Source of the DNA: Thuidium tamariscinum
Taxonomy: Eukaryota; Streptophyta; Bryopsida; Hypnales; Thuidiaceae
Assembly (NCBI GenBank): GCA_947034885.2
Contig: OX344751.2
Location: 41,011,082-41,075,081 of the forward strand
Length of the DNA stretch: 64,000 nt
Reading direction: 5' to 3'
Position numbers and translations under genes: made by a program
The notes under the pieces: generated by a model
What the model was told of the DNA's origin: nothing
Seen by the model: only the letters and a program-made list of their open reading frames with translations
Database searches by the model: none
In this document: positions 1-64,000 of the stretch, in pieces
How positions within the stretch are numbered: the first letter of the stretch is position 1
Layout of the letters: every line of letters begins with the position of its first letter

Positions 1-43
1 CTAGGTGTTAATTCTACCATAACTCAAAAATTAAAGGAGAAAA
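1..43 (+). mobile_element. LTR-A, fragment left of CACTA-1
   Basis: These 43 bases precede the CACTA-1 terminus. The last three (AAA) match the three bases just after the other end of CACTA-1 (21057-21059), as expected for a 3-bp target duplication. The DNA beyond CACTA-1 is the 3' part of a long LTR of the LTR-B/C family, so this stub should be the same LTR. It is too short and diverged for me to align convincingly to LTR-B or LTR-C, and AAA is a low-information duplication. Confidence 0.4.
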
Positions 44-87
44 CACTACAAAAAAACAAGGGTAAATGTGACTACGATATATGACTG
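44..87 (+). repeat. CACTA-1 left terminal inverted repeat
   Basis: It begins CACTACAAAAAAACA and ends in ATGACTG. The right-end partner at 21013-21056 reads the same on the other strand apart from scattered substitutions. Confidence 0.9.
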
Positions 88-1356
88 CTACGCAGTCATT
101 GAGGCCAAAAACGACTGCGCCGCGATTTGGGGCCCAGAAGTCATTGTGGACAAGTCACGGCCCCAGTGACTAGTACTGTATTATCACCATCCACTTCTGC
201 CTTGGATGACTGAAGGATGGAGGGGTCTACGTGGCACTTCAGTTTTTTTGGAAAATTTTTGGGTTCACGTTGGGCAGCTGCCCATTTCAGGCTAAATTTC
301 CGAAGACCAAAGTGACGTCAGCAAGGACCGGAGACATTCTAAAGTGGAGGTGAAGTCATGGTTAAGTCACTATGTAGTCACACTGATGGACTGCATTTCG
401 TGACGTGGACCGCCACGTCAGCTTTTACGATGTCATTTTCAAGTCAATGTTAAGTCATGGTTTAGGCACGTTTTAGTCGCGCTCTTCCTTTTAGTTTTCT
501 AACGTGGACTTCCACGTGGGCTATTACGAAGTCATTCTGAAGTTCTGATTTAGTCACGGTTTAGTCACTCTGAAGTCATGGTGCGGCTCTAGATTCTCCG
601 ACGTGGATGGCCATGTGAGCAACGCCCGCAATTATTTCAGAGTCATTCTGTAGTTGTAAGCATTCCCTGGTTGCTAAGACGTGATGATTTTGGGGAGTCA
701 TTTCCTAGTTCGGTACAAGTAGTTTCCACGATGCCAAACCGGGTTTAGGGTCAGTTACCTCTGAGTCATTACGTTGTCATATTTAGTTTCACGAGGCCAA
801 CGTGTGGGCTACATGGTAGTCATTCATGAGTTGTATCTAAGAAATATCAGAGTACTTTGTACTCTAATCAGTCATTTTCCAGTTCCCTAGGTGTTGCCAA
901 TATATACCGAGTGTTGCAAACTGAAAGTCATCCTCACAGTCCTCTCTCTTCCTAGTCGCGCTACACTTGCTTACGACTTACACAAAACTCAGACATCGCC
1001 TATGCCACATGCACATGACACGACTGAAGAACTCAACAACTACCCGGCCCTACAACACAGGTTGCAGCAACATTCACCATGTAGACTGTAGCACCATCAC
1101 TATCATGCCCTCCACACCCTAACACACTCGTACAATGATGGAAGAACAATGGTATCACAAGCCATACAACATGGAATGAAGATGATGGAACATGAATTTC
1201 AAACATGCAAACTGAACAAGTGGCCCCTGAGATAGGAAAGGCCATCACTTCAGAGTACCATTCATATTTATAAACGCGTTGGTCTCATGTGAATGTCTAC
1301 ATGCTGCTCTAAATCATCAAGGAGGGTTTCTTAACAAAAACAGTACCGTTGGACAC
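88..1356 (+). repeat. CACTA-1 left subterminal region, AGTCAT/GTGACT-rich
   Basis: No gene is seen. Up to about 880 the sequence is dense in short words of the type AGTCATT, AGTCAC and GTGAC in both orientations. In CACTA elements, subterminal direct and inverted repeats are binding sites for the TNPA-like protein (established for En/Spm); here that role is inferred from position and density. From about 890 to 1356 the words thin out and nothing else is evident. Confidence 0.7.
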
Positions 1357-1364
1357 CTTACAGT

Positions 1365-2000
1365 CAGGGTTGCTTCCGTCGCGTCACGTCCGTCCGTCAG
1401 GATGTCCGTCCGCTGACGTGACGGGGAGCCGAGCGTCCGTCAGGATGAAATTCACGACAGAATCCGCGACAGAGGATGAAAAATCGTCGACAGGGCCGTC
1501 CACGAGGCCGTCCACCGTCGACCGGACCGTCCAGGATAGAATCGAACCGATTAGGGCTAGCCGGCTGTAAACTTCAGAGCCTTGTAACTTTTGCAAAAAG
1601 TTTTCAAATTGGGCAAATGAGATGTTTTTCGGCATCTACAAAAACTGTAGATGCTGAAAAACATCTCATTTGCCCAATTTGAAGACTTTTTGCAAAAGTT
1701 ACAAGGCTCTGAAGTTTGCAGCCGGCCAGCCCTAATCGGTGGACGGCCTCGTCGACGGCCCTGTCGACGGTGGACGGCCTCCTCGACGGCCCTGTCGACG
1801 GTCGACGACCTCCTCGACGGCCCTGTTAACGGTCGACGGCCTCGTGGACGGCCTTGTCGATGGTCGACGGACTTCATCCAGGCCGTCGACGACGCCGTCA
1901 GCATTCAGGACGGCCTCTGACGCGTCCTGACTCGTCACGACTGACGCGTCATGACATCCGGACGGGAAAAGCCCACGTCACGTCGGGATAGACAACCCTG
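1365..2000. mobile_element. Foldback hAT-type MITE, 636 bp
   Basis: It is flanked by the 8-bp direct repeat CTTACAGT (1357-1364 and 2001-2008). It starts CAGGGTTG and ends CAACCCTG, which fits hAT-type termini and target duplication. Almost the whole element is an inverted repeat. GC-rich arms of GACGG/CCGTC words flank a central palindrome at 1547-1740 with arms of about 95 bp around a short loop near 1640. No coding capacity is credible: the apparent ORFs here are products of the repeats. The right-hand target duplication overlaps the stop codon of the accessory-gene last exon. Confidence 0.9.
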
Positions 2001-2001
2001 C

Positions 2002-2268
2002 TTACAGTGTGAGCTTCAGGTACTTCTAGTCCTATATTGTACATGTTCCGCTCACATCATCGATCACTGCTTGATTATCATCATCGTTAGGAAACATGAG
2101 CACCACCCCCTTCTGCAAAATCTGTCTAATGTCCACCTTGAACCACGTCTCCGGGATTTCGGCAAAGTGGAATTTGTGTTTCCCCGGCAAACCACTAATT
2201 TTACCGATGGCGACTCTTTGCTTGTACGCGCGTGGATTCAGGAGGTAGACCTCCTCTCCGCATCGATA
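2002..2268 (-). pseudogene. CACTA-1 accessory gene, last exon, TNP1-like C-terminal module
   Basis: The reverse strand reads ...YRCGEEVYLLNPRAY, then KISGLPGKHKFHF, then ETWFKVDI and LMFPND. This is the same module as CACTA-2 46561-46831 and resembles the C-terminal TNP1/DUF8039-type module of plant En/Spm proteins, with a short beta-rich unit ending in a P-x-D step. The exon starts after a CTGCAG-type acceptor at 2269-2274. Two TAG codons near the end replace a Trp and a Gln present in CACTA-2, so this copy is broken. The TAA stop (2002-2004) lies within the target duplication of the foldback element. The function is inferred from transposon context: DNA binding or transposition assistance. 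Confidence 0.6.
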
Positions 2269-2352
2269 CTGCAGGAACAGAATCCATTAGAAATTCAGAA
2301 AGCACATACGATACATTATCTCAGAGAACTACTTACTTCATATAGACTTCGT

Positions 2353-2445
2353 TATGACTTCCCCGTGACATATTAGTGACTTCCCCGTGACATTTCAGTG
2401 ACTTCCCTGAGACATATTCATGACTTCCCCGTGACTTCGATAAAG
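2353..2445 (+). repeat. Short tandem repeat TGACTTCCCCGTGACAT
   Basis: About four copies of a ~21-bp unit built on TGACTTCCCCGTGACAT. It lies in the presumed intron before the accessory-gene last exon and contains the family words TGACTT and GTGAC. Confidence 0.75.
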
Positions 2446-3125
2446 ATGCTAGACTTGCACTTAACTTCTAAGAGGCTTGTCACAAGTGCAACTCCTACCT
2501 CACTTCCTTGGAAGTAGGACATCAGAGCATCTTCATGGATGAATCTGATACCATTCCGCTTCAGGGTTTCATTTGTGAAAGACCCACCTACACTTACAGT
2601 CTACAGTACAACAAGCCCCCTACCTAAAACAACAACGACTGTAACTACCTCTCAATTTGTAAGTCAAACCTCATACCCTTGGACATCCTACGCACCTGAC
2701 TGTCAAAGTTTTTATTATGTCTTCATGGTAGAGCGTCTTCTACTGGTACGTCAATCGTTACAAAACTTTTTTTTTTCTGTTCCCAATTTTTTTTGGGCAT
2801 TGACACATGTGACACGACATCCACCTCCTATTCAGGCTTTAGGCACTTGCCATGACCCTTCTATTGTCGTTACACTACTTCCTTAATGGAATACTTCGTG
2901 ACACTTATAGGCATTCTACATGACTTAACTCTAACCAATAGTAAAGTAATACGACCTTCCATTCTTGACTTAAAAATGACTGAACTATGACTTCGACGTC
3001 ATTGGAACGTGACTAAGGGAGTGCACGAGTCACCGTATGCACTCTCCTGTCACTTTGGCATAACTAGGAAACAACTTCAACTTACACACAAGCGTGGTGA
3101 CGCATGGTTTCAAAGTTCTACTTAC
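2446..3125. other. Intron-like spacer of the accessory gene
   Basis: No gene is seen. T-rich runs occur near 2768-2800, and dispersed GACTT/TGACT words continue to 3010. It lies between two exons that are recognisable by comparison with CACTA-2. Confidence 0.5.
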
Positions 3126-3206
3126 CAACTTTGTGGATGGCACGGATCCTTTTTTGGACGCTGCCGATGCAACCCTTGGCCTTGCTTCCCGCTTCTGTCC
3201 CTTCAC
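3126..3206 (-). CDS. CACTA-1 accessory gene, small basic exon
   Basis: The acceptor TGTGTAG lies just above 3206 and a GTAAGT donor just below 3126, both on the reverse strand. One frame gives a Lys/Arg/Ser-rich peptide beginning VKGQKREARP. It lines up with a similar peptide beginning VKGQ at 45711 in CACTA-2, with the same acceptor context. It is probably an exon that continues the FCP1-like exon. The phase of joining is not certain. Confidence 0.4.
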
Positions 3207-5060
3207 CTACACAGAAATGGACAAACAATGAGAAAAAAAGATGAAGGGAAGGTGAGGGGATGCTAAAGCACGTGGGCAGCTATTCCCCTCACCTTCCACA
3301 AGGTCCAAGAACTCATAGGCATGTCCAGTTCGACGTTTGTCCAGCATTTCTGACATGGATTCATTGACAAGGGCAGGATATTTTGATCGGAAATCAACAA
3401 CGTCTGCGCATGAGTTCAAAGCCTCCAACAACGGCCACAGGTACCATTTCAAGTACTCCTTGTCATCTGCCAATGAACATATCCACTTCACGTAGAATGG
3501 AGTACTGATGATTACATTAGCATCAGGGTTGCACTCCACTCTATTTGGTTTGCTATCTACAATGAGTGTATTTCCTCCATAGAAATGGGGCCATTTTGCA
3601 TATACTGCCTCCAGTTGTTTACCCCACTCTGTTGTGGAGCCATCTGAAACATCCTCACCTTCTAGAACTTGACCTGACCATGCAAACAAGGGTGCTGCAT
3701 TTACACCTTTCAAATCACGCAAAATTGTTGGTAGCACATTAGCCATATGTGACTTACTGCCGCTACCCCAAAAGCCCACATTAAAATTTTCAAAGCATCG
3801 AACAAGGAAGGGCTTCAGCCATGGACGGAAAACTACTCTCCTCTGTCCAGTCTTGAGGGTGCTACGGATTTGTGGGTTCGGATTAACCTCGGACAACATA
3901 CTACAATCTAGCAATGTACCATGTACATTGAAAATTACTAATTTGGGCTCACGACAGGGGAATAATTTAGGCAGGACCAATGAAGTACCAGAAGGTCTCA
4001 CCTCAGTCGACGTTAATGGGCGAACGCCGGGCGGAGGAAATACCTTCATGGGTGACTTTGGTGGTTTCCTAGCCTTCTTCTGGGATGGCGAAGCCGCTGC
4101 GGATGGCAAAGCTGCTGTAGGGGCTGCTTCCTCCGACACAACCACGAGCGTTGGCTCCATCGCCTCCACCGTTGCCTCCACTGGCTCCACCGCACTTGGG
4201 GGCCTAGTGGCCGAGTCTATTGCCACCGTGCCGACCTCGCCTTCCTCCTGACCTGCCACATTCTCAACAGCATCGCTAGTGCAGGGTGAGGGTCCTAGGC
4301 CTCCGCTTTCAGGTGTGGGTGCATCCCACTCTCCTCCCACACTTTCTTCACCCCCGTCATTCTCTTCCACCATGGCGGTGGCTTCACATGCTTGGGGGTC
4401 TGCCAACACTGGTTCGAAGGCCGCTTTTTCGGAGGTATGTGTGGCCGCCTGTGCCATCAGTAGGGGTGGATGTGGATCTGCCACTTCTAGCACAGAATCT
4501 GCTTGTGCCCGATCGCTCAGCTGTAGGTCTACTTGCGCTTGGGAGACCCCTTCCGCCTCCCTAATTGGGAACGACTGAATCCGCTCAGCCACCTTCCACT
4601 GTGGGGGCATTGATTCAGAGTTCACAGCAACCGGCTTTGGTAGGAAATGGTCAAACTCCGAATCCGAGAGTGTGATGTTTGCAGGCGCTGCGGTCACCTC
4701 ATGGCCCTTCTTCTTCCGAGGTAAGGTAGGGGGCCCTCTTCTATCTTCAACCACGACTACATTTCCCGCAAAGGCTACCACCGAAGCGGATTTCTTCTTG
4801 GACTTGGGCATCCCTCCAACGGCTTTGGATGTGGTCCTCCCACGCACGTCAAGGTTCTCTAATGCGGACTGCGTGATGGAGGGACTACCTTCATCCGCAG
4901 TTTTCTTGGTGCCAATGAAGGTCGAAACCATTGACCTTATTTCATCAATCGCCGCACCTTGCGCGATTGAATTCACCAGAAATTGACCGAATTTGAAGTC
5001 CACATCCTTCTTCCATGACTCCATGGCTTCCCACCGAGCCGAGTCACCTGTGCCCGACAT
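3207..5060 (-). CDS. CACTA-1 accessory protein exon with FCP1/NIF-like HAD domain (617 codons open)
   Basis: The frame is open for 617 codons. The probable exon is 5060 down to 3293, ending at a GTGAGG donor after ...FLDLVEG; the ORF beyond that is likely intron. Residues 1-350 are low complexity: acidic and Pro/Ala-rich, with Lys-rich patches near 86-91 and 115-119. Residues ~371-590 resemble the FCP1/NIF phosphatase fold (HAD superfamily): motif I region LVIFNVHGTLLD (N378, H380), motif II region VGFWGSG (~428), and IVDSKPN (~500-506) followed by NPDANVI. In active enzymes motif I is DxDx(T/V); here both Asp are replaced, so phosphatase activity is unlikely. CACTA-2 has the same N-V-H. The ATG at 5060 is directly preceded by TAG in both copies, so it is either a start codon or follows an AG acceptor. 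What it binds is unknown. Confidence 0.75.
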   Translation of the reverse strand: MSGTGDSARWEAMESWKKDVDFKFGQFLVNSIAQGAAIDEIRSMVSTFIGTKKTADEGSPSITQSALENLDVRGRTTSKAVGGMPKSKKKSASVVAFAGNVVVVEDRRGPPTLPRKKKGHEVTAAPANITLSDSEFDHFLPKPVAVNSESMPPQWKVAERIQSFPIREAEGVSQAQVDLQLSDRAQADSVLEVADPHPPLLMAQAATHTSEKAAFEPVLADPQACEATAMVEENDGGEESVGGEWDAPTPESGGLGPSPCTSDAVENVAGQEEGEVGTVAIDSATRPPSAVEPVEATVEAMEPTLVVVSEEAAPTAALPSAAASPSQKKARKPPKSPMKVFPPPGVRPLTSTEVRPSGTSLVLPKLFPCREPKLVIFNVHGTLLDCSMLSEVNPNPQIRSTLKTGQRRVVFRPWLKPFLVRCFENFNVGFWGSGSKSHMANVLPTILRDLKGVNAAPLFAWSGQVLEGEDVSDGSTTEWGKQLEAVYAKWPHFYGGNTLIVDSKPNRVECNPDANVIISTPFYVKWICSLADDKEYLKWYLWPLLEALNSCADVVDFRSKYPALVNESMSEMLDKRRTGHAYEFLDLVEGEGNSCPRALASPHLPFIFFSHCLSISV

Positions 5061-5758
5061 CTACTCAAAGACACGCCCAACACAAAGGCCCAATAGGTCC
5101 CACGAGCCTTCAAGTTAGGCAACAGCGACCACACATCCAAATGACTTTAGAGCGCCTCCTGCAATGGTACAGGGAGAGAGTAACTCCGAAACGACTAAGG
5201 GAGGACTAAAAAGAAACTACAGAGCCAATACGGGGAGACCACAGTGGCAACTAGTAAGTGACTATGGCGAAGCTACAAAATGACTCCTAAATGACTACAA
5301 ATCAACTACATAATGACTCCTAAATGACTACAAGGAAACTATTGAATGACTAGTGAATGACTACAAGGAAACTATAGAATGACTCGTACATGACTACGGG
5401 GAAACTAAATCATGACTTGTTAATCACTACAGGAAGACTGTTCAGCGGTCGAGGGCATTCAAACGTACTGGGATCGTCACGCAGCCAATGTATAAAATTA
5501 TACCTTGGCTCCTGGACAATGGGGACATCAGGTTTCGAGTGGAGGATGAACCAGGAAGTAATAAACAGCAGGCCCCCTACAAATTGCTCCTACGTTTACC
5601 TTTGACCATACCTTTTTCACTTTCACTGAACACCTAAATCCTGGATCTACACAAGTACAGGGAGACGTGAAAACAAAGAGACCTCCAAAAACGAAGTGAA
5701 CTTACATTTCCTGCAAACTTGTGGTGCGCGCTGGACAGACTACCCTCCCCATCGTCCA
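5061..5758 (+). repeat. AAATGACT-rich spacer between accessory exons
   Basis: No gene is seen. From 5215 to 5420 there are repeated units containing AAATGACT and ACTACAAGGAAACTA at irregular spacing. These are the words found at the element ends, here lying in a presumed intron of the accessory gene. Confidence 0.6.
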
Positions 5759-6754
5759 TCATGCCCTGGCTTCCTGAAGTCCCCCCTCCCTGGCAAGGTA
5801 CAAGAAGAAACAATTAGTATCTTTGCATTGTGCACAAAACAACATATGTTGACTGAATTGGATTCCGACAACACTTACTGCCAAAGTGTGACGGACACCC
5901 TTCCCTCTCCTCCCCACAAATGACAAATTCTTCACACTTTGACGCGCCACGGACATCTTGCGCGCCTTCTCCTTCTGCTTGTCCGTGTTCCAATAATCCT
6001 TGAGCTGGTCCCATTCCGGCTTGTCAAGATGCAGAGGAGGAGTGTCAATACCTCTCATATATCGATTTTTCAACCGACATCTTTCTGCCTTCAAGTACTT
6101 CGTGATCGCCAACCTAAATCCAACCATACTCAACGGGTTGCCCAAGTACTCAAACTCGTTGCCCAAATACTCAAACTCACTGTCCAAGGCAGCTCTTAGT
6201 TTCTTCAGTTTGTGCGACTCATGTTTGGACCACGCCACCACGTTCACATCCAGACATTTTGGAACGAGGTCTCGTAGAGCTTCATCCCAGGCGTTCTTCC
6301 CTTTGCATGTGGTATCCACTTCTCCACTTGGTAACACAAACACTCGATTGGGTTTCACACCCGCTGTGGCTCGTTCCCGGCTAGCCAAGTCATAGTCCGC
6401 TTTTCGCTTCCTCTTGCCACTCCGGTCCTCCGTGTCATCTTCAAGGCCACCTAATGTAGTGCTAGGCCATGCATCTGGTAGTGCAGCGGGCGCTCCTGCT
6501 GTCCACGGAATTGGAGCTCGCGAATGGACTGGCATGTAGTGTCCCGGCACCCATGTCAAGTTAGATTGGCTGGATTCTCCTACACTTGGAACAGGAAGCG
6601 GAGGTGCTGTAAGCTTCAAAGGTGAAGCATGCCCTTGCACTGTCTTCTTCCTCTTTGTCCTCTTGTCAACCAAGGGCTCCTCCTCCTCGAGCTCCAACTC
6701 GTCTTCGGAAGAGTCAATGAGGTCTTCCTCCGATCCTGCTAAGGCACCTCGCAA
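5759..6754 (-). CDS. CACTA-1 accessory gene, Ptta/En/Spm (TNPA-like) exon
   Basis: The exon runs from a TTAG acceptor near 6738 down to a probable donor after GRRGKG near 5905; the remaining ORF is likely intron. The N-terminal part is acidic (SSEDELELEEEEPLVDKR) and is followed by a Pro-rich linker. Then comes a conserved block (VKPNRVFVLPSGEV, NAWDEALRDLVPKCLD) ending in DKPEWDQLKDYWNTDKQ and RKMSVARQSVKNL. That end resembles the Ptta/En/Spm 'Transposase_24' region, the DNA-binding TNPA-like type. An EFEYLGN heptad is duplicated in tandem; CACTA-2 has one copy. The likely role is binding subterminal repeats, inferred from the family. Confidence 0.7.
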   Translation of the reverse strand: MRGALAGSEEDLIDSSEDELELEEEEPLVDKRTKRKKTVQGHASPLKLTAPPLPVPSVGESSQSNLTWVPGHYMPVHSRAPIPWTAGAPAALPDAWPSTTLGGLEDDTEDRSGKRKRKADYDLASRERATAGVKPNRVFVLPSGEVDTTCKGKNAWDEALRDLVPKCLDVNVVAWSKHESHKLKKLRAALDSEFEYLGNEFEYLGNPLSMVGFRLAITKYLKAERCRLKNRYMRGIDTPPLHLDKPEWDQLKDYWNTDKQKEKARKMSVARQSVKNLSFVGRRGKGVRHTLAVSVVGIQFSQHMLFCAQCKDTNCFFLYLAREGGLQEARA

Positions 6755-6889
6755 CTCTCATAAGGGTTCCCAATTACAGCGTGAATTGGACACAAGCGAG
6801 GGGAAAAAAAAACCCTACCATAACGGAAGCAAAAATCAAGCAAGGACATTGAACCCTAAACCCTGGATTGAACTCGGAACCCTAAAACT

Positions 6890-7266
6890 CTAATCCCAAC
6901 CCCAAAACATGGTAAGAGATGTTGATGTACCTGTGGCTTTTGCAGCCTTCTTAGATTGGCACTCAACATGTGTACAAGCAATTGCGAGATGCATCATACC
7001 TGTCGCGATGGCATCGCCATCAGACTTGGTTGCCTCTGAGGAAGAATCTCTCCCGGACCTCATGTTGCCACTCTGGGCTCTCTTGCCCTTATCTGCCTTC
7101 GAGCCCGCCCACACTCGAACGCCTTGGCGCCGTGAACTCCTCCGTAGAATTGCGTCGCCTTCCTTCAGCGGAGGAGCCGAAACCCTAGCGGCCTTCCGCT
7201 TGGCTTCGTTCTCTTTGTCCCTACGGCGGTTTCGCAAGAAAATCTGTAAACCCTCTCTAATTCACG
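6890..7266 (-). CDS. CACTA-1 accessory gene, exon 2
   Basis: The frame encodes an Arg/Lys-rich start (LRNRRRDKENEAKRKAARV) and then SSEATKSDGDAIATG and MHLAIACTHVECQSKKAAKAT. It ends at a GGTACAT donor near 6934. CACTA-2 36829-37121 encodes the same peptide pattern (TKRKAAKV, SSEATKSDEEAIATG, LHLAIACTHIERQSK). The 5' boundary is inferred from phase with exon 1 and from an AG upstream of GAGGGTTTACAG. The basic part could be a nuclear localisation signal. No domain is recognised. Confidence 0.6.
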
Positions 7267-7880
7267 CGCCTCGCACTTCTAAGAATGCAAATATACACAG
7301 AAATCACAGCAATGGCGCAAGCAAACAACGGGCACGAAGGCAAACTGAGGCAAGGGTTTGTTTCTCAAATTGAATGTGAGTTTACAAGAGAGCCCAACAA
7401 CAACGACGGCTCCTACGTGGCCGCCACGTTGGTCGACCCGCGCCCAAGGTGGTCGCGTCTTCAGTTAGACTTCTAAGCGACTTCTACGTGACTTATGTTC
7501 AACTTTTAAAGAGTCACCTAGAAGTTCAAAGACATATAAAGTGACTTCCAGTTGTCTCGTGAACGACAACATCTTCACTCTCGGGGAAAGGAATGCCTCG
7601 ACCACAGGAATGGGTCTCTGAAACCCTAGTAATGCACCGTCTCGGTGCCTTGGAAAGCGTGCATGAGCAAATGAACATAGACACGGTAATTTATTGCATC
7701 TATATCCTCTCTACAGAGTCCGTGAAGGCCTCTAAACTCCATGAAAGCCGACGTCTACCTGAAAGCCGGGGGGAGCGCAATTTCTACACTCGCAATGGCA
7801 ATTACAGTATGGTTCTGGATGCACATTGTACCAACGTCCAAGAAAGGAAATGCAATTGAGAGAGGGTGGTGGAGACTCAC

Positions 7881-8002
7881 AACTCGGCTCTTGCTGCCTC
7901 GGCTGGAGCGGCGACTAGCCGCACCCTCACGACGTTTGCATCGCGCATGAGCTCGTACTGTGACTTCTCCGGCGGGGGACTGTCCGGGGGCGCATCCATC
8001 AT
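7881..8002 (-). CDS. CACTA-1 accessory gene, exon 1
   Basis: It starts at a double ATG (8002) and encodes MMDAPPDSPPPEKSQYELMRDANV, then an Ala/Val-rich end, and stops at a TT|GTGAGT donor. CACTA-2 36035-36153 encodes the matching SPPPEKSAYELMRDRNV and ends at TT|GTAAGT in the same phase. This paired conservation is why I take it as the first coding exon. No known domain. Confidence 0.6.
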
Positions 8003-9850
8003 ACCGTACTGTAAGTCCTCTCCCTCGATGCCTCACTCTTCTCTCAATGAGCAATTCTGAACTCACATGCCAGTCATGGAACCGCTTGTTGGATGCACGG
8101 TCGCTACACGTCGGCACACGCTGAAAGTGAAGCCCGATCGCTCAACTTCTCCAAGCGATGAAGGTGGTGCACAATCGCTCCGCCTCTCCACTCAGTCGCG
8201 GTGGCTTAGGATCGATCACCACCAAGCAAGCTCCGCGGGAAGAGAGCGCCGGATGCTAAAGTCGCGAACCTCACCAGCTTCGCGAGCGTAAGGAAGTAAG
8301 GCAAAGGCGGGAGAACTGCAAATGCAGCACCAAGCGCGTCCTGCGCTTGCTGGAGCTTGTGGGAGTGGCGGCGGCTCATCATTAACTCCAGATTCAAGTC
8401 ATAATTGACGTCCACCTTCTTGATTAGAGAACGTGCGCTAGCGGTGATCTCCTCTGATTTTCACTTGAGTACAATCCCCTGTAGCTGGAGATTGCAAGTT
8501 CAAGACTTATCTACAACCCAAAATGCTTGAAAACATGGCTAACATGTTAGGATGTGAATTTCAAACCATAGCCAACTACTTGTGCGGGTTTTAGGCTGAA
8601 GGGTACTAGAAACCATCTGCTATCAAGCCCTACCCTATACCCAGCCCAAGCGAAGTAGGTTGTTGCGGTTTTAGAGAGCATCAAAATTGTTACAAGTCAT
8701 TTACTAGTGGTACAACTAGAGAATGACTATAAAAGGACTTCAATCAGTAGTGTAGAAGTCATGAAGTAGTTACATTTTCTGAAATTGCACTCCTACACTC
8801 ACTCATGGGCATTCATGCAGTTACTTTAAGTGACCCCTTTCTAGCGTGGAATAAAGCTTTGGTACCTTGATTTTCTCGGCTACGCCAATGACAGAATTTA
8901 TTGACAAACTGCTAACATTGAAACGGTTTTCATTGCAGAGCATGCACTCCCATTCAACCCATGCCTTCACGTACCTCTGAAGACGGATTCTCTGCTTAAC
9001 TTCTGTCATCTGTGATAGCCAAATCATTTTAAGGTGTGTCGAAGAACATGTGAGGAGGCCATATCGATTAGGAGCATCCAAATTCAGGAAGAGGTCAGTG
9101 TTCGCTTCACAGTTTTCTGTAGAGACGCATGTTGAACCCTTCAATGATTTTTTTTTTTTTTTGGTTAGGGTTCTGGGTCACACCTTCCCTTTTTGGGGGG
9201 TCCAAATGACTTATTGTGGTAGAAGTACAAGCCTCCTTTTCAATGACATCCCAAAGGAGGAGGAATTTTGGAGAAGTCATTTTCCAGTACTTCTACAGTG
9301 GAAGTCATTATGGACAACTTCTTTGTGACTAACGTACAACTTTCCCCCTTCGATGCAAAAGTACAACATATGTGAACACTTTTATCTTTGGAGTGCATAA
9401 AGTTTTCTACAGAAGTAGAGTCCACCATAGAAGTGGGATGTGTATCTTGAATCCACTCACGTTTTTCCTTCTTTTATATGAAGAGTTTGTGGTATTCCAG
9501 AACTATGGCATTACACATTTAAAAAAGAAAAGAAAAGTTAGAATCCTTTTCTGAAATGCACTTCCTCCATGCTTGACACATACAGTAGAACAATAGTGAT
9601 GACATCTTTTTTGTTCCCCATTTTTTTTGTCTTCCCGGCTTGTTTGGTTGACTAGTAGTCATAATTTTATCCCTTTTCTTTTGGGGGTTGTTTTACCCTA
9701 CTTTTCTAATAGGTAGGACTCATTTGTAGAGTAGGAGCTTTCCCCATTGCTTCCCCATTTTTTTTTCCATTACTTTCCCCATTTTTTTGGGCCACTTTGT
9801 CTTCAGCAAGATAATTTCTGCTTTCTTCACACCCACATTTGAATAATGCA
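8003..9850. other. Spacer between the divergent genes of CACTA-1, part 1
   Basis: No gene is recognised. It must contain the promoter of the accessory gene, but I cannot point to a convincing TATA box. AGTCAT/TGACT words cluster at 8690-8760. Runs of CCCCATTTTTTTT occur at 9610-9630 and 9745-9790. Confidence 0.4.
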
Positions 9851-10585
9851 GGGGGGTCGTGGCAAGAAACACTTACCGGTTTTGGCTCAAAATGGCTCAA
9901 AATGAGTGAGTCCTATGAGTCCTGTGACCCTTTGAAATAATTTTTTTTTAAATTGAAAAAAATATGGATAATTTGAAGAGCAATGAGAATATCATGTCTC
10001 TTGAAATTCAGACCTAAGAAATTTTTTCTCTAAATGTTATAAACAATGGAAAATACAATGAAAATAGCTCTTTTTCACTAATTTGATAAAAATAGTAAAA
10101 AAATTCAAAAAATAAAAATAAAAAATCCTTTTTTCCTCCAAGTAAAGGTCTTTCTTTTACAACAAATTTCATCTTTGGAAAAAATAAATTCTATTCTCCA
10201 CACTTGCGCAAAGTCAGCCACTTTGACGACATGTGGAGGTTGAACAATATATTATTTTCAAAAAATCTCTTCGTGGTATTGTGTAACTTTAGGTAAGGTC
10301 CTTGCATGCCAATTTTCAGCTCAAAATTTTCATTTTTGGGTCAGAAAAAGGACTAAAAACCTCCAAAATGGCCATGGTAGACACCCAATCGGGGGCAGTT
10401 TTAAAATAGTAAATTAATTTTTAAAAAATTAAAAAAATTACACAAAATGTAAAACTTTTGTAGGCACCTTCATGTCAAGTTTCAAGTCAAATGAACAAAA
10501 TATGCAAAAGTTATGAGCAAAAAACTACCTCCAAAAGGTCAAGGGGACAAAAAAAAGGACAAGTGTTTCTTGCCAAAGCCTAGGG
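9851..10585. mobile_element. Probable small TIR element with GGCAAGAAACACTT ends
   Basis: Inward-facing inverted copies of GGCAAGAAACACTT lie at about 9861 and 10574, at the edges of a very AT-rich block. The same terminal word (GCAAGAAAGAC or GCAAGAAACACTT) ends two other elements in this window (37533-38277 and 49711-50600). I could not fix the exact ends or a target duplication. Confidence 0.4.
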
Positions 10586-11120
10586 AAGGCTTCTTCTCCC
10601 TAAACCCATTTTTTTGGGAGGGGGGGTTGCTTACTTGTTCCCTAAAGAATTGCCATTTTGTTCCCCATTTTTTTTCCCCATCTTTGCCACCTTACGTGGG
10701 ACGGAGCTTTTATAGTCACAGATTACTGTTATGTAGTTACAATGACTGACTCAAAAATAACTTGTACGCGACTACAGCCCAATAGAAGTCAATGAGTAGT
10801 CACATAGAATGACTGTCCTTTGTAACTGCCTTCATAGGGAGAGCAGGTGGATTCATTTCATAGTCGTACATGGTCATTTCATAGTCATATCATAGTCATT
10901 TCATAGTCACACTGAACATGGGTTGCTTATGGAAAATGTGTTCATAGTGATTTAGGAAGCCGAAATGTCACGTACGGCAGCGCTCATCATCAAATTTGGA
11001 ATTCCCTTATACTGAGTGAAATACATCTTGCTGCTGAAGTCTTCTTGGGAGAATCCCACCAGGTATTCAATTTGACTAAAACCGCGAATTGCATTATCAA
11101 CTCTTGATCATTAGTACGAA
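10586..11120 (+). repeat. Spacer before the CACTA-1 transposase, CATTTCATAGT repeats
   Basis: No gene is seen. At 10855-10915 CATTTCATAGTC-type units repeat several times. The remainder holds dispersed AGTCA words. It should contain the transposase promoter, not identified. Confidence 0.45.
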
Positions 11121-11450
11121 ATGAAAAAGCGAAGACTGCTAAGAGCTGCTCCACTATTCTTGAGGAAGAGAAGTAGAATGCTGACACTTGAAAGTGACAA
11201 TGAGGTGGACATCCTAAACCGAGAATGTCCGTTGACTAGTAAAAGTTCTCCGTCCCCAGCACCAATTTCCGATATCAAGCAAAGTTCAGCATTCGAAACT
11301 AAAGAAAGCAATGATGCAGCTGTTGCAGCACTTGAACAAGCATTAGACGGCACGGGAAGAACAGAAAATGTGACTTCCCTTGAGGGTAGTGAGCTAGACA
11401 GGCGGTTCGAAGCTTGGGTGTTTCTGGCCCTTGGTGTCAATCCAACCTAA
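11121..11450 (+). CDS. CACTA-1 transposase gene, first exon (basic N-terminus)
   Basis: The ATG at 11121 opens MKKRRLLRAAPLFLRKRSRM. The rest is an acidic/Ser-rich stretch ending ELDRRFEAWVFLALG. CACTA-2 34245-33814 (reverse) encodes the same plan: KRRVLRAAPLFPRKRYRM ... ELEHRFESWVALALG. The conserved basic start looks like a nuclear localisation or DNA-binding segment. A donor (GGT|GTCAAT) after LALG would lead in phase to the next segment at 11480. It may be the first exon of the transposase or a small separate protein. Confidence 0.6.
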   Translation: MKKRRLLRAAPLFLRKRSRMLTLESDNEVDILNRECPLTSKSSPSPAPISDIKQSSAFETKESNDAAVAALEQALDGTGRTENVTSLEGSELDRRFEAWVFLALGVNPT

Positions 11451-11479
11451 ACCCATGAATTGACCCTTCCCTCCTATAG

Positions 11480-11671
11480 CCTGTATCTGGAAGTGTGACG
11501 GATGTGCGCAGTGGTTTGGCTGACCGCACTTGCATACAAGCCAAGTGGACTGTATACCATGTCAAGAAATTTCCATTAATGAAAGAGCATCACCTTGTTC
11601 CAGAGGAATTAGCATTGTACTTGATGGCCCTTGTGAAATGTGATTACATGCAATACAAGTCCTTGCTCTAG
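11480..11671 (+). CDS. CACTA-1, possible second transposase exon
   Basis: After a TATAG acceptor the frame reads PVSGSVTDVRSGL, then RTCIQAKWTVYHVKKFP and EELALYLMALVKCDY, ending at a TAG. CACTA-2 encodes a similar PIVSSMSDTSQLE at the matching place, but the rest is decayed there. It could be a real exon with a donor before the stop. No domain is recognised. Confidence 0.4.
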   Translation, partial: PVSGSVTDVRSGLADRTCIQAKWTVYHVKKFPLMKEHHLVPEELALYLMALVKCDYMQYKSLL

Positions 11672-11932
11672 TTCTATTGAACATGTGATTCTGGAAATGG
11701 TGTTGTCATGTTCACGTGCCTATTTATCTATTATTTTCTGTGCTTGCCTAAGCAAATTGATGAGGAGTTCACCTTGAAGAATATGGGTACTGCCTTCACG
11801 CCCAAGGTGGTCGCACTTTCTCTATGAATCGTAGACATATTGAAGTCATTTACCTATTGATTTTTTTGACTTTGCAGTGACTGAAGAAGTCATTACAGAG
11901 TTACAGAAGATATTTGTCAATTGTTTACGAGA

Positions 11933-13705
11933 ATGATTCCTGCCAGGCTTCCCTTGTCCGACAATGAAAGACAGATACTTCAAGATGAGCGCCTATAGGT
12001 GAGGGAGCTGCAAAGAGCCAGAGAGTACAATGTCACAAAATTGCATTGTCCCTGCAACAACTGCAAGGGGCGTAAGAGACTGATATTGAAGAACGTACGG
12101 AGTCACCTCATTCGTCACGGTCGTAGTCCCCAATCTCGAATTTGGAGAGGCCCGGGCACACGAGACTCCTCTGATGAGGAGTGGGAGCACGAATTTTGGA
12201 GCCCAGTTGCACAGGATGAGCGAGGCATTCACGGCTTCGATGCCACTGTTGATACTCAAGGCATCTTGAACCAAGCTTTGGGCCCACTAGAAGGTCGAAC
12301 TATTTCTGTGGAAGAAATGTAGGAGGAAGTGAGGAATGCTTTTGACACTACAGATTCAATGCATAAAGAGTGCATGCAAGAGTCTGGCGCCGATATTGCA
12401 GAGCCTGAGGAATGTCGCGGTGAGTTTGTGCCTCCCACCGTAGGCACTGACGGAGGTGACCATGATCCGAACTTCGATGCCCGAGCGATGCAGGAGTGCT
12501 TGGATCCATTATACGATGAGGCTACTTCTAGCAAGCTTGCCGCGACGGTACTATTGATGAATCTATGCACAGTGCATGGAGTGAGCAACCACTGTGCCAA
12601 TGAGCTTTTTAGCATATTGCATTCCCATCTCTTGCCGAGGAACAATAACTTGCCACGGAACTATTACGCAACACAGTCCCTCACAGGGAAATTAGGTTTG
12701 ACATACAACACCATCCATGCATGTGAAAGAGGTTGCGTGCTTTTCCGTGGACCTCATGAGCATGCCCTATGGTGCCCAAAGTGTGGTGGTCGTAGATACA
12801 GAGATGAGAAGCGGCGTTGTTATCCATTGAAGGTGCTCCGTCACTTTCCCATCATTCCGAGGTTGCAGCGAATGTTCCTGAGTCCTAAAATTTCAGAGCT
12901 CATGGTTTGGCATGCCCAGAACCGGAGCAACCGAGAAGGGGGAGATGGCCTTGTCAGACATCCATGCGACTCTAAGGCTTGGCAGCATTTCGAGGAGAAT
13001 GTGGATCCAGCGTTTCCAAATGATCCACGGAACGTTCACTTCGCCTTGGCAGCTGATGGAGTCAACCCTTACAAGCAAAACAGGACATCATGGTCAACGT
13101 GGCCGGTTGTGTTACTCAATTACAACTTGCCCCCATGGTTGAGCACCAAAAAAATTTTCATTCTCCTAGCCCTCTTGATTTCGGGGAAGGAGTCAGTCAC
13201 GAGTGATGTGTTTGATGTATATTTAGAGCCTCTTGTGGAAGAGCTAGAGCAGCTATGGGCCGGAGTCCCAACTCACGATGTTAGAAAGGAAGTAGGGCAA
13301 GAGGCTTTCCAATTGCGTGCCATGTTACTATGGACAATCCACGATTTTCCAGGTTATGGCACCGTTGGAGGATTCTCCCATCAAGGGTATGTAGCATGCC
13401 CATGGTGTGGCCAAGATCTTGGAGCTGAGCATTCTACAGAACTTAGCAAGCAAACTTATGCGGGGACTCGCCGATGGCTCCCCGAAGATCATCCTTATAG
13501 GTCTGAAGAAATGAAGGACCACTTCACTGGCTTCATGGAAAACCGCCCTAAACCACGTGCTGTGACTGTGGAAGAACAAATCCAGCATGCCTTGGAGTGT
13601 GAGGCATGGAGAGAAGCAGGCAACAGGGATGGTGCCACGGGGGACCCTTCCAAAATTTTCGGTCTCAAGCGCCTCAACATTCTCTTCAGATTGCCATATT
13701 GGAGG
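11933..13705 (+). pseudogene. CACTA-1 transposase, tnp2 exon, broken by two stops
   Basis: The exon runs from ATG (MIPARLPLSDNERQ) to a GTGAGT donor at 13706. It encodes a transposase-associated Cys domain (LHCPCNNCKGRKRL ... HLIRHG) and then the tnp2 transposase core: VLRHFPIIPRL, LVRHPCDSKAW, ALAADGVNPY, TIHDFPGYG and GYVACPWCG. The Asp in ADGVNP and HDFPGY fit the catalytic acidic residues of the DDE-type tnp2 family. In-frame TAG codons at 11996-11998 (Trp in CACTA-2) and 12320-12322 (Gln in CACTA-2) interrupt it, so it is a pseudogene. The exon ends at RLPYWR, just before the conserved DLMHCE block of the next exon. Confidence 0.9.
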
Positions 13706-13909
13706 GTGAGTGAAAAACTAGCGCCCTCCTGAAGGGAAATGACTTCAATGTGACTCGTAGGCTACTTTTCAGTGACCTAAGAGTCACAAGTAAGTCATAC
13801 CGGAGTTGTTCTCGCAATGTTTCCATTGTGAACTACGAAATGACTTTTCTGTAACCAGGGCGTGACTTAGCACATGTATCTAACCCGGACTTCATGTCTA
13901 TGTCTGCAG

Positions 13910-14812
13910 TATCTTCTCATCCGCTATACGCTGGACCTAATGCACTGCGAGCTAAACCTTGCCAAAAACTTTTTGAAAACCATATCAGGCAAGAAGGACA
14001 CTGTAAAAGTGCGCAGAGACTTGCAACGCCGGAATATGAGGAAGCACTTGTGGCTCACTCCACACCCACGTAAGGCCGGGAAGATGGTGAAACCACGAGC
14101 ATCTTATGTATTGTCTGAAGAGGAGTTCGAGAAATTTGTGAAGTATATAGAATCTTTGAAGACACCCAACGGATATTCCTCAGACCTAGCCAAAAGCCTC
14201 CTCAAGAAGAACTTTGGTGGGCTCAAGTCGCACGATTACCACATCTTGATGCAACAGGTGATGCCACTAGCTCTTCGTGGTTTAATGGAACCTGGACCTC
14301 GGATGGCTATCATGAGAATGTGTAGGGTTTTTCGTCGCTTGAGTACAAAGGTGTACAATCCATTGGATTTTCCCTCACTTGAGGCAGATGTAGCAGAAAG
14401 CATGGCATTGTTGGAGATTGAGTTCCCACCGTCATTTTTTGACATAATGACTCATCTCCCATACCATCTTGCAAAGGAATTGGACCTATGTGGTCCAGTT
14501 AGTGCTCAATGGATGTATCTGGTGGAGCGGTACATGAAGACACTGAAGAGCCATGTTCGAAATATAGCACGACGAGAGGCATGCATGGCGGAGGGGTACT
14601 TGAAGGATGAATGCCTTGGATTCATGACAGAGTACCTCCATAGTTTTGAGGGAACTCAGAGGCGTGTGTGGGATGAAGACGAAGAATACGGAGATGCAGA
14701 GGAGGTTCTGCAAGGGGCGGGAAGGCCATACGTGATGAGTCGTGAGCTAAGAGATGTGACACACCAGTATGTACTTTCCAACGCGTCGGTCATGCAGGAT
14801 TTGCTTATATAA
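13910..14812 (+). CDS. CACTA-1 transposase, DUF4218 exon
   Basis: After a TCTGCAG acceptor in phase 0 the frame opens YLLIRYTLDLMHCELN. DxMHxE is the conserved tnp2 C-terminal motif. DUF4218 follows (FFDIMTHLPYHLAKELDLCG, WMYLVERYMKTLKSHVRN, ACMAEGYL). The frame is open for 300 codons. CACTA-2 and CACTA-3 have splice donors (GTACGT, GTAAGT) at the matching end. Here the donor G is A (14809, ATAAGT), so the reading runs into TAA at 14810-14812. Splicing to the DUF4216 exon is probably lost. Confidence 0.85.
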   Translation, partial: YLLIRYTLDLMHCELNLAKNFLKTISGKKDTVKVRRDLQRRNMRKHLWLTPHPRKAGKMVKPRASYVLSEEEFEKFVKYIESLKTPNGYSSDLAKSLLKKNFGGLKSHDYHILMQQVMPLALRGLMEPGPRMAIMRMCRVFRRLSTKVYNPLDFPSLEADVAESMALLEIEFPPSFFDIMTHLPYHLAKELDLCGPVSAQWMYLVERYMKTLKSHVRNIARREACMAEGYLKDECLGFMTEYLHSFEGTQRRVWDEDEEYGDAEEVLQGAGRPYVMSRELRDVTHQYVLSNASVMQDLLI

Positions 14813-15143
14813 GTTCTTCAGTTGCAATATCATGTAATACAGTGAAACCATGCCCCATTCCATGACTGAATCCCTGAGGCTTTTCTCCATGGTAGTGTCT
14901 CTCAGTCATTTTAAATGCCTATATGGTACTCAGTAGTTGTTCTGAAGTTACTTTGAAGTCATGAAAATGGTGAGTGACTTAGATGTGACTTATGAGTTAC
15001 CAATCTAAGTCATGGAGAAGTCATATTTACGCTATGCAGGGGCCAAGGTATTGAGGAGCCGCAGTGAATACTGTTCTCTTCACTTCTCAAGAGACGTGTG
15101 TCCCCACCTTGTTATAATATTATTTTTTTTCTTGCTTGCTTAG
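14813..15143 (+). other. Intron between DUF4218 and DUF4216 exons
   Basis: No gene. AGTCAT/GTGACT words are frequent at 14890-15020. A poly-T tract followed by CTTGCTTGCTTAG ends at 15143, a good polypyrimidine-acceptor site. Confidence 0.6.
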
Positions 15144-15880
15144 GACTTGGAGGACAGAGTCGCAGGAGAATACCGCAACCCCGTCCCTAGTCGAGTGGAT
15201 GGACCAAACAGTGGGGAGATGGAGTTGGACTTCCGTAACCCGGAAGACATGGACCGTTTTCTCTTGAGCAAGAACCCATCGCAGAGAGCAACTAGGTATG
15301 CACGGGTGACAGCGTTTGGCAACCACTTTCGAGTGGAGGATGACAGTACCAGGCACTTGCTCAGTTACAATAGTGGGGTAGCATCTATTTTTCAAGAACC
15401 CACCAACAATGTTGCGGAGTCGTCTGTGAACTATGTGGGAGTGCTGAAGGACGTACTTGAATTGGACTATGGTGCATTGAGTACAAAGATAATTCTCCTC
15501 CGCTGTGAGTGGGTGAAACCCTAAGACAATCGAGGTAATCCTACGTACACAAAGGATGAGTCTGGGTTCCTTGTAGTGAACTTCCGCCACAAATTGCCTC
15601 GCTTGGCCGACCCTTTCATTTTCCCCAACCAGGCAACCAAGCTACACAAGTTTTCTTCTCCGATGTCACAGAAAGAGCGGGTTGGAAAGTTGTGCTCCGT
15701 AAAGAGGCACGAGCACGACGAGAGGTTGTTGACACAGTTGATGCATTCCTACGCACTACAGTGGAGAGCAAAGGGCTAAGAGCTCCCCGAAGGCTACCAA
15801 GTCCAAGCGAAACAGTAAGTTTGATTGGGGCCATAGAATTGTCTGAGGAAGATAATCTGCTAGCATGTGAAGGCTATTAG
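15144..15880 (+). pseudogene. CACTA-1 transposase, DUF4216 exon, frameshifted
   Basis: DUF4216 is recognisable by GNHFRVEDD, SVNYVGVLKDVLELDYGAL, LLRCEWVKP, PRLADPFIF and ARARREVVDT, ending LLACEGY. Compared with CACTA-2 and CACTA-3 the copy is broken three ways. A 1-base shift lies near 15215-15222, between PSLVEWMDQTVG and MELDFRNPEDMDRF. A TAA lies at 15522-15524 after CEWVKP. An 8-bp tandem duplication near 15640 shifts the frame before QVFFSDV. DUF4216 is typical of CACTA transposase C-termini; its biochemical role is not known. Confidence 0.85.
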
Positions 15881-16004
15881 GATGAGTGGAAATTGGCTGC
15901 AGGAATTCAGTATTGCTACACTTGGAAGCTAGCTCTGTATCGCCGCTCTTTATTCTCCGCTATAGGCAAATAGGTTCATGTTGTCCTCGGCAGAAGTCGC
16001 CGTC

Positions 16005-17256
16005 TGTCGTAGCACAGGAAAGTCAAGTTGCTTCTCTAAGACCAGAAATGACCCTAAAGTGACTCGTTTATCGTTCCCACAGAGATTTAGTTGCCAGATG
16101 ACTAATATCCGGAAATCAGAATAAGGATTACCACAAAAAAAACACCAAGCACACTTATCTAATCTTACCTAATCATACTCTAAAACTCTACAGACTCCCC
16201 TATTTACAAATTTACAGAATCCAAACCGGAATAAAGAGTGGGTAGCAAGCCCAACTCTTCTACATCCTAAGATTCTTTCCGGTTTTTCCCAGTAACCAGT
16301 GTCCGGAATCGAATTTAACCTCTGAACAAAGAGGAATCTGCATATTGTGATTAAGGAAGGAAGCTTACAACCTACCCTCTGCGTTTTAGAGTGTCAAGAG
16401 TGCCACTTAAATAAAGAAAACAACAAAACAACATCAATCCTATTCAACCTAATTTCCCTCACAACTAAACCGGAATACCGGATAGCTATCTGGCCTAGCA
16501 GGTCATGCAAGGAAACTTCAGTCAAAGTCTTACTTACACTACAACGACGGCCTACTGGGTTAGTCTAAACTCTGGGCAGAATTCGGGACGGGCGGATTGA
16601 GAAGTCGTTACCTTCCCTACACATTTCCGGTTACCAAAGAACCTGTCTACCGCTTGAACTGGAGTTGTCCGGAATCATCAACGGCTATGGCTCCAAGTGA
16701 CTAGGACTATCTTCAGATAACGGGAAAACCGGAACCGATCGCACTGAGGGATCAGGAATCCACCATCACACACAGATTGCACTTACTCTCCCAAGAATCC
16801 GGATAAACCCAATATCCGGGCACACTCTCTCCCTACCTATTCCTGCAACTCTACAGAACATACACCAACAGAGTCACCCACTGGAATACACGCCGCCACC
16901 TCAATGTGAATCAGAAAGCTGATTTGAATTGCACAATGCTAGGAAAACAAGGTATGAAAATGCACACCAACAAACTAAAAACTAACACCTAAATACTTTA
17001 CAACCCAAGGGAAACCACAGCCCAAGGGAAATCAGAGCCAACCACAAGGGAATGACACGTGCCATTCGCCTTATCCGACTCTCAGTTGACTTCCACTGAA
17101 CGCCAGCACTGTCCATAAAAAGTGGATCTCAGATCCGAAAAATCCGGATCCAATGGAGTCAACCTTACCTACTCACCTAAAAGCAACTCAAAAAGTGCTT
17201 TCTACCAAAAACTTAGGTTTTCAGCCGCCTACCTACTGCTGTACCTAACCCTAAAC
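16005..17256 (-). other. LTR-D downstream non-coding part
   Basis: No ORF of note. TCCGGA/CCGGAA words recur about every 50-100 bases (16110, 16230, 16300, 16470, 16670, 16800), just as in the non-coding ends of LTR-E. Confidence 0.5.
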
Positions 17257-19145
17257 CTATTTCCTTGGCCGCTTCCCTAGAGTCTCTTCCTTCTTGGCGG
17301 CGCCCTTCCTTGGTGGCTGTTTCCGGGCAGAACCGAAAGTGTTCTTGCGCTTCCTCGCCTGTGTAGATTTGGCCTTCAGTTGGGCCTTGATCTTCCTTGT
17401 CATGGCCAACTTAGCATTTGGATCAGAATCAGGTTCTGACTCCTCACTTCCAGACCCAGAGGTGGACTCTTCATCCTCGTCCTCTGATTCCTCTTCTTCC
17501 TCTTCCTTGACCGGAATCGGCCTCTTCTTCTTTTGAGAATCTGTCACCTTGCTCAGTTGCTCTTGACTTGGGCAGGAATGGGGGAAACTGCTTGATCCTT
17601 GCTCTGTGGAGTTCCTACACTTCCTTCCCGATGCTGTGACTGACTTCTAGTTAATGAGCCTAGTGTGGACTCATTTTCAGTTCCTGATTCAAGGACAACC
17701 TTTGCCTTGGGAGGTGTGATCAAAACCACATCTTCCGATGGATTTCCGGTTTTCCCTTTCACTAAAGGAGTTGTCTGCTTGCCCTTTGGCAGTGGTGGTT
17801 TAGAAGGAGTCGCTTCTGTAGCTTTCCCTTTTTCCGGTTTAGTTTCCGGTTGGAGGGGTGGACTGACCTCTTCCATGACTTCCCTCATTTGCACCAACAA
17901 CTTCTCCATCTTTAAGTTGAAGGAAACTAGGACGTTAATAACCTTATCCCCTAGCTTTCCTACACTATCTAAGACCTTCTCATCAAAGAGTTTGGCCTTG
18001 TTTATGACTTCTGCCGGAACACTGATAAACTCTCTAATCCGGTCAAGAGTCTCTACTGACTGAGCTGACATCTTTTGGTTACGCTCACTTTCCTGCTTCC
18101 GCTTACTCAGCTTTGTCTTAAGGGAGAGCAGCTCATCCATCAACTCTTGATACTTAACCTTTCCGGCCTTCCCCTCAACGTCTTGTATCAGATTCCGGAT
18201 CTGCTCTATACACTCAGTCTCGGGAACATCTCCCAACAATTTGCACACCTTTTTCAAGGTTCCTCTTTCTCGCTCATATTCCCCACGGACTGTAGTGAGT
18301 TCCCCAATGATTGACCCTAAAGGGTCACTTTTCCAGACAAGTTCCTTCTCTTTCCCTTTCTCTACCTTAACCTCTGTCTTCTTTCGCTTTTCCGGTTCCG
18401 GTTTCCCTGTCGAACCGGAAAGCTCAGTCTTTCTCTCAGCTTCCTCCATCTCATCATCTGAGTCAGACTTCATCCCATGGGCTAGTTTCACTTCTTTAAC
18501 CGTATACTCTTGCCTCTCTGATGCCCTCATGCAGTCTTGAGAATGATAGAGATGGTAGAGGAAAGGAGAGATACTGGAGGGTTTAGTCTTTCCTACTCCT
18601 TTACACAACTTCCCGACGTACTCTCTGAAAACTATCCCCCAGTCTACTTTCCGGTCACCGCTCAGTGCTCCAAAAATCGTATTCCCTAGGGTGAGAGTCA
18701 TCCGGGTTCCCCTATCCGGACTAAGGATTGGGACCAGAAACTCCAACACCCTTCTCTCTCTTGCATCCTTGCAGTCACTCACGGTGTACCCATCCTTGGA
18801 GTGAGGTGCAGAACGAAACTTACCCACCACGAACTTGTCAGTCCGTGAGGCAAAGCCCTCACCCTCCTTAGCAAAACCATAAACTTCCCGCCAGACTCTA
18901 GCCGTCCACTTGTCCGGAAGTGCCCTCAAGGTCTTCCTCCACTCGTTCGACTGTGGGTGCAGAACCTCCCGCACCATGACATCGTCCTTGAAGTTCCAGG
19001 GCCGCTCGATCAATCCGGCGCAACCCATCTAACTGAGGTCCTCCAACAAGTCACCTCTCTCCTCTGCGTCTTCCGGAATAACCGGAACAATGTTCCTTAG
19101 CAATACCTTGGTGGCGGTCTCCTCCTCAGCCTCACTTCCAGACAT
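17257..19145 (-). pseudogene. LTR-D protein, unrecognised family, broken copy
   Basis: The probable start is the ATG at 19145 (MSGSEAEEETATK), aligning with the ATG at 52141 in LTR-E. The protein has a conserved N-terminal globular part (GLIERPWNF, VYGFAKEG, TDKFVVGKFR, KDGYTVSDC, NTIFGALSGDRKVDWG, PFLYHLYHSQD). A charged linker and a Lys/Glu-rich coiled-coil-like part follow, then a Ser/Thr-Pro region, and finally an acidic run (KEEEEEESEDEDEES) and a basic end (GKRPRK). A TAG at 19029-19031 and a frameshift near 17550 break it; each half is otherwise open. I do not recognise the family. The pattern resembles transposon-encoded nucleic-acid-binding or gag-like proteins, but no zinc knuckle, protease or polymerase motif is present. 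Confidence 0.65.
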
Positions 19146-19394
19146 GGCCGAAACTCTAAATCACTCGATGATACTCTCCAGAAAACCCACACCACAATCT
19201 TTCACACAACCCGACTAACTCGCCCGATAACTGAAACACTAAAGAAAACCAGAACGCCGGAAACCTCCTCCAACAGCACCAACGTGCACACACAGTCTCG
19301 CACGCTCAGAGCTGACCTAGAAAACACAATAATGAGGTCTAGAACCCTAAGTGACCAACCTTAAAGCCTCCACTCGGATTTCTCTCCAATTCTC

Positions 19395-19472
19395 GACCGT
19401 TGGGTAACGGAGTTCCCGTTTGATCTGACCGTTGAATCCTACCGATTCTGATTTCCCGGGAATCTGACCGTT
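19395..19472 (-). promoter_or_regulatory. Three GACCGTT (AACGGTC) boxes upstream of the LTR-D ORF
   Basis: GACCGTT occurs at 19395, 19427 and 19466, 250-330 bases upstream of the ORF start at 19145 on the reverse strand. The complement AACGGTC contains the AACGG core bound by plant MYB proteins. The role as an LTR enhancer is inferred; no clear TATA box was found in this copy. Confidence 0.3.
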
Positions 19473-19820
19473 AGGTGGCACTTTTCCCAAATTCCCAGTA
19501 CGCACTCCACTGGCTCCCTGTGGGCCCTGGCATGTTTTCGATAGACTAGTTACTGTTTTAGTTAGCTCTGGCTTTTGGATCTAATCTGATTTTGGACTTC
19601 CCGTATCCAGAAAGGTATTCCGGTTATAGTTCCGGTAAAAAGACAATCACTCCCTTAGCACTTTTATCTCTTTACTGTTTCCCTAACTTCCGGTTTTCCT
19701 TACTATACTATAACTCTGGATATAGACTAGAAAATCTAAAATAAATATGACAAATCGAAAAAATAAAACCTATTTAGTACTAAATAGACTAAAGATGGAT
19801 TTTAGGGTTGTGACACCGTC

Positions 19821-21012
19821 TTAGAAAACAAGGATGTGTCACTGAAAGAATGAGGTGCCAAGTCCTTCCAGTCAGCATATGACTTCTAGGCAATAGTGTG
19901 CAGTCATTCTATAGCACGTTTTAAGTCGCAACGTAGTCACGTCTAGTAGCTCCAGTGACAATGAAGTCATTCATCAGTTACTGAGGTCACGACGTAGTCG
20001 CGACCTGTAATATGAAGTTCTGTTGCGGTCATTTTGTAATGCCAATACATTGTAGGGCTGGTATAGAACAATATGATGAGACTAGTGTCATTTTATGCTT
20101 CCTACTTGACAGGACGTCGAATTGGAAAGTGAGTTACCCTAAACCAGCAGATTTGAAATTTGTATTACCTAAATTTGAAGCAAGAAATATTTGTTACTTC
20201 AAGTGTTTTCAAAAATGCAAAGGTCCAAACTAGTGTTCCCAGAATACAATACCTATGCAGGCCACTCATAGCATTGTTCAGTAACAAGAATCACTCCTCA
20301 AAACTAATAGCCAATACTAAGGACACTAGACGCACCTTCTAGAGTGATTGAAAATCTGAGAGGGCATCCTAAACCGCCTCCCTGTCATCTACCCATGTCC
20401 TAACACAACATTGGTAAAGATACGTGCCCGTCATTAGCAAGGAGAACAAGAACCATGCTCCTCAATCCACCCTTGGCCATTAGTCATTTATGAGTTGCAC
20501 GTCAGTGATGGGAAGTCGCACAGTAGTCGAGCGGAAATGACTGGCAGCCACGTCAGCACATACCCTAAACCCCTATTTAGCTTGGAACTGGCTTGAGGTC
20601 CTTTTGTGCATGCGGAAGTTGTATTTGAGTCGCCAAAAAGTCATCAGAAACCGCTTCTCCAGCAGCCCCGCAGAGCCTCATGCCTAAATTTTTTTACTCC
20701 CTGCCCGCCCAATGTAAACATTGGGCATCCGAGCAGACCCTGACCTCTGAAGTCATTTGGTAGTCTGGAAGTGGTGTCAAACGACATTTAAATGACTTTG
20801 AAATGACTCATCTGGACCCAAACGCCATCCCTACGTTCCCAATTATGGAGACATTCATATACTGAACAGAAAACCTCCAACGAAAGGCGGCCTTCATTGC
20901 TCCCTCCCGCGGATGACTGAAAAATGACTTATGTATGACTCCAGTCACATGACTGCACTTCTGCTGGTGAAATTATGGAATGCAGAGTCATTTTTGAGTT
21001 GTTCCGGACATA
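19821..21012 (+). repeat. CACTA-1 right subterminal region
   Basis: No credible gene. AGTCATT, AGTCGC and AATGACT words are frequent, especially at 19870-20010, 20480-20560 and 20740-21010, mirroring the left end. Confidence 0.65.
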
Positions 21013-21056
21013 CAGTCATTTATCACAGTCACATTTACCCCTGTTTTTTTGTAGTG
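21013..21056 (-). repeat. CACTA-1 right terminal inverted repeat
   Basis: The complement begins CACTACAAAAAAACAG and continues through GGGTAAATGTGACT to ATGACTG, matching the left end at 44-87. Confidence 0.9.
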
Positions 21057-21124
21057 AAAGAATTCCGTTAAGGCTGTTTCTTTCTCTTTAAGTTTAAGGT
21101 CAAAATTTGGCCAAAAGCCCAAAG

Positions 21125-21245
21125 CCTGATCAGACCAGCCGAGACTGAGGCAACCCAAGGCCTGATCGGACCAGCCGAGATTGAGGCAGCCCAAGGCCTG
21201 ATCGGACCAGCCGACTGAGGCAGCCCAAGGCCTGTCGGACCAGTC
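21125..21245 (+). repeat. 36-bp minisatellite in LTR-A
   Basis: About 3.5 copies of a ~36-bp unit starting CCTGATCGGACCAGCCGAG (at 21125, 21161, 21197 and 21231). LTR-B and LTR-C have different minisatellites at the corresponding place. Confidence 0.85.
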
Positions 21246-22387
21246 GGCTGACATGGCCACGGCCAACCACGCCTCGCCACGTGGCAGCCGCGGGAGAAGG
21301 GGTGGCTGGGCTGGAAGTGGAGGGGAGCCAGAGCGCGGAGGGGAGTCCAGGGAGTCCAAAACTCATTTTTGGACACTCAAAACACAACTTAGACACAAGT
21401 TCAACTACCACTCAAGTAAGCAACAACCACTAACACTTCACTCATACATTGGGTATTGTAAACACTAGATTTTTGATCAAAAACAAAGAGTTCCAACATA
21501 AAGTCAAAACTCATAATTTTGATTTTCCCATCAAAAATCTAATATTTGCAACATCCATTAACCTTCACTAATCAAGCTTCATTACTCAACCTCCATAGCC
21601 AAACTTTGTTGCAAAAACCTCAAATACAAAAGTGAGGTGCACGAGGGAAGTTAAGAGAGAATTAAGGTTGAAGAAGAAGCAACCTACGTGAAGGAATTAA
21701 CAAAAACAATTAATATTTGGAGAATATTACTATTGAATTGGTATCTTTCTTTGACCTTTGGATTTTAAAACTAATATTTAAGGAATCTTACTATAGATTT
21801 GGTTCTCGTTCTTTAGGAATGTTCTACATTCTTTGGTAGTTAGTCATTAATTAGATTCTTAGAAGGTTTGGATGTTGTGGTTTTGTTTTATTAGGCCTAA
21901 TAAGCCAAAAAGCAAACAAACAAATTGACAACCAATTTCTCTACGAATTAATGCAATTTCAAAATGAATTAGATTTGAAAAGATTTGATGATAATTTTTG
22001 AATTAAAATACCCTAACAAGACAAAAGGGAAGGGACAAATTGACAACTAATTTCTTCAAGGAATTAACATAATTAGATTGGAAAAGATTTGATAATAATT
22101 TCTATTCAAAATATTTAATTCCATTTGGAATCTCAAATATCAATCAAAAATAATAAAACGAACAATAATAATAACTAACCATTGAATTTTCATTGATTGC
22201 TTAAGATAGAATATTTACCCAAGTCTTACCCAATTAAGTAGACTAAGTTGAATTGCCGTATTTTCTAATTACCAGAGATTTAGGAATTAAAAGAATTACG
22301 CGATTACAATTAGATCTACATAACCTTTAGTTTTCTTTTATCAGGATAAATCTAATTGACCAACAAACGTGAGGATTAATGGATTAG

Positions 22388-22483
22388 ATGGAGAGCCGGG
22401 ATGATTTCGATGGCGAGGTTGTGGGGGAGTATTTACACATGATGATGTTCGATGACGGGACTATGGAGATTTACGCAGAGGAG
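22388..22483 (+). CDS. LTR-A short conserved exon, 32 codons
   Basis: ATG opens MESRDDFDGE and the peptide ends EIYAEE, directly followed by GTAAAC, a plausible splice donor. The same unit is in LTR-B (29575-29670) and LTR-C (42590-42685). Between LTR-A and LTR-B the 96 bases differ at eight sites, all third positions and all synonymous, so the peptide is identical. That is strong evidence of coding constraint when these elements were active. It probably encodes the N-terminus of an element protein whose remaining exons lie in the internal region absent from these solo LTRs (inference). The peptide is acidic and matches no family I know. Confidence 0.65.
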
Positions 22484-22696
22484 GTAAACCGCTCGCATTT
22501 GATTTTCATCCTCCTTGTTTTACTGTTAAGTTTCTTTTTACCAAATGCTTGGAATTAGATTTAGACACAACCTCATTTGACAAGATAAGAATAGAATAGG
22601 ATTTCTTGGTTGAATTTTAGAACAAAATAGATAGAATTATAACCCCAACATTAGATTAAAACCATTTAAAACGTGACTAAAAGAGTTCATTGCTTG

Positions 22697-22740
22697 CACT
22701 ACAAAAAATCAGGGGTAAAAATGACTGCAATCTATGACTG
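22697..22740 (+). repeat. CACTA-2 terminal inverted repeat, transposase-side end
   Basis: CACTACAAAAAATCAGGGG followed by TAAAAATGACTG and TCTATGACTG. It pairs with 47917-47960. Confidence 0.9.
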
Positions 22741-23903
22741 GCTATCCAATTTCACTGAAAAATGACTAAGAATTCCATAATTGCACCATGCCCGTGGGAG
22801 CCAGGTTAGCGAAGTCATTCTACAATCACCAATGTCACTCGCGGATGTAGGCAGTTGTAACGACGACTTTCATCTGCAGCTTTCTGTTCAAATTCACTCG
22901 GGGAAATGGACTGGACAGTCGGAGGTCCCCCGTGGAGGGCCTAGTCATTAACGACTACTTCTGTGGCGGTAATTGCGACTAGTGGGAACTACTTTAAGAC
23001 TAAAAAATGACTGCAGGGAGCACGGTACCTTTTTTGGTATGGAGACGAGCAGGGTTGAAATTTTCAGGACTTCCAGTCATTGTGGCAGTAGTGTGATGCA
23101 ACTACGATGTTAGTCTTCTCGACTTGAATACGACTTCAGGTTCATTACTGTATTTGGCTTCATTATTTACACTCCAAATTTGTGCGATGTTTTAGGCTAA
23201 CGTGGTAGGCAGTCACTTGAGGACTACTCAGAGGTGACTAGTATGTACTTCTCCATCACTTCAAGGTGACTTCATATCACCTTGTAGGGCAATGCTACAA
23301 TTATCTACAGCAAGGTGGGGTACGTAACTACAGTAAGGTTTCAGGGTAACTCAACAATGAGTGACTCAGATGTGAGAGTTGCCACTGACAGCCTATTCAT
23401 ACAAAACTCAAGTGCTAGAATAGCATTAACAAGTTCACCGTTAGGAACCATACTGGCTTCCTATGTGAGGGGAATTCACTGTCATACTTGTTTAGCTACT
23501 TTACCCCATCGTCCAATATGTTGGGTGAAGAAAGAAGAAATGCAACCAACGAACCAGAAGCAATATGGTATGTCTCACGTCACAAGTGAATGAGGAGCAA
23601 TCAACAAAATGACATAGAAATTGCCAAAACATTTTGAAAACATGAAGTACAAGCCCGGTGAATAGAAGATGGGTTACCATGAAACGCTTCTTCTCTCTAG
23701 ACATACTGAAAATCAAAGACAATTCAGTTAGTGCACGTCATTGCTTCAAGACAGTGAAATAGTGACACCACGCGACTGCAACTCATCTGTAGAGGCACTT
23801 ATAAATGACTTGACACAACTACTATATGACTTCAGCAAGCCAAGGGTGAGCAAATAGTATGGCGACACATTGAAGGTTGAATTTGTATTCTGCTGCGCCG
23901 ACT
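22741..23903. repeat. CACTA-2 subterminal region, transposase side
   Basis: No convincing gene. GACTACTT, AGTCATT and GTGACT words are common to about 23290 and again at 23740-23830. It is downstream of the transposase and probably contains its 3' untranslated region. Confidence 0.6.
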
Positions 23904-24633
23904 CTAATACCCTTCTTGGGCTAACATGTTCTCTTCCTCGGTCAACTCGATGGCACCTAGTAGATTGACAGCTGCCGTTGGAATTGGCAACGTACGAGGA
24001 GCTAGAAGGCCAGTGCTCTCGTTTCTAGTGTTGATGAAAGCGTCTGATGTGTCCACGACTTCACGTCTTGCTCGAGCTGGATTTCCTAACACAACTTTCC
24101 AAGCAGGTCGATCTGCAACATCAGAGAAAAATACCTAGGTCGCCTGGCTTGGGAAAATGAAAGGCTCAGCCAAATGAGGCATTTTGTAGCGAAAGTTCAC
24201 AACAAGGAACCCAGATTCATCCTTGGTGTACGTGGGGTTCCCTTGATTGTCGGTAGGTTTCACCCACTCACAACGCATCAGAATCACCTTTGTACTCAAT
24301 GCACCGTAATCGAGGTCAAGGACGTCCTTGAGTACTCCTACATAATTTACAGGTGATTCATTGAGCTCCTGCGATGGCTGTTGGAAAACAGAGGCTACTC
24401 CACTGTTGTAACTCAACAAGTGGGTGGTACTCTCATCTTCAACTCGAAAGTGGTTACCGAAGGCAGTGACCCGGGAGTATCGGGTGGCTCTCTGTGATGG
24501 CCTCTTGCTAAGTAGGAACCGATCCATGTCTTCTGTGTTCCGGGAATCCAAGTCAGACTCACCCACTGTGCGCGCTATCCACTCTGATAATGACGGAGTT
24601 GATGAATTCTCTTCGGATTCAATCTTCCAGGTC
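23904..24633 (-). pseudogene. CACTA-2 transposase, DUF4216 exon, one stop
   Basis: The exon opens after an AAG acceptor with TWKIESEENSSTPSL and SEWIARTVGE, then GNHFRVEDE, SPVNYVGVLKDVLDLDYGAL, MRCEWVKP and HLAEPFIFPSQAT. Then comes TAG (24135-24137) where CACTA-3 has Gln, and the frame continues VFFSDVADRP ... ARARREVVDTSDAF ... NMLAQEGY. Apart from the single TAG the frame is intact. This is the best preserved DUF4216 of the three copies and served as the reference for spotting frameshifts in the others. Confidence 0.85.
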
Positions 24634-24963
24634 CTTCACAACCAAGTGAGAAACATAAGGATTAGCATGCAAGGCCAAGTAACCACAATACTATATCTCT
24701 CAGGAATACAACACTCGCGGGGGGGCCGTGAGGTTTTGATCAAGTCGGCAGCAGGCATATATGACTCCAGAATGACTTCACTCAGTGCCCACGAAGTCAT
24801 TCTCAAGGGACTAAGCAACAGACGACTTGAGAATGACTGAAGCACATCTTCTGCCTTACTTCTATGCAGTCACTGAACATGAGATTCAGGGTAACTGTGG
24901 CAATACAAATTCCGCACTACTTTACACTTGGTACTCAGCTACAGAAGTTGTTTGCTAACGTAC

Positions 24964-25701
24964 ATGAACAACTTTTGCATGGTGGAGGCATTAGAAAGCA
25001 CATAGTGATGTGCTACATCTCTCAACTCAAGACTCATCATGTATGCCCACCCTGCCCCTTGCAAAACCTCTTCAGCGTCTCCATATTCTTCGTCTTCATC
25101 CCACACACACCTTTCAGTTCCCTCAAATCTATGGAGGTACTCCGTTATGAATCCTATGCACTCTTCTTTCAAGTATCCCTCAGCCATGCAAGCCTCAGGT
25201 TGTGCCATGTTTCGAACATGGCTCTTCAAGACTTTCATATACCGTTCCACCAGATACATCCACCTTGCACTAACTAGTCCACACAAGTCCAACTCCTTTG
25301 CAAGATGGTAATGGAGGTGCGTCATTATGTCGAAAAAGGAGGGTGGAAATTCAATCTCCAACAACGCCATGCTTTCCGCCACATCTGCTTCGAGCGAGGG
25401 AAAGTCAACCGGATCGTAAACCTTCGTGCATAAACGTCGATATACCCTACACATTCTCATGATAGCCATACGAGGTCCTCTTTGCATGAGACCACGAAGA
25501 ATTAGTGGCATGAGTTGTTGCATTAAAACATGGTAATCGTGGGACTTCAACCCCCCAAAGTTCTTCTTCCGGAGACACTTCCCAAGGTCTGACGAGTATC
25601 CATTGGATGTCTTCAACGACTCAATGCACTTCACGAACTTCTCCCACTCAGATTCGGACATCACATAGGATGCATGTGGCTTCACCATCTTCCCTGCCTT
25701 G
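24964..25701 (-). pseudogene. CACTA-2 transposase, DUF4218 exon, 3' part
   Basis: It encodes KAGKMVKPHASYVMSE, then YHVLMQQLMPLILRG, FFDIMTHLHYHLAKELDLCG, WMYLVERYMKVLKSHVRN and ACMAEGYL, to a GTACGT donor just below 24964. LTR-B is inserted within the codons for PRKAG; the 5' part of the exon is at 29962-30127. This part has no stop, but the insertion makes the gene non-functional. Confidence 0.85.
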
Positions 25702-27250
25702 TGTGAGCCCTCGAGATGGCACTCAGCACTCTGGGTCCATTTTTCGCGATTAAATGGCGAAAATTAGTCAAAATATGCAAGAAAAAGACATAAAAAGAGT
25801 GTTGAGGGAGTTTTGGTGTCAGTCTATGCCAAAATGGTGGAAAACCAACTTAGATGGTGGAAAATTCCTAATCCTAGAAATTTGAATCATTCTAAGTCTC
25901 CAAAGCAAGTATATGTGAAGAATTAGTAATTCCGAGAGAAATAAGGAATAGAGAGTTAGTCAGTCCTAGCAATTGTCTGTACAAAGTCAACCTTTTAAGG
26001 ATGCACATGACATACTGACTAAGCTAGAAGAGTCTACTACGAGCGTGGGAGAGTTACCAGGGCTAAAGTTCAATTTTGGAATAAATTGGATTTAAAGGTA
26101 GAACCACTACAATGAATTTGGAGAATTCGAATTTCACGAGGCAAAAGATGGAGGATTGGAGATTGAAGACTACAGAGAGGTGTTCCAAGGGTAGGAGCAT
26201 GCCAGGAGCGAACAAGAATCAAACAATTGTCCAAGATTCTCGGGCATCGGGAATTAAATTGTCCAATTGGGCAAAGTAATTCCAAATTGCTAAAATTAGA
26301 AAGGTGCAAGGTTGCGTGGGACTTACACCAAGAATCTAGGAATGCCCTAGATGTTACCCAATTTATTTCGGATTTTTCCGAAATTCCACGTTGACTCCAT
26401 AGGAAGTCAACCGCACATAGAAATGTTCGTAAAATCATAGAAATTACGTATGATGCGATAAAATCTCACTAAAAATTAGGATAGGTTTTTGTGTGCTTAA
26501 TAAGCGCCCGGTCAAGTTTGAAGACATTCCGACATTCCCAACTACCAAAACCGACATCGACATCGAAATTCACTTGAAGTTACAAGTTGGCGGCGGGTTG
26601 ACCGACGTATCAGGAGCGAATGATGTCCAATTGTCGCAAATAAGGAGTCATTCCTTATTCTCACGGACATACCTAACGACCCTAGCCTGACAGATTCATC
26701 AAATTGCGCAAATCCTAAAAGTTAGATTTTTGACTTTTAATTGGAGTTACCGTAATTCCAATTTGGGCGCACAAATGGCCTAGGAGTGAGGGGTGAGGGG
26801 TCCCTTAGGCTAATTGGGGTCTTCTAAAGACAATGGCGCAGACGATTTTCCGTTTCGAGTTGTTCCCTAAAAGGTAGAGAGGGTCAGCTCTTAGTTTGAC
26901 TTTTTAATCGTTAATTGCGGTTAATTAGAAGTGATTTTGGAAATATCTCTTGGAAAATCAAAGATTGGATTTGGTCAAGATCTCTTTTTTGCGTAAAAAG
27001 CCATCTTTGGGCTAAAGAAAGACAATTTTTGAAATGACTTTGGATTAATTTGCAAAATATCTACGTAGATTAGGGTTAATTCCAAAATATTTTGGGTTAA
27101 GATCTTGGATTTGATTTGGCCAAGATTTCTTTGACAAAATGGGGATGTTTTTAGAAATTTCCACCATTAAACAACTAATATTTTGGAATTACATTAGGGT
27201 AGTTTAGGGTAGGAAGTAACAAAGTGTTTTCACCGGCAATTACCGAGAGG

Positions 27251-27300
27251 GGCCCGGCCACGGGTATATAAGGGCCCCCCTCGAGGTTGCCAGTACCTTC
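27251..27300 (+). promoter_or_regulatory. LTR-B core promoter, TATATAA
   Basis: TATATAA at 27265-27271 lies in a GC-rich setting (GGGGCCCGGCCACGGG before, GGGCCCCCC after). The identical block in LTR-C has its TATA at 40596, exactly the same distance (1563 bases) from the LTR start. Transcription would start about 30 bases downstream, so U3 is about 1.6 kb. Sequence similarity between the two LTRs drops soon after this point. Confidence 0.75.
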
Positions 27301-28189
27301 ATTTCTCACACCGACACTTTGTTATTTCACTTAGGTGCTACCGACGTGGTTGGAGCACCACTTGGACCAAAGATCTTGGCTAAGTTCTTTTATGTTTTGT
27401 GGTAAAATTTTGAAGGCTTAGGGCCCCTTCAACTAACTCTCATTTTGCAATCACATATTAGAGGTTCAACCTCAAACCTTTGCCATCTACTTCAAACGGA
27501 AAATTTGAGTGTGGAGCATCAAAGTTCGGTTTAAACACTGTCATGTGTACCTCCTTTGACTGCGAAACATTAAAATATTAGAAATTTTGAAAACTTAACG
27601 TGAAAGTTAGGTTCAAACACTGTCATATGTACCACCTTTTGCGGATAAAGTCTCAAAATACTATTCCTCTAAATCTCATACGGCGAAGCTCTGAACCCCT
27701 TACAATTCTCACAACCAAGGAAATTTAGTCACCAATTCAAATAACCTCTTTGGTAAAAGAATCAGTCAGGGAATAGACCATCAAAGCATTGGGTATTAGT
27801 AGAGTCAAGATGAGCTAATAACTCACTTGAACCATTCTCTTTATCATTCCCCCGTTGCGTTTTAAAGATATCGCTATGTTTTGATGAAGGACTAGAGTCG
27901 GTGGGATAAAATCTCTATTTGGCTAGCCAAGGTATCCAAATAATTCCCCAAGTACGTGTTCTTATAGTTTTATAGTGTCTTTGTGTTAGAATTATTAGTT
28001 TAGATTTCGTCAAAAACGTAAGTTAGTCTTGATTAGTTAGTTGTGTTTTTTTTGGAAAAAATCTGAAAAAACCAAAAATCAGTTTTGGGCCAGCCAGCCC
28101 GAAGGCCAGCCAGCCGAAGGCCAGTCAAGACTGAGCAGACAGTAAACAAGCCTCCCCTCTCTCCCCCCGCCAGGCCAATCACGCCTCAC

Positions 28190-28342
28190 CACGTGGCGGG
28201 CGTTGACGGGGCGGCAAAGGGGGTCCGGCTAGTCCGGTCCGGCCACGTGGCTGGGCCGCTGCGGGACAGGGGCTGAGAGCTGCGGGAAGGGCTGGGAGCT
28301 GCGGGACAGGGGCTGGGAGCTACGGGACAGGGGCTAGGAGTC
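28190..28342 (+). repeat. LTR-B GC-rich minisatellite and CACGTG box
   Basis: CACGTG (G-box core) occurs at 28190-28195 and again near 28244. From 28258 to 28342 a ~21-bp unit GCTGCGGGACAGGGGCTGGGA repeats about four times. Boxes of the type CCACGTGGC are shared by LTR-A, B and C; the minisatellite unit is not. Confidence 0.7.
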
Positions 28343-28380
28343 CAGGGAGTGCATGAAGAAAGAAAAAAGACAACCAAACC

Positions 28381-28450
28381 AACTCACACATCAACTCACT
28401 CATCAACTTGCACATCAACTCGCACATCAACTCGCACATCAACTCACTTA
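28381..28450 (+). repeat. Tandem CAACTCGCACAT repeats in LTR-B
   Basis: About six copies of a 12-13-bp unit CATCAACTCACA / CATCAACTCGCA. Confidence 0.8.
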
Positions 28451-28904
28451 AACACTCCAAGTAAGTCACTCATCACTAACACTTTGTATTGTTCAAAGTT
28501 GAAGCTATAAAAATTGGATTTTTGACCAAGTAGAGGAAGTTGTGAAGGACTCATACACCTCTAAAACTCAATTCAAGGTTAAAAAATCCAATACTTACAA
28601 CATCAACAAATTCCATCAAAATCCTCCGCATCTAACCGCCATAGCCAAACTTTCATCTACAAATATTGCAACAACCTTTGCACAACGAAAATGAGAAACA
28701 AAGAGAACTAGGAAGAAGATTAAGGTTGTGAGATTCCTAACCATGACAAATTAGATTAAAAAACTAATTTCCTTGGAATAACACTATAGAGAGGGATTCT
28801 TTATTCTTGGGGGTTGACCTTTGGGAATAAAAAATCCATTTATTTGGAATAACACTATTGAAATTGTTCTCGGTCTTTTGGAATGTTCTACATTCTTTGG
28901 CTAT

Positions 28905-29265
28905 TAGATTCTTAGAAGGTTTGGATTTTGTTAGTTTTGTTTTATTAGGCCTAATAAGCCAAAAGGAAAACAACAAATTGACAACCAATTTCTTTAGGAA
29001 TTTTAAGGAAATTAAAATTAATTGAATTATAAAAGATTTGGTTGCAATTCTTTATTCAAATTAATCCTAATAAGCCAAATTAAAAAAGACAAATTGACAA
29101 CCAATTTCTTAGGAATTTAAAAGAAATTAAAATTAATTAGATTATAAAAGATTTGGTTGCAATTCTTTATTAAAATTAATTCTAAAAAGCCAAACTAATT
29201 GACAACCAATTTCGTTAGGAATTACCAAGAAATTGAATTAGTTAGGTTTGGTAATGACATTTTAA
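28905..29265 (+). repeat. ~115-bp tandem repeats in LTR-B
   Basis: Three diverged units, each containing AATAAGCCAAA, then AATTGACAACCAATTTC, then AAAAGATTTGGTTGCAATTC. Single or double versions occur in LTR-A (21890-22080) and LTR-C (42080-42300). Confidence 0.7.
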
Positions 29266-29574
29266 TTCTAAGAAAGAAGACAAAAGAACAACTCATTACT
29301 TCGGGATTAGGTGAAATTTAATTAGATAAATTCGTAATTCAACTAATTTGCTAATTCAATTAATCAAAGAATAATAATACTAACAATTAGATAGGATTTC
29401 CATTAATCATCCGAACTATTTAGTAGATTCAAAATATTGTGACATTTTCCAATTACCAATAAGTTAGGAATTGAAGAGGGAATGTTCAATTAACTTGAAC
29501 CTACATAACTTTCAGTGGTTTCTCTTAATTAGGATAAAATTTACCAACAGTTGTGGGAAATTACTATGGATTAG

Positions 29575-29670
29575 ATGGAGAGTCGGGATGATTTCGATGG
29601 CGAGGTCGTAGGGGAATATTTACACATGATGATGTTTGACGACGGGACCATGGAGATTTATGCAGAGGAG
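29575..29670 (+). CDS. LTR-B short conserved exon, 32 codons
   Basis: It encodes the same peptide as LTR-A 22388-22483 (MESRDDFDGE ... EIYAEE), with only synonymous differences, and is followed by GTAAAC. The ATG lies about 2.3 kb downstream of the TATA box at 27265, so it would be in the transcribed leader. The next exon is not present in a solo LTR. Confidence 0.6.
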
Positions 29671-29961
29671 GTAAACCGCTCACATTTGATTTTCATTCTC
29701 ATTATTTTACTATTAAGTTTCCTTTTACCAAACACTTGGAATTAGATTTAGGCACAACTATAGACTAGAGTAGGGCTTCGTTAGGTTGAATTTTAGAATA
29801 GATAACCACAAAATTAGATTAGAAAAAACTTAAAAGACATGACTAAAAGAGTTCATTGCTTGGAAGGCTTTCTTTTTCACCCAATTAGAAAGAAAACTCA
29901 ATTAGACACAGGACCTGTGTGAAAAACTCTTAGCTCGAGGGTGGAGTTAGGAGCGCTCACA

Positions 29962-30127
29962 CCTTGCGAGGATGTGGAGTCAGTCACAAGTGCGGCCTCA
30001 CATTCCGCCTCTATAAATCTCGTCTCACTTTGACAGAGTCTTTCTTCCCGCTAATGGTTTTGAGGAAGTTCTTTGACAAATTAAGTTCGCAATGCATGAC
30101 GTCCAAGATGTGCCGAATCAGAAGCAA
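29962..30127 (-). pseudogene. CACTA-2 transposase, DUF4218 exon, 5' part
   Basis: After a TTGCAG acceptor the reverse strand reads LLLIRHILDVMHCELNLSKN and FLKTISGKKDSVKVRRDL, then a stop, RRNVRPHL, another stop, then LTPHPR. Two in-frame stops replace residues present in CACTA-1 (RRDLQRRN and HLWLTPHPR). It joins 25701 across LTR-B. The DVMHCE motif is the conserved tnp2 C-terminal motif. Confidence 0.8.
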
Positions 30128-31509
30128 CTGCAAGTGAATACATGAGTAGCAATTTCAGTACCTCACTGTCACATTTGAGTCATTCAAGAGTTGTAAGTTT
30201 CCAGTAATTGACAACTACGACTTCCATATGACTTTCACGTGACAAATTTTTGACTCGATAGTGAATTCAGAGTTACGTAGAACTCATTTTCCTCGACAAC
30301 GTCAGCATGACTAAACGCACTCACAGTGAATTCACGACCTAGTCCACTATAATTCTCTAACTTGAAGTCCTTATTACAATAATTTGACATGTTCCACATC
30401 CATGTTGTGGAATAGCACCAAAAAAGACTTCTAGGGACCATTAACACCTATCAAAAGCAGCGGACAAAAAAAATGGGGAATGAATTGAAAATCCCTCCCA
30501 TAGAAGAGATTTTTTCCACACTAATTTTTTTACCCCTCGAAAGCGCCTACTGAATGTATTCAATGCCTTACTACTAAATTCTGATACACAGCATATCCAT
30601 GAGGCTACATACCAATTATGAAAATTCGCTTGAAGGGACCACAAACTCCTCTCTAAAGTGTTGTTAAAAAAAATGGGGATGGAATAAAAAATGCCAGATT
30701 CGAATTATATTTTTTGCATACAAACTTCTGTAACTTAGGGTACGTGCAATTCAATGCATTCAACGCTTTACTACAGATATTGGATTCATAGCGTATCCAT
30801 GAGGCTACATATATACCGACATTCTCTTCAAGGGACCACGAACGCGTACCTAAATTGCTGTTAAAAAAATGGGGAATGAATTGAAAATCCTTGTTATAAA
30901 ATTTAGGGAATGAATCTAAAATACATGTTCAAAAAAATGGGGAATGAATTGAAAATCCCTCCCACAAATCAAATTTGTTCCACACTAAATTCTGTAACTT
31001 AGGGTACCTCCAATTCATGGGATTCAACCCCTTACTTGAGATATTTCATATATAGCATGTCCATTGAGGTTAAATACCCGAAAAAACTTCAAAGGACAAA
31101 AAACGCCTCTGTAAGGTGACCCATGAATTGCATTTTCACTACTTCAATTAATAGAGGTCCCGGAAACATACGAGTCAAAACTTAGTCGTATTAGAGAACT
31201 AATTGACAACTTCCCCACGCATATATGACTCCTAAGTTAGTGACTCATTACAATTGAGTCATGTAGGAGTTACCTAGAACTCATTTCACTCGACAACGTC
31301 CTAACTAGACGTGTGGTTCAGGTATCCTGAATCCACTTAGGGCTCGGTCACGTACTAGTCATGTAATAGTCGTTTAATTTCACTAAATACCTACTGCAAC
31401 TCCTGTATGACATGAAAGTGACTTCTTTCTGAGTACGAAGTTGTCTGCCACTTATGTAGAACTCATTTCACTTGACAACGTAAAAAAGCGATCAGCTTGA
31501 TGGCCTCAC
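30128..31509 (-). repeat. CACTA-2 transposase intron with ~200-bp repeats
   Basis: No gene. Units beginning AAAAAAATGGGGAATGAATTG occur near 30466, 30667, 30867 and 30935. They carry shared stretches (TGTAACTTAGGGTAC, AGCATATCCATGAGGCTACAT, AGGGACCACAAAC) in the first, second and last parts. The first units are spaced about 200 bases apart and the region ends near 31120. AGTCAT/TGACT words follow to 31480. Confidence 0.6.
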
Positions 31510-33282
31510 CTTCTAATATGGCAGTCTGAAAAGACTACTGAGCCGCTTCAAACCATAAATTTTGGAGGGGTCCCCCGGAGCACCATCTCTGTTTCCAGCT
31601 GCTTTCCATGCCACGTACTCCAGTGCGTGCTGAATTTGCTCCTCCACTGTTACCTCTCTTGGTTTAGGGCGGTTTTCAATACAGCCATTGAAGTGCTCCT
31701 TCATTTCCTCAGACCTATATGGATGCCCTTCAGGGAGCCAACGACGAGTACCACCATAAGTGCACTTGCCAAGCTCCATGGAATGCTCAGCGCCTAAATC
31801 CATGCTACACCATGGACAAGCTGCATAACCTTGATGAGAGAATCCTCCAACGGTGCCATAACCGGGAAAGTCGTGGATAGTCCACAACAACATGCCCCTC
31901 AATTGGAAAGCCTTCATACCTACATCTTTGGTAACATCATGCGCAGGTACTCCATCCCACAACTCCAACAACTCCTCTAAAAGAGGCTCCAAATACACAT
32001 CAAAGACATCACTTGTAACGGACTCCCTCCCAGGAATCAACAAGGCCAACATCATGAAAAACTTCTTGGTGCTCAACCATAGTGGTAAATTGTAGTTCAG
32101 AAGCACCACCGGCCAAGTTGACCATGATGTTCGATTCAGCTTGTATGGGTTCACTCCGTCAGCTGCCAAGGCAAAGTGGACATTTCGAGGATCACTTGCG
32201 AAAGAAGGGTCCACATTTTCTTCGAAGTGCTGCCAGGCTTTCGAGTCACATGGATGCCTCACCAATCCATCCCCTCCTTCTTTGTTGCTACGATTCTTGG
32301 CATGCCAAACCATGAGCTTCGAGATACTTGGACTCATGAACATCCGTTGTAGTCTCGGAATGATGGGGAAGTGTCGTAGAACCTTCACTGGAAAGCAACG
32401 TCAATCTTCATCCCGATATCTGCGACTACCGCAGTGAGGGCAACAGAGGGCATTCTCATGGGGTCCACGGAAAAGTACACATCCACGCTCACAAGCGTGT
32501 ATGGCTTTGTATGTCAACCCCAACTTGCTTGTAAGGGACTTTGCTGCATGGTATGTTCTTGGCAAATTATTAGTCTTTGGCAGTAGATGTGAATGCAATA
32601 AACTGAAAAGTTCATTTGCACAATGGTTGCTTACAGAATGCACGGTGCACAAGTTCATTAATAGTACCGTTGCTACAAGCTTACTGGAAGCAGACCTGTC
32701 GTACAAAGGCTCCAAGCGCTCTTCCAACACCCTAGCATCGAAGTTGCAATCACCGTCGGCACCTTCTGGGCTTGTGACTTCAGGGTCTTGCTCATGACGA
32801 CCTTCTTGATCCTCTGCAATGCCACCGTTGCTCTCTTCCATAGATTCTGCATGGACTGAGTCTGCTATGTCAAAAGCATCCCGCATTTCTGCTTGAATTC
32901 TCTCTGCCGAATTTTCTGGAACTTCTACTGGTTCCAATGCTTGCATGACCATGCCATGAGTATCAACCGTGGCATCCAATGCCTCTAATTCTTCCAGATC
33001 TTCTCGTATCGGTCCCCAAAATTGTTCCTCCCACTCTTCATCCGAGGAGTCTCTTCCGCCGGGGCCTCTCCATAGCCGTGATTGAGGATCTCGGCCGTTG
33101 CGATGTAGGTGATCCCGTACGTTACGTATTAACAGTCTCTTACGACCCCTGTAGCTTGTACATGGACAATGCAATTTCTTCACATTGTACTCCCTAGCCC
33201 TTTGCAGCTCCCTCACCCAGAGGCAATCATCTCGTAGTTGCTGCCTTCGACTATCAGATAAGGGAAGTCTTGCGGGTATCAT
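31510..33282 (-). pseudogene. CACTA-2 transposase, tnp2 exon, two stops
   Basis: The ATG at 33282 opens MIPARLPLSDSRRQQL. A transposase-associated domain (LHCPCTSYRGRKRL, where the last Cys of CPCxxC is Tyr) is followed by the tnp2 core: VLRHFPIIPRL, LVRHPCDSKAW, ALAADGVNPY, TIHDFPGYG, AACPWCSMD and LFRLPY. A TGA at 32401-32403 replaces an Arg of CACTA-1, and a TAG replaces the Trp of PYW just before the GTGAGG donor at 31509. The other 590 codons are open. Acidic residues in ADGVNP and HDFPGY match the catalytic pattern of the family. Confidence 0.9.
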
Positions 33283-33813
33283 TGTTTTCCTGGGTACTAA
33301 TGTGGAGCCCCGTGATGCAAGGTTCTGGAAGAGGGTTACTAATGCGAGGGATTTTGCATAAGCGCAGACCTCACCGAATACAGAGTATCCTCTTCATAGG
33401 GAAAGTGAAATTCCACAAGTGCCATGCTCGTAAATAACTTACACATGACTTCCAATACTCATGAATGACTAAGAAATGTCTTCCAACACTGCCGAGTTGC
33501 TGCAAAGTCAAAAATGGGAACACGTGAATGACTAAAATATGTCTACAGCAGTGAGACAGTTTGTACAGAACATGGGTGATGGAAGTGACGACCCTACTTG
33601 AAAAGATTGTAAGACACACATTTGAAGAAAACATTCCATCACGTTTGAATAAAAAAGAGAAAAGAAATGCACATACGAGAAACAAAGCACTGATTGAACT
33701 ATAGAGTCTTTCATGAACCTATTGCCATGAAATACGCAGCAAACTTGGTATACAGAAAGTCACCCTCTTTCATTCATGGGGATTGTGGGAACATCTTCGG
33801 GTGTCAAGCTGGA
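33283..33813. other. CACTA-2 transposase 5' intron
   Basis: No gene recognised. AATGACTAA and AAATGTCTTCC words occur at 33440-33560. The segment matching CACTA-1 11480-11671 should be here but is decayed. Confidence 0.45.
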
Positions 33814-34245
33814 CTACTCTTGAAAAGGCCCCCCCTCAAGCTGACTAGTATCGGACATACTACTCACAATGGGATTGCTTAGCAATGCATTGGGATGAGG
33901 GTCACTTGCTGATTCTAGCACAGAGGTACAACCCAGGGCCAAGGCTACCCAACTTTCAAAACGGTGTTCGAGCTCGCTATTCATAAGAGGAGATGGGATG
34001 CGCTTTGGGGGCACGTCCTCTGAACATTTCACAGTGGGTGCCACACTTCCGTGAGGACCATCTCCATTTTCTAATGCTAAATTCAACTTGGATCCTGAAC
34101 TTGGAGTGCTGGAGCTTGAAGTACGTGTCCTTACTAGACACGGTCGGTCAAGTATGCGTACATCTTCCTCAGAATCAGGGGTTACCATTCTATATCTCTT
34201 CCTCGGAAAGAGAGGTGCAGCTCTTAGAACTCTTCGCTTGGGCAT
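33814..34245 (-). CDS. CACTA-2 transposase gene, first exon (basic N-terminus)
   Basis: The ATG at 34245 opens MPKRRVLRAAPLFPRKRYRM, followed by an acidic and Ser-rich part and SELEHRFESWVALALG. It matches CACTA-1 11121-11450. The frame stays open beyond the splice site used in CACTA-1, so the 3' boundary is uncertain. Confidence 0.6.
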   Translation of the reverse strand: MPKRRVLRAAPLFPRKRYRMVTPDSEEDVRILDRPCLVRTRTSSSSTPSSGSKLNLALENGDGPHGSVAPTVKCSEDVPPKRIPSPLMNSELEHRFESWVALALGCTSVLESASDPHPNALLSNPIVSSMSDTSQLEGGPFQE

Positions 34246-36034
34246 TCTGTACTACTACATGAACTGCTAGGTAGGTGTTACACGGCAATGCTAACCACAC
34301 TTAGTAAGATGCGGTTTGGTGAGCATATGACTGTAATACCTGATGGCACTCACTAGTTAGGACTCCAAGCAGCAAGGGCTGACATGAGGTGGAACTTCAG
34401 GTTCGATGGAGTCGACGCTTTCTCGAAATGGGCCCAACACCTTCACGTGTTGAAAGACCTGTATTCATTAACAGAACTTCTGTAAGATGCATATGCTTAA
34501 CATCAGAAAGGGATGGATCAAGGATTCAGGACCATGAACTTACAATTCTAGTACTGAATAAATTTTGTCCGTATATAAATCTGGACAACCCTCATGATTC
34601 ATCCAAGTGTCGACTTCATGACTAATGAAGCTTGTCATAAACTAGTAAAGAAATAGATATAACTAATTACTTTCAAGTAATTTACAATGACTACGTGGGC
34701 ACTGTTAGACTCGCAGGGTCCGCTTGCTTCTAGATTTGCAGTCATACTCTGAAGACTATGTTTGGCATTGACCAGTGAAGGTGTAGTTTTTTTAAACCAA
34801 CCCATGCAAAATTAAAAGAAATTGGAGGGGATAGTTTATAGATGACACTCTTCTTGAGATGAGAAGAGTAGCCCAAAAAATCTTGGAATGGAATGCTTAA
34901 CGCATTAGGAAATGCCAGATTATTTAGCCCCCTAAAAAAATGGGGATAAGAATGAGAAGCCCACTTCCATGCTTTATTATGGTAACATAAAATTGAATAG
35001 GAGCTTACCCCCTAAAATTGAATAGGAGCTTTATTATGGTAATGTAAAATTGAAGGGAGATGTCATTTCTAAGTCACAGTATAGTCATATAAAATGACTT
35101 AATCGGGTTCACTACTTTAAAACGACTTCAGCGGCACTTCTATTGCATGGGGATGTTTCCTAGAAGTTATTGACAACATGAGCAACTACTGAATCTGACC
35201 TCTTCATGAAAATTCTCTCCGCGAATTGTGAGTGCGGCCTCACTAGGTCTGTCCCCTTCTAAGTACTGCTTGTGTAGCCAATCTCCATAGTCCTGCCAAA
35301 ATTCATGAATCAGAAACTAAAGACACCTCTCACAGTTTTGGAAGGTGTAACTCCATTGAGACTACCCAATGACTGTGAGCTTTTTCAGAAGGAATTGGTG
35401 AAGGGGGCTGTAGTTCATGCTACTAGTCTATGACTCCACTAGTGAGGTTTCAGTCACATAACCCAACTTTGCACTTCACCGTAACTAGGAAGCGGAGACT
35501 ACCTCTGAGAATTCAATAATGCCCTTCAGTGGGACCCTGCACTGGAAGACCGTCACAAGCAGTTTCCTATTGACCCTAGTTCATGTCCGTGAAGGTTTAA
35601 TGTAGCAGGTCCCCAATACATCATTGAAGGGTCAATAATTTCAGTTTAGACAATTGCACTCAAATGCAAATCGCTTGAAGATCAGCATTACTGCACGTGG
35701 TCTAATAGGCAAGAGGGCAATTAGTAATTGAAAAATCTAGAAATTAATTGGGAGCCGCCAATTATCCACCTAACTCATCATGGAAAATGACTTCATCGTC
35801 TCCCTTAGTTCAAGTTCTCCTACCTACATTCTTCAAGTACACACCCACGTCCAAAGTGAACTACCTCAAGCGCATCATTGAGTCCCAACTTCCCGATTGC
35901 TACCTGGCCTTCCCTTCTCTTGCACAATAGCCAGAGACACGTGATTGGCGCTAGCATTTCTGTTACAATTGTACGCAAGTTGAGCTTCTGTTGTGAACTA
36001 GAGACATACCACAAGAGGAAGCGATCTGTGGACG
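34246..36034. other. Spacer between the divergent genes of CACTA-2
   Basis: No gene is seen. It must hold the promoters of both genes. A small local duplication (TTATTATGGTAA ... AAAATTGAATAGGAGC, twice) lies at 34970-35050. The spacer is about 1.8 kb, against 3.1 kb in CACTA-1 where a small TIR element seems to have inserted. Confidence 0.45.
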
Positions 36035-36153
36035 ATGGAGTCGAGGGAGGAGAGTCCGCCGCCGGAGAAATCAGCATATGAACTCATGCGCGACCGTAAC
36101 GTAGCGGAGTTGCAGAAGGCCGTCGCTCCGCAACTGGCGGCAATAGCGGAGTT
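36035..36153 (+). CDS. CACTA-2 accessory gene, exon 1
   Basis: ATG opens MESREESPPPEKSAYELMRD, and the exon ends AIAE, then TT|GTAAGT. It is the counterpart of CACTA-1 8002-7881. The SPPPEKSxYELMRD block is the conserved core. No known domain. Confidence 0.65.
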
Positions 36154-36828
36154 GTAAGTGCTTACCATGTTCTCGCCAAGGAACGTTGAAGTTTCTGTTG
36201 AGTCATGCCGTTTGTGTAGCAGACATGGCATAATTGTGCATGGAAGTTTTGAAAGTGTTGGCCAGTGGTTTGGAAGCCGACCTTTTCTTCTGTGCGATTA
36301 AGAGGTCTTGGCAGGTACTCAGGACTTCCAAGACTTGTAGTGCTTGACCATTGTTGTCGTCAGAGAATAGTGCACGCTTCCCAATGGAAGGAGGTGGTGC
36401 GCTCGGTAGGGTTTTCTTGGCCTCGGTAGTATTGGTGCCGAGCCGCCCTTTTGCTATAAGTTATAGCTTTGTCATTCACAAGACACGTAGAAGTCATTTT
36501 TCACATCTCTTGACTCCTACACGACTCTATTTGAGTGACTCTGAAGTCACTTCTAAGTCATGTACTAGTTACATAGAAGTGCAATATGAGAAAGGAGTTA
36601 TGATTACAATGGGGGCCACGTGGGAGCGCTCAGGTGTGTGTTGGATGCAGGGCAGTCAGTCATCTTCCTCCACCAAACCCTAGCCAGTGTTAGATTGTTT
36701 GTGAAGCCATCGCCGGTTTGTTAGCGCCCTTGTGTCAGCGTATTTGTATTAGACTGTTGTCTCTCTTTCATCGTATGTGTGTGCGCTCGGATTGAAGCGT
36801 TGAGTGCATTTGCGTGTTGGCGGCGCAG
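36154..36828 (+). other. Intron 1 of the CACTA-2 accessory gene
   Basis: No gene. AAGTCATTTTT, TGACTCC and AAGTCA words cluster at 36490-36580. The GGCGGCGCAG acceptor ends at 36828. Confidence 0.5.
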
Positions 36829-37121
36829 GGGCTTACCCCCAACAAAGCGGAAGGCCGCAAAGGTGATTGTAAATTCGCGTCCAGAGGACGACGTCGCTCC
36901 GCGAAGAAGTGAAAGGCGGTTGAGCCTTCGAGGGTGCGAGGGTGCAAACTCACAGGAAATTCGTGTGCGAGGAGTACGGGACCGCGCCATGAGCTCAGCG
37001 CGCAACTCATCATCGGAGGCCACAAAGTCGGACGAGGAGGCCATTGCCACAGGTATGCTGCACCTCGCCATTGCTTGTACCCATATTGAGCGGCAATCCA
37101 AGCACGAGGCTAAAGCCGCAG
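36829..37121 (+). CDS. CACTA-2 accessory gene, exon 2
   Basis: In phase with exon 1 it reads GLPPTKRKAAKVIVNSRPED, then RRSERRLSLRG, SSEATKSDEEAIATG and LHLAIACTHIERQSK, to a GTAACT donor. It matches CACTA-1 7266-6890. The basic N-terminal segment could be a nuclear localisation signal (inference). Confidence 0.65.
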
Positions 37122-37355
37122 GTAACTCAACCGACCCCGCCCTCGCACTTGGGTTAGGGATTAGGGTTCATGCTCGTGCATGGTGTAGCCCAATGTTTCT
37201 GTATGTCCTTGCTTGAACTGAATTTCTTTTATGGAAACATGAAGTACTAAGATGAAATTGGTAGAGAATCTAATTCTATTCCCCGAATACTTTTTGTCAA
37301 TTAAAGTAACCCCAAGAAGATGCATCCTTCCGCGTGTGCACTAATGTATTGGCAG

Positions 37356-38958
37356 TGGCGGAGCCGACGGCATATGACTCGTCGGAAGAGGAGTTGCAGC
37401 TGCAAGACGAGGCAGCTTTGGTAGATCGGAGGATAAGGAGAAAGAAGAACACAATCTCGGCATCACCAACAAAGGCTGCACTGCCACCACCTCCGCCCGT
37501 AGATGGAAATTCCTACGGGCAACCCAATTGGTGGGTCATTGCAAGAAAGACCTGCGGCAAAGCGTAGCGTTTTGCACAGTACTCACTTTTTTCTTTGGGA
37601 GTACTGTATAAATAGTAAATCAATTTTAAAAAAAAGTGAAAAATATGTTTGATGTATATACCTTTAAGAAGAAGATACCCTAGGAAGGAAAAGCATAGAA
37701 AAATTCTCTAAGTAGGAGAACTAGAAAAGTGCTGAATTTCGTGAAAATTGTAACTTTCACTATATTTTCACATTTTAATTTGTAAAAAATAGGGAAAGTA
37801 ATTTTTCTTAAAACTAAAAATTGGCCATTTGGGAATACTTTATGGTAAAGGTATTTCACTAAAATAATGATCCAAAAACTATCTTGATTGTTCAAAAATG
37901 TGCGCGCAAGGGAGGCCTGTTAGCACACATGTAGAGGAAAGTGAATAATGATTTTTTAAATTTCCTTCAGTGGAAACATGCCTACTTAGTGTAGGAATAG
38001 ACCCTAGAAATCTGAGCTCTAAATTATTAATTTAAAGTACTCCCCAGTACTAAAAAACCCTAAACCGCAAAGTGTGACAAATTAGAGAAATTAGAATTTA
38101 AATATAAAATGATTTTTGAAAATTTCTGAAAAATAAGGGTTTTGATAACTATCAAGTCAGTCATCTTCAATAAAAATTTCAAGTTCAAAGAGTTAATGCT
38201 TCAAAAGTTATAGCTCATGACAACTCCGTCACTCAAAGTGTGACGCCAAATAGTACAAGTCTTTCTTGCATTCACCCTGGTCTTGGGTCCCAGGCCATTA
38301 TGTCCAGAGCCAGGCCCCATCAGGTAATCCTTGGTCTGCAGGTCCGCCCGCAATCCTTCCAAATGCGTGGCCTGCCCAATCTCTGTGCCCGGTGGGCCAA
38401 TCCGAAGATGATGTAGCCGAACTCAACGACGACCGCTTAGGCCGGCGGAAGAGGAAAAGCGAGTATGATCTCGCTAGTCGTCAGAGGGTGACAGCCGGAG
38501 TGAAGCCCAATCGAGTGTTCGTGCTAGAAGGTGGGGAGGTGGATGCTACTTGCGAGGGGAAGAATGCATGGGATGAAGCCTTGCGCGATTTAGTCCCAAA
38601 GTGCCTGGATATGAGTATTGTGGAGTGGTCTCAGCACGACGCACATACGGTGAAGAAACTAAGGGCTGCCTTAGACAACGAGTTTGAATATCTAGGCACT
38701 CCACTGAACATGGTCGGATTCAGGATGGCTGTTCAGAAATATATGAAGTCTGAAAGGTCACGCCTCAAATCCCGTTATTTGAAAAGCATTGATAGTCCTC
38801 CTCTTGACATAGACAAACCAGAGTGGGATATCCTTAAGCTTTATTGGAACACAGATGCCTAGAAGGTGAAGGCCCAAAAGATGGCTCTCGCTCGCTCAAG
38901 CGTGAAGAACTTGACATTAGTCGGGAGGAAAGGCAAGGCAGGCAAGGAAGCATCATTG
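37356..38958 (+). pseudogene. CACTA-2 accessory gene, Ptta/En/Spm (TNPA-like) exon split by an insertion
   Basis: The exon starts after TTGGCAG with an acidic segment (YDSSEEELQLQDEAALVDRR) and reads to GQPNW, where a 745-bp TIR element (37533-38277) interrupts it. It resumes SWVPGHY and continues VKPNRVFVLEGGEV, NAWDEALRDLVPKCLD, EFEYLGTPLNMVGF, DKPEWDILKLYWNTDA. A TAG (38860-38862) then replaces a Gln of CACTA-1, followed by KVKAQKMALARSSVKNLTLVG and a GTAAGA donor. The C-terminal part resembles the plant Ptta/En/Spm transposase family. The insertion and the stop disable it. Confidence 0.8.
37533..38277. mobile_element. Small TIR element, 745 bp, in the TNPA-like exon
   Basis: The ends are GGGTCATTGCAAGAAAGAC and, inverted, GGGTGAATGCAAGAAAGAC. 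TGGT lies on both sides (37529-37532 and 38278-38281), and removing one copy restores the reading NWSWVPGH seen in CACTA-1 as NLTWVPGH. The inside is AT-rich without an ORF. A 4-bp duplication is unusual; 3 bp (TGG) plus one chance base is possible. The terminal word recurs at 9851-10585 and near 50600. The superfamily is not assigned. Confidence 0.75.
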
Positions 38959-40581
38959 GTAAGAGTCCTCTTTGTGATGGTGTCTTCAATATCCATTTCA
39001 TATTTACTTTTCGAATTCTGAATACAAGTGAATGTGAGCCCTCCAGATGGCACTCAGCACTCTGGGTCCATTTTTCGCGATTAAATGGCGAAAATTAGTT
39101 AAAATATTCAAGAAAAAGACATAAAAAGAGTGTTGAGGGAGTTTTGGTGTCAGTCTATGCCAAAATGGTGGAAAACCAACTTAGATGGTGGAAAATTCCT
39201 ATTACTAGAAGTTTGGGTCATTCTAAGTCTCCAAAACAAGTTTATGTAAAGATTTAGCAATTCCGAGAGAAATAAGGAATAGAGAGTTAGTCAGTCCTAG
39301 CGAATGTCTGTGCAAAGTCAACCTTTTAAGGATGCATAAGACATACTGACTAAGCTAAAAGAGTCTACTACAAGCATGAGAGAGTTACCAGGGATTAAGT
39401 TCAATTTTGGAATAAATTGGATTTAAAGGTAGAACCACTACAACGGATTTGGAGAATTCGAATTTCACTAGACAAAAGATGGAGGATTGGAGATTGAAGA
39501 CTACAGAGAGGTGTTCCAAGGGTAGGAGCATGCCAGGAGCAAACGAGAATCAAACAATTGTCCAAGATTCTCGGGCATCGAGAATTAAATTATCCAATTG
39601 GGCAAAGTAATTCCAAATTACTAAAATTAGAAAGGTGCAAGGTTGCGTGGGACTTACACCAAGAATCTAGGAGTGCCCTAGATATTACCCAATTTATTTC
39701 GGATTTTTTCGAAATTCCACGTTGACTCCATGGGAAGTCAACCGCACATAGAAATGTTCGTAAAATCATAGAAATTACGTATGATGCGATAAAATCTCAC
39801 TAAAAATTAGGATAGGTTTTTGTGTGCTTAATAAGCGCCCGGTCAAGTTTGAAGACATTCCGACATTCCCAACTACCAAAACCGGCATCGGCATCGAAAT
39901 TCACTTGAAGTTACAAGTTGGCGGCGGGTTGATCGGCGTATCAGGAGCGAATGATGTCCAATTGTCGCAAATAAGGAGTCATTCCTTACTCTCACGGACA
40001 TTCCTAACAACCCTGGCCTGACAGATTCATCGAAATGCGCAAATCCTAAAAGTTAGATTTTTGACTTTTAATTGGAGTTACCGTAATTCCAATTTGGGCG
40101 CACAAATGGCCTAGGAGTGAGGGGTGAGGGGTCCCTTAGGCTAATTGGGGTCTTCTAAAGACAATGGCGCAGACGATTTTCCGTTTCGAGTTGTTCCCTA
40201 AAAGGTAGAGAGGGTCAGCTCTTAGTTTGACTTTTTAATCGTTAATTGCGGTTAATTAGAAGTGATTTTGGAAATATCTCTTGGAAAATCAAAGATTGGA
40301 TTTGGTCAAGATCTCTTTTTTGCGTAAAAAGCCATCTTTGGGCTAAAGAAAGACAATTTTTGAAATGACTTTGGATTAATTTGCAAAATATCTACGTAGA
40401 TTAGGGTTAATTCCAAAATATTTTGGGTTAAGATCTTGGATTTGATTTGGCCAAGATTTCTTTGACAAAATGGGGATGTTTTTAGAAATTTCCACCATTA
40501 AACAACTAATATTTTGGAATTACATTAGGGTAGTTTAGGGTAGGAAGTAACAAAGTGTTTTCACCGGCAATTACCGAGAGG

Positions 40582-40632
40582 GGCCCGGCCACGGGTATAT
40601 AAGGGCCCCCCTCGAGGTTGCCAGTACCCTTA
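40582..40632 (+). promoter_or_regulatory. LTR-C core promoter, TATATAA
   Basis: TATATAA at 40596-40602 lies within the same GGGGCCCGGCCACGGG ... GGGCCCCCC frame as LTR-B. Confidence 0.75.
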
Positions 40633-41344
40633 TTTCTCGCACCGACACTTTGTTCTGCTTCAGTGCTACTGGCGTGGTTGGAGTACCACTTGGACCAAAA
40701 TTTCTTGGCCAAGTTTTTGTTTAATTTCTGTTGTTACAACCTTGAAGGTTAGGGCCCTTCAATTGATTCCTGTGTTCTCTATTGTGAAAGGCTAAGCCTT
40801 AATCTTTTCTACATCCATTCTGTGGAAATTTCAAGTATTAAGTACCAAAGTTCGATTCAAACACTGTCATGTGTACCTCCTTTGGTGGCGAAATCTTGAA
40901 ATACTAAGACATTTTGAGCATTTAAAGTGAAAGTTAGGTTCAAATACTGTCATGTGTACCTCCTTTTGCGAATAAAATCCTTAAAATACTATTGACAAAA
41001 CTCAAGACGGCGAAGCTTTGAACTTCCTTCAAATAAGTTTATCAAAGGCAAAAGCCAAGGCCACCTAATTCTTTAGCATCGTGTTAAAATACAAGAGTAC
41101 GTTGAAATTAAACCCTCTCACATTGGTTGAGATAACCAAATTCAACGAATCCTTCCATTAGCACTACACCAATATTGGGACATGACCAATGTGCGGTAGA
41201 ATTCGTGGTACCAAGTGCTAAAAATTGTTCCGTTTAATCCAAAAACCAAGGCCAGCAGGACCAGCCCAAGGCCGAAGGACCAGCCAAGGAGCAGTCGGAA
41301 GCCAGTAAGGAGCATTCGGAGCCCCCCCCGCCCATCCAATCGTG

Positions 41345-41500
41345 CCCCGCCACGTGGCGGGCACTGACCACCCCGGGACTACCACATGGCACCGGGGGCG
41401 GGGTACTGGCTGACCAGAGCGACACTGAGGGCGGGGAGACTGGCTGAACCAGAGCGGCATTGAGGGCGGGGAGACTGGCTGAACCAGAGCGGCGCTGGGG
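41345..41500 (+). repeat. LTR-C GC-rich minisatellite and CACGTG box
   Basis: A CCACGTGGC box lies near 41351. From about 41395 a 34-bp unit (GGCGGGGAGACTGGCTGAAC...) repeats about three times. The unit differs from those of LTR-A and LTR-B. Confidence 0.75.
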
Positions 41501-42589
41501 CAGGGAGACAGAACGGGGGGAGTCCAGGGGCTGGGAGCTCTCATGAGTCATGAACTAAACACACATACAAACGACACTCACAAACCACCTAATCAACTTT
41601 TTTCAAGTAAGTGTATCCTCACAAAAATTTGCCATTGCAATCATTTAGTTTTGGGTTAAAATAAATAAGAGTTGCTAAAGAAACTTACAACTCCCAAATT
41701 TAAATCTTCACCAAAAACTTAACAATTGCAACAACAAGGAATATTGCTTCGGTTCCTATCATCTCAAAACTCCATAGCCATCATCTTCTTCACTAAAATT
41801 GCAAAACATCTTGAAACTAAATGAAAAAGGAAGGAAGGAATTAGGAGAGTTAATACCACGGAATATACACACGTGGAGGAATTTAGATTAAAAAACCAAT
41901 ATTCAAAGAATCTCACTATTGAATAAGATTCTTTATTTTCTAAGCCGTGACCTTTGGCAATTAAAAACTATTTTCTATAGAATCTTACTATTGAATTGGT
42001 TCTTGGTCTTTAGAATCTTCTACATTCTTTGGTCGTTAGTCATTAATTAGATTCTTAGAAGGTTTGGATTTTGTTGGGTTTTGTTTTATTAGGCCTAATA
42101 AGCCAAAACAAAACAAACAAATTGACAACTAATTTCTTTTCAAATTAACGCAAATTTAAAATCAATTAGATTTGAAAAGATTTGATGATAGTTTCTTGAT
42201 TAAAATATTCTAATAAGCCAAAACAAAACAAACAAATTGACAACCAATTTCGTTGGAATTGAAGCAATTTCAAAATTAATTGGATTTGAAAAGATTTGGA
42301 AGGGAATTTCCCATCCAAATTAATTTAATTCAATTAAGAATTCGTTGGAATATTATAATATCAATTTAGGATTAAATTCAAAATTAAAACCAACAAACTT
42401 TGAACCATTAGATTTTCGTTAAGAACCTTATCAACTAGGTAGACTAATTTAATTGTAGTAGTTCCTAATTACCGGGAATGTAGGAATTAAAAGGATTACG
42501 CAATTAAATTAACCCTACATAACATTTAGTTTCTCTTAAAACATGACAGAATTAATTAACCAACAACGTGAGAATTATTAATGGATTAG

Positions 42590-42685
42590 ATGGAGAGTCG
42601 GAGTGATTTCGATGGCGAGGTTACGGGGGAATATTTACACATGATGATGTTTGACGACGGGACCATGGAGATTTACACAGAGGAG
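42590..42685 (+). CDS. LTR-C short conserved exon, 32 codons
   Basis: Same ORF as in LTR-A and LTR-B, length unchanged, followed by GTAAAC. It has three amino-acid changes: D5S (MESRSDFDGE), V12T and A30T. Confidence 0.55.
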
Positions 42686-43003
42686 GTAAACCGCTCACAT
42701 TTGATTTTCATTCTCATTGTTTTATTGCTAAGTTTCTTTTTACCAAATGCCTGGAATTAGGTTTAGGTAACATCATTTGATAGAATAGAATAGAATAGGG
42801 CCTCATTGGGGTGAATTTTAGAATAGAATAGAAAGAATTACAACCACGAAATTAGATTAGAAATACTCAAAAGACGTGACTAAAAGAGTTCATTGCTTGG
42901 AAGGCTTTCTTTTCACCCAATTAGAAAGAAAACTCAATTAGACACAGGATCCGTGTGAAAAAACTCTTAGCTCGAGGGTGGAGTTAGAGGCACTCACAAT
43001 GAA

Positions 43004-43886
43004 CCAGCTGAAGTATAGGGCCCCTAATTTCTTGTGCCAAACTAACTGCTTGTTGTGGTTCCCTTGCTAGAGAATGGGAAGTAGAACAAGCCTCTCCATC
43101 ATATCTGAAGATGCAGGTAGGCTACAAAGTCCGATACACGGAGGTGGAAGTAATGTGAGTTACAGTTTTGCCCTTTGTATTCCCCTTTGAAAGTATTTTT
43201 GTCTAGTCATGGCGTGAGAGTCTTCAGGTGCAGGCTGCAATGTTGTGTATGGAATGTCAGTGCTAATTGAAGTAGATTGTGGTTAAGAATCTTCTGACAA
43301 TGACATTTCCATAGTAAGTGTGGATACAAAGAATGAAATTTGTACTGCATTGCTGTTTTGGAGGGCTATGTCTATGTGACTGTTTGGGTTTAGGGTCTGA
43401 GTAAAGGTCAGACCTAGTCACAGTGTAGTTATTTTGTAGTTGCACTTCAGTTGTAGGTGAGTAGCGCGTAAGTCACTTTGAAGTCGTTTCTGCGTCCAAA
43501 GTGAACTGTCAGTCGTATTATCCATCTTGAAAAGGCCGCGGGCCATCCCACCTCAGATGTGGTCCTCAGATTATGATCGAAGTCAATAGGCAGTGAAGTG
43601 TTCCATACTTGTAAGTATTTCAACGATTTCATGATCCTCTGAATGGTTAGGAAATAGGGATCTGAAGCGCGGCCGTGCTTACCAAGGATTTGACTGCTAA
43701 CGAAGTTCTCATTTCATAGGAGTTCATAGTCTTTCGTACACAAGCCTTGTCATTTTTTATGACTTCTATTTATAGGTAGTGGCCACTAAGTGGCGCATGA
43801 GTCGCATTTGTGTCGAGTCATTTGAGGTGACTAGTGGCTAACTGAGTGATGACTGTGGTCGACTTCCAAACCGTGTGTGGGAATAG
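43004..43886. other. Intron of the CACTA-2 accessory gene after LTR-C
   Basis: No gene recognised. AGTCACTTTGAAGTC and TGACT words occur at 43380-43490 and 43750-43850. Confidence 0.45.
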
Positions 43887-45614
43887 ATGGGGGTGGCAGG
43901 GGACTTGGCTCGCTGGGAGTCAATGGAATTGTGGAAGAAGGGTGTGGACGTCAAGTTTGATCAATTTCCCCAGAACCACACAATGCAATCTCAAGCAATA
44001 GACGAATTGCGCTCCATGGTCCGTAATTTTGTGGGCAAGGGAATCCCTGCAGACGAAGGCTCCCCCTCCACCACCCGATCGGCCTTGGAGAACCAAGGTG
44101 ACATTCGTCTATCTGACACTAAAGCTGTAGAGGTGCCGCCTCAGTCAAAGCATAGAGTGCCTTCCCTGAAAGCTACAACGGAAAATGATGGTCAATTGGG
44201 GAAAGACAAGAGAGGCTCTGCTAGACTAGCGAAGAAGAAAGAAGGTGTTCGGGTCACAGCTAAAGCATCAGATATTACTCTCTCGGATTCTGACTCTCAA
44301 ATCACCCTCCCGGCTAGTAAGGAAGTGGATTCTCTTTACATCAGCAACCAATGCCAAGTGTCTGACCAGGTCATCCCTAAGGTCAGCACTAAAGAGGTGA
44401 AGGAGTCCCAAACGCAGAGTGTCACAGAGCCTTTGAGTGCGCCAACCACACTGACCATTGTGGAAGTGCCAGACCCACTTGAGCCACAAGGCAGAAGAGC
44501 AATTCCCGAGCCGCGGGAAGACTGTATAGTAGTGGAAATAGATGTAGCGGAACCTTCACCAGCCGGAGATGAAGAGACTATGACGAGCGAAGATGAGGAG
44601 GCTGGTGAAGGATTTGCTAGAGAATAAGGGTGCCAGCTCACGCCTGATAGTGGAGGCCCATCACCGGCAAGCAGCGATGACGCCGACAGCCATCCGCAAA
44701 AGGAAGAAGGTGAGGTAGCTAAATCACAGGAGAAGACTCGCGATGCATCTCCAAATGCAGTTGTAGGGGCAAGTCGCCCGAGCTCTAAGTCAGTGGAAGC
44801 AACAGCGGTCCTACCTTCACCAACAGAGAAGAAGTCCAAGAAACCCCCCAAGTCGCCGGCCAAGGTACTTTCCCCGCCCGGCGTTGGCACACACATGTCT
44901 AGATAGGTGAGACCTGTCGGGGCTAGTACTGTCATGCTTCCATTACATGAGTGTTCCCAGTCAAAATTGCTTGTTTTTAATGTACACGGTACATTACTAG
45001 ACTGCAGTATGCTCTCCGAGGATAATCCGAATCCACGAATCCGTAGTACTACAAACACCAAATTTCGGAGAGTAGTTTTTCGTCCATGGCTCAAACCCTT
45101 CCTTATCCGATGTTTTGAGAAATTCTGGGTCGCCTTTTGGGGCAACGATAGTGTGTCGCATATGGACGATGTACTGGCAACCATGCTGGGGGGGTGAAGG
45201 GGGTGAAAGGAACTCCATTATTTGCGTGGCCTGGGAAACAGTCCGAAGAGGAAGACGGTGCACATGGGTGGGCAAATGACTGGGGGAAACAATTAGAGTC
45301 AGTGTATGCATTGTGGCCTCATTTTTGTGCCGCAAATACAATTATCATAGATAGTAAGCCAAGTAGGGTGGAATGCACTCCCGATGCTAATGTCATCATT
45401 AGTACCCCTTTCTATGTGAAGTGGATTTGCACATTGGCAGATGATAAAGAGTACTTGAAACAGTACTTGTGGCCGTGCTTGGAGGCTTGGCACTCATGCC
45501 TAGATGTCGGGAGTTTTCGATCCAAATTCCCACAAGTTGTCAACGAGTCCATGTCACAAATGCTGCAGCGACGCCGAACTGAACATGCATATGAGTTTTT
45601 GGACCTTGTGGAAG
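43887..45614 (+). pseudogene. CACTA-2 accessory exon with FCP1/NIF-like HAD domain, broken
   Basis: ATG (after GGAATAG) opens MGVAGDLARWESMELWKKGV, matching the CACTA-1 exon at 5060. A long charged, low-complexity part precedes the FCP1/NIF-like domain: LLVFNVHGTLLD, then VAFWGNDS, then IIDSKPSRVECTPDANVI, YEFLDLVEG and a GTGAGG donor. As in CACTA-1, the motif I Asp are Asn and His. Breaks are TAA at 44625-44627, TAG at about 44904, and a frameshift at a G-run near 45187-45196. It is a pseudogene of the CACTA-1 ORF, and shows that the Asn/His state predates the split of the two copies. Confidence 0.8.
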
Positions 45615-45710
45615 GTGAGGGGACTAGCAAACCACGTGGTTGCACAAATGATGGTGTCCCCTCACCTTCCCTTGATCGACATATCTGATAATGTGTGTCG
45701 GCATGTGTAG

Positions 45711-45809
45711 GTGAAGGGACAGAACTCACAGAAGCAGGAGGCAAGGACAAAGCCTGCATCGACAATTGCCCCACGCCCTTCCGCACAATCCACGAAGAAG
45801 GTTTTGTGA
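45711..45809 (+). CDS. CACTA-2 accessory gene, small basic exon
   Basis: After a TGTGTAG acceptor one frame reads VKGQNSQKQEARTKPAST and continues to STKKV, resembling the CACTA-1 peptide at 3206-3126. CACTA-1 has a GTAAGT donor here; this copy reads GTTTTG. Phase uncertain. Confidence 0.35.
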   Translation: MKGQNSQKQEARTKPASTIAPRPSAQSTKKVL

Positions 45810-46560
45810 CCCTAAACCGATGCTTAGTTGCAATTACGGTTTGATGAAGTTGTTTAGTAGTGTTGGTGAAGACGTCAAGTCAAGAGCGAGTGCATGTAAA
45901 GTACCATCGTAGTATTCTTCCAGTGACGAGGGAGTTGTTGGGGAAGTTCTCACCGATTCAGTCATTTGGTAGAGACCTATAAGTCATTCAGGAGTTTTGA
46001 ATCGGGCTACCAAGTCGTGTCTGCCTTGAATAGGGTAGTCAGAAGTCCATTTCAGTGGATGTCAGCACAGCAAAGACATAATTGTGAAGTCCCTCACTAC
46101 AGGGGGCCTAAACCATTCAAGCAGTTAGGTTTTAACCTTAATCAACCAACTTTGTTGGTTGATGTTGACCACCCTCCAAGCACTAACTTTGTCTTATTAT
46201 ATCATTGTGTGCATGGCTAGTTTGTAACTGAATTATTTAGAGGAGCCGATCTTGGTTGCACAAGCGTGGCGCTTGTATAGATCTTTGTGTGCTTTGAATA
46301 TCCTTCCCTCTCTCTGTGCATAGAGGTCCATGTACTGTAAAGTCTATTCGAGGTACTTGAGATACAATAGTCCACAAAGTTACGAAGAAGTCGAACCTCA
46401 GTGACAATGCGCTTCCAAGTCATTTTAAAGTTAAACATGTGTTATGATTCAGTAACATTGAAGTGAGGGGGAAGTAGGTAGATTGTGAGAAATAATTTTC
46501 AGATTCCTATTATACATTTCAGCCATCTGTGAATTTGATTTCTGTGGTGGGCAACCAGTA
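45810..46560. other. Intron-like spacer before the CACTA-2 last exon
   Basis: No gene recognised. AGTCATTTGG and AAGTCATTC words occur at 45958-46000, and a GGCAACCAGTAG acceptor region lies at 46550-46561. Confidence 0.4.
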
Positions 46561-46831
46561 GGCATATCGATGCGGAGACGAAGTTTTCCTAATAAATCCA
46601 CGGGCCACAAGGCAAAGAGTGGCAGTGGGGAAGATTAGCGGAATCCTTGGGAAGCACAAGTTCCACTTCGAGGAAATACCGAAGACATGGTTCAAGGTGG
46701 ACGTGAAGGAGATTTTGAACGCAGGAGTGGCACTCATGTTTCCAAATGATGCAGATGATCAAAGGATAATTGACGATGTCAAAGGGACGTGCACCATATG
46801 GGACCAGAAGTACCTCAAGATGACCATCTAA
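46561..46831 (+). CDS. CACTA-2 accessory gene, last exon, TNP1-like module
   Basis: The frame reads AYRCGDEVFLINPRATRQ, VAVGKISGILGKHKFHFEE, TWFKVDVKEI, ALMFPNDADDQRIIDDVKG and TCTIWDQKYL, to TAA at 46829. It resembles the TNP1/DUF8039-type module of plant En/Spm proteins (a conserved Gly-hydrophobic unit followed by a P-x-D step). It is intact here, unlike the CACTA-1 copy at 2268-2002. The upstream exons are broken, so the whole gene is not functional. Confidence 0.6.
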
Positions 46832-47916
46832 AGTCCAGCAGGCAGCAGCAGCCTTTTTTTTCTTCATAAGGTCTAGTTGGGGACTTGTAGCATTTTTGTG
46901 ACTATCCCATGAGTACCATGATATTGTAAATATTGATGGTTAATAGCAACGTGTTAACCCTTCTTGTCTATGAGTGTTTGTTTTTGTTTTGCACTTTTTG
47001 GAATTTATGCCGTGATTTTTGATCCTGAAGTGTGAAGCGCTGTCTTGCATAGGCAATTAGAATTTTTTGATTATCTTCATGTATTCTAAGAATGCATGGG
47101 GCGAATAGCAGGTGTGATTTCAGTCACGTATTGGTACTGAAATCTACTCGTGTTCCTCTGTAATGTACTTGGTACAATAGTTGTGTTGGAGTCATGTGTA
47201 GGTAGTCCCCTCTATTTATGAGTTAGGAGGAAATCATAAGGAAGTAATAGCTTTCTACTCCAGAAGAAGGCGGTGCAAGGCCAGAATCCGGTACTTGACT
47301 TGCACTCGTGAATGTAGAGACTAATTCCCGACTTTGTAATCCATAGAAGCCATAAATTCTAACTGAAAATCGACTCTAGAAGTGACGGCCTTTCACTCTA
47401 GAATGACCACAAAACACGTTAAAAATGCGTCCCACAGTCAACACGAACAACACAACCGTCACACCTGAATCACTTGGAAATGACAGCGCAGTCATAAAAC
47501 GCAACTCACTCACAACTTAGGAACAACTTCACAATGACTACGCCTTGAACCGCCACGTGTCAATCCCCAGTAATTCAATGACTGTAATATGACTCGAAAA
47601 TGACTTCCACAAGTGCTGATGTGGACTTCCAAGACCACTCAGATTTGACTCAAACGCAACTAAAAAATGACTCCGCTATTTGCTGACGGGGACCGCCACG
47701 TCACTAGAAAGTCTGAAAATTTGGGCAACAGCCCGTCATTTTCCCAAAATTTGCCAAAAAAGTTTGCTGCCCCATAGGCTGTCCCATCCTGAATTCATCC
47801 AAGGGTCAACCGGATGGTGATTATACAAATGTAGTCATTCTTCAAATGACTTGTCCACAATGATTGCAGGGCAGTTAGTCGCGATGGAGTCATTTTTGGC
47901 AAAAATGACTGGTTTA
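46832..47916 (-). repeat. CACTA-2 subterminal region, accessory-gene side
   Basis: No gene. From about 47380 to 47916, AATGACT, AAATGACTTC, CAACTCA and CCACGTCA words are dense, like the left end of CACTA-1. The part before 47100 is probably the 3' untranslated region of the accessory gene. Confidence 0.65.
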
Positions 47917-47960
47917 CAGTCATAGATCACAGTCATTTATACTCCTCCTTTTTTGTAGTG
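47917..47960 (-). repeat. CACTA-2 terminal inverted repeat, accessory side
   Basis: The complement begins CACTACAAAAAAGGAGGAG and contains ATAAATGACTG and TCTATGACTG. Confidence 0.9.
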
Positions 47961-48063
47961 TTGGAAGGCTTTCTTTTTACACCCAATTAGAAAGAAAACT
48001 CAATTAGACACAGAACCCGTGTGAAAAACTCTTAGCTCGAGGGTGGAGTTAGGAGCGCTCACA
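47961..48063 (+). mobile_element. LTR-A, 3' end
   Basis: It continues the LTR interrupted at 22696, matches LTR-B 29862-29961 closely, and ends GGAGCGCTCACA. The next five bases, GTGGA, should equal the bases before the LTR start off the window. Confidence 0.9.
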
Positions 48064-48188
48064 GTGGATCATCAGTCATTTTTTAGTAGCGAAAGCGAGG
48101 TTGTCCTATTTGACGACCAAAGTGTCACTAGTATATGACCTTGTTTCTTGTGGAAACTAATTAAAAAGTGTCCTCTGTGTATTGATAG

Positions 48189-49102
48189 TACCTCCTGGCT
48201 CCTGATTCGGTATACGCTTGATTTGATGCATTGCAAATTAAACCTAGCAAAGAACTTTCTGAAAACAATTACTGGGAAAAAAGACACTGTGAAGGTCCGT
48301 AGAGACTTGCAAAGGAGAAATGTGAGGAAGCATCTATGGCTAACTCTACACCCACGTAAGGCAGGGAAGATGGTCAAGCCCAGAGTAACATATTTATGAC
48401 GGAAGAAGAGTTTGAGAAGTTTGCAAAGTGCATTGAATCACTGAAGACACCTAGTGGGTACTCATCCGACTTGGGTAAGTGCATCCGCAAGAAAAACTTT
48501 GGAGGCTTGAAGTCTCATGATTACCACGTTTTAATGCAACAAGTGATGCCTCTAGCTCTCCATGGACTCATGCAACCTGGGCCTCGTATGGCTGTGATAA
48601 GAATGTGCAAAGTGTTCAGGCGCCTTTACACAAAGGTATACAATCCCCTGGATTTTCCTTCACTGGAAGCGGACGTGGCAGAGAGCATGGCATTGTTGGA
48701 AATCGAATTTCCACCCTCATTTTTTTGACATTATGACGCATCTCCCATACCATCTAGCAAAGGAGCTCGACTTGTGCAGACCAAGTAGTGCCAGGTGGAT
48801 GTACCCTGTGGAACGGTATATGAAGGTCTTGAAGAACCATGTTCGCAATCTAATACGACCAGAGGCTGAGGGGCTTGCATGGCAGAAGGGTATTTGAAAG
48901 ATGAATGCCTAGGATTTATGACAGAGTACCTCCAGAGATTTGAACCCACCCAGAGGCGTATGTAGGATGCAGAGGAGGAGTATGGAGACCCTGAGGAGGT
49001 TCTACAAGGGGCAGGAAAGCCATATGTAATGACTGCGGACATGAGAGACATGGCGTACGAATATGTGTTGTCAAACATCTCAATTATGCAGGATTTGGTT
49101 GA
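48189..49102 (+). pseudogene. CACTA-3 transposase, DUF4218 exon, decayed
   Basis: It reads LLIRYTLDLMHCKLNLAKN (Glu of DLMHCE is Lys), FLKTITGKKDTVKVRRDL and KAGKMVKPRVTY. Then come a 1-base frameshift, EEEFEKFAKCIES ... ESMALLEIEFPPSFF, a further shift in a T-run at about 48720 (seven T versus six in CACTA-1), and HLPYHLAKELDLC. An insertion of a few bases lies near 48865, and a TAG in RRM*DAEEEYGD. It ends at a good GA|GTAAGT donor. Decay is heavier than in CACTA-1 or CACTA-2, as expected for the oldest copy. Confidence 0.85.
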
Positions 49103-49544
49103 GTAAGTTGTACCATAAAACATTTTATGAGATTCCCAAGCGTTAAATTGTTTAGGTTCTCAGTTGATATTGTTCATGCAACCTTAAGTCAAACATGAGC
49201 TTCCAATGGCATAGAAGACATTCTTGCATCATTCTTAAGTCTTGTCCGCAGCTCATGACTTCATAGTGGCTGAATGCTAACTACAAGAAGTCAAGAGTAA
49301 GTCACAGAATGCTACCGAAGTTGTATTTTTACAGGGTACAAGAGAATCTTCTGTGCTTATGCAGGGTTTTCTCTGGCGACAACGCGACATCGCGACAACC
49401 AGACGTCACACGACGTCTCGTGGATACCCTCGCGACGTCCAATAGAGTCAAAGTTACCTTTGACTTTTAAAAATTTACCACACAGTAAATAATGCCACCT
49501 GGATGCCATGTGGCATCCACGTATTACATTTTGGAGGCGCATGC

Positions 49545-49655
49545 GGATCTAAAAAAGATAGGCGACTACAGGTATAGGGCGACCTCTGGTAGAGGCGACC
49601 TCAGGTAGGGCGACCTCGGGTAAGGGCGACCTCAGGTAGGGGCGACCTCTTCCTT
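49545..49655 (+). repeat. Left subterminal GGCGACCTC repeats
   Basis: About five copies of a ~20-bp unit with GGGCGACCTC and GGTAG. It is the inverse of the right-end GAGGTCGCCC array. hAT transposases bind subterminal repeats (established for Ac); binding here is inferred. Confidence 0.75.
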
Positions 49656-49710
49656 TTTTTTTTTTTTTTTAGCAAATGGGGAAACCCCATTGCATTAAAA
49701 AGAAAGGGGG

Positions 49711-50600
49711 GTAACCTCTTCTAATGCTGTTAAAAAAATTGCACTCACCTAAGACTACAAAAAATAAAAATTTAGAAACACTTAAAGCCTTTTGTCACAT
49801 CCTAGTTTTTTATTTGTTTTTGGCCATAACTTTTTATTTTTTGCTCCAAATGACTTAAAATTGGTAGGAAAGCTATTCATAGCTATTATAAATCTATAAT
49901 GAATTTTGGAGATTTTTCAAAAATAATTTATTATTTTTAAATAGCCCCAAAAAATTTCTCACAATACTTGATTTAGGGGGTTTTAGCACCATTTACCTGC
50001 AAAAAAAACGAATTTTGACCTAAAATTTAGAGAGGATGGTCTCCTAGTAGACTTATAGCTACTGTCTAAATGAACTTTTAAAATACTTATTTTAATGTGT
50101 TGTAGAAGTCTACAAAGAGAGCTTCATTTTGCATTTTTTCTTAAAATACATAAAAATACATCATTTGGAAAAACTTTGCGGAGATGAGATTTGACCAAAA
50201 AACTCACTAAAATAATGTTTTATACCTTTGGAAAAAAATGCAAAATGAAGCTCTCTTTGTGGACTTCTACAATACATAAAAATAAGTCTATTTTGAAAAT
50301 TCATTTAGACAATAGCTATAAATATACTAAGAGACCATCCTCTCCAAATTTTAGGTCAAAATTCGTTTTTTGGGGAGGTAAATGGTGCTAAAAACCCCTA
50401 AATCAAGTATTGTGAGAAATTTTTGGGGCTATTTTGAAAAATCTCCAAAATTCATTATAGATACATAATAGCCATGAGTAGCTTCCCAATAAATTTTGAA
50501 TCATTTGAAGCTAAAACACAAAATTTATGGCTAAAAAAAATCGGAATCTAAGGTGTGACAAAACGCAACAAATAGTACAAGTGTTTCTTGCAATCACCCA
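49711..50600. mobile_element. Long foldback element (~890 bp)
   Basis: Two arms of roughly 400 bp are inverted copies. Examples are the left-arm GCTTCATTTTGCATTTTTTC near 50121 against GCAAAATGAAGC near 50240, and GTCACA near 49795 against TGTGACAAAACGC near 50555. The outermost bases TCTTCTAATG and CATTAGAAGA also pair. Loop about 50140-50230. The right end carries GCAAGAAACACTTG (inverted), the terminal word of the 37533-38277 element. No ORF. The transcript would form a long hairpin. Confidence 0.75.
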
Positions 50601-51587
50601 TTAGAAGATATTAGCATTCAAGTTGGAAAAATAAAATTTTGAATGTTGGACTACAATTTCAATGACTTTGACCGTAATTCATGGAAATTTTTTGCACTAT
50701 AGACTTTGTTTTTTATGTTATATTATAATTTAAAAAATTGATTTAAAAGTCTAAGAAAAAAAATTCCAAAAAAACAAATTTGTTTTCAATCTCTAACCCC
50801 TAAAAGCCCAAAGGGTTAGGACAAAATGCAAATGTGATAAGATACAAGTTCTATAACTTTTTTGAAGTTATCATCAAAAAAGATTATATGAAACACAAAA
50901 AATAGAAAGTATCTATATAGGTAGAGTTTTAAAGTTGTTTTTAGATTATTTTCAAATGAATTTTGAAGATATAACTTCAAAAAAATCACCAAAAATACAA
51001 TTTCCTCTTTAGCACTTGATTTTTTTTGGATTGGTCAAAATTGTGGTTTCTATTGATTTGTGAAAAAATGAAAAAGATCTAATAATGAAAGAATCAACAT
51101 TTTCTCCAAATATTAAAATTTTCAATACTATGCAATTCTAAACACTTCCTGCTATTTTTCTTATAATTTTTATTTGATCACATTGATCTTAGTTTTGAAT
51201 GTAAATGTTGAAAGACAATCCAATTTTTTTAAATTGAAAAAATATATAATGCCCAAAAATTCTACCCAAAGTCAAGCAACAACCAAAAAAAAGCCACGTG
51301 AGTACTTAGGGGTTTACAAATTGTTAAGTAGAAATAGGTTGAACAAAAAAATAAATTATTGATAGCTCTAGGATAGAATTGAATCACATAAATTCTAATT
51401 GTGTGATTTTTCTAGGAAGAAAATTTTAACTTGATAAATAGTTTTTTAGAAAATTTGTGAAAATTGCATTCAAAATGAAATCTAATACGTTATTTTTCAA
51501 GAAGTTTCTATAATTGCTCAAAAAACAAGATTATCTATAATTTTTTAATCATTAGTCCAAATAGAATGAATCATAGCTTTATATGTA
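50601..51587. other. AT-rich interior of the hAT-type element
   Basis: No gene, repeat or element end recognised. Very A/T-rich with short homopolymers. Confidence 0.4.
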
Positions 51588-51956
51588 TGTCGCAGTCCGG
51601 AAATATCATGTAAGTGAAAATAGGAAGATAGTATATAGAGTAGCTCAATTTTTCAAAATTTTAGGGTTAGATATGGAAAGAAGAAGACAATTAAAGTCTT
51701 TTTTCCTTGGGATCCATCTGAACCGGATTGAGCAAGGAGAATTTCCGGGTTATGGGTATAAGTTTCCGGATCCGGATTCTCCAGTCTCCGGAACGGAACT
51801 TTCCGAAAGACGGATCCGGTATACCTAAAGACGGATCCGAGCCAGTTCCGGATGGTCGGCCCTTACAAGTCTACGCCGCCAACCTACGAAAACTAGCGTA
51901 ACGGCCAGGGAACGTCGTGCCGTTCCGAGGGGAACTGGGAACGCAGGGTACCGACT

Positions 51957-52000
51957 GGTATATAAACCCCTCTACTCCACTTCATTTTTCCTTTTCGATT
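51957..52000 (+). promoter_or_regulatory. LTR-E core promoter, TATATAAA
   Basis: TATATAAAC at 51959-51967 is followed by pyrimidine-rich CCCCTCTACTCCACTTC, as in plant promoters. The ORF starts about 150 bases downstream at 52141. Confidence 0.65.
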
Positions 52001-52140
52001 TGGCAAATCGAGGTACAGCTTGTGTGTAGGTTCTGGAGTGCGTATAGAGAGAGAAAGAGTGGTGAGCAGTAGAGATCGGTTCCGGGTTTAGTTCAGGGTC
52101 GGTGCCGACCGCACTGACAAGTTCCGACTCGGGCGGAGAG

Positions 52141-54126
52141 ATGGCGAGTTCTTCCAATCCAAAACGGGTGGTAGTAACTGCCAGGGCGATTTCGCCACTC
52201 ATCCCTTCCGATCCGCAACATCGGAAGGAGTTAGAGGATGATTTAGTCTTCCTAGGGTGTCACGGGTTGATCAAGCGCCCGTGGAGTGTGAAGAGTGACG
52301 AGATGGTGCAGGAAATCCTCTCGAGAGTTCCGAATCAGTACCAACTCACAGTAAGGAGTAGACCGAGTGCCTGGTCGCCGGATACCTGGGCGGATGTATA
52401 CGGTTTTGATAAAACTGGATTAGATATGGCTCCCCGGACGGATAAGTTTGGTGTTAACAAGTTCCGGAATCCGCCCCACCCTAAGGACGGATACTCAGTT
52501 CCAGATTGCACGAACGACCGGCACAGACAGATGTTGGAATTCCTGATTCCCATCCTCTACCCGGAAAAGCCTACCCGTGTCACGATGACGATAGCAAACA
52601 CCATCTTCGGGTGTTTTGAGAAGCGGATAGTCAACTGGAGCCTAGTCCTCCAGTATGTAGTTAATCGGCTAGCCGATCATGTGGGATGGGAGAAAACCAG
52701 CACCATCAACGCCTATCTGTTCCACTTGTACCACCACAATGATGTACTGAGCGGCCCGGAACTCCTCCGCTATGAGACGGGAGTTCAGATCCTCAAGTAC
52801 GGCTTGACGGATGAGTTGGAGAAGGAGCCGGAGGACCTAGAGGACGAGCGGATGGACGAAGACCCGGAAGAGCAGAAGCCGGCCAGCCAGCCGGAATGGA
52901 AGAAATCCACAACGCCGGATAAGAGGGGACATCCAAACCTGGATCCACCTGGATCGACCTTGGGGAAGAAGAAGCGGAACCACTTCGACACCATCATCCG
53001 ACACGCCATGATGGCACACGCGGACAGCAACAACTACGAGGCGATACTCGAGCAGATCGCCACCAAGCTAGGCGCGGTGAGGATCGAGGATATTCCGGAA
53101 ATCCTCGACCGTCTTCCGACTCAAGAGGTGTTGCGGAAGAAGGACGAGGAGATCCGGAAGTGGGAGGACGAATCCCGGATCCAGACGGATCGGACCCGAC
53201 AGGCGGAAGATCTGGCCCGGGTAGTTGAGGAGGGACGGCGGAAGGCGGAAGAGGAGCGGAATGGGCTCTGTAATACGGTGACGTATCTGGAGAGTGATCT
53301 CAGTGTCGCCAACGGGAAGATTGGCGAGGCTACCTCCTTGGTTCAGAACCTGTAAGAGTTGGTGGCCCAGCCGACGGAAACAGTGATGAGGGCGAAATTG
53401 TTTTCCGCCCGGCTGATGACGGAAGGGCACGTCACCGGATCAAAAGTCATCACAATCTTGGTGGATTACCAGGCCAAGATGGAAGGGGTACTGAAGGAGA
53501 TGAGGGCCTTAATTGGGGCTCTCAATCCGGAGTTGGGGGAAGGCCTGTCGAGCTTGCTCAACCAGCAGGTTTATACGGACTTCAGCCCCGGAGCGCAAGG
53601 ACGGATGTCGACGGATCGGAAGCTACTCGGAAACTCGCCGGTCGTGAAGAACCTCGGCGAACTCGGATCGGATCCGAATGCGGCCGGACCATCCAACACA
53701 CCTACGGAACTGCAAGAGAAGAGGGCATCACCACGGATCGACCTGGAGATCCGGATGAAGGCCCTAGCGAATCCGGCCAGGAAGAATCCGGAGAAGTTCG
53801 CCCACATGAACGAGCCAGACAGGGTTCCGGGCAAGGATCCGCGCAGCAAGACAGTCATCTTGGATGACTCGGATAGGGAAGACAATCCGCCCCTCATCAT
53901 CCGTGATGAAGCTAGGGAGCAGGGCGGATTTCAGGAAGTGGAGCATTCGGAAAGCTCCGAGGCAGATTCGGAGGAGACCTCGACGGAAGACAACGGAACG
54001 CCACCGGTTCCGATTCAGAAGAGGCAGACCCGATCCGCCACCAAGAAGGCTCCCCCTCCCAAGGTAGTGACGCGAAGGAATTCGGTTCCGCCCGCGAGTA
54101 CTACATCGAAGCGGGCACGTAAGTAG
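52141..54126 (+). pseudogene. LTR-E protein, unrecognised family, one in-frame stop
   Basis: ATG at 52141 (MASSSNPKRVVV). An earlier in-frame codon at 52102 is possible, but the LTR-D protein aligns from here. About 660 codons with a single TAA at 53353-53355. Conserved part: GLIKRPWSVK, DVYGFDKTG, TDKFGVNKFR, KDGYSVPDC, NTIFGCFEKRIVNWS, AYLFHLYHHND. A Glu/Arg-rich likely coiled coil spans about residues 310-405 (KKDEEIRKWEDES). After the stop the frame continues LVAQPTETVMRAKLF, with a helical segment (KMEGVLKEMRAL) like that of LTR-D. The end has an acidic run and a basic terminus (TSKRARK). No enzyme motif seen. Possibly a gag-like or regulatory protein; function unknown. Confidence 0.7.
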
Positions 54127-55356
54127 GACAGAGTTGTGTAGTTAGGTAGGATTTTGAGGTTTTGAGACGGAAGTTTCCTGGACGGATTTCCCGGATGTGG
54201 GCCCCGATCCGGAACTTTAGGGACAACTGGCCGGACCTTTCCGGATAATCCGGTTGGGCTCCAATTGGTTGTTTCGGATTTTCTTTTGCCTTGTTGGCAT
54301 TCCGTTTCTGTTTTTAGGCTTTGACTTTCATTTTGTTTTGAGCTTTTAAGGGGCAGGCAAGTTAGTTGGCCTGTCATTCCTTCCTAGTACATATTCCATT
54401 GTATTTCATTCCCTTCTTTAATTTGAGCTGGCGGATGGACATTCTAGCTCTGACTTGTGTTTGAGTCTTTTCTTGGTGTGTTCGTTGAAGTGTTGAGAGG
54501 CAAGAGGGACGGGTGAGGAGGAATCCGGATTCTTAGGCACTTGAAATCCGAACTGAGTGACCAACTTCCGAGAGTTAGGATCTTGAATCGTGAGTTTGAG
54601 CGTGGAGCCTTTAATTCACCGGAACGGTGATCCAATGTGAGTCCAGGAGTGACGAGGAGGAGGTTCCGGAACCGCAGGGGCGGATTCGTGCGGAGTTAAG
54701 CAGCTGCCATAGGAAAGTTCCGTCCACCGGAAGGTCTGCCAACCACTGAGTCGATCCGAAGAACTAGGAAAGTATGTCCTTTCAGGTCTAGGGGTTTTTG
54801 AATCTGTCGTTGTAGTAAGGGCAAGTGAAGTAGTCCTGAGTGACCTGCTAACCGGATTGGCCTAGAGCTATCCGATAAGTTGTGAGGATTCGGATCCGGC
54901 CCTAATACAACATCGGATATATTTTGGTGTTTTCGTGTGTTTTGTTTGAGAGGAGAGAGCGTGAGGTTTACGAGTGGTAAGTCCCTACCCCTCTAAAGAT
55001 CAAGAGAAGACTCCCTGAGGGTAAAACAGGGGTATCAAAAACCGATTATTGAGTGACGGAACCGGATTCCGGATTGAGATGGATCCGGGTAAAGGTGAAA
55101 TCCGGATCCGAGAAAGGAATCCGGTCATAGTTGAGAGACGGATCCAGAAAGAAACGACGGATCCGGAAAAGAGTTCCGGAAGACAAGTTGGTATTCCGGA
55201 TTAAGAGTAGTAACTTGGGTGTTTTGAGCTAGGAAACCTAGAAACCGGAAAATGCAACTATTAGTAACATCTGGAATCTCCTGGGACGATATTCCGTATC
55301 ATATTATCACGTTTGAGTGTGATAAAGGTGCTTTCTGCTAGACTGCGCATACGACA
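54127..55356 (+). other. LTR-E 3' tail, CCGGA-rich
   Basis: No ORF. GGATCCGG, TTCCGGA and ATCCGGAT words recur throughout, densest at 55050-55205. Confidence 0.5.
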
Positions 55357-56089
55357 ATGTAGACAAGGGGATTCTTGATTCTTTACGTGTTATATTTCAA
55401 TTTCATTTTGTAGACTTTTTCATGCAGTAATTTAGGAATGAACAAATGAGAGTAAATTTTATGACAAAAATTACAAAATATTTGCATAAGAGAATTCAAA
55501 TTTGAGATTCTATGCATAGACCTCAACACCTTATCACCTTGCATACAAGATATTCAACATATTTTTCTAAATGGCACATCATAAAGAATTTGTTAATTTA
55601 TTTACATTATTTTTTGAAATTTAGAGGCATGCAATGTGGCCTAACCATTTATGCTAATATAGGAATATCATGTCCTATTACAAAATAATGGGTGGGGGAA
55701 ACTATTTTCAAGAGCTTCATCAACCATAGTTTATCTATAAGCAAGATCACCAATTATCCATTTGTCAATTACTTCTTTGAAGCAATACACCCAACTTCCT
55801 CATTAAGCACCTTAATGTTGATGTATTTTCAAATACTTCACTATTGTATTTTTCCATATTATTAATTAATTTTCATCAAGTTGGCAAATTTTCCAATAGA
55901 ATACAAAATAGATTCCATTGTATATTTATACTTTGCTTGCATTCTCTCTATACTCTTCTCTAAATGTTATCACTTGTTCACAGAGAATAATTTTAGAGTC
56001 ATCTACCAACAATTCTTTAATTTTTAGGAAAAATAGTAAACAAGTTGAAAAATCTCAATCTAATGCCAAAAAATTCCAAAATAAAAGAG
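55357..56089. other. AT-rich interior of the hAT-type element
   Basis: No gene or repeat recognised apart from the LTR-E target duplication at its start. Confidence 0.4.
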
Positions 56090-56655
56090 AATGTTACAAA
56101 GGCAAGGCAATGGCTCCCACCTCCACCTCCAATTGCCCTACACCCGCGGTTGCCCACAAGAGGTCGCCCCAAGACCCGAAGTAGCCCCAAAATGGCCAAA
56201 AATGGCCCAAAAATGACTTTTTTTGAACTTGGACAAGGGAATGGCTCCCACCTCCACCCGCGGTCGCCCTAGACCCGCGTTCTCCTACCTTTGGTCGCCC
56301 CACACCCGCGGTCGCCCACAAGAGGTCGCCCCTAGACCCGAAGTAGCCCCAAAATGGCCCAAAATGGCCCAAAAATGACTTTTTTGAACTTGGACAAGGG
56401 AATGGCTCCCACCTCCACCCGCAGTCGCCCTAGACCCGCGTTCTCCTACCTTCGGTCGCCCCACACCCGCGGTCGCCCACAAGAGGTCGCCTCAAGACCT
56501 GAAGTAGCCCCAAAATGGCCCAAAATGGCCCAAAAATGACTTTTTTTGAACTTGGACAAGAGAATGGCTCCCACCTCCACCTGCGGTCGCCCTAGACCCG
56601 CGTTCTCCTACCTTCGGTCGCCCCACACCCGCGGTCGCCTACAAGAGGTCGCCCT
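56090..56655 (+). repeat. ~162-bp tandem repeats with GGTCGCCC words
   Basis: Four units, the first shortened. Units 2-4 start with GAACTTGGACAAG at 56225, 56386 and 56548. Each contains CGGTCGCCC three or four times and GCCCAAAATGGCCC. The word is the one in the element's subterminal arrays. Proline-rich ORFs here are by-products of the repeat. Confidence 0.85.
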
Positions 56656-56989
56656 TGAGAAGTGGTCGCGAAAGAAACATAGAGTATGGCATTTTTTTGA
56701 AAAATGGAGGGAAAGAATAGTCTAGCTCATTGTGAGTAGTTACACTTGCTTCAATTTCTGAATTTATTAATGTACCTTCTATGTTTGGTGACCTAAGAAA
56801 ATGTTTATGTTTGAAATTAGACTTCAATGCCTAAATGTCTAATCTCATTTGCTAAATATTAAAGCTCTTCTCAAAATTTGTTTACTTTGGATTGTCTATA
56901 GTAAGGTTTTAATTTTTGTGTATCTAATTTAACCTATGAGTTCTTTCTACTGGATAATTGGAGTGATAAGGTCACAACTTTCATTGAGG

Positions 56990-59610
56990 ATTCAGATTTT
57001 GCGGAAAGGGAAATTTATTATTGTATGAATGTTTATGTAAATGGAATTTTAATTTTTAATGTATTGATAAATTAAATGGGGAACAATCTACATTAATCTC
57101 TATTTATTATTTTGTATTTTGAAATCCAATACACTATGAGGATGATTCATTGACATTTACATAAACTAAAAGGAGAAGTTATCATTTAAATCTCTTTCTT
57201 TTTATTTTAAAATCTTAAATTGAAGTAGTAAATAATACTTGAGTAGAATGGTGCTTCAAGAATGGAAAATTTTAATGGATATCTTCTTATACAAATCTCA
57301 ATCTATTATTTTGTATTCTAGAATTTATTTGATAAATGTTTTTTACCACAACAATTCTTTGACATTTTTGTAAGTCAAAAAGCAAATGTTTTCATTTAAA
57401 TATCTTTCCACTAATTTTTAGGATTGAGATGAAGGTGGTGAAATATTAAGATATGAGTATGGTGATACTTTGGAAATAGAGAACTCAAATGGATAAATTG
57501 TTATTGAAATCTCTATCCACTATTTTGAGTTCTAACATCCACTTGATAAATAATTTACCAAAAAGATGAGCCTTCAAATTAAAGTTGCATAAATCTAAAA
57601 GAGGAGTTTCATTTTTTTAATCTCTTTCCTCTAATTTTAAAGACAAAATTAAGGTTGTGTTTAAATAAAACATGAGTACCATGATGCTTGAAAAATGAAG
57701 AAATTCAAATGGGCTTATGGGAAAATTGTTATTGAAATCTTTATCTACTATTTTGAGTTCTAAAATCTATTTGATAGAATAATCCACCATGAGGATAAGC
57801 CTTCAAAATAAAGTTATATAAATAAAAAAGAGAAGTTTCACTTATATCTCTTCCCTCTAATTTTTAGGATAAAATCAAGATGGTGCCTAAATAAGACATG
57901 ACAATGATGATGGTTTGAAAATAGGAAAAATTGAAATAGGCAAGTTGTTATTAAAGTCTCCATCCCCTATTTTGAGTTCTAAAATTTGCTTGATAAATAA
58001 TTTGCCATTAGGATGAGCCTTCAAATAACATTTGTAGAAATAAAAATTAAATTTTTTTAATTTAAAGTTCTTCCTTTTTATTTTTGATTTATTGTTGAAG
58101 GTGGAGATTGATAAATAGTACACAAATATAATGATGCTTGAAAAATAGAGAATTTTAAATCGAGAAGATTGTTCACAAATATCCATGCATTCTTTTTTAT
58201 TCTAAAATTCACTTAATGAATATTACACCATTAGAATGACTTTAAGATTTGATTAGATGAAAAGGGAAAGTTTTCATTTAAATCTCTTCTTTTTAGTTTT
58301 TAAGCTTTTGGTGAAGGTAATGAAGAATACATGAATATGTTGATGCTTGGAAAGTAGAGAAATTCAAATGGAGAAGTTTTTAGTTACACAAAATTCTAAT
58401 AATTATTTTGTATCCTATAATTCACTTTATAAATCTTGGGGGATGCACTTTGTAATATATTAGGACATTACGTGCATTCAAGCCCTTATAAGATGGGGGC
58501 AATGTAGGTACATTTGGTGAATTAAAATAGACCTATCTTTACCTAAATTTTTAAAGTTAGGTAATTTCAATAACCCTATCTTTATTTTGAATTTTTCTTG
58601 GGCGCTAATTAATTATACACTATGTTCATTATACATAAGAAAGACATGCATTTTTTTTGCAAATAATTACAAAGAAAAAAGAATTTGTCATTAAAACTTT
58701 GATTAAACATGTGATACATTTAGAGGCTAAAGACTAGATAAGTAATACTTCCATTTTAAACAATTTCATTCAAACACATTCAAAGTGTGAGTACTCATAA
58801 GAGCACAACCATTAGTTGTCACCATTAGTTGTCACCCATTAGTTGTCACTCTCATTTACATGTAGAGCTCATGCTCTCATAGTATTTAGCTCATAGGATT
58901 CCTTATTTCAAACTTAGTATACTTCATAAAAGTTCAAATTTCTAGAGATCCTTTTTGGCTACCCTTATTTAGAAAAACAAATTTGATAAAGTTGTGTATT
59001 ATTTTCTACCCTTCATTATTTATAATGATAATAGCTCATTTTAGTGATGCTAATTTATTTCTAAAAATTGTTTAAAATTTAGGCTAAGGGAATTAAAAGC
59101 ACCTTTCATTTGATTGCATGCTATAATTAAATAAACCAGAAGTGCCCCCCCCTCCTAAGTTATAAATTTCACACAATTAGAATGACTATGAGATTTATAT
59201 AAAATCAAAAGAGAAGTTCTAAGTTAAAATAATCTCTTCCCTCTAGTTTTAAAATTTTTGGTGAAGGTGGTAAATTATACATAAATATAATGATGCTTGA
59301 AAAATAGAAAAATTGAAGTGATGAAGTTCTTACACAAATATCCATTCATTATTTTGTATTTTGAAATCTAATTATTTAATAATACAGCTTTAGAATGATT
59401 CTTTGACTTTTACATAAATTACAAGGAGAAGTTTTAATTCAAATCTATTTCTTCTAATTTTTAAATTTAGGTGAAGATGCTAACTTGCTAAGAAATATAA
59501 GAATATAATGATGCTTGGAGATTAGAAAAAATCAAATGGGGATGATTTAAAAAAAAAATCACAATCCATAATTTTATATTTCAAAATCTTTTTGATAAGT
59601 AATACATTAG
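56990..59610 (+). repeat. ~220-bp AT-rich tandem array
   Basis: Diverged units are recognisable by GATGCTTGAAAAATAGA-like words near 57245, 57462, 57681, 57910, 58132, 58343, 59293 and 59510, i.e. spacing of 211-229 bases. Each unit also has AAATCTCTTCC-TCTAATTTT and TATTTTGAGTTCTAAAAT. The array is split by a MITE at 58435-59159. Confidence 0.75.
58435..59159. mobile_element. hAT-type MITE, 725 bp
   Basis: It lies within the 220-bp array. The 8-bp target duplication TTATAAAT is at 58427-58434 and 59160-59167. The ends are CTTGGGGGATGCACTT and, inverted, CTTAGGAGGGGGGGGCACTT. No ORF. A small ACCATTAGTTGTC repeat lies near 58809-58850. Confidence 0.8.
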
Positions 59611-60724
59611 TAGATTGTAATCTTCTAAAGTTTCATTGTCTCCACAAGGGGGTAAAGTGGATTTTGTACAAGTTCCTATAATGTCAAATTTTTATGGAAC
59701 TTCTTGAAACATTATTATAAGATAGAGAATCTTATTGGCTTTCTAGAAATGTAGTTTTATTTGAATTAGTGCCTAAAAGCAAGAGTCATATCACAATAAG
59801 CTTAGATCTAAATTATGTAGGTAAAAACAAATCCACAAAAATTAAATTTTTTTTTCTTATATATTGTAATTTTGTCTACTTAGAACTTTGATTCATTTTA
59901 TTTAGATTGGTGATGCAAAGATTATGAATCATTTTGTTTTGTGGACAATAATAATAAGATTTTGAAATTGTTTGAGATAGGATTCATTTTTTACTTCAAT
60001 TTTAATTTTTTTAAAAGCAGTTTTGTAGTATTAACATTGATTAATCGAACAATCTCACCATTAGGATTAGCATTTCTATTTCCACATTTCCACCTTAGAG
60101 CTATTAATTTTTTTTCCTCTATGATGTACCTTCTACTTAATAATTTAAAATAAAATGACAACCACATTATTTTTCTAACTTTCATTTTTCCTACATTCTC
60201 AACTTAATTTTGAATGATATATTAAGTTAAGATCTAAAGTGAAAACTTTTTAAGTTAAGAAAATCAAATCTCTTAAGCTAAAGTAGACCAACCCATTTCC
60301 ATTTGTAACTCTATTCCACCAACTAGACTAGCCTATTTCCGTCACTCTAGTTTTGGCCCCATTTCTACCTCCCCCCCCCCCCAATTCCCTTCATTCTATG
60401 ACAAAATCAAGGATTTTATGACAAGTTGGAGTAACGTGTCACTATTTAAATAGAAAATATCTAGTTGTTGATTAGGTGGTTATACAATGTTTATAAGTTG
60501 TTTATGATCCTAGCCTAGGCGGTTTTGTAATTTAGGATTGTCTACTTCAAAAATTCATAGAAATTACAATTTTGATTGAAAAATTATAATTTCATTTGGG
60601 TTTGATTCAAGAAACATGTGCACACTTCAAATAAATATGTACCCCTTTTAGAATTGACTCCAATATAGCTAGATTGCAAATAGGCATGTCTACCTTAGTT
60701 TGTCATTGTCCCCTAAAACATAGT
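59611..60724. other. AT-rich interior of the hAT-type element
   Basis: No gene seen. A run of 14 C near 60371 is the only landmark. Confidence 0.4.
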
Positions 60725-61220
60725 TTTTTCACTTTGAATGCAATTATCTTGCAATCTATGTGGTGAAAATTTTTGAAATTTTTTTCACATATTCTTATAG
60801 TATAATATTGTAAGATCCTTCCATTACATTTGCAAAAAATTCCATTAAAATTTTTTTTTGCTCTTTATACTAGAAATGGCAGTTTTGAGTGTTTTTTTGA
60901 CAATTGCAACAAAGAGGTCGCCCACTCGAGGTCGCCCCTTGACCAGAGGTCGCCTAACCAAGGTCGCCCCTAGACAAGAGGTCGCCCACCCGAGGTCGCC
61001 ATAGTCCCCCAAAACATAATTTCTACACTTTGAATGCAATTATCTTGCAATCTGTGTGGTGAAAATTTTTGAAATTTTTTTCACATATTCTCATACTATA
61101 ATATTACAAGATCCTACCATTATATATGAAAAAAATTTCATTTCTAATTTTTTTTGTTTTTTGTACTAAAAATGGCAGTTTTAAGTGTTTTTTTGACAAT
61201 TGCAACAAAGAGGTCGCCCA
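60725..61220 (+). repeat. ~296-bp direct duplication
   Basis: CACTTTGAATGCAATTATC at 60731 and again near 61027, each followed by the same ~195 bases ending CAATTGCAACAAAGAGGTCGCCC. The second copy leads into the terminal GGTCGCCC array. Confidence 0.85.
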
Positions 61221-61440
61221 CCCGCGGTCGCCCCTTGACAAGAGGTCGCCTACCCGCGATCGCCTCTTGATAAGAGGTCGCCCCCAAACCAGAGGTCGCC
61301 CCTCGACAAGAGGTTGCCCTCAAATTGGACACGTGGTCGTCCTATTTTGAAGCGCGGTCGCCCTTCCCGAAGTCGCCCTCAAAATTAGACACGCGGTCGC
61401 CCTATCTTGAAGCGCAGTCGCCCCACCCGAAGTCGCCTAC
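60908..61440 (-). repeat. Right subterminal GGTCGCCC array
   Basis: More than fifteen copies of AGGTCGCCC or CGGTCGCCC at ~18-35-bp spacing, in inverted orientation to the left-end array at 49545-49655. Confidence 0.8.
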
Positions 61441-61693
61441 CCAAAGTTCCACATCACTCTGAACAATCTGCCACGTATGCCAAATCCATTTACCGTAGGG
61501 TAAAAATTTTTTACCTTACTCGACGGGCTGCGACAGGGTAGCGACATGTTGTCACCTACGACACACGACGTCGGATGTCCTACACGACACCAAAACCCAA
61601 AAATATGTCCGACAAGAAAACCCTGTGCTTATGTTATGATAATCAATCTTTGTTGGATTTTGTACTCATTTTAAGACTTGGTTGTGCACGTAG

Positions 61694-62422
61694 GAAGTGG
61701 AGAGTAGAATGTGAAGCAAATCCAAGCACTTCACCATTAATAGAGTGGATTCAGAGTACAATACGAGGTTTAGACTTGAATTTGGAGAACCCAGAGGACA
61801 TGGACCGGTTTTTGCTCAGCACAAGACCCTTACAAAGAGCCACTTGGTATGCAAGGCTCATGTCATTTGGAAACCACTTTCGGGTTGAAGATTCAAGCAC
61901 CATGCAATTGTTGAGCTATAATAGTGGCGTAGTGTCTATTTTCCAGCATCCGACTGGAATTCTAAGGACTCATTGGTCAATTACGTGGGAGTACTCAAGG
62001 ATGTTTTACAATTGGATTATGGTGCTTTGACCACACCCATCATTTTATTACATTGTGAGTGGGTGAAGACCCACGATAGTCGAGGTAATTCTACATACAT
62101 CAGGGACGACTCCGATTTCCTTCTGGTCCACTTTCGACACAAATTGCCGCGCTTGGCGGAGCCCTTCATTTTTGCGAGCCAAGCCACACAAGTTTTCTTT
62201 TCTGACGTAGTAGAAAGACCTGGCTGGAAAGTAGTCTTACGTAGAGAGGCAAGAGCAAGACGGGAAGTCATAGATACTACAGACGCCTTTATAACTACTA
62301 CAGTAGAGACAACAGGCCTAACAGCTCCTCGGAGGTTGCCGATCCTCCCGCAGTCAGTGAATCTAGTCGGGGCCATAGAATTATCACAGGAGAATAACTT
62401 ATTAGCTCAGGAAGGTTATTAG
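61694..62422 (+). pseudogene. CACTA-3 transposase, DUF4216 exon, one frameshift
   Basis: After a GCACGTAG acceptor it reads KWRVECEANPSTSPLIEWIQ, NPEDMDRFLLSTRPLQRAT and GNHFRVEDSS to IFQHPTGI. A 1-base deletion near 61964 shifts the frame. In the new frame it continues LVNYVGVLKDVLQLDYGAL, LLHCEWVKTHD, PRLAEPFIFASQATQVFFSD and ARARREVIDTTDAF, ending LLAQEGY. Its homology to CACTA-1 and CACTA-2 fixed the exon start. Confidence 0.85.
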
Positions 62423-63377
62423 GTATTAGCGGTAGATTTGAATCGCATGACTATACCAAATTACCAATGTACACCTATGGCGGGTGTAGTTTTGCTGAAT
62501 CCTTGGGTACCTTAAAACCCTAAACCCAAACTTCAATTTGCATGCTTAAACATCTTTCAGCACTTTAGACCTTGGTATTCAGGGCAGTCTCTCAAAAGTT
62601 GAACATGAGTCGCAAAGAAGTTGAGAATGAGTTGCATAGAAGTTATACAGTCCCAAGTGCAACTACAGTTGAAATGTAGTATACCTCCAGTTGAATTGGA
62701 GTTGAATCGAAGTAGTTATTAGGAGGTCTTCATTGGAAGTGTGAGAGAATGTGCAATTACCTACCTTTGTCAAACTTTGTCATCATGTGTCTTGAATTGC
62801 AGTTGCAATTCCAAGTTAGTCTGAAGATTGAGGAATTTGGTGATTTGATACTGAAAACAACGTCATGGTAGATGGTCTTGTTCAATATCTACGACGATTT
62901 CTTGAAAACAATGTCATTATGCAATGCATTCTCTAGACGCATCGTCAGACCTACAGTCTTCATATTAAGAATGAGTCACGGTAAGATGTTCTTGAAGCCC
63001 AACTGAAGAGTTATTCCTCAGTTGCACCATATCAGGCCCAACCTCACCGATGACCACTGGACGAAGGTCGAACTTGCCTTCAGGGATTTGAACAAACAAA
63101 GACAACAAATGTTCACGGAGATGAATTAATTGTAAGAATGTTGAATCCTTATGAGCAAGCGACATTCAGTTTTCGATGTTTAGGGGTGATTGTTTGCTAT
63201 GTCTACCACTAATTTCCATGTGTGTGTGAACCACATATATGTGAACTCATCATTGTAGGTATAGTGCAACCCTTCCAAGTTTGCAGAATCGTTGTGTTAC
63301 TAGTATTGGACCCCTAAACGGAACTGCAGTCATTTTGTAGTCGCAATCCAGTAACTAGGTAAATGAATACCATCCAC
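62423..63377. repeat. CACTA-3 right subterminal region, inner part
   Basis: No convincing gene. GAGTCGCA, AGTTGAA and AGTTGCA words at 62600-62700 are degenerate family repeats. Confidence 0.45.
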
Positions 63378-63455
63378 CACTATAACAAAATATGGTCTGA
63401 AAAAACCGTAGTCATTTTTTACTACGGTTTTTTCAGACCACGTTTTTCTCTAGTG
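63378..63455. mobile_element. 78-bp mini-CACTA MITE
   Basis: It starts CACTATAACAAAATATGG and ends CGTTTTTCTCTAGTG. The arms pair through GGTCTGAAAAAACCGTAGT, a 19-bp perfect stem, with a loop of about 9 bases. CAC lies on both sides (63375-63377 and 63456-63458), fitting a 3-bp CACTA-type duplication. Essentially only terminal repeats remain. Confidence 0.7.
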
Positions 63456-63803
63456 CACGTTAGCACGTTTGGCTTCCCGTCTTTTCCATGGGGAAAAAAT
63501 GCAACAAAAGAAATCCCCAAGTCATTTTTGAGTACTAGGAGAGTCAGCCACATTCTCAAAATTTGACTGCGCTTGTCTTCTCAATGACTCTGACAGCCAC
63601 GTCACCGCAAATGCACCCTAAACCAAAGGAGAAATGGAAATGAAGTTCAGTCTTCGTCAATACATCATCCTCCAGTCATATCCATAACTAAAGAATGACT
63701 TAGACACTGCCGGTACCTTACAGATGGTGCAATTACAAAGTAGGTAGTCATTCTTCAATCAAAGCGGACAAGCAGTCATTTCGGACCTCAATTTCTTGTA
63801 GTG
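63456..63803 (-). repeat. CACTA-3 right end with terminal inverted repeat
   Basis: AGTCATTTTTG, AATGACTTAG and AGTCATTC words lead to the terminus. The complement of 63760-63803 begins CACTACAAGAAATTGAGG and continues to AAATGACTG. Confidence 0.8.
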
Positions 63804-64000
63804 CTTGTGATCTAATTGCTCAATGTTTACACGTGTCAATAATGTCTTAGCATTGTTAGGCATAAGCTTATCAAGGAGTTCATCAAAAAGCTCATCAACC
63901 TTGTTGTTGACATTCTCCAATTCAATTGCATACTTGACTATCAATCACTTAACAACCCTACAAATCTTCAAACTAAATGCAATATTATCTTGAAGTTCAT
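63804..64000 (-). other. DNA flanking CACTA-3, possible coding fragment
   Basis: The reverse strand reads ELQDNIAFSLKICRVVK, a stop, then LIVKYAIELENVNNKVDELF, DELLDKLMPNNAKTLL and RVNIEQLDHK up to the CACTA-3 end. The regular heptad-like composition and balanced residues suggest former coding sequence cut by the insertion. One TGA is in frame. I do not recognise the protein; it could be another transposon. Confidence 0.35.

What the first reader, a model, noticed from the sequence alone, without database searches (positions are those of the whole stretch)
51588..55356. LTR-like elements that carry a single large ORF of unknown family (LTR-E and LTR-D)
Two copies, 16005-19815 (reverse) and 51588-55356, have TGTC...GACA ends and 5-bp target duplications (CCGTC, ATGTA). 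Each encodes the same ~630-660-residue protein from about 150-400 bases after the promoter region. The protein has a conserved N-terminal globular part, a coiled coil, and acidic then basic tails, but no integrase, reverse transcriptase, protease or zinc knuckle. Either these are solo LTRs with an accessory gene inside the LTR, or a non-autonomous single-ORF element class. Both copies are only lightly broken (one TAG plus one frameshift; one TAA).
Basis: partly seen in the sequence, partly recalled or inferred. Interest (0 to 1): 0.8.

Follow-up and report, generated by a model that had tools for sequence, protein, structure and literature searches.

The report
Retrotransposon repeats carrying their own gene
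Two orphan stretches in this plant-like genome are leftover end-repeats of virus-like jumping elements, and unusually each end-repeat contains a large gene of unknown function that selection has preserved and that is scattered through the genome in many copies.

Summary
D (51588-55356, +) and E (16005-19815, -) have TGTC...GACA ends, exact 5-bp target duplications and related ~630-665-residue ORFs. The same genome holds elements with LTR, CTTT, a primer-binding site (18 of 18 bases complementary to a tRNA-like 3' end found in this genome), a 5.93-kb interior with a retropepsin-like stretch and a Pfam-detected reverse transcriptase, a polypurine tract, and a second LTR. In a related subfamily, G, one place has an uninterrupted ORF on each side of an open frame bearing protease and reverse transcriptase. 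LTR position is shown for D/F and G and likely for E. Context-controlled tests indicate purifying selection. The protein has a conserved N-terminal domain, a coiled coil, an acidic stretch and a basic C-terminus resembling a nuclear signal; no Pfam family matches. At least 67 ORF copies at 89% or more stand against 8 protease copies at 95% or more. Function is inferred: a nuclear, trans-acting accessory protein. The closest known arrangement is sag in the MMTV 3' LTR; my open-access searches listed no plant precedent.

The parts
51588..55356 (+). D unit: a solo LTR (TGTC...GACA) of a Ty3/gypsy-type element
   Evidence: Ends and 5-bp duplication; ends shared by related copies; closely related LTR ends abut PBS and PPT around a protease/RT interior elsewhere
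51583..51587 (.). left target-site duplication ATGTA of D
55357..55361 (.). right target-site duplication ATGTA of D
51959..51966 (+). TATATAAA box, presumed promoter inside the LTR (start of transcription about 51990 is inferred)
   Evidence: TATATA core kept in 16 of 16 aligned units
52141..54126 (+). LTR-encoded ORF of D (661 codons), broken by one TAA at 53353-53355; conserved N-terminal domain, coiled coil, acidic stretch, basic NLS-like C-terminus
   Evidence: naturally uninterrupted copies elsewhere; purifying selection
54977..54982 (+). GTAAGT, splice-donor-like site between the ORF and the LTR end (function not shown)
   Evidence: identical in 16 of 16 aligned units; a GTAAGC lies at a roughly comparable place in E
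16005..19815 (-). E unit: solo LTR of a related subfamily
   Evidence: E-type ORFs lie 5.1-5.4 kb upstream (two places) or 4.9 kb downstream (one place) of a related protease
16000..16004 (.). target-site duplication CCGTC of E
19816..19820 (.). target-site duplication CCGTC of E
17257..19145 (-). LTR-encoded ORF of E, broken by one TAG (19031-19029) and one frame change near 17553

Best explanation
D and E are solo LTRs of a group of Ty3/gypsy-type retrotransposons (about 13.5 kb for the D/F type, if both LTRs are full length) that keep an accessory gene inside the LTR rather than between the LTRs. SHOWN: the LTR is about 3.8 kb, with a conserved TATA box near base 370, the 630-665-codon ORF at about bases 550-2540 and about 1.2 kb more before the terminal GACA; in full-length elements such an end is followed by CTTT, a PBS, an interior with protease-like and RT sequence, and a PPT directly before a second LTR start. 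INFERRED: because the ORF lies downstream of the promoter but inside the repeat, every integration makes two copies of it, and LTR-LTR recombination, which deletes gag-pol, leaves a promoter-plus-ORF unit behind. The ORF is the cap-proximal cistron of the element RNA, so gag-pol is presumably reached by splicing or reinitiation. The product, with coiled coil and basic C-terminal signal, most likely acts in trans in the nucleus on element RNA, chromatin or pre-integration complexes, and could be supplied by solo LTRs as well as by full-length elements.
For: Boundaries and duplications recur (11 of 18 exact, 14 of 18 within one mismatch). Of 25 hits of the D 3' terminus followed within 4 bases by TGG, 7 continue as CTTTTGG; 6 of these 7 carry the interior head. 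LTR/PBS junction: 16 places, reversed control 0 (letters shown for 5 of 16 rows, 4 of the 5 with the PBS exactly complementary to the tRNA-like end displayed, one with a single difference). PPT-type AAAAAGG(A/G)(A/G)TCG directly before TGTC in 5 of 9 hits, control 0; in all 5 a protease match of >=95% lies 3,586-3,587 bases upstream and the RT match 1,350 bases after it. Both junctions around one interior at 3 of these 5: C3 (5,933), C7 (5,939) and C11 (24,800, the excess lying between head and protease). RT: RVT_1 E=2.7e-6. G: uninterrupted ORFs on both sides of a 1,408-aa frame with PR and RT, spacing 10,096, equal scores. No stop in 27 of 67 scored D/F-type rows and 16 of 18 G rows. Fewer non-synonymous changes than expected in 10 of 10 context-controlled comparisons, at most 3 of 500 simulations as low in 9 of 10. 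Relatives in the protein collection.
Against: No transcript, protein or polyadenylation data, so expression and the nuclear role are inference. 40 of 67 scored D/F-type ORFs are broken, including the one in the 5' LTR of the C3 element, and both copies in the window. Only the 5' LTR ORF of C3 is in the scored lists; the ORFs of its 3' LTR and of the C7 and C11 elements were not seen. One of the 7 CTTTTGG hits (C11:102099) has no interior head. 2 of the 5 PPT places (C5, C6) have no head match. For E, no pair with PBS and PPT was shown. Codon positions 1 and 2 are only slightly less diverged than the non-coding LTR.
Confidence: 0.93

Rival explanations
1. The LTR ORF is a passenger: a captured sequence kept only because it lies inside the LTR and is copied twice, with no role in the element's life.
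For: No known domain; 40 of 67 scored D/F-type rows have stops; overall divergence of codon positions 1 and 2 close to that of non-coding LTR.
Against: Context-controlled deficit of non-synonymous change in 10 of 10 comparisons; frame and N-terminal domain kept between subfamilies only 33-44% identical and in proteins of the public collection.
Confidence: 0.08
2. The unit is a non-autonomous single-ORF element class that moves as such, not a solo LTR.
For: Most fetched copies are single units with their own 5-bp duplications, and no paired LTR around a retrotransposon interior was seen within about 5.6 kb downstream of the 20 D copies.
Against: The unit has no terminal repeats of its own at the sensitivity used, and the same ends abut PBS and PPT around a protease/RT interior. 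Solo LTRs give exactly this pattern.
Confidence: 0.04
3. The LTR ORF is a structural second Gag rather than a regulatory protein.
For: Helical N-terminal prediction and coiled coil (both of low confidence).
Against: 2.3 kb lies between PBS and protease in the interior, enough for a normal gag; no CCHC knuckle in the four proteins checked; the strong N-terminal conservation is unlike what I recall of Gag.
Confidence: 0.1
4. The protein is specifically a silencing antagonist that keeps LTRs active, supplied in trans by solo LTRs (a special case of the best explanation).
For: Nuclear-signal-like C-terminus; many copies with the frame uninterrupted.
Against: No direct evidence; an RNA-export, integration-targeting or import role fits the same facts.
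Confidence: 0.25

Closest known systems
Ty3/gypsy non-chromovirus plant LTR retrotransposons (Ogre/Tat/Athila and allied lineages)
   Same: Large LTRs (up to about 5 kb reported), tRNA-Asp among the primers used, duplications of 4 or 5 bp (PMC6317226, passages)
   Different: [quoted passage not shown] here the ORF is inside the LTR. Lineage by RT tree not determined.
MMTV sag (superantigen encoded in the 3' LTR)
   Same: An accessory gene lying inside the LTR, making the LTR unusually long; endogenous copies tend to keep it while virion genes decay (PMC3026287, passages)
   Different: An animal retrovirus, expressed from spliced RNAs; no relation of the proteins was tested or is claimed. That sag lies upstream of the LTR's own promoter is recalled; here the ORF is downstream of the TATA box.
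Accessory ORFs of maize Grande (gene23) and Retand (ORF4)
   Same: Element-borne proteins of unknown function, some nuclear (PMC7264820, part 2)
   Different: Antisense, between pol and the 3' LTR; Retand ORF4's Transposase_28 was not among the 25 of 42 weak families shown for 32 of our proteins; Grande gene23 was not compared

Membership tests
Solo LTR / LTR retrotransposon | TG...CA ends and short target-site duplication | tested here: met
Solo LTR / LTR retrotransposon | Two direct LTR copies flanking an interior in at least some copies | tested here: met
   By junctions and coordinates: C3 and C7 (LTR-end/PBS and PPT/LTR-start 5,933 and 5,939 apart); G pair on C6 by ORFs. Full repeats not read base by base.
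Solo LTR / LTR retrotransposon | PBS complementary to a host tRNA just after the 5' LTR | tested here: met
   18 of 18 to the one tRNA-like 3' end displayed (6 loci, letters of 5 withheld); that these loci are tRNA-Asp genes is recalled, not run through a tRNA finder
Solo LTR / LTR retrotransposon | PPT just before the 3' LTR | tested here: met
   5 of 9 hits share the tract; for its spacing
Ty3/gypsy superfamily | Reverse transcriptase | tested here: met
   L046, 72 aa: RVT_1 E=2.7e-6, 27.7 bits, just under the curated cut-off of 29.6 for the whole domain
Ty3/gypsy superfamily | Aspartic protease upstream of RT | tested here: inconclusive
   DGGSG and LLGRPWL-type motifs read by eye in L045 (motifs recalled); Pfam found no family
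Ty3/gypsy superfamily | Order PR-RT-RH-IN (integrase last; separates it from Ty1/copia) | not tested
   Interior beyond RT not read; RT directly after PR and about 2 kb left between RT and the 3' LTR fit this order
Known accessory-ORF families (plant mobile domain, Transposase_28, Athila ORF-1) | Pfam profile match | tested here: not met
   none among the families shown (25 of 42 weak ones shown)
MMTV-like LTR-encoded gene | Complete accessory ORF inside the LTR | tested here: met
   52141-54126 within 51588-55356; resemblance of arrangement only
Retrovirus | env gene | not tested
   Interior of 5.93 kb mostly not read

The most novel reading that the evidence does not exclude
Solo LTRs here are not dead relics but a dispersed family of stand-alone genes: by moving its trans-acting nuclear gene into the LTR, the element ensures that LTR-LTR recombination, which normally kills an element, leaves behind a promoter-ORF unit that still helps its relatives, so the solo LTRs behave as a self-amplifying helper population.
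Probability: 0.22. Interest if true: 0.82.

Novelty: new variant of a known kind. Interest (0 to 1): 0.62.

Why it matters
Accessory genes of plant LTR retrotransposons are described as lying between the LTRs, where they are lost when a solo LTR forms. A conserved 630-665-residue gene inside the LTR of related families changes that logic: the gene is duplicated at every insertion and survives solo-LTR formation. It offers a natural test of whether solo LTRs can act in trans, and it defines an orphan protein family with relatives in public protein collections. Annotation pipelines may also count such copies as host genes (one relative carries a source label for an rRNA-processing protein).

Tried and rejected
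Two AlphaFold2 jobs with 10-row alignments gave poor models (pLDDT 53.0 and 42.5); only the coiled coil (about residues 281-390) was confident, so no fold search was run. PDB sequence searches matched only the coiled-coil half or outside the N-terminal domain, weakly. Pfam at permissive cut-offs gave scattered matches; PHROGs one at E=0.051. A bacterial/archaeal genome scan with the D-type alignment and a plasmid search with the E protein gave no relatives. Rfam found nothing in the window at gathering scores. A D pair 8.6 kb apart (L026/L037) looked like a full-length element but has DNA between that shows no retrotransposon frame by eye and no matching flanks of the first copy; rejected. L015 abuts two further D-like pieces, which I read as insertion into an older D copy. 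Four other ORF copies in held loci showed no matching ends. Three of the six same-strand ORF pairs within 20 kb (C11:2823945, C11:12922361, C11:13682546) have no protease of the entered list between them and stay unexplained; the C10 pair, 18.4 kb apart, flanks a protease. Aragorn on held DNA printed no tRNA. One search stopped on a script error in its second half and was rerun.

Full report
WHAT WAS CHECKED. D is 51588-55356 (+) with ATGTA on both sides; E is 16005-19815 (-) with CCGTC on both sides. Among all TGTC/GACA combinations of unit size around each ORF, only one of 10 (D) and one of 78 (E) had matching 5-bp flanks, where chance would give 0.01 and 0.08. D and E share no DNA match in the window self-comparison as listed; P0001, an uninterrupted D-type protein, is 33% identical to E. 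D is broken by one TAA; E by one TAG and one frame change.

THE UNIT IN THE GENOME. The window lies in a 363-Mb, 19-contig assembly. Its plant nature is my inference from CACTA-type tnp2 and DUF4218 proteins in the window; the species was not identified. The first 213 bases of D found 305 candidate places, 40 scored, all 40 at 91% or more; those of E 93 candidates, 40 scored, at 86% or more. I fetched 20 D-like copies. Of these 18 have both unit ends; 11 of 18 carry exact 5-bp duplications, 3 of 18 differ by one base and 4 of 18 by two or more. Two of the 20 show a second D match within the 10 kb fetched: L015, which looks inserted into an older D copy, and L026, whose second copy lies beyond DNA with no retrotransposon frame that I could see. 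So most copies are single integrated units, which fits solo LTRs but would also fit a separate element class.

THE DECISIVE STEP. If the unit is an LTR, some copies must be followed by a primer-binding site and others preceded by a polypurine tract. A search for the D 3' terminus followed within 4 bases by TGG gave 25 hits, control 0; 7 of 25 continue identically as CTTTTGG, one more as CTTTGG. Two of the seven were read on: GACA-CTTT-TGGCGCCGCTGCCGGGGA in one, with two changed bases in the other, then a shared open frame. The 18-base site is exactly the complement, with CCA added, of the 3' end displayed for one of six tRNA-like loci in this genome (the other five have the same number of mismatches but their letters were withheld; that they are tRNA-Asp genes is recalled). 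A search for the LTR/PBS junction with up to 3 mismatches gave 16 places, control 0; letters were shown for 5, of which 4 have the exact site and one a single difference. The interior head matches at 9 places, all 9 candidates scored: 7 cover at least 437 of 474 bases, one is a 68% partial match and one a 44-base piece near another hit. Of the 7 CTTTTGG places 6 are among them; C11:102099 is not.

A search for purine-rich sequence directly before the D 5' terminus gave 9 hits, control 0; 5 of the 9 share AAAAAGG(A/G)(A/G)TCG. Fragments of the C3 interior read by small requests gave a retropepsin-like stretch (L045: DGGSG and LLGRPWL-type motifs, by eye; Pfam found nothing) and reverse transcriptase (L046: FIDD motif; RVT_1, E=2.7e-6, 27.7 bits against a cut-off of 29.6). 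Genome-wide, the protease piece has 8 matches at 95% or more, 150 scored of 180 candidates. All 5 PPT/LTR junctions lie 3,586 or 3,587 bases downstream of one of these protease matches, and in all 5 the RT match lies 1,350 bases downstream of the protease. At 3 of the 5 the LTR/PBS junction is present too: on C3 and C7 the two junctions are 5,933 and 5,939 bases apart; on C11 24,800, the extra 18.9 kb lying between head and protease, which I read as a nested insertion. At the other two (C5, C6) no head was matched. On C3 an LTR ORF (89% identical to P0001, one TAG) lies 5,578 bases before the protease, inside the 5' LTR. The D/F-type element is therefore about 3.8 + 5.9 + 3.8 kb, the length of the second LTR being assumed.

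OTHER SUBFAMILIES. The E protein search scored 87 of 1,707 candidates, 90 matches. It showed a third group, G: 18 rows at 44-45% identity, 16 of 18 without a stop, in frames of mostly 639 aa. Two G ORFs on C6, same strand, 10,096 bases apart and with equal scores, stand on either side of a 1,408-aa open frame that contains both protease and RT matches. Of the 50 protease places that I entered, 7 have an LTR ORF from the scored lists (67 and 90 rows) within -15 to +30 kb: 5 of the 7 at the spacing expected (C3; C6; and, with E-type ORFs, C11:592435 at -5,139, C11:16469140 at -5,388, C10:15620990 at +4,927), 2 of the 7 not (C8 at -11.9 kb, C11:4824108 at +8.6 kb). The scored lists are capped, so absence elsewhere says little. 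The E-type ORFs at these places are broken, and for E the case is weaker than for D/F and G.

COPY NUMBERS. 67 of 1,788 first-look candidates for the D-type ORF were scored; all 67 are full length at 89% or more, 27 of 67 without a stop. Against 8 closely matching proteases this means at least six solo ORFs per full-length element even if each of the 8 has two; the thresholds differ, and the unscored candidates are not confirmed.

THE PROTEIN. P0001 (L019) has 665 residues. Residues 1-230 hold most of the conserved positions. A coiled coil follows, then an acidic stretch and a basic end: SKRARK, VKKPRKGK, QKKARKGK and AKRPRKAK in four proteins and GKRPRK in E, resembling a monopartite nuclear signal (recalled). 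No CCHC knuckle occurs in the four proteins checked and no Pfam family was found at a meaningful score. Both structure predictions were poor. Three successive searches of a 5.8-billion-protein collection, each scoring about 8,000 candidates, gave 5, 7 and 121 relatives. None of the 124 listed relatives is 90% or more identical to the DNA held here, one exceeds 70%; since only part of this genome's subfamilies is held, I cannot say how many come from other species. One, P0011, stands for 109 sequences, which suggests a repeat.

SELECTION. Simple dN/dS ratios were 0.10 to 0.37 in the 5 of 12 pairs with at least 80% identity; one more pair gave 0.31 with dS of 2.3; 6 of 12 had no usable dS. Because CpG decay can mimic selection, I redealt the observed changes among sites of equal base and CpG context: in 10 of 10 comparisons there were fewer non-synonymous changes than expected, with at most 3 of 500 simulations as low in 9 of 10 and 15 of 500 in the tenth. 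These comparisons share sequences and are not independent. Among 16 D-like units divergence is 0.054, 0.048 and 0.094 at codon positions 1, 2 and 3, against 0.061 and 0.057 in the non-coding parts: positions 1 and 2 are only slightly below non-coding, and position 3 lies above it, so the plain rates alone would be weak evidence. Selection here acted on the lineages that gave rise to the copies; it does not show that solo copies are used.

HOW IT MOST LIKELY WORKS. The TATA box at 51959-51966 has its TATATA core in 16 of 16 aligned units, and the ATG is kept in 16 of 16. The ORF lies downstream of the presumed promoter yet inside the repeat, so it is copied twice by reverse transcription and should be the first cistron of the element RNA. 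Whether it lies in R or U5 depends on the poly(A) site, which is unknown. A GTAAGT near the LTR end, identical in 16 of 16 units, could be a splice donor leading to gag. The most likely role is a nuclear trans-acting accessory factor (inferred).

WHAT IS KNOWN. A review of additional ORFs in plant elements (PMC7264820; parts 1-2 of 3 read) places them in the internal region, mostly between pol and the 3' LTR. A survey of plant LTR retrotransposons (PMC6317226; [quoted passage not shown] the phrases 'within ltr' and 'in the ltr' do not occur in its main text. Of a Retand paper (PMC11963269) I saw two passages. The known gene inside an LTR is MMTV sag (PMC3026287; passages). The listings of my open-access searches showed no title or abstract start on a plant element with a conserved gene inside the LTR; subscription papers are mostly not covered, so this is no proof of absence.

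VERDICT. Ordinary in being solo LTRs; unusual in that the LTR carries a conserved, selected, large gene in two related subfamilies and probably a third. A new variant of a known kind.

Noticed in passing
G000 contig C11 (17.5 Mb): C11 is 4.8% of the assembly but holds 18 of 40 scored D 5' ends and 26 of 67 scored LTR ORFs; binomial p below 1e-13 in both (the scored rows are the best-matching ones, not a random sample). It could be a low-recombination or sex chromosome; not identified.
   Followed up: partly
window 12329-14812 (+) and 31513-32388 (-): CACTA-type transposon pieces: tnp2 transposase (PF02992) and DUF4218 (PF13960).
   Followed up: no
window 3207-5060 (-): 617-aa ORF with an NLI-interacting-factor-like phosphatase domain (PF03031, E=5.8e-10) among the repeats; host gene or captured gene not decided.
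   Followed up: no
window 25702-27696 and 39033-41023: 2-kb direct repeat, 92.6% identical, 13.3 kb apart.
   Followed up: no
window 1485-1800, 49787-50566, 60704-61300: Inverted-repeat (foldback) structures, 79-88% self-complementary.
   Followed up: no
L028:6828-8360: Tandem-like array in steps of about 127 bases, about 85% alike, downstream of a D copy.
   Followed up: no
G000, protease matches at 73-79% identity: 34 of the first 50 protease rows lie at 73-79% identity; several have open frames of 1,370-1,408 aa and identical scores, suggesting recent activity. One, on C6, has LTR ORFs on both sides.
   Followed up: partly
G000 C1:40863058, C7:15569818, C9:2937390, C9:10949112, C10:14760730, C10:20691289: More distant elements (nearby protease 42-48% identical) share the TACGACA/PBS junction; whether their LTRs also hold the ORF was not tested.
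   Followed up: no
P0011: A relative that stands for 109 member sequences in the protein collection, so the family may be repetitive in its source genome too.
   Followed up: no
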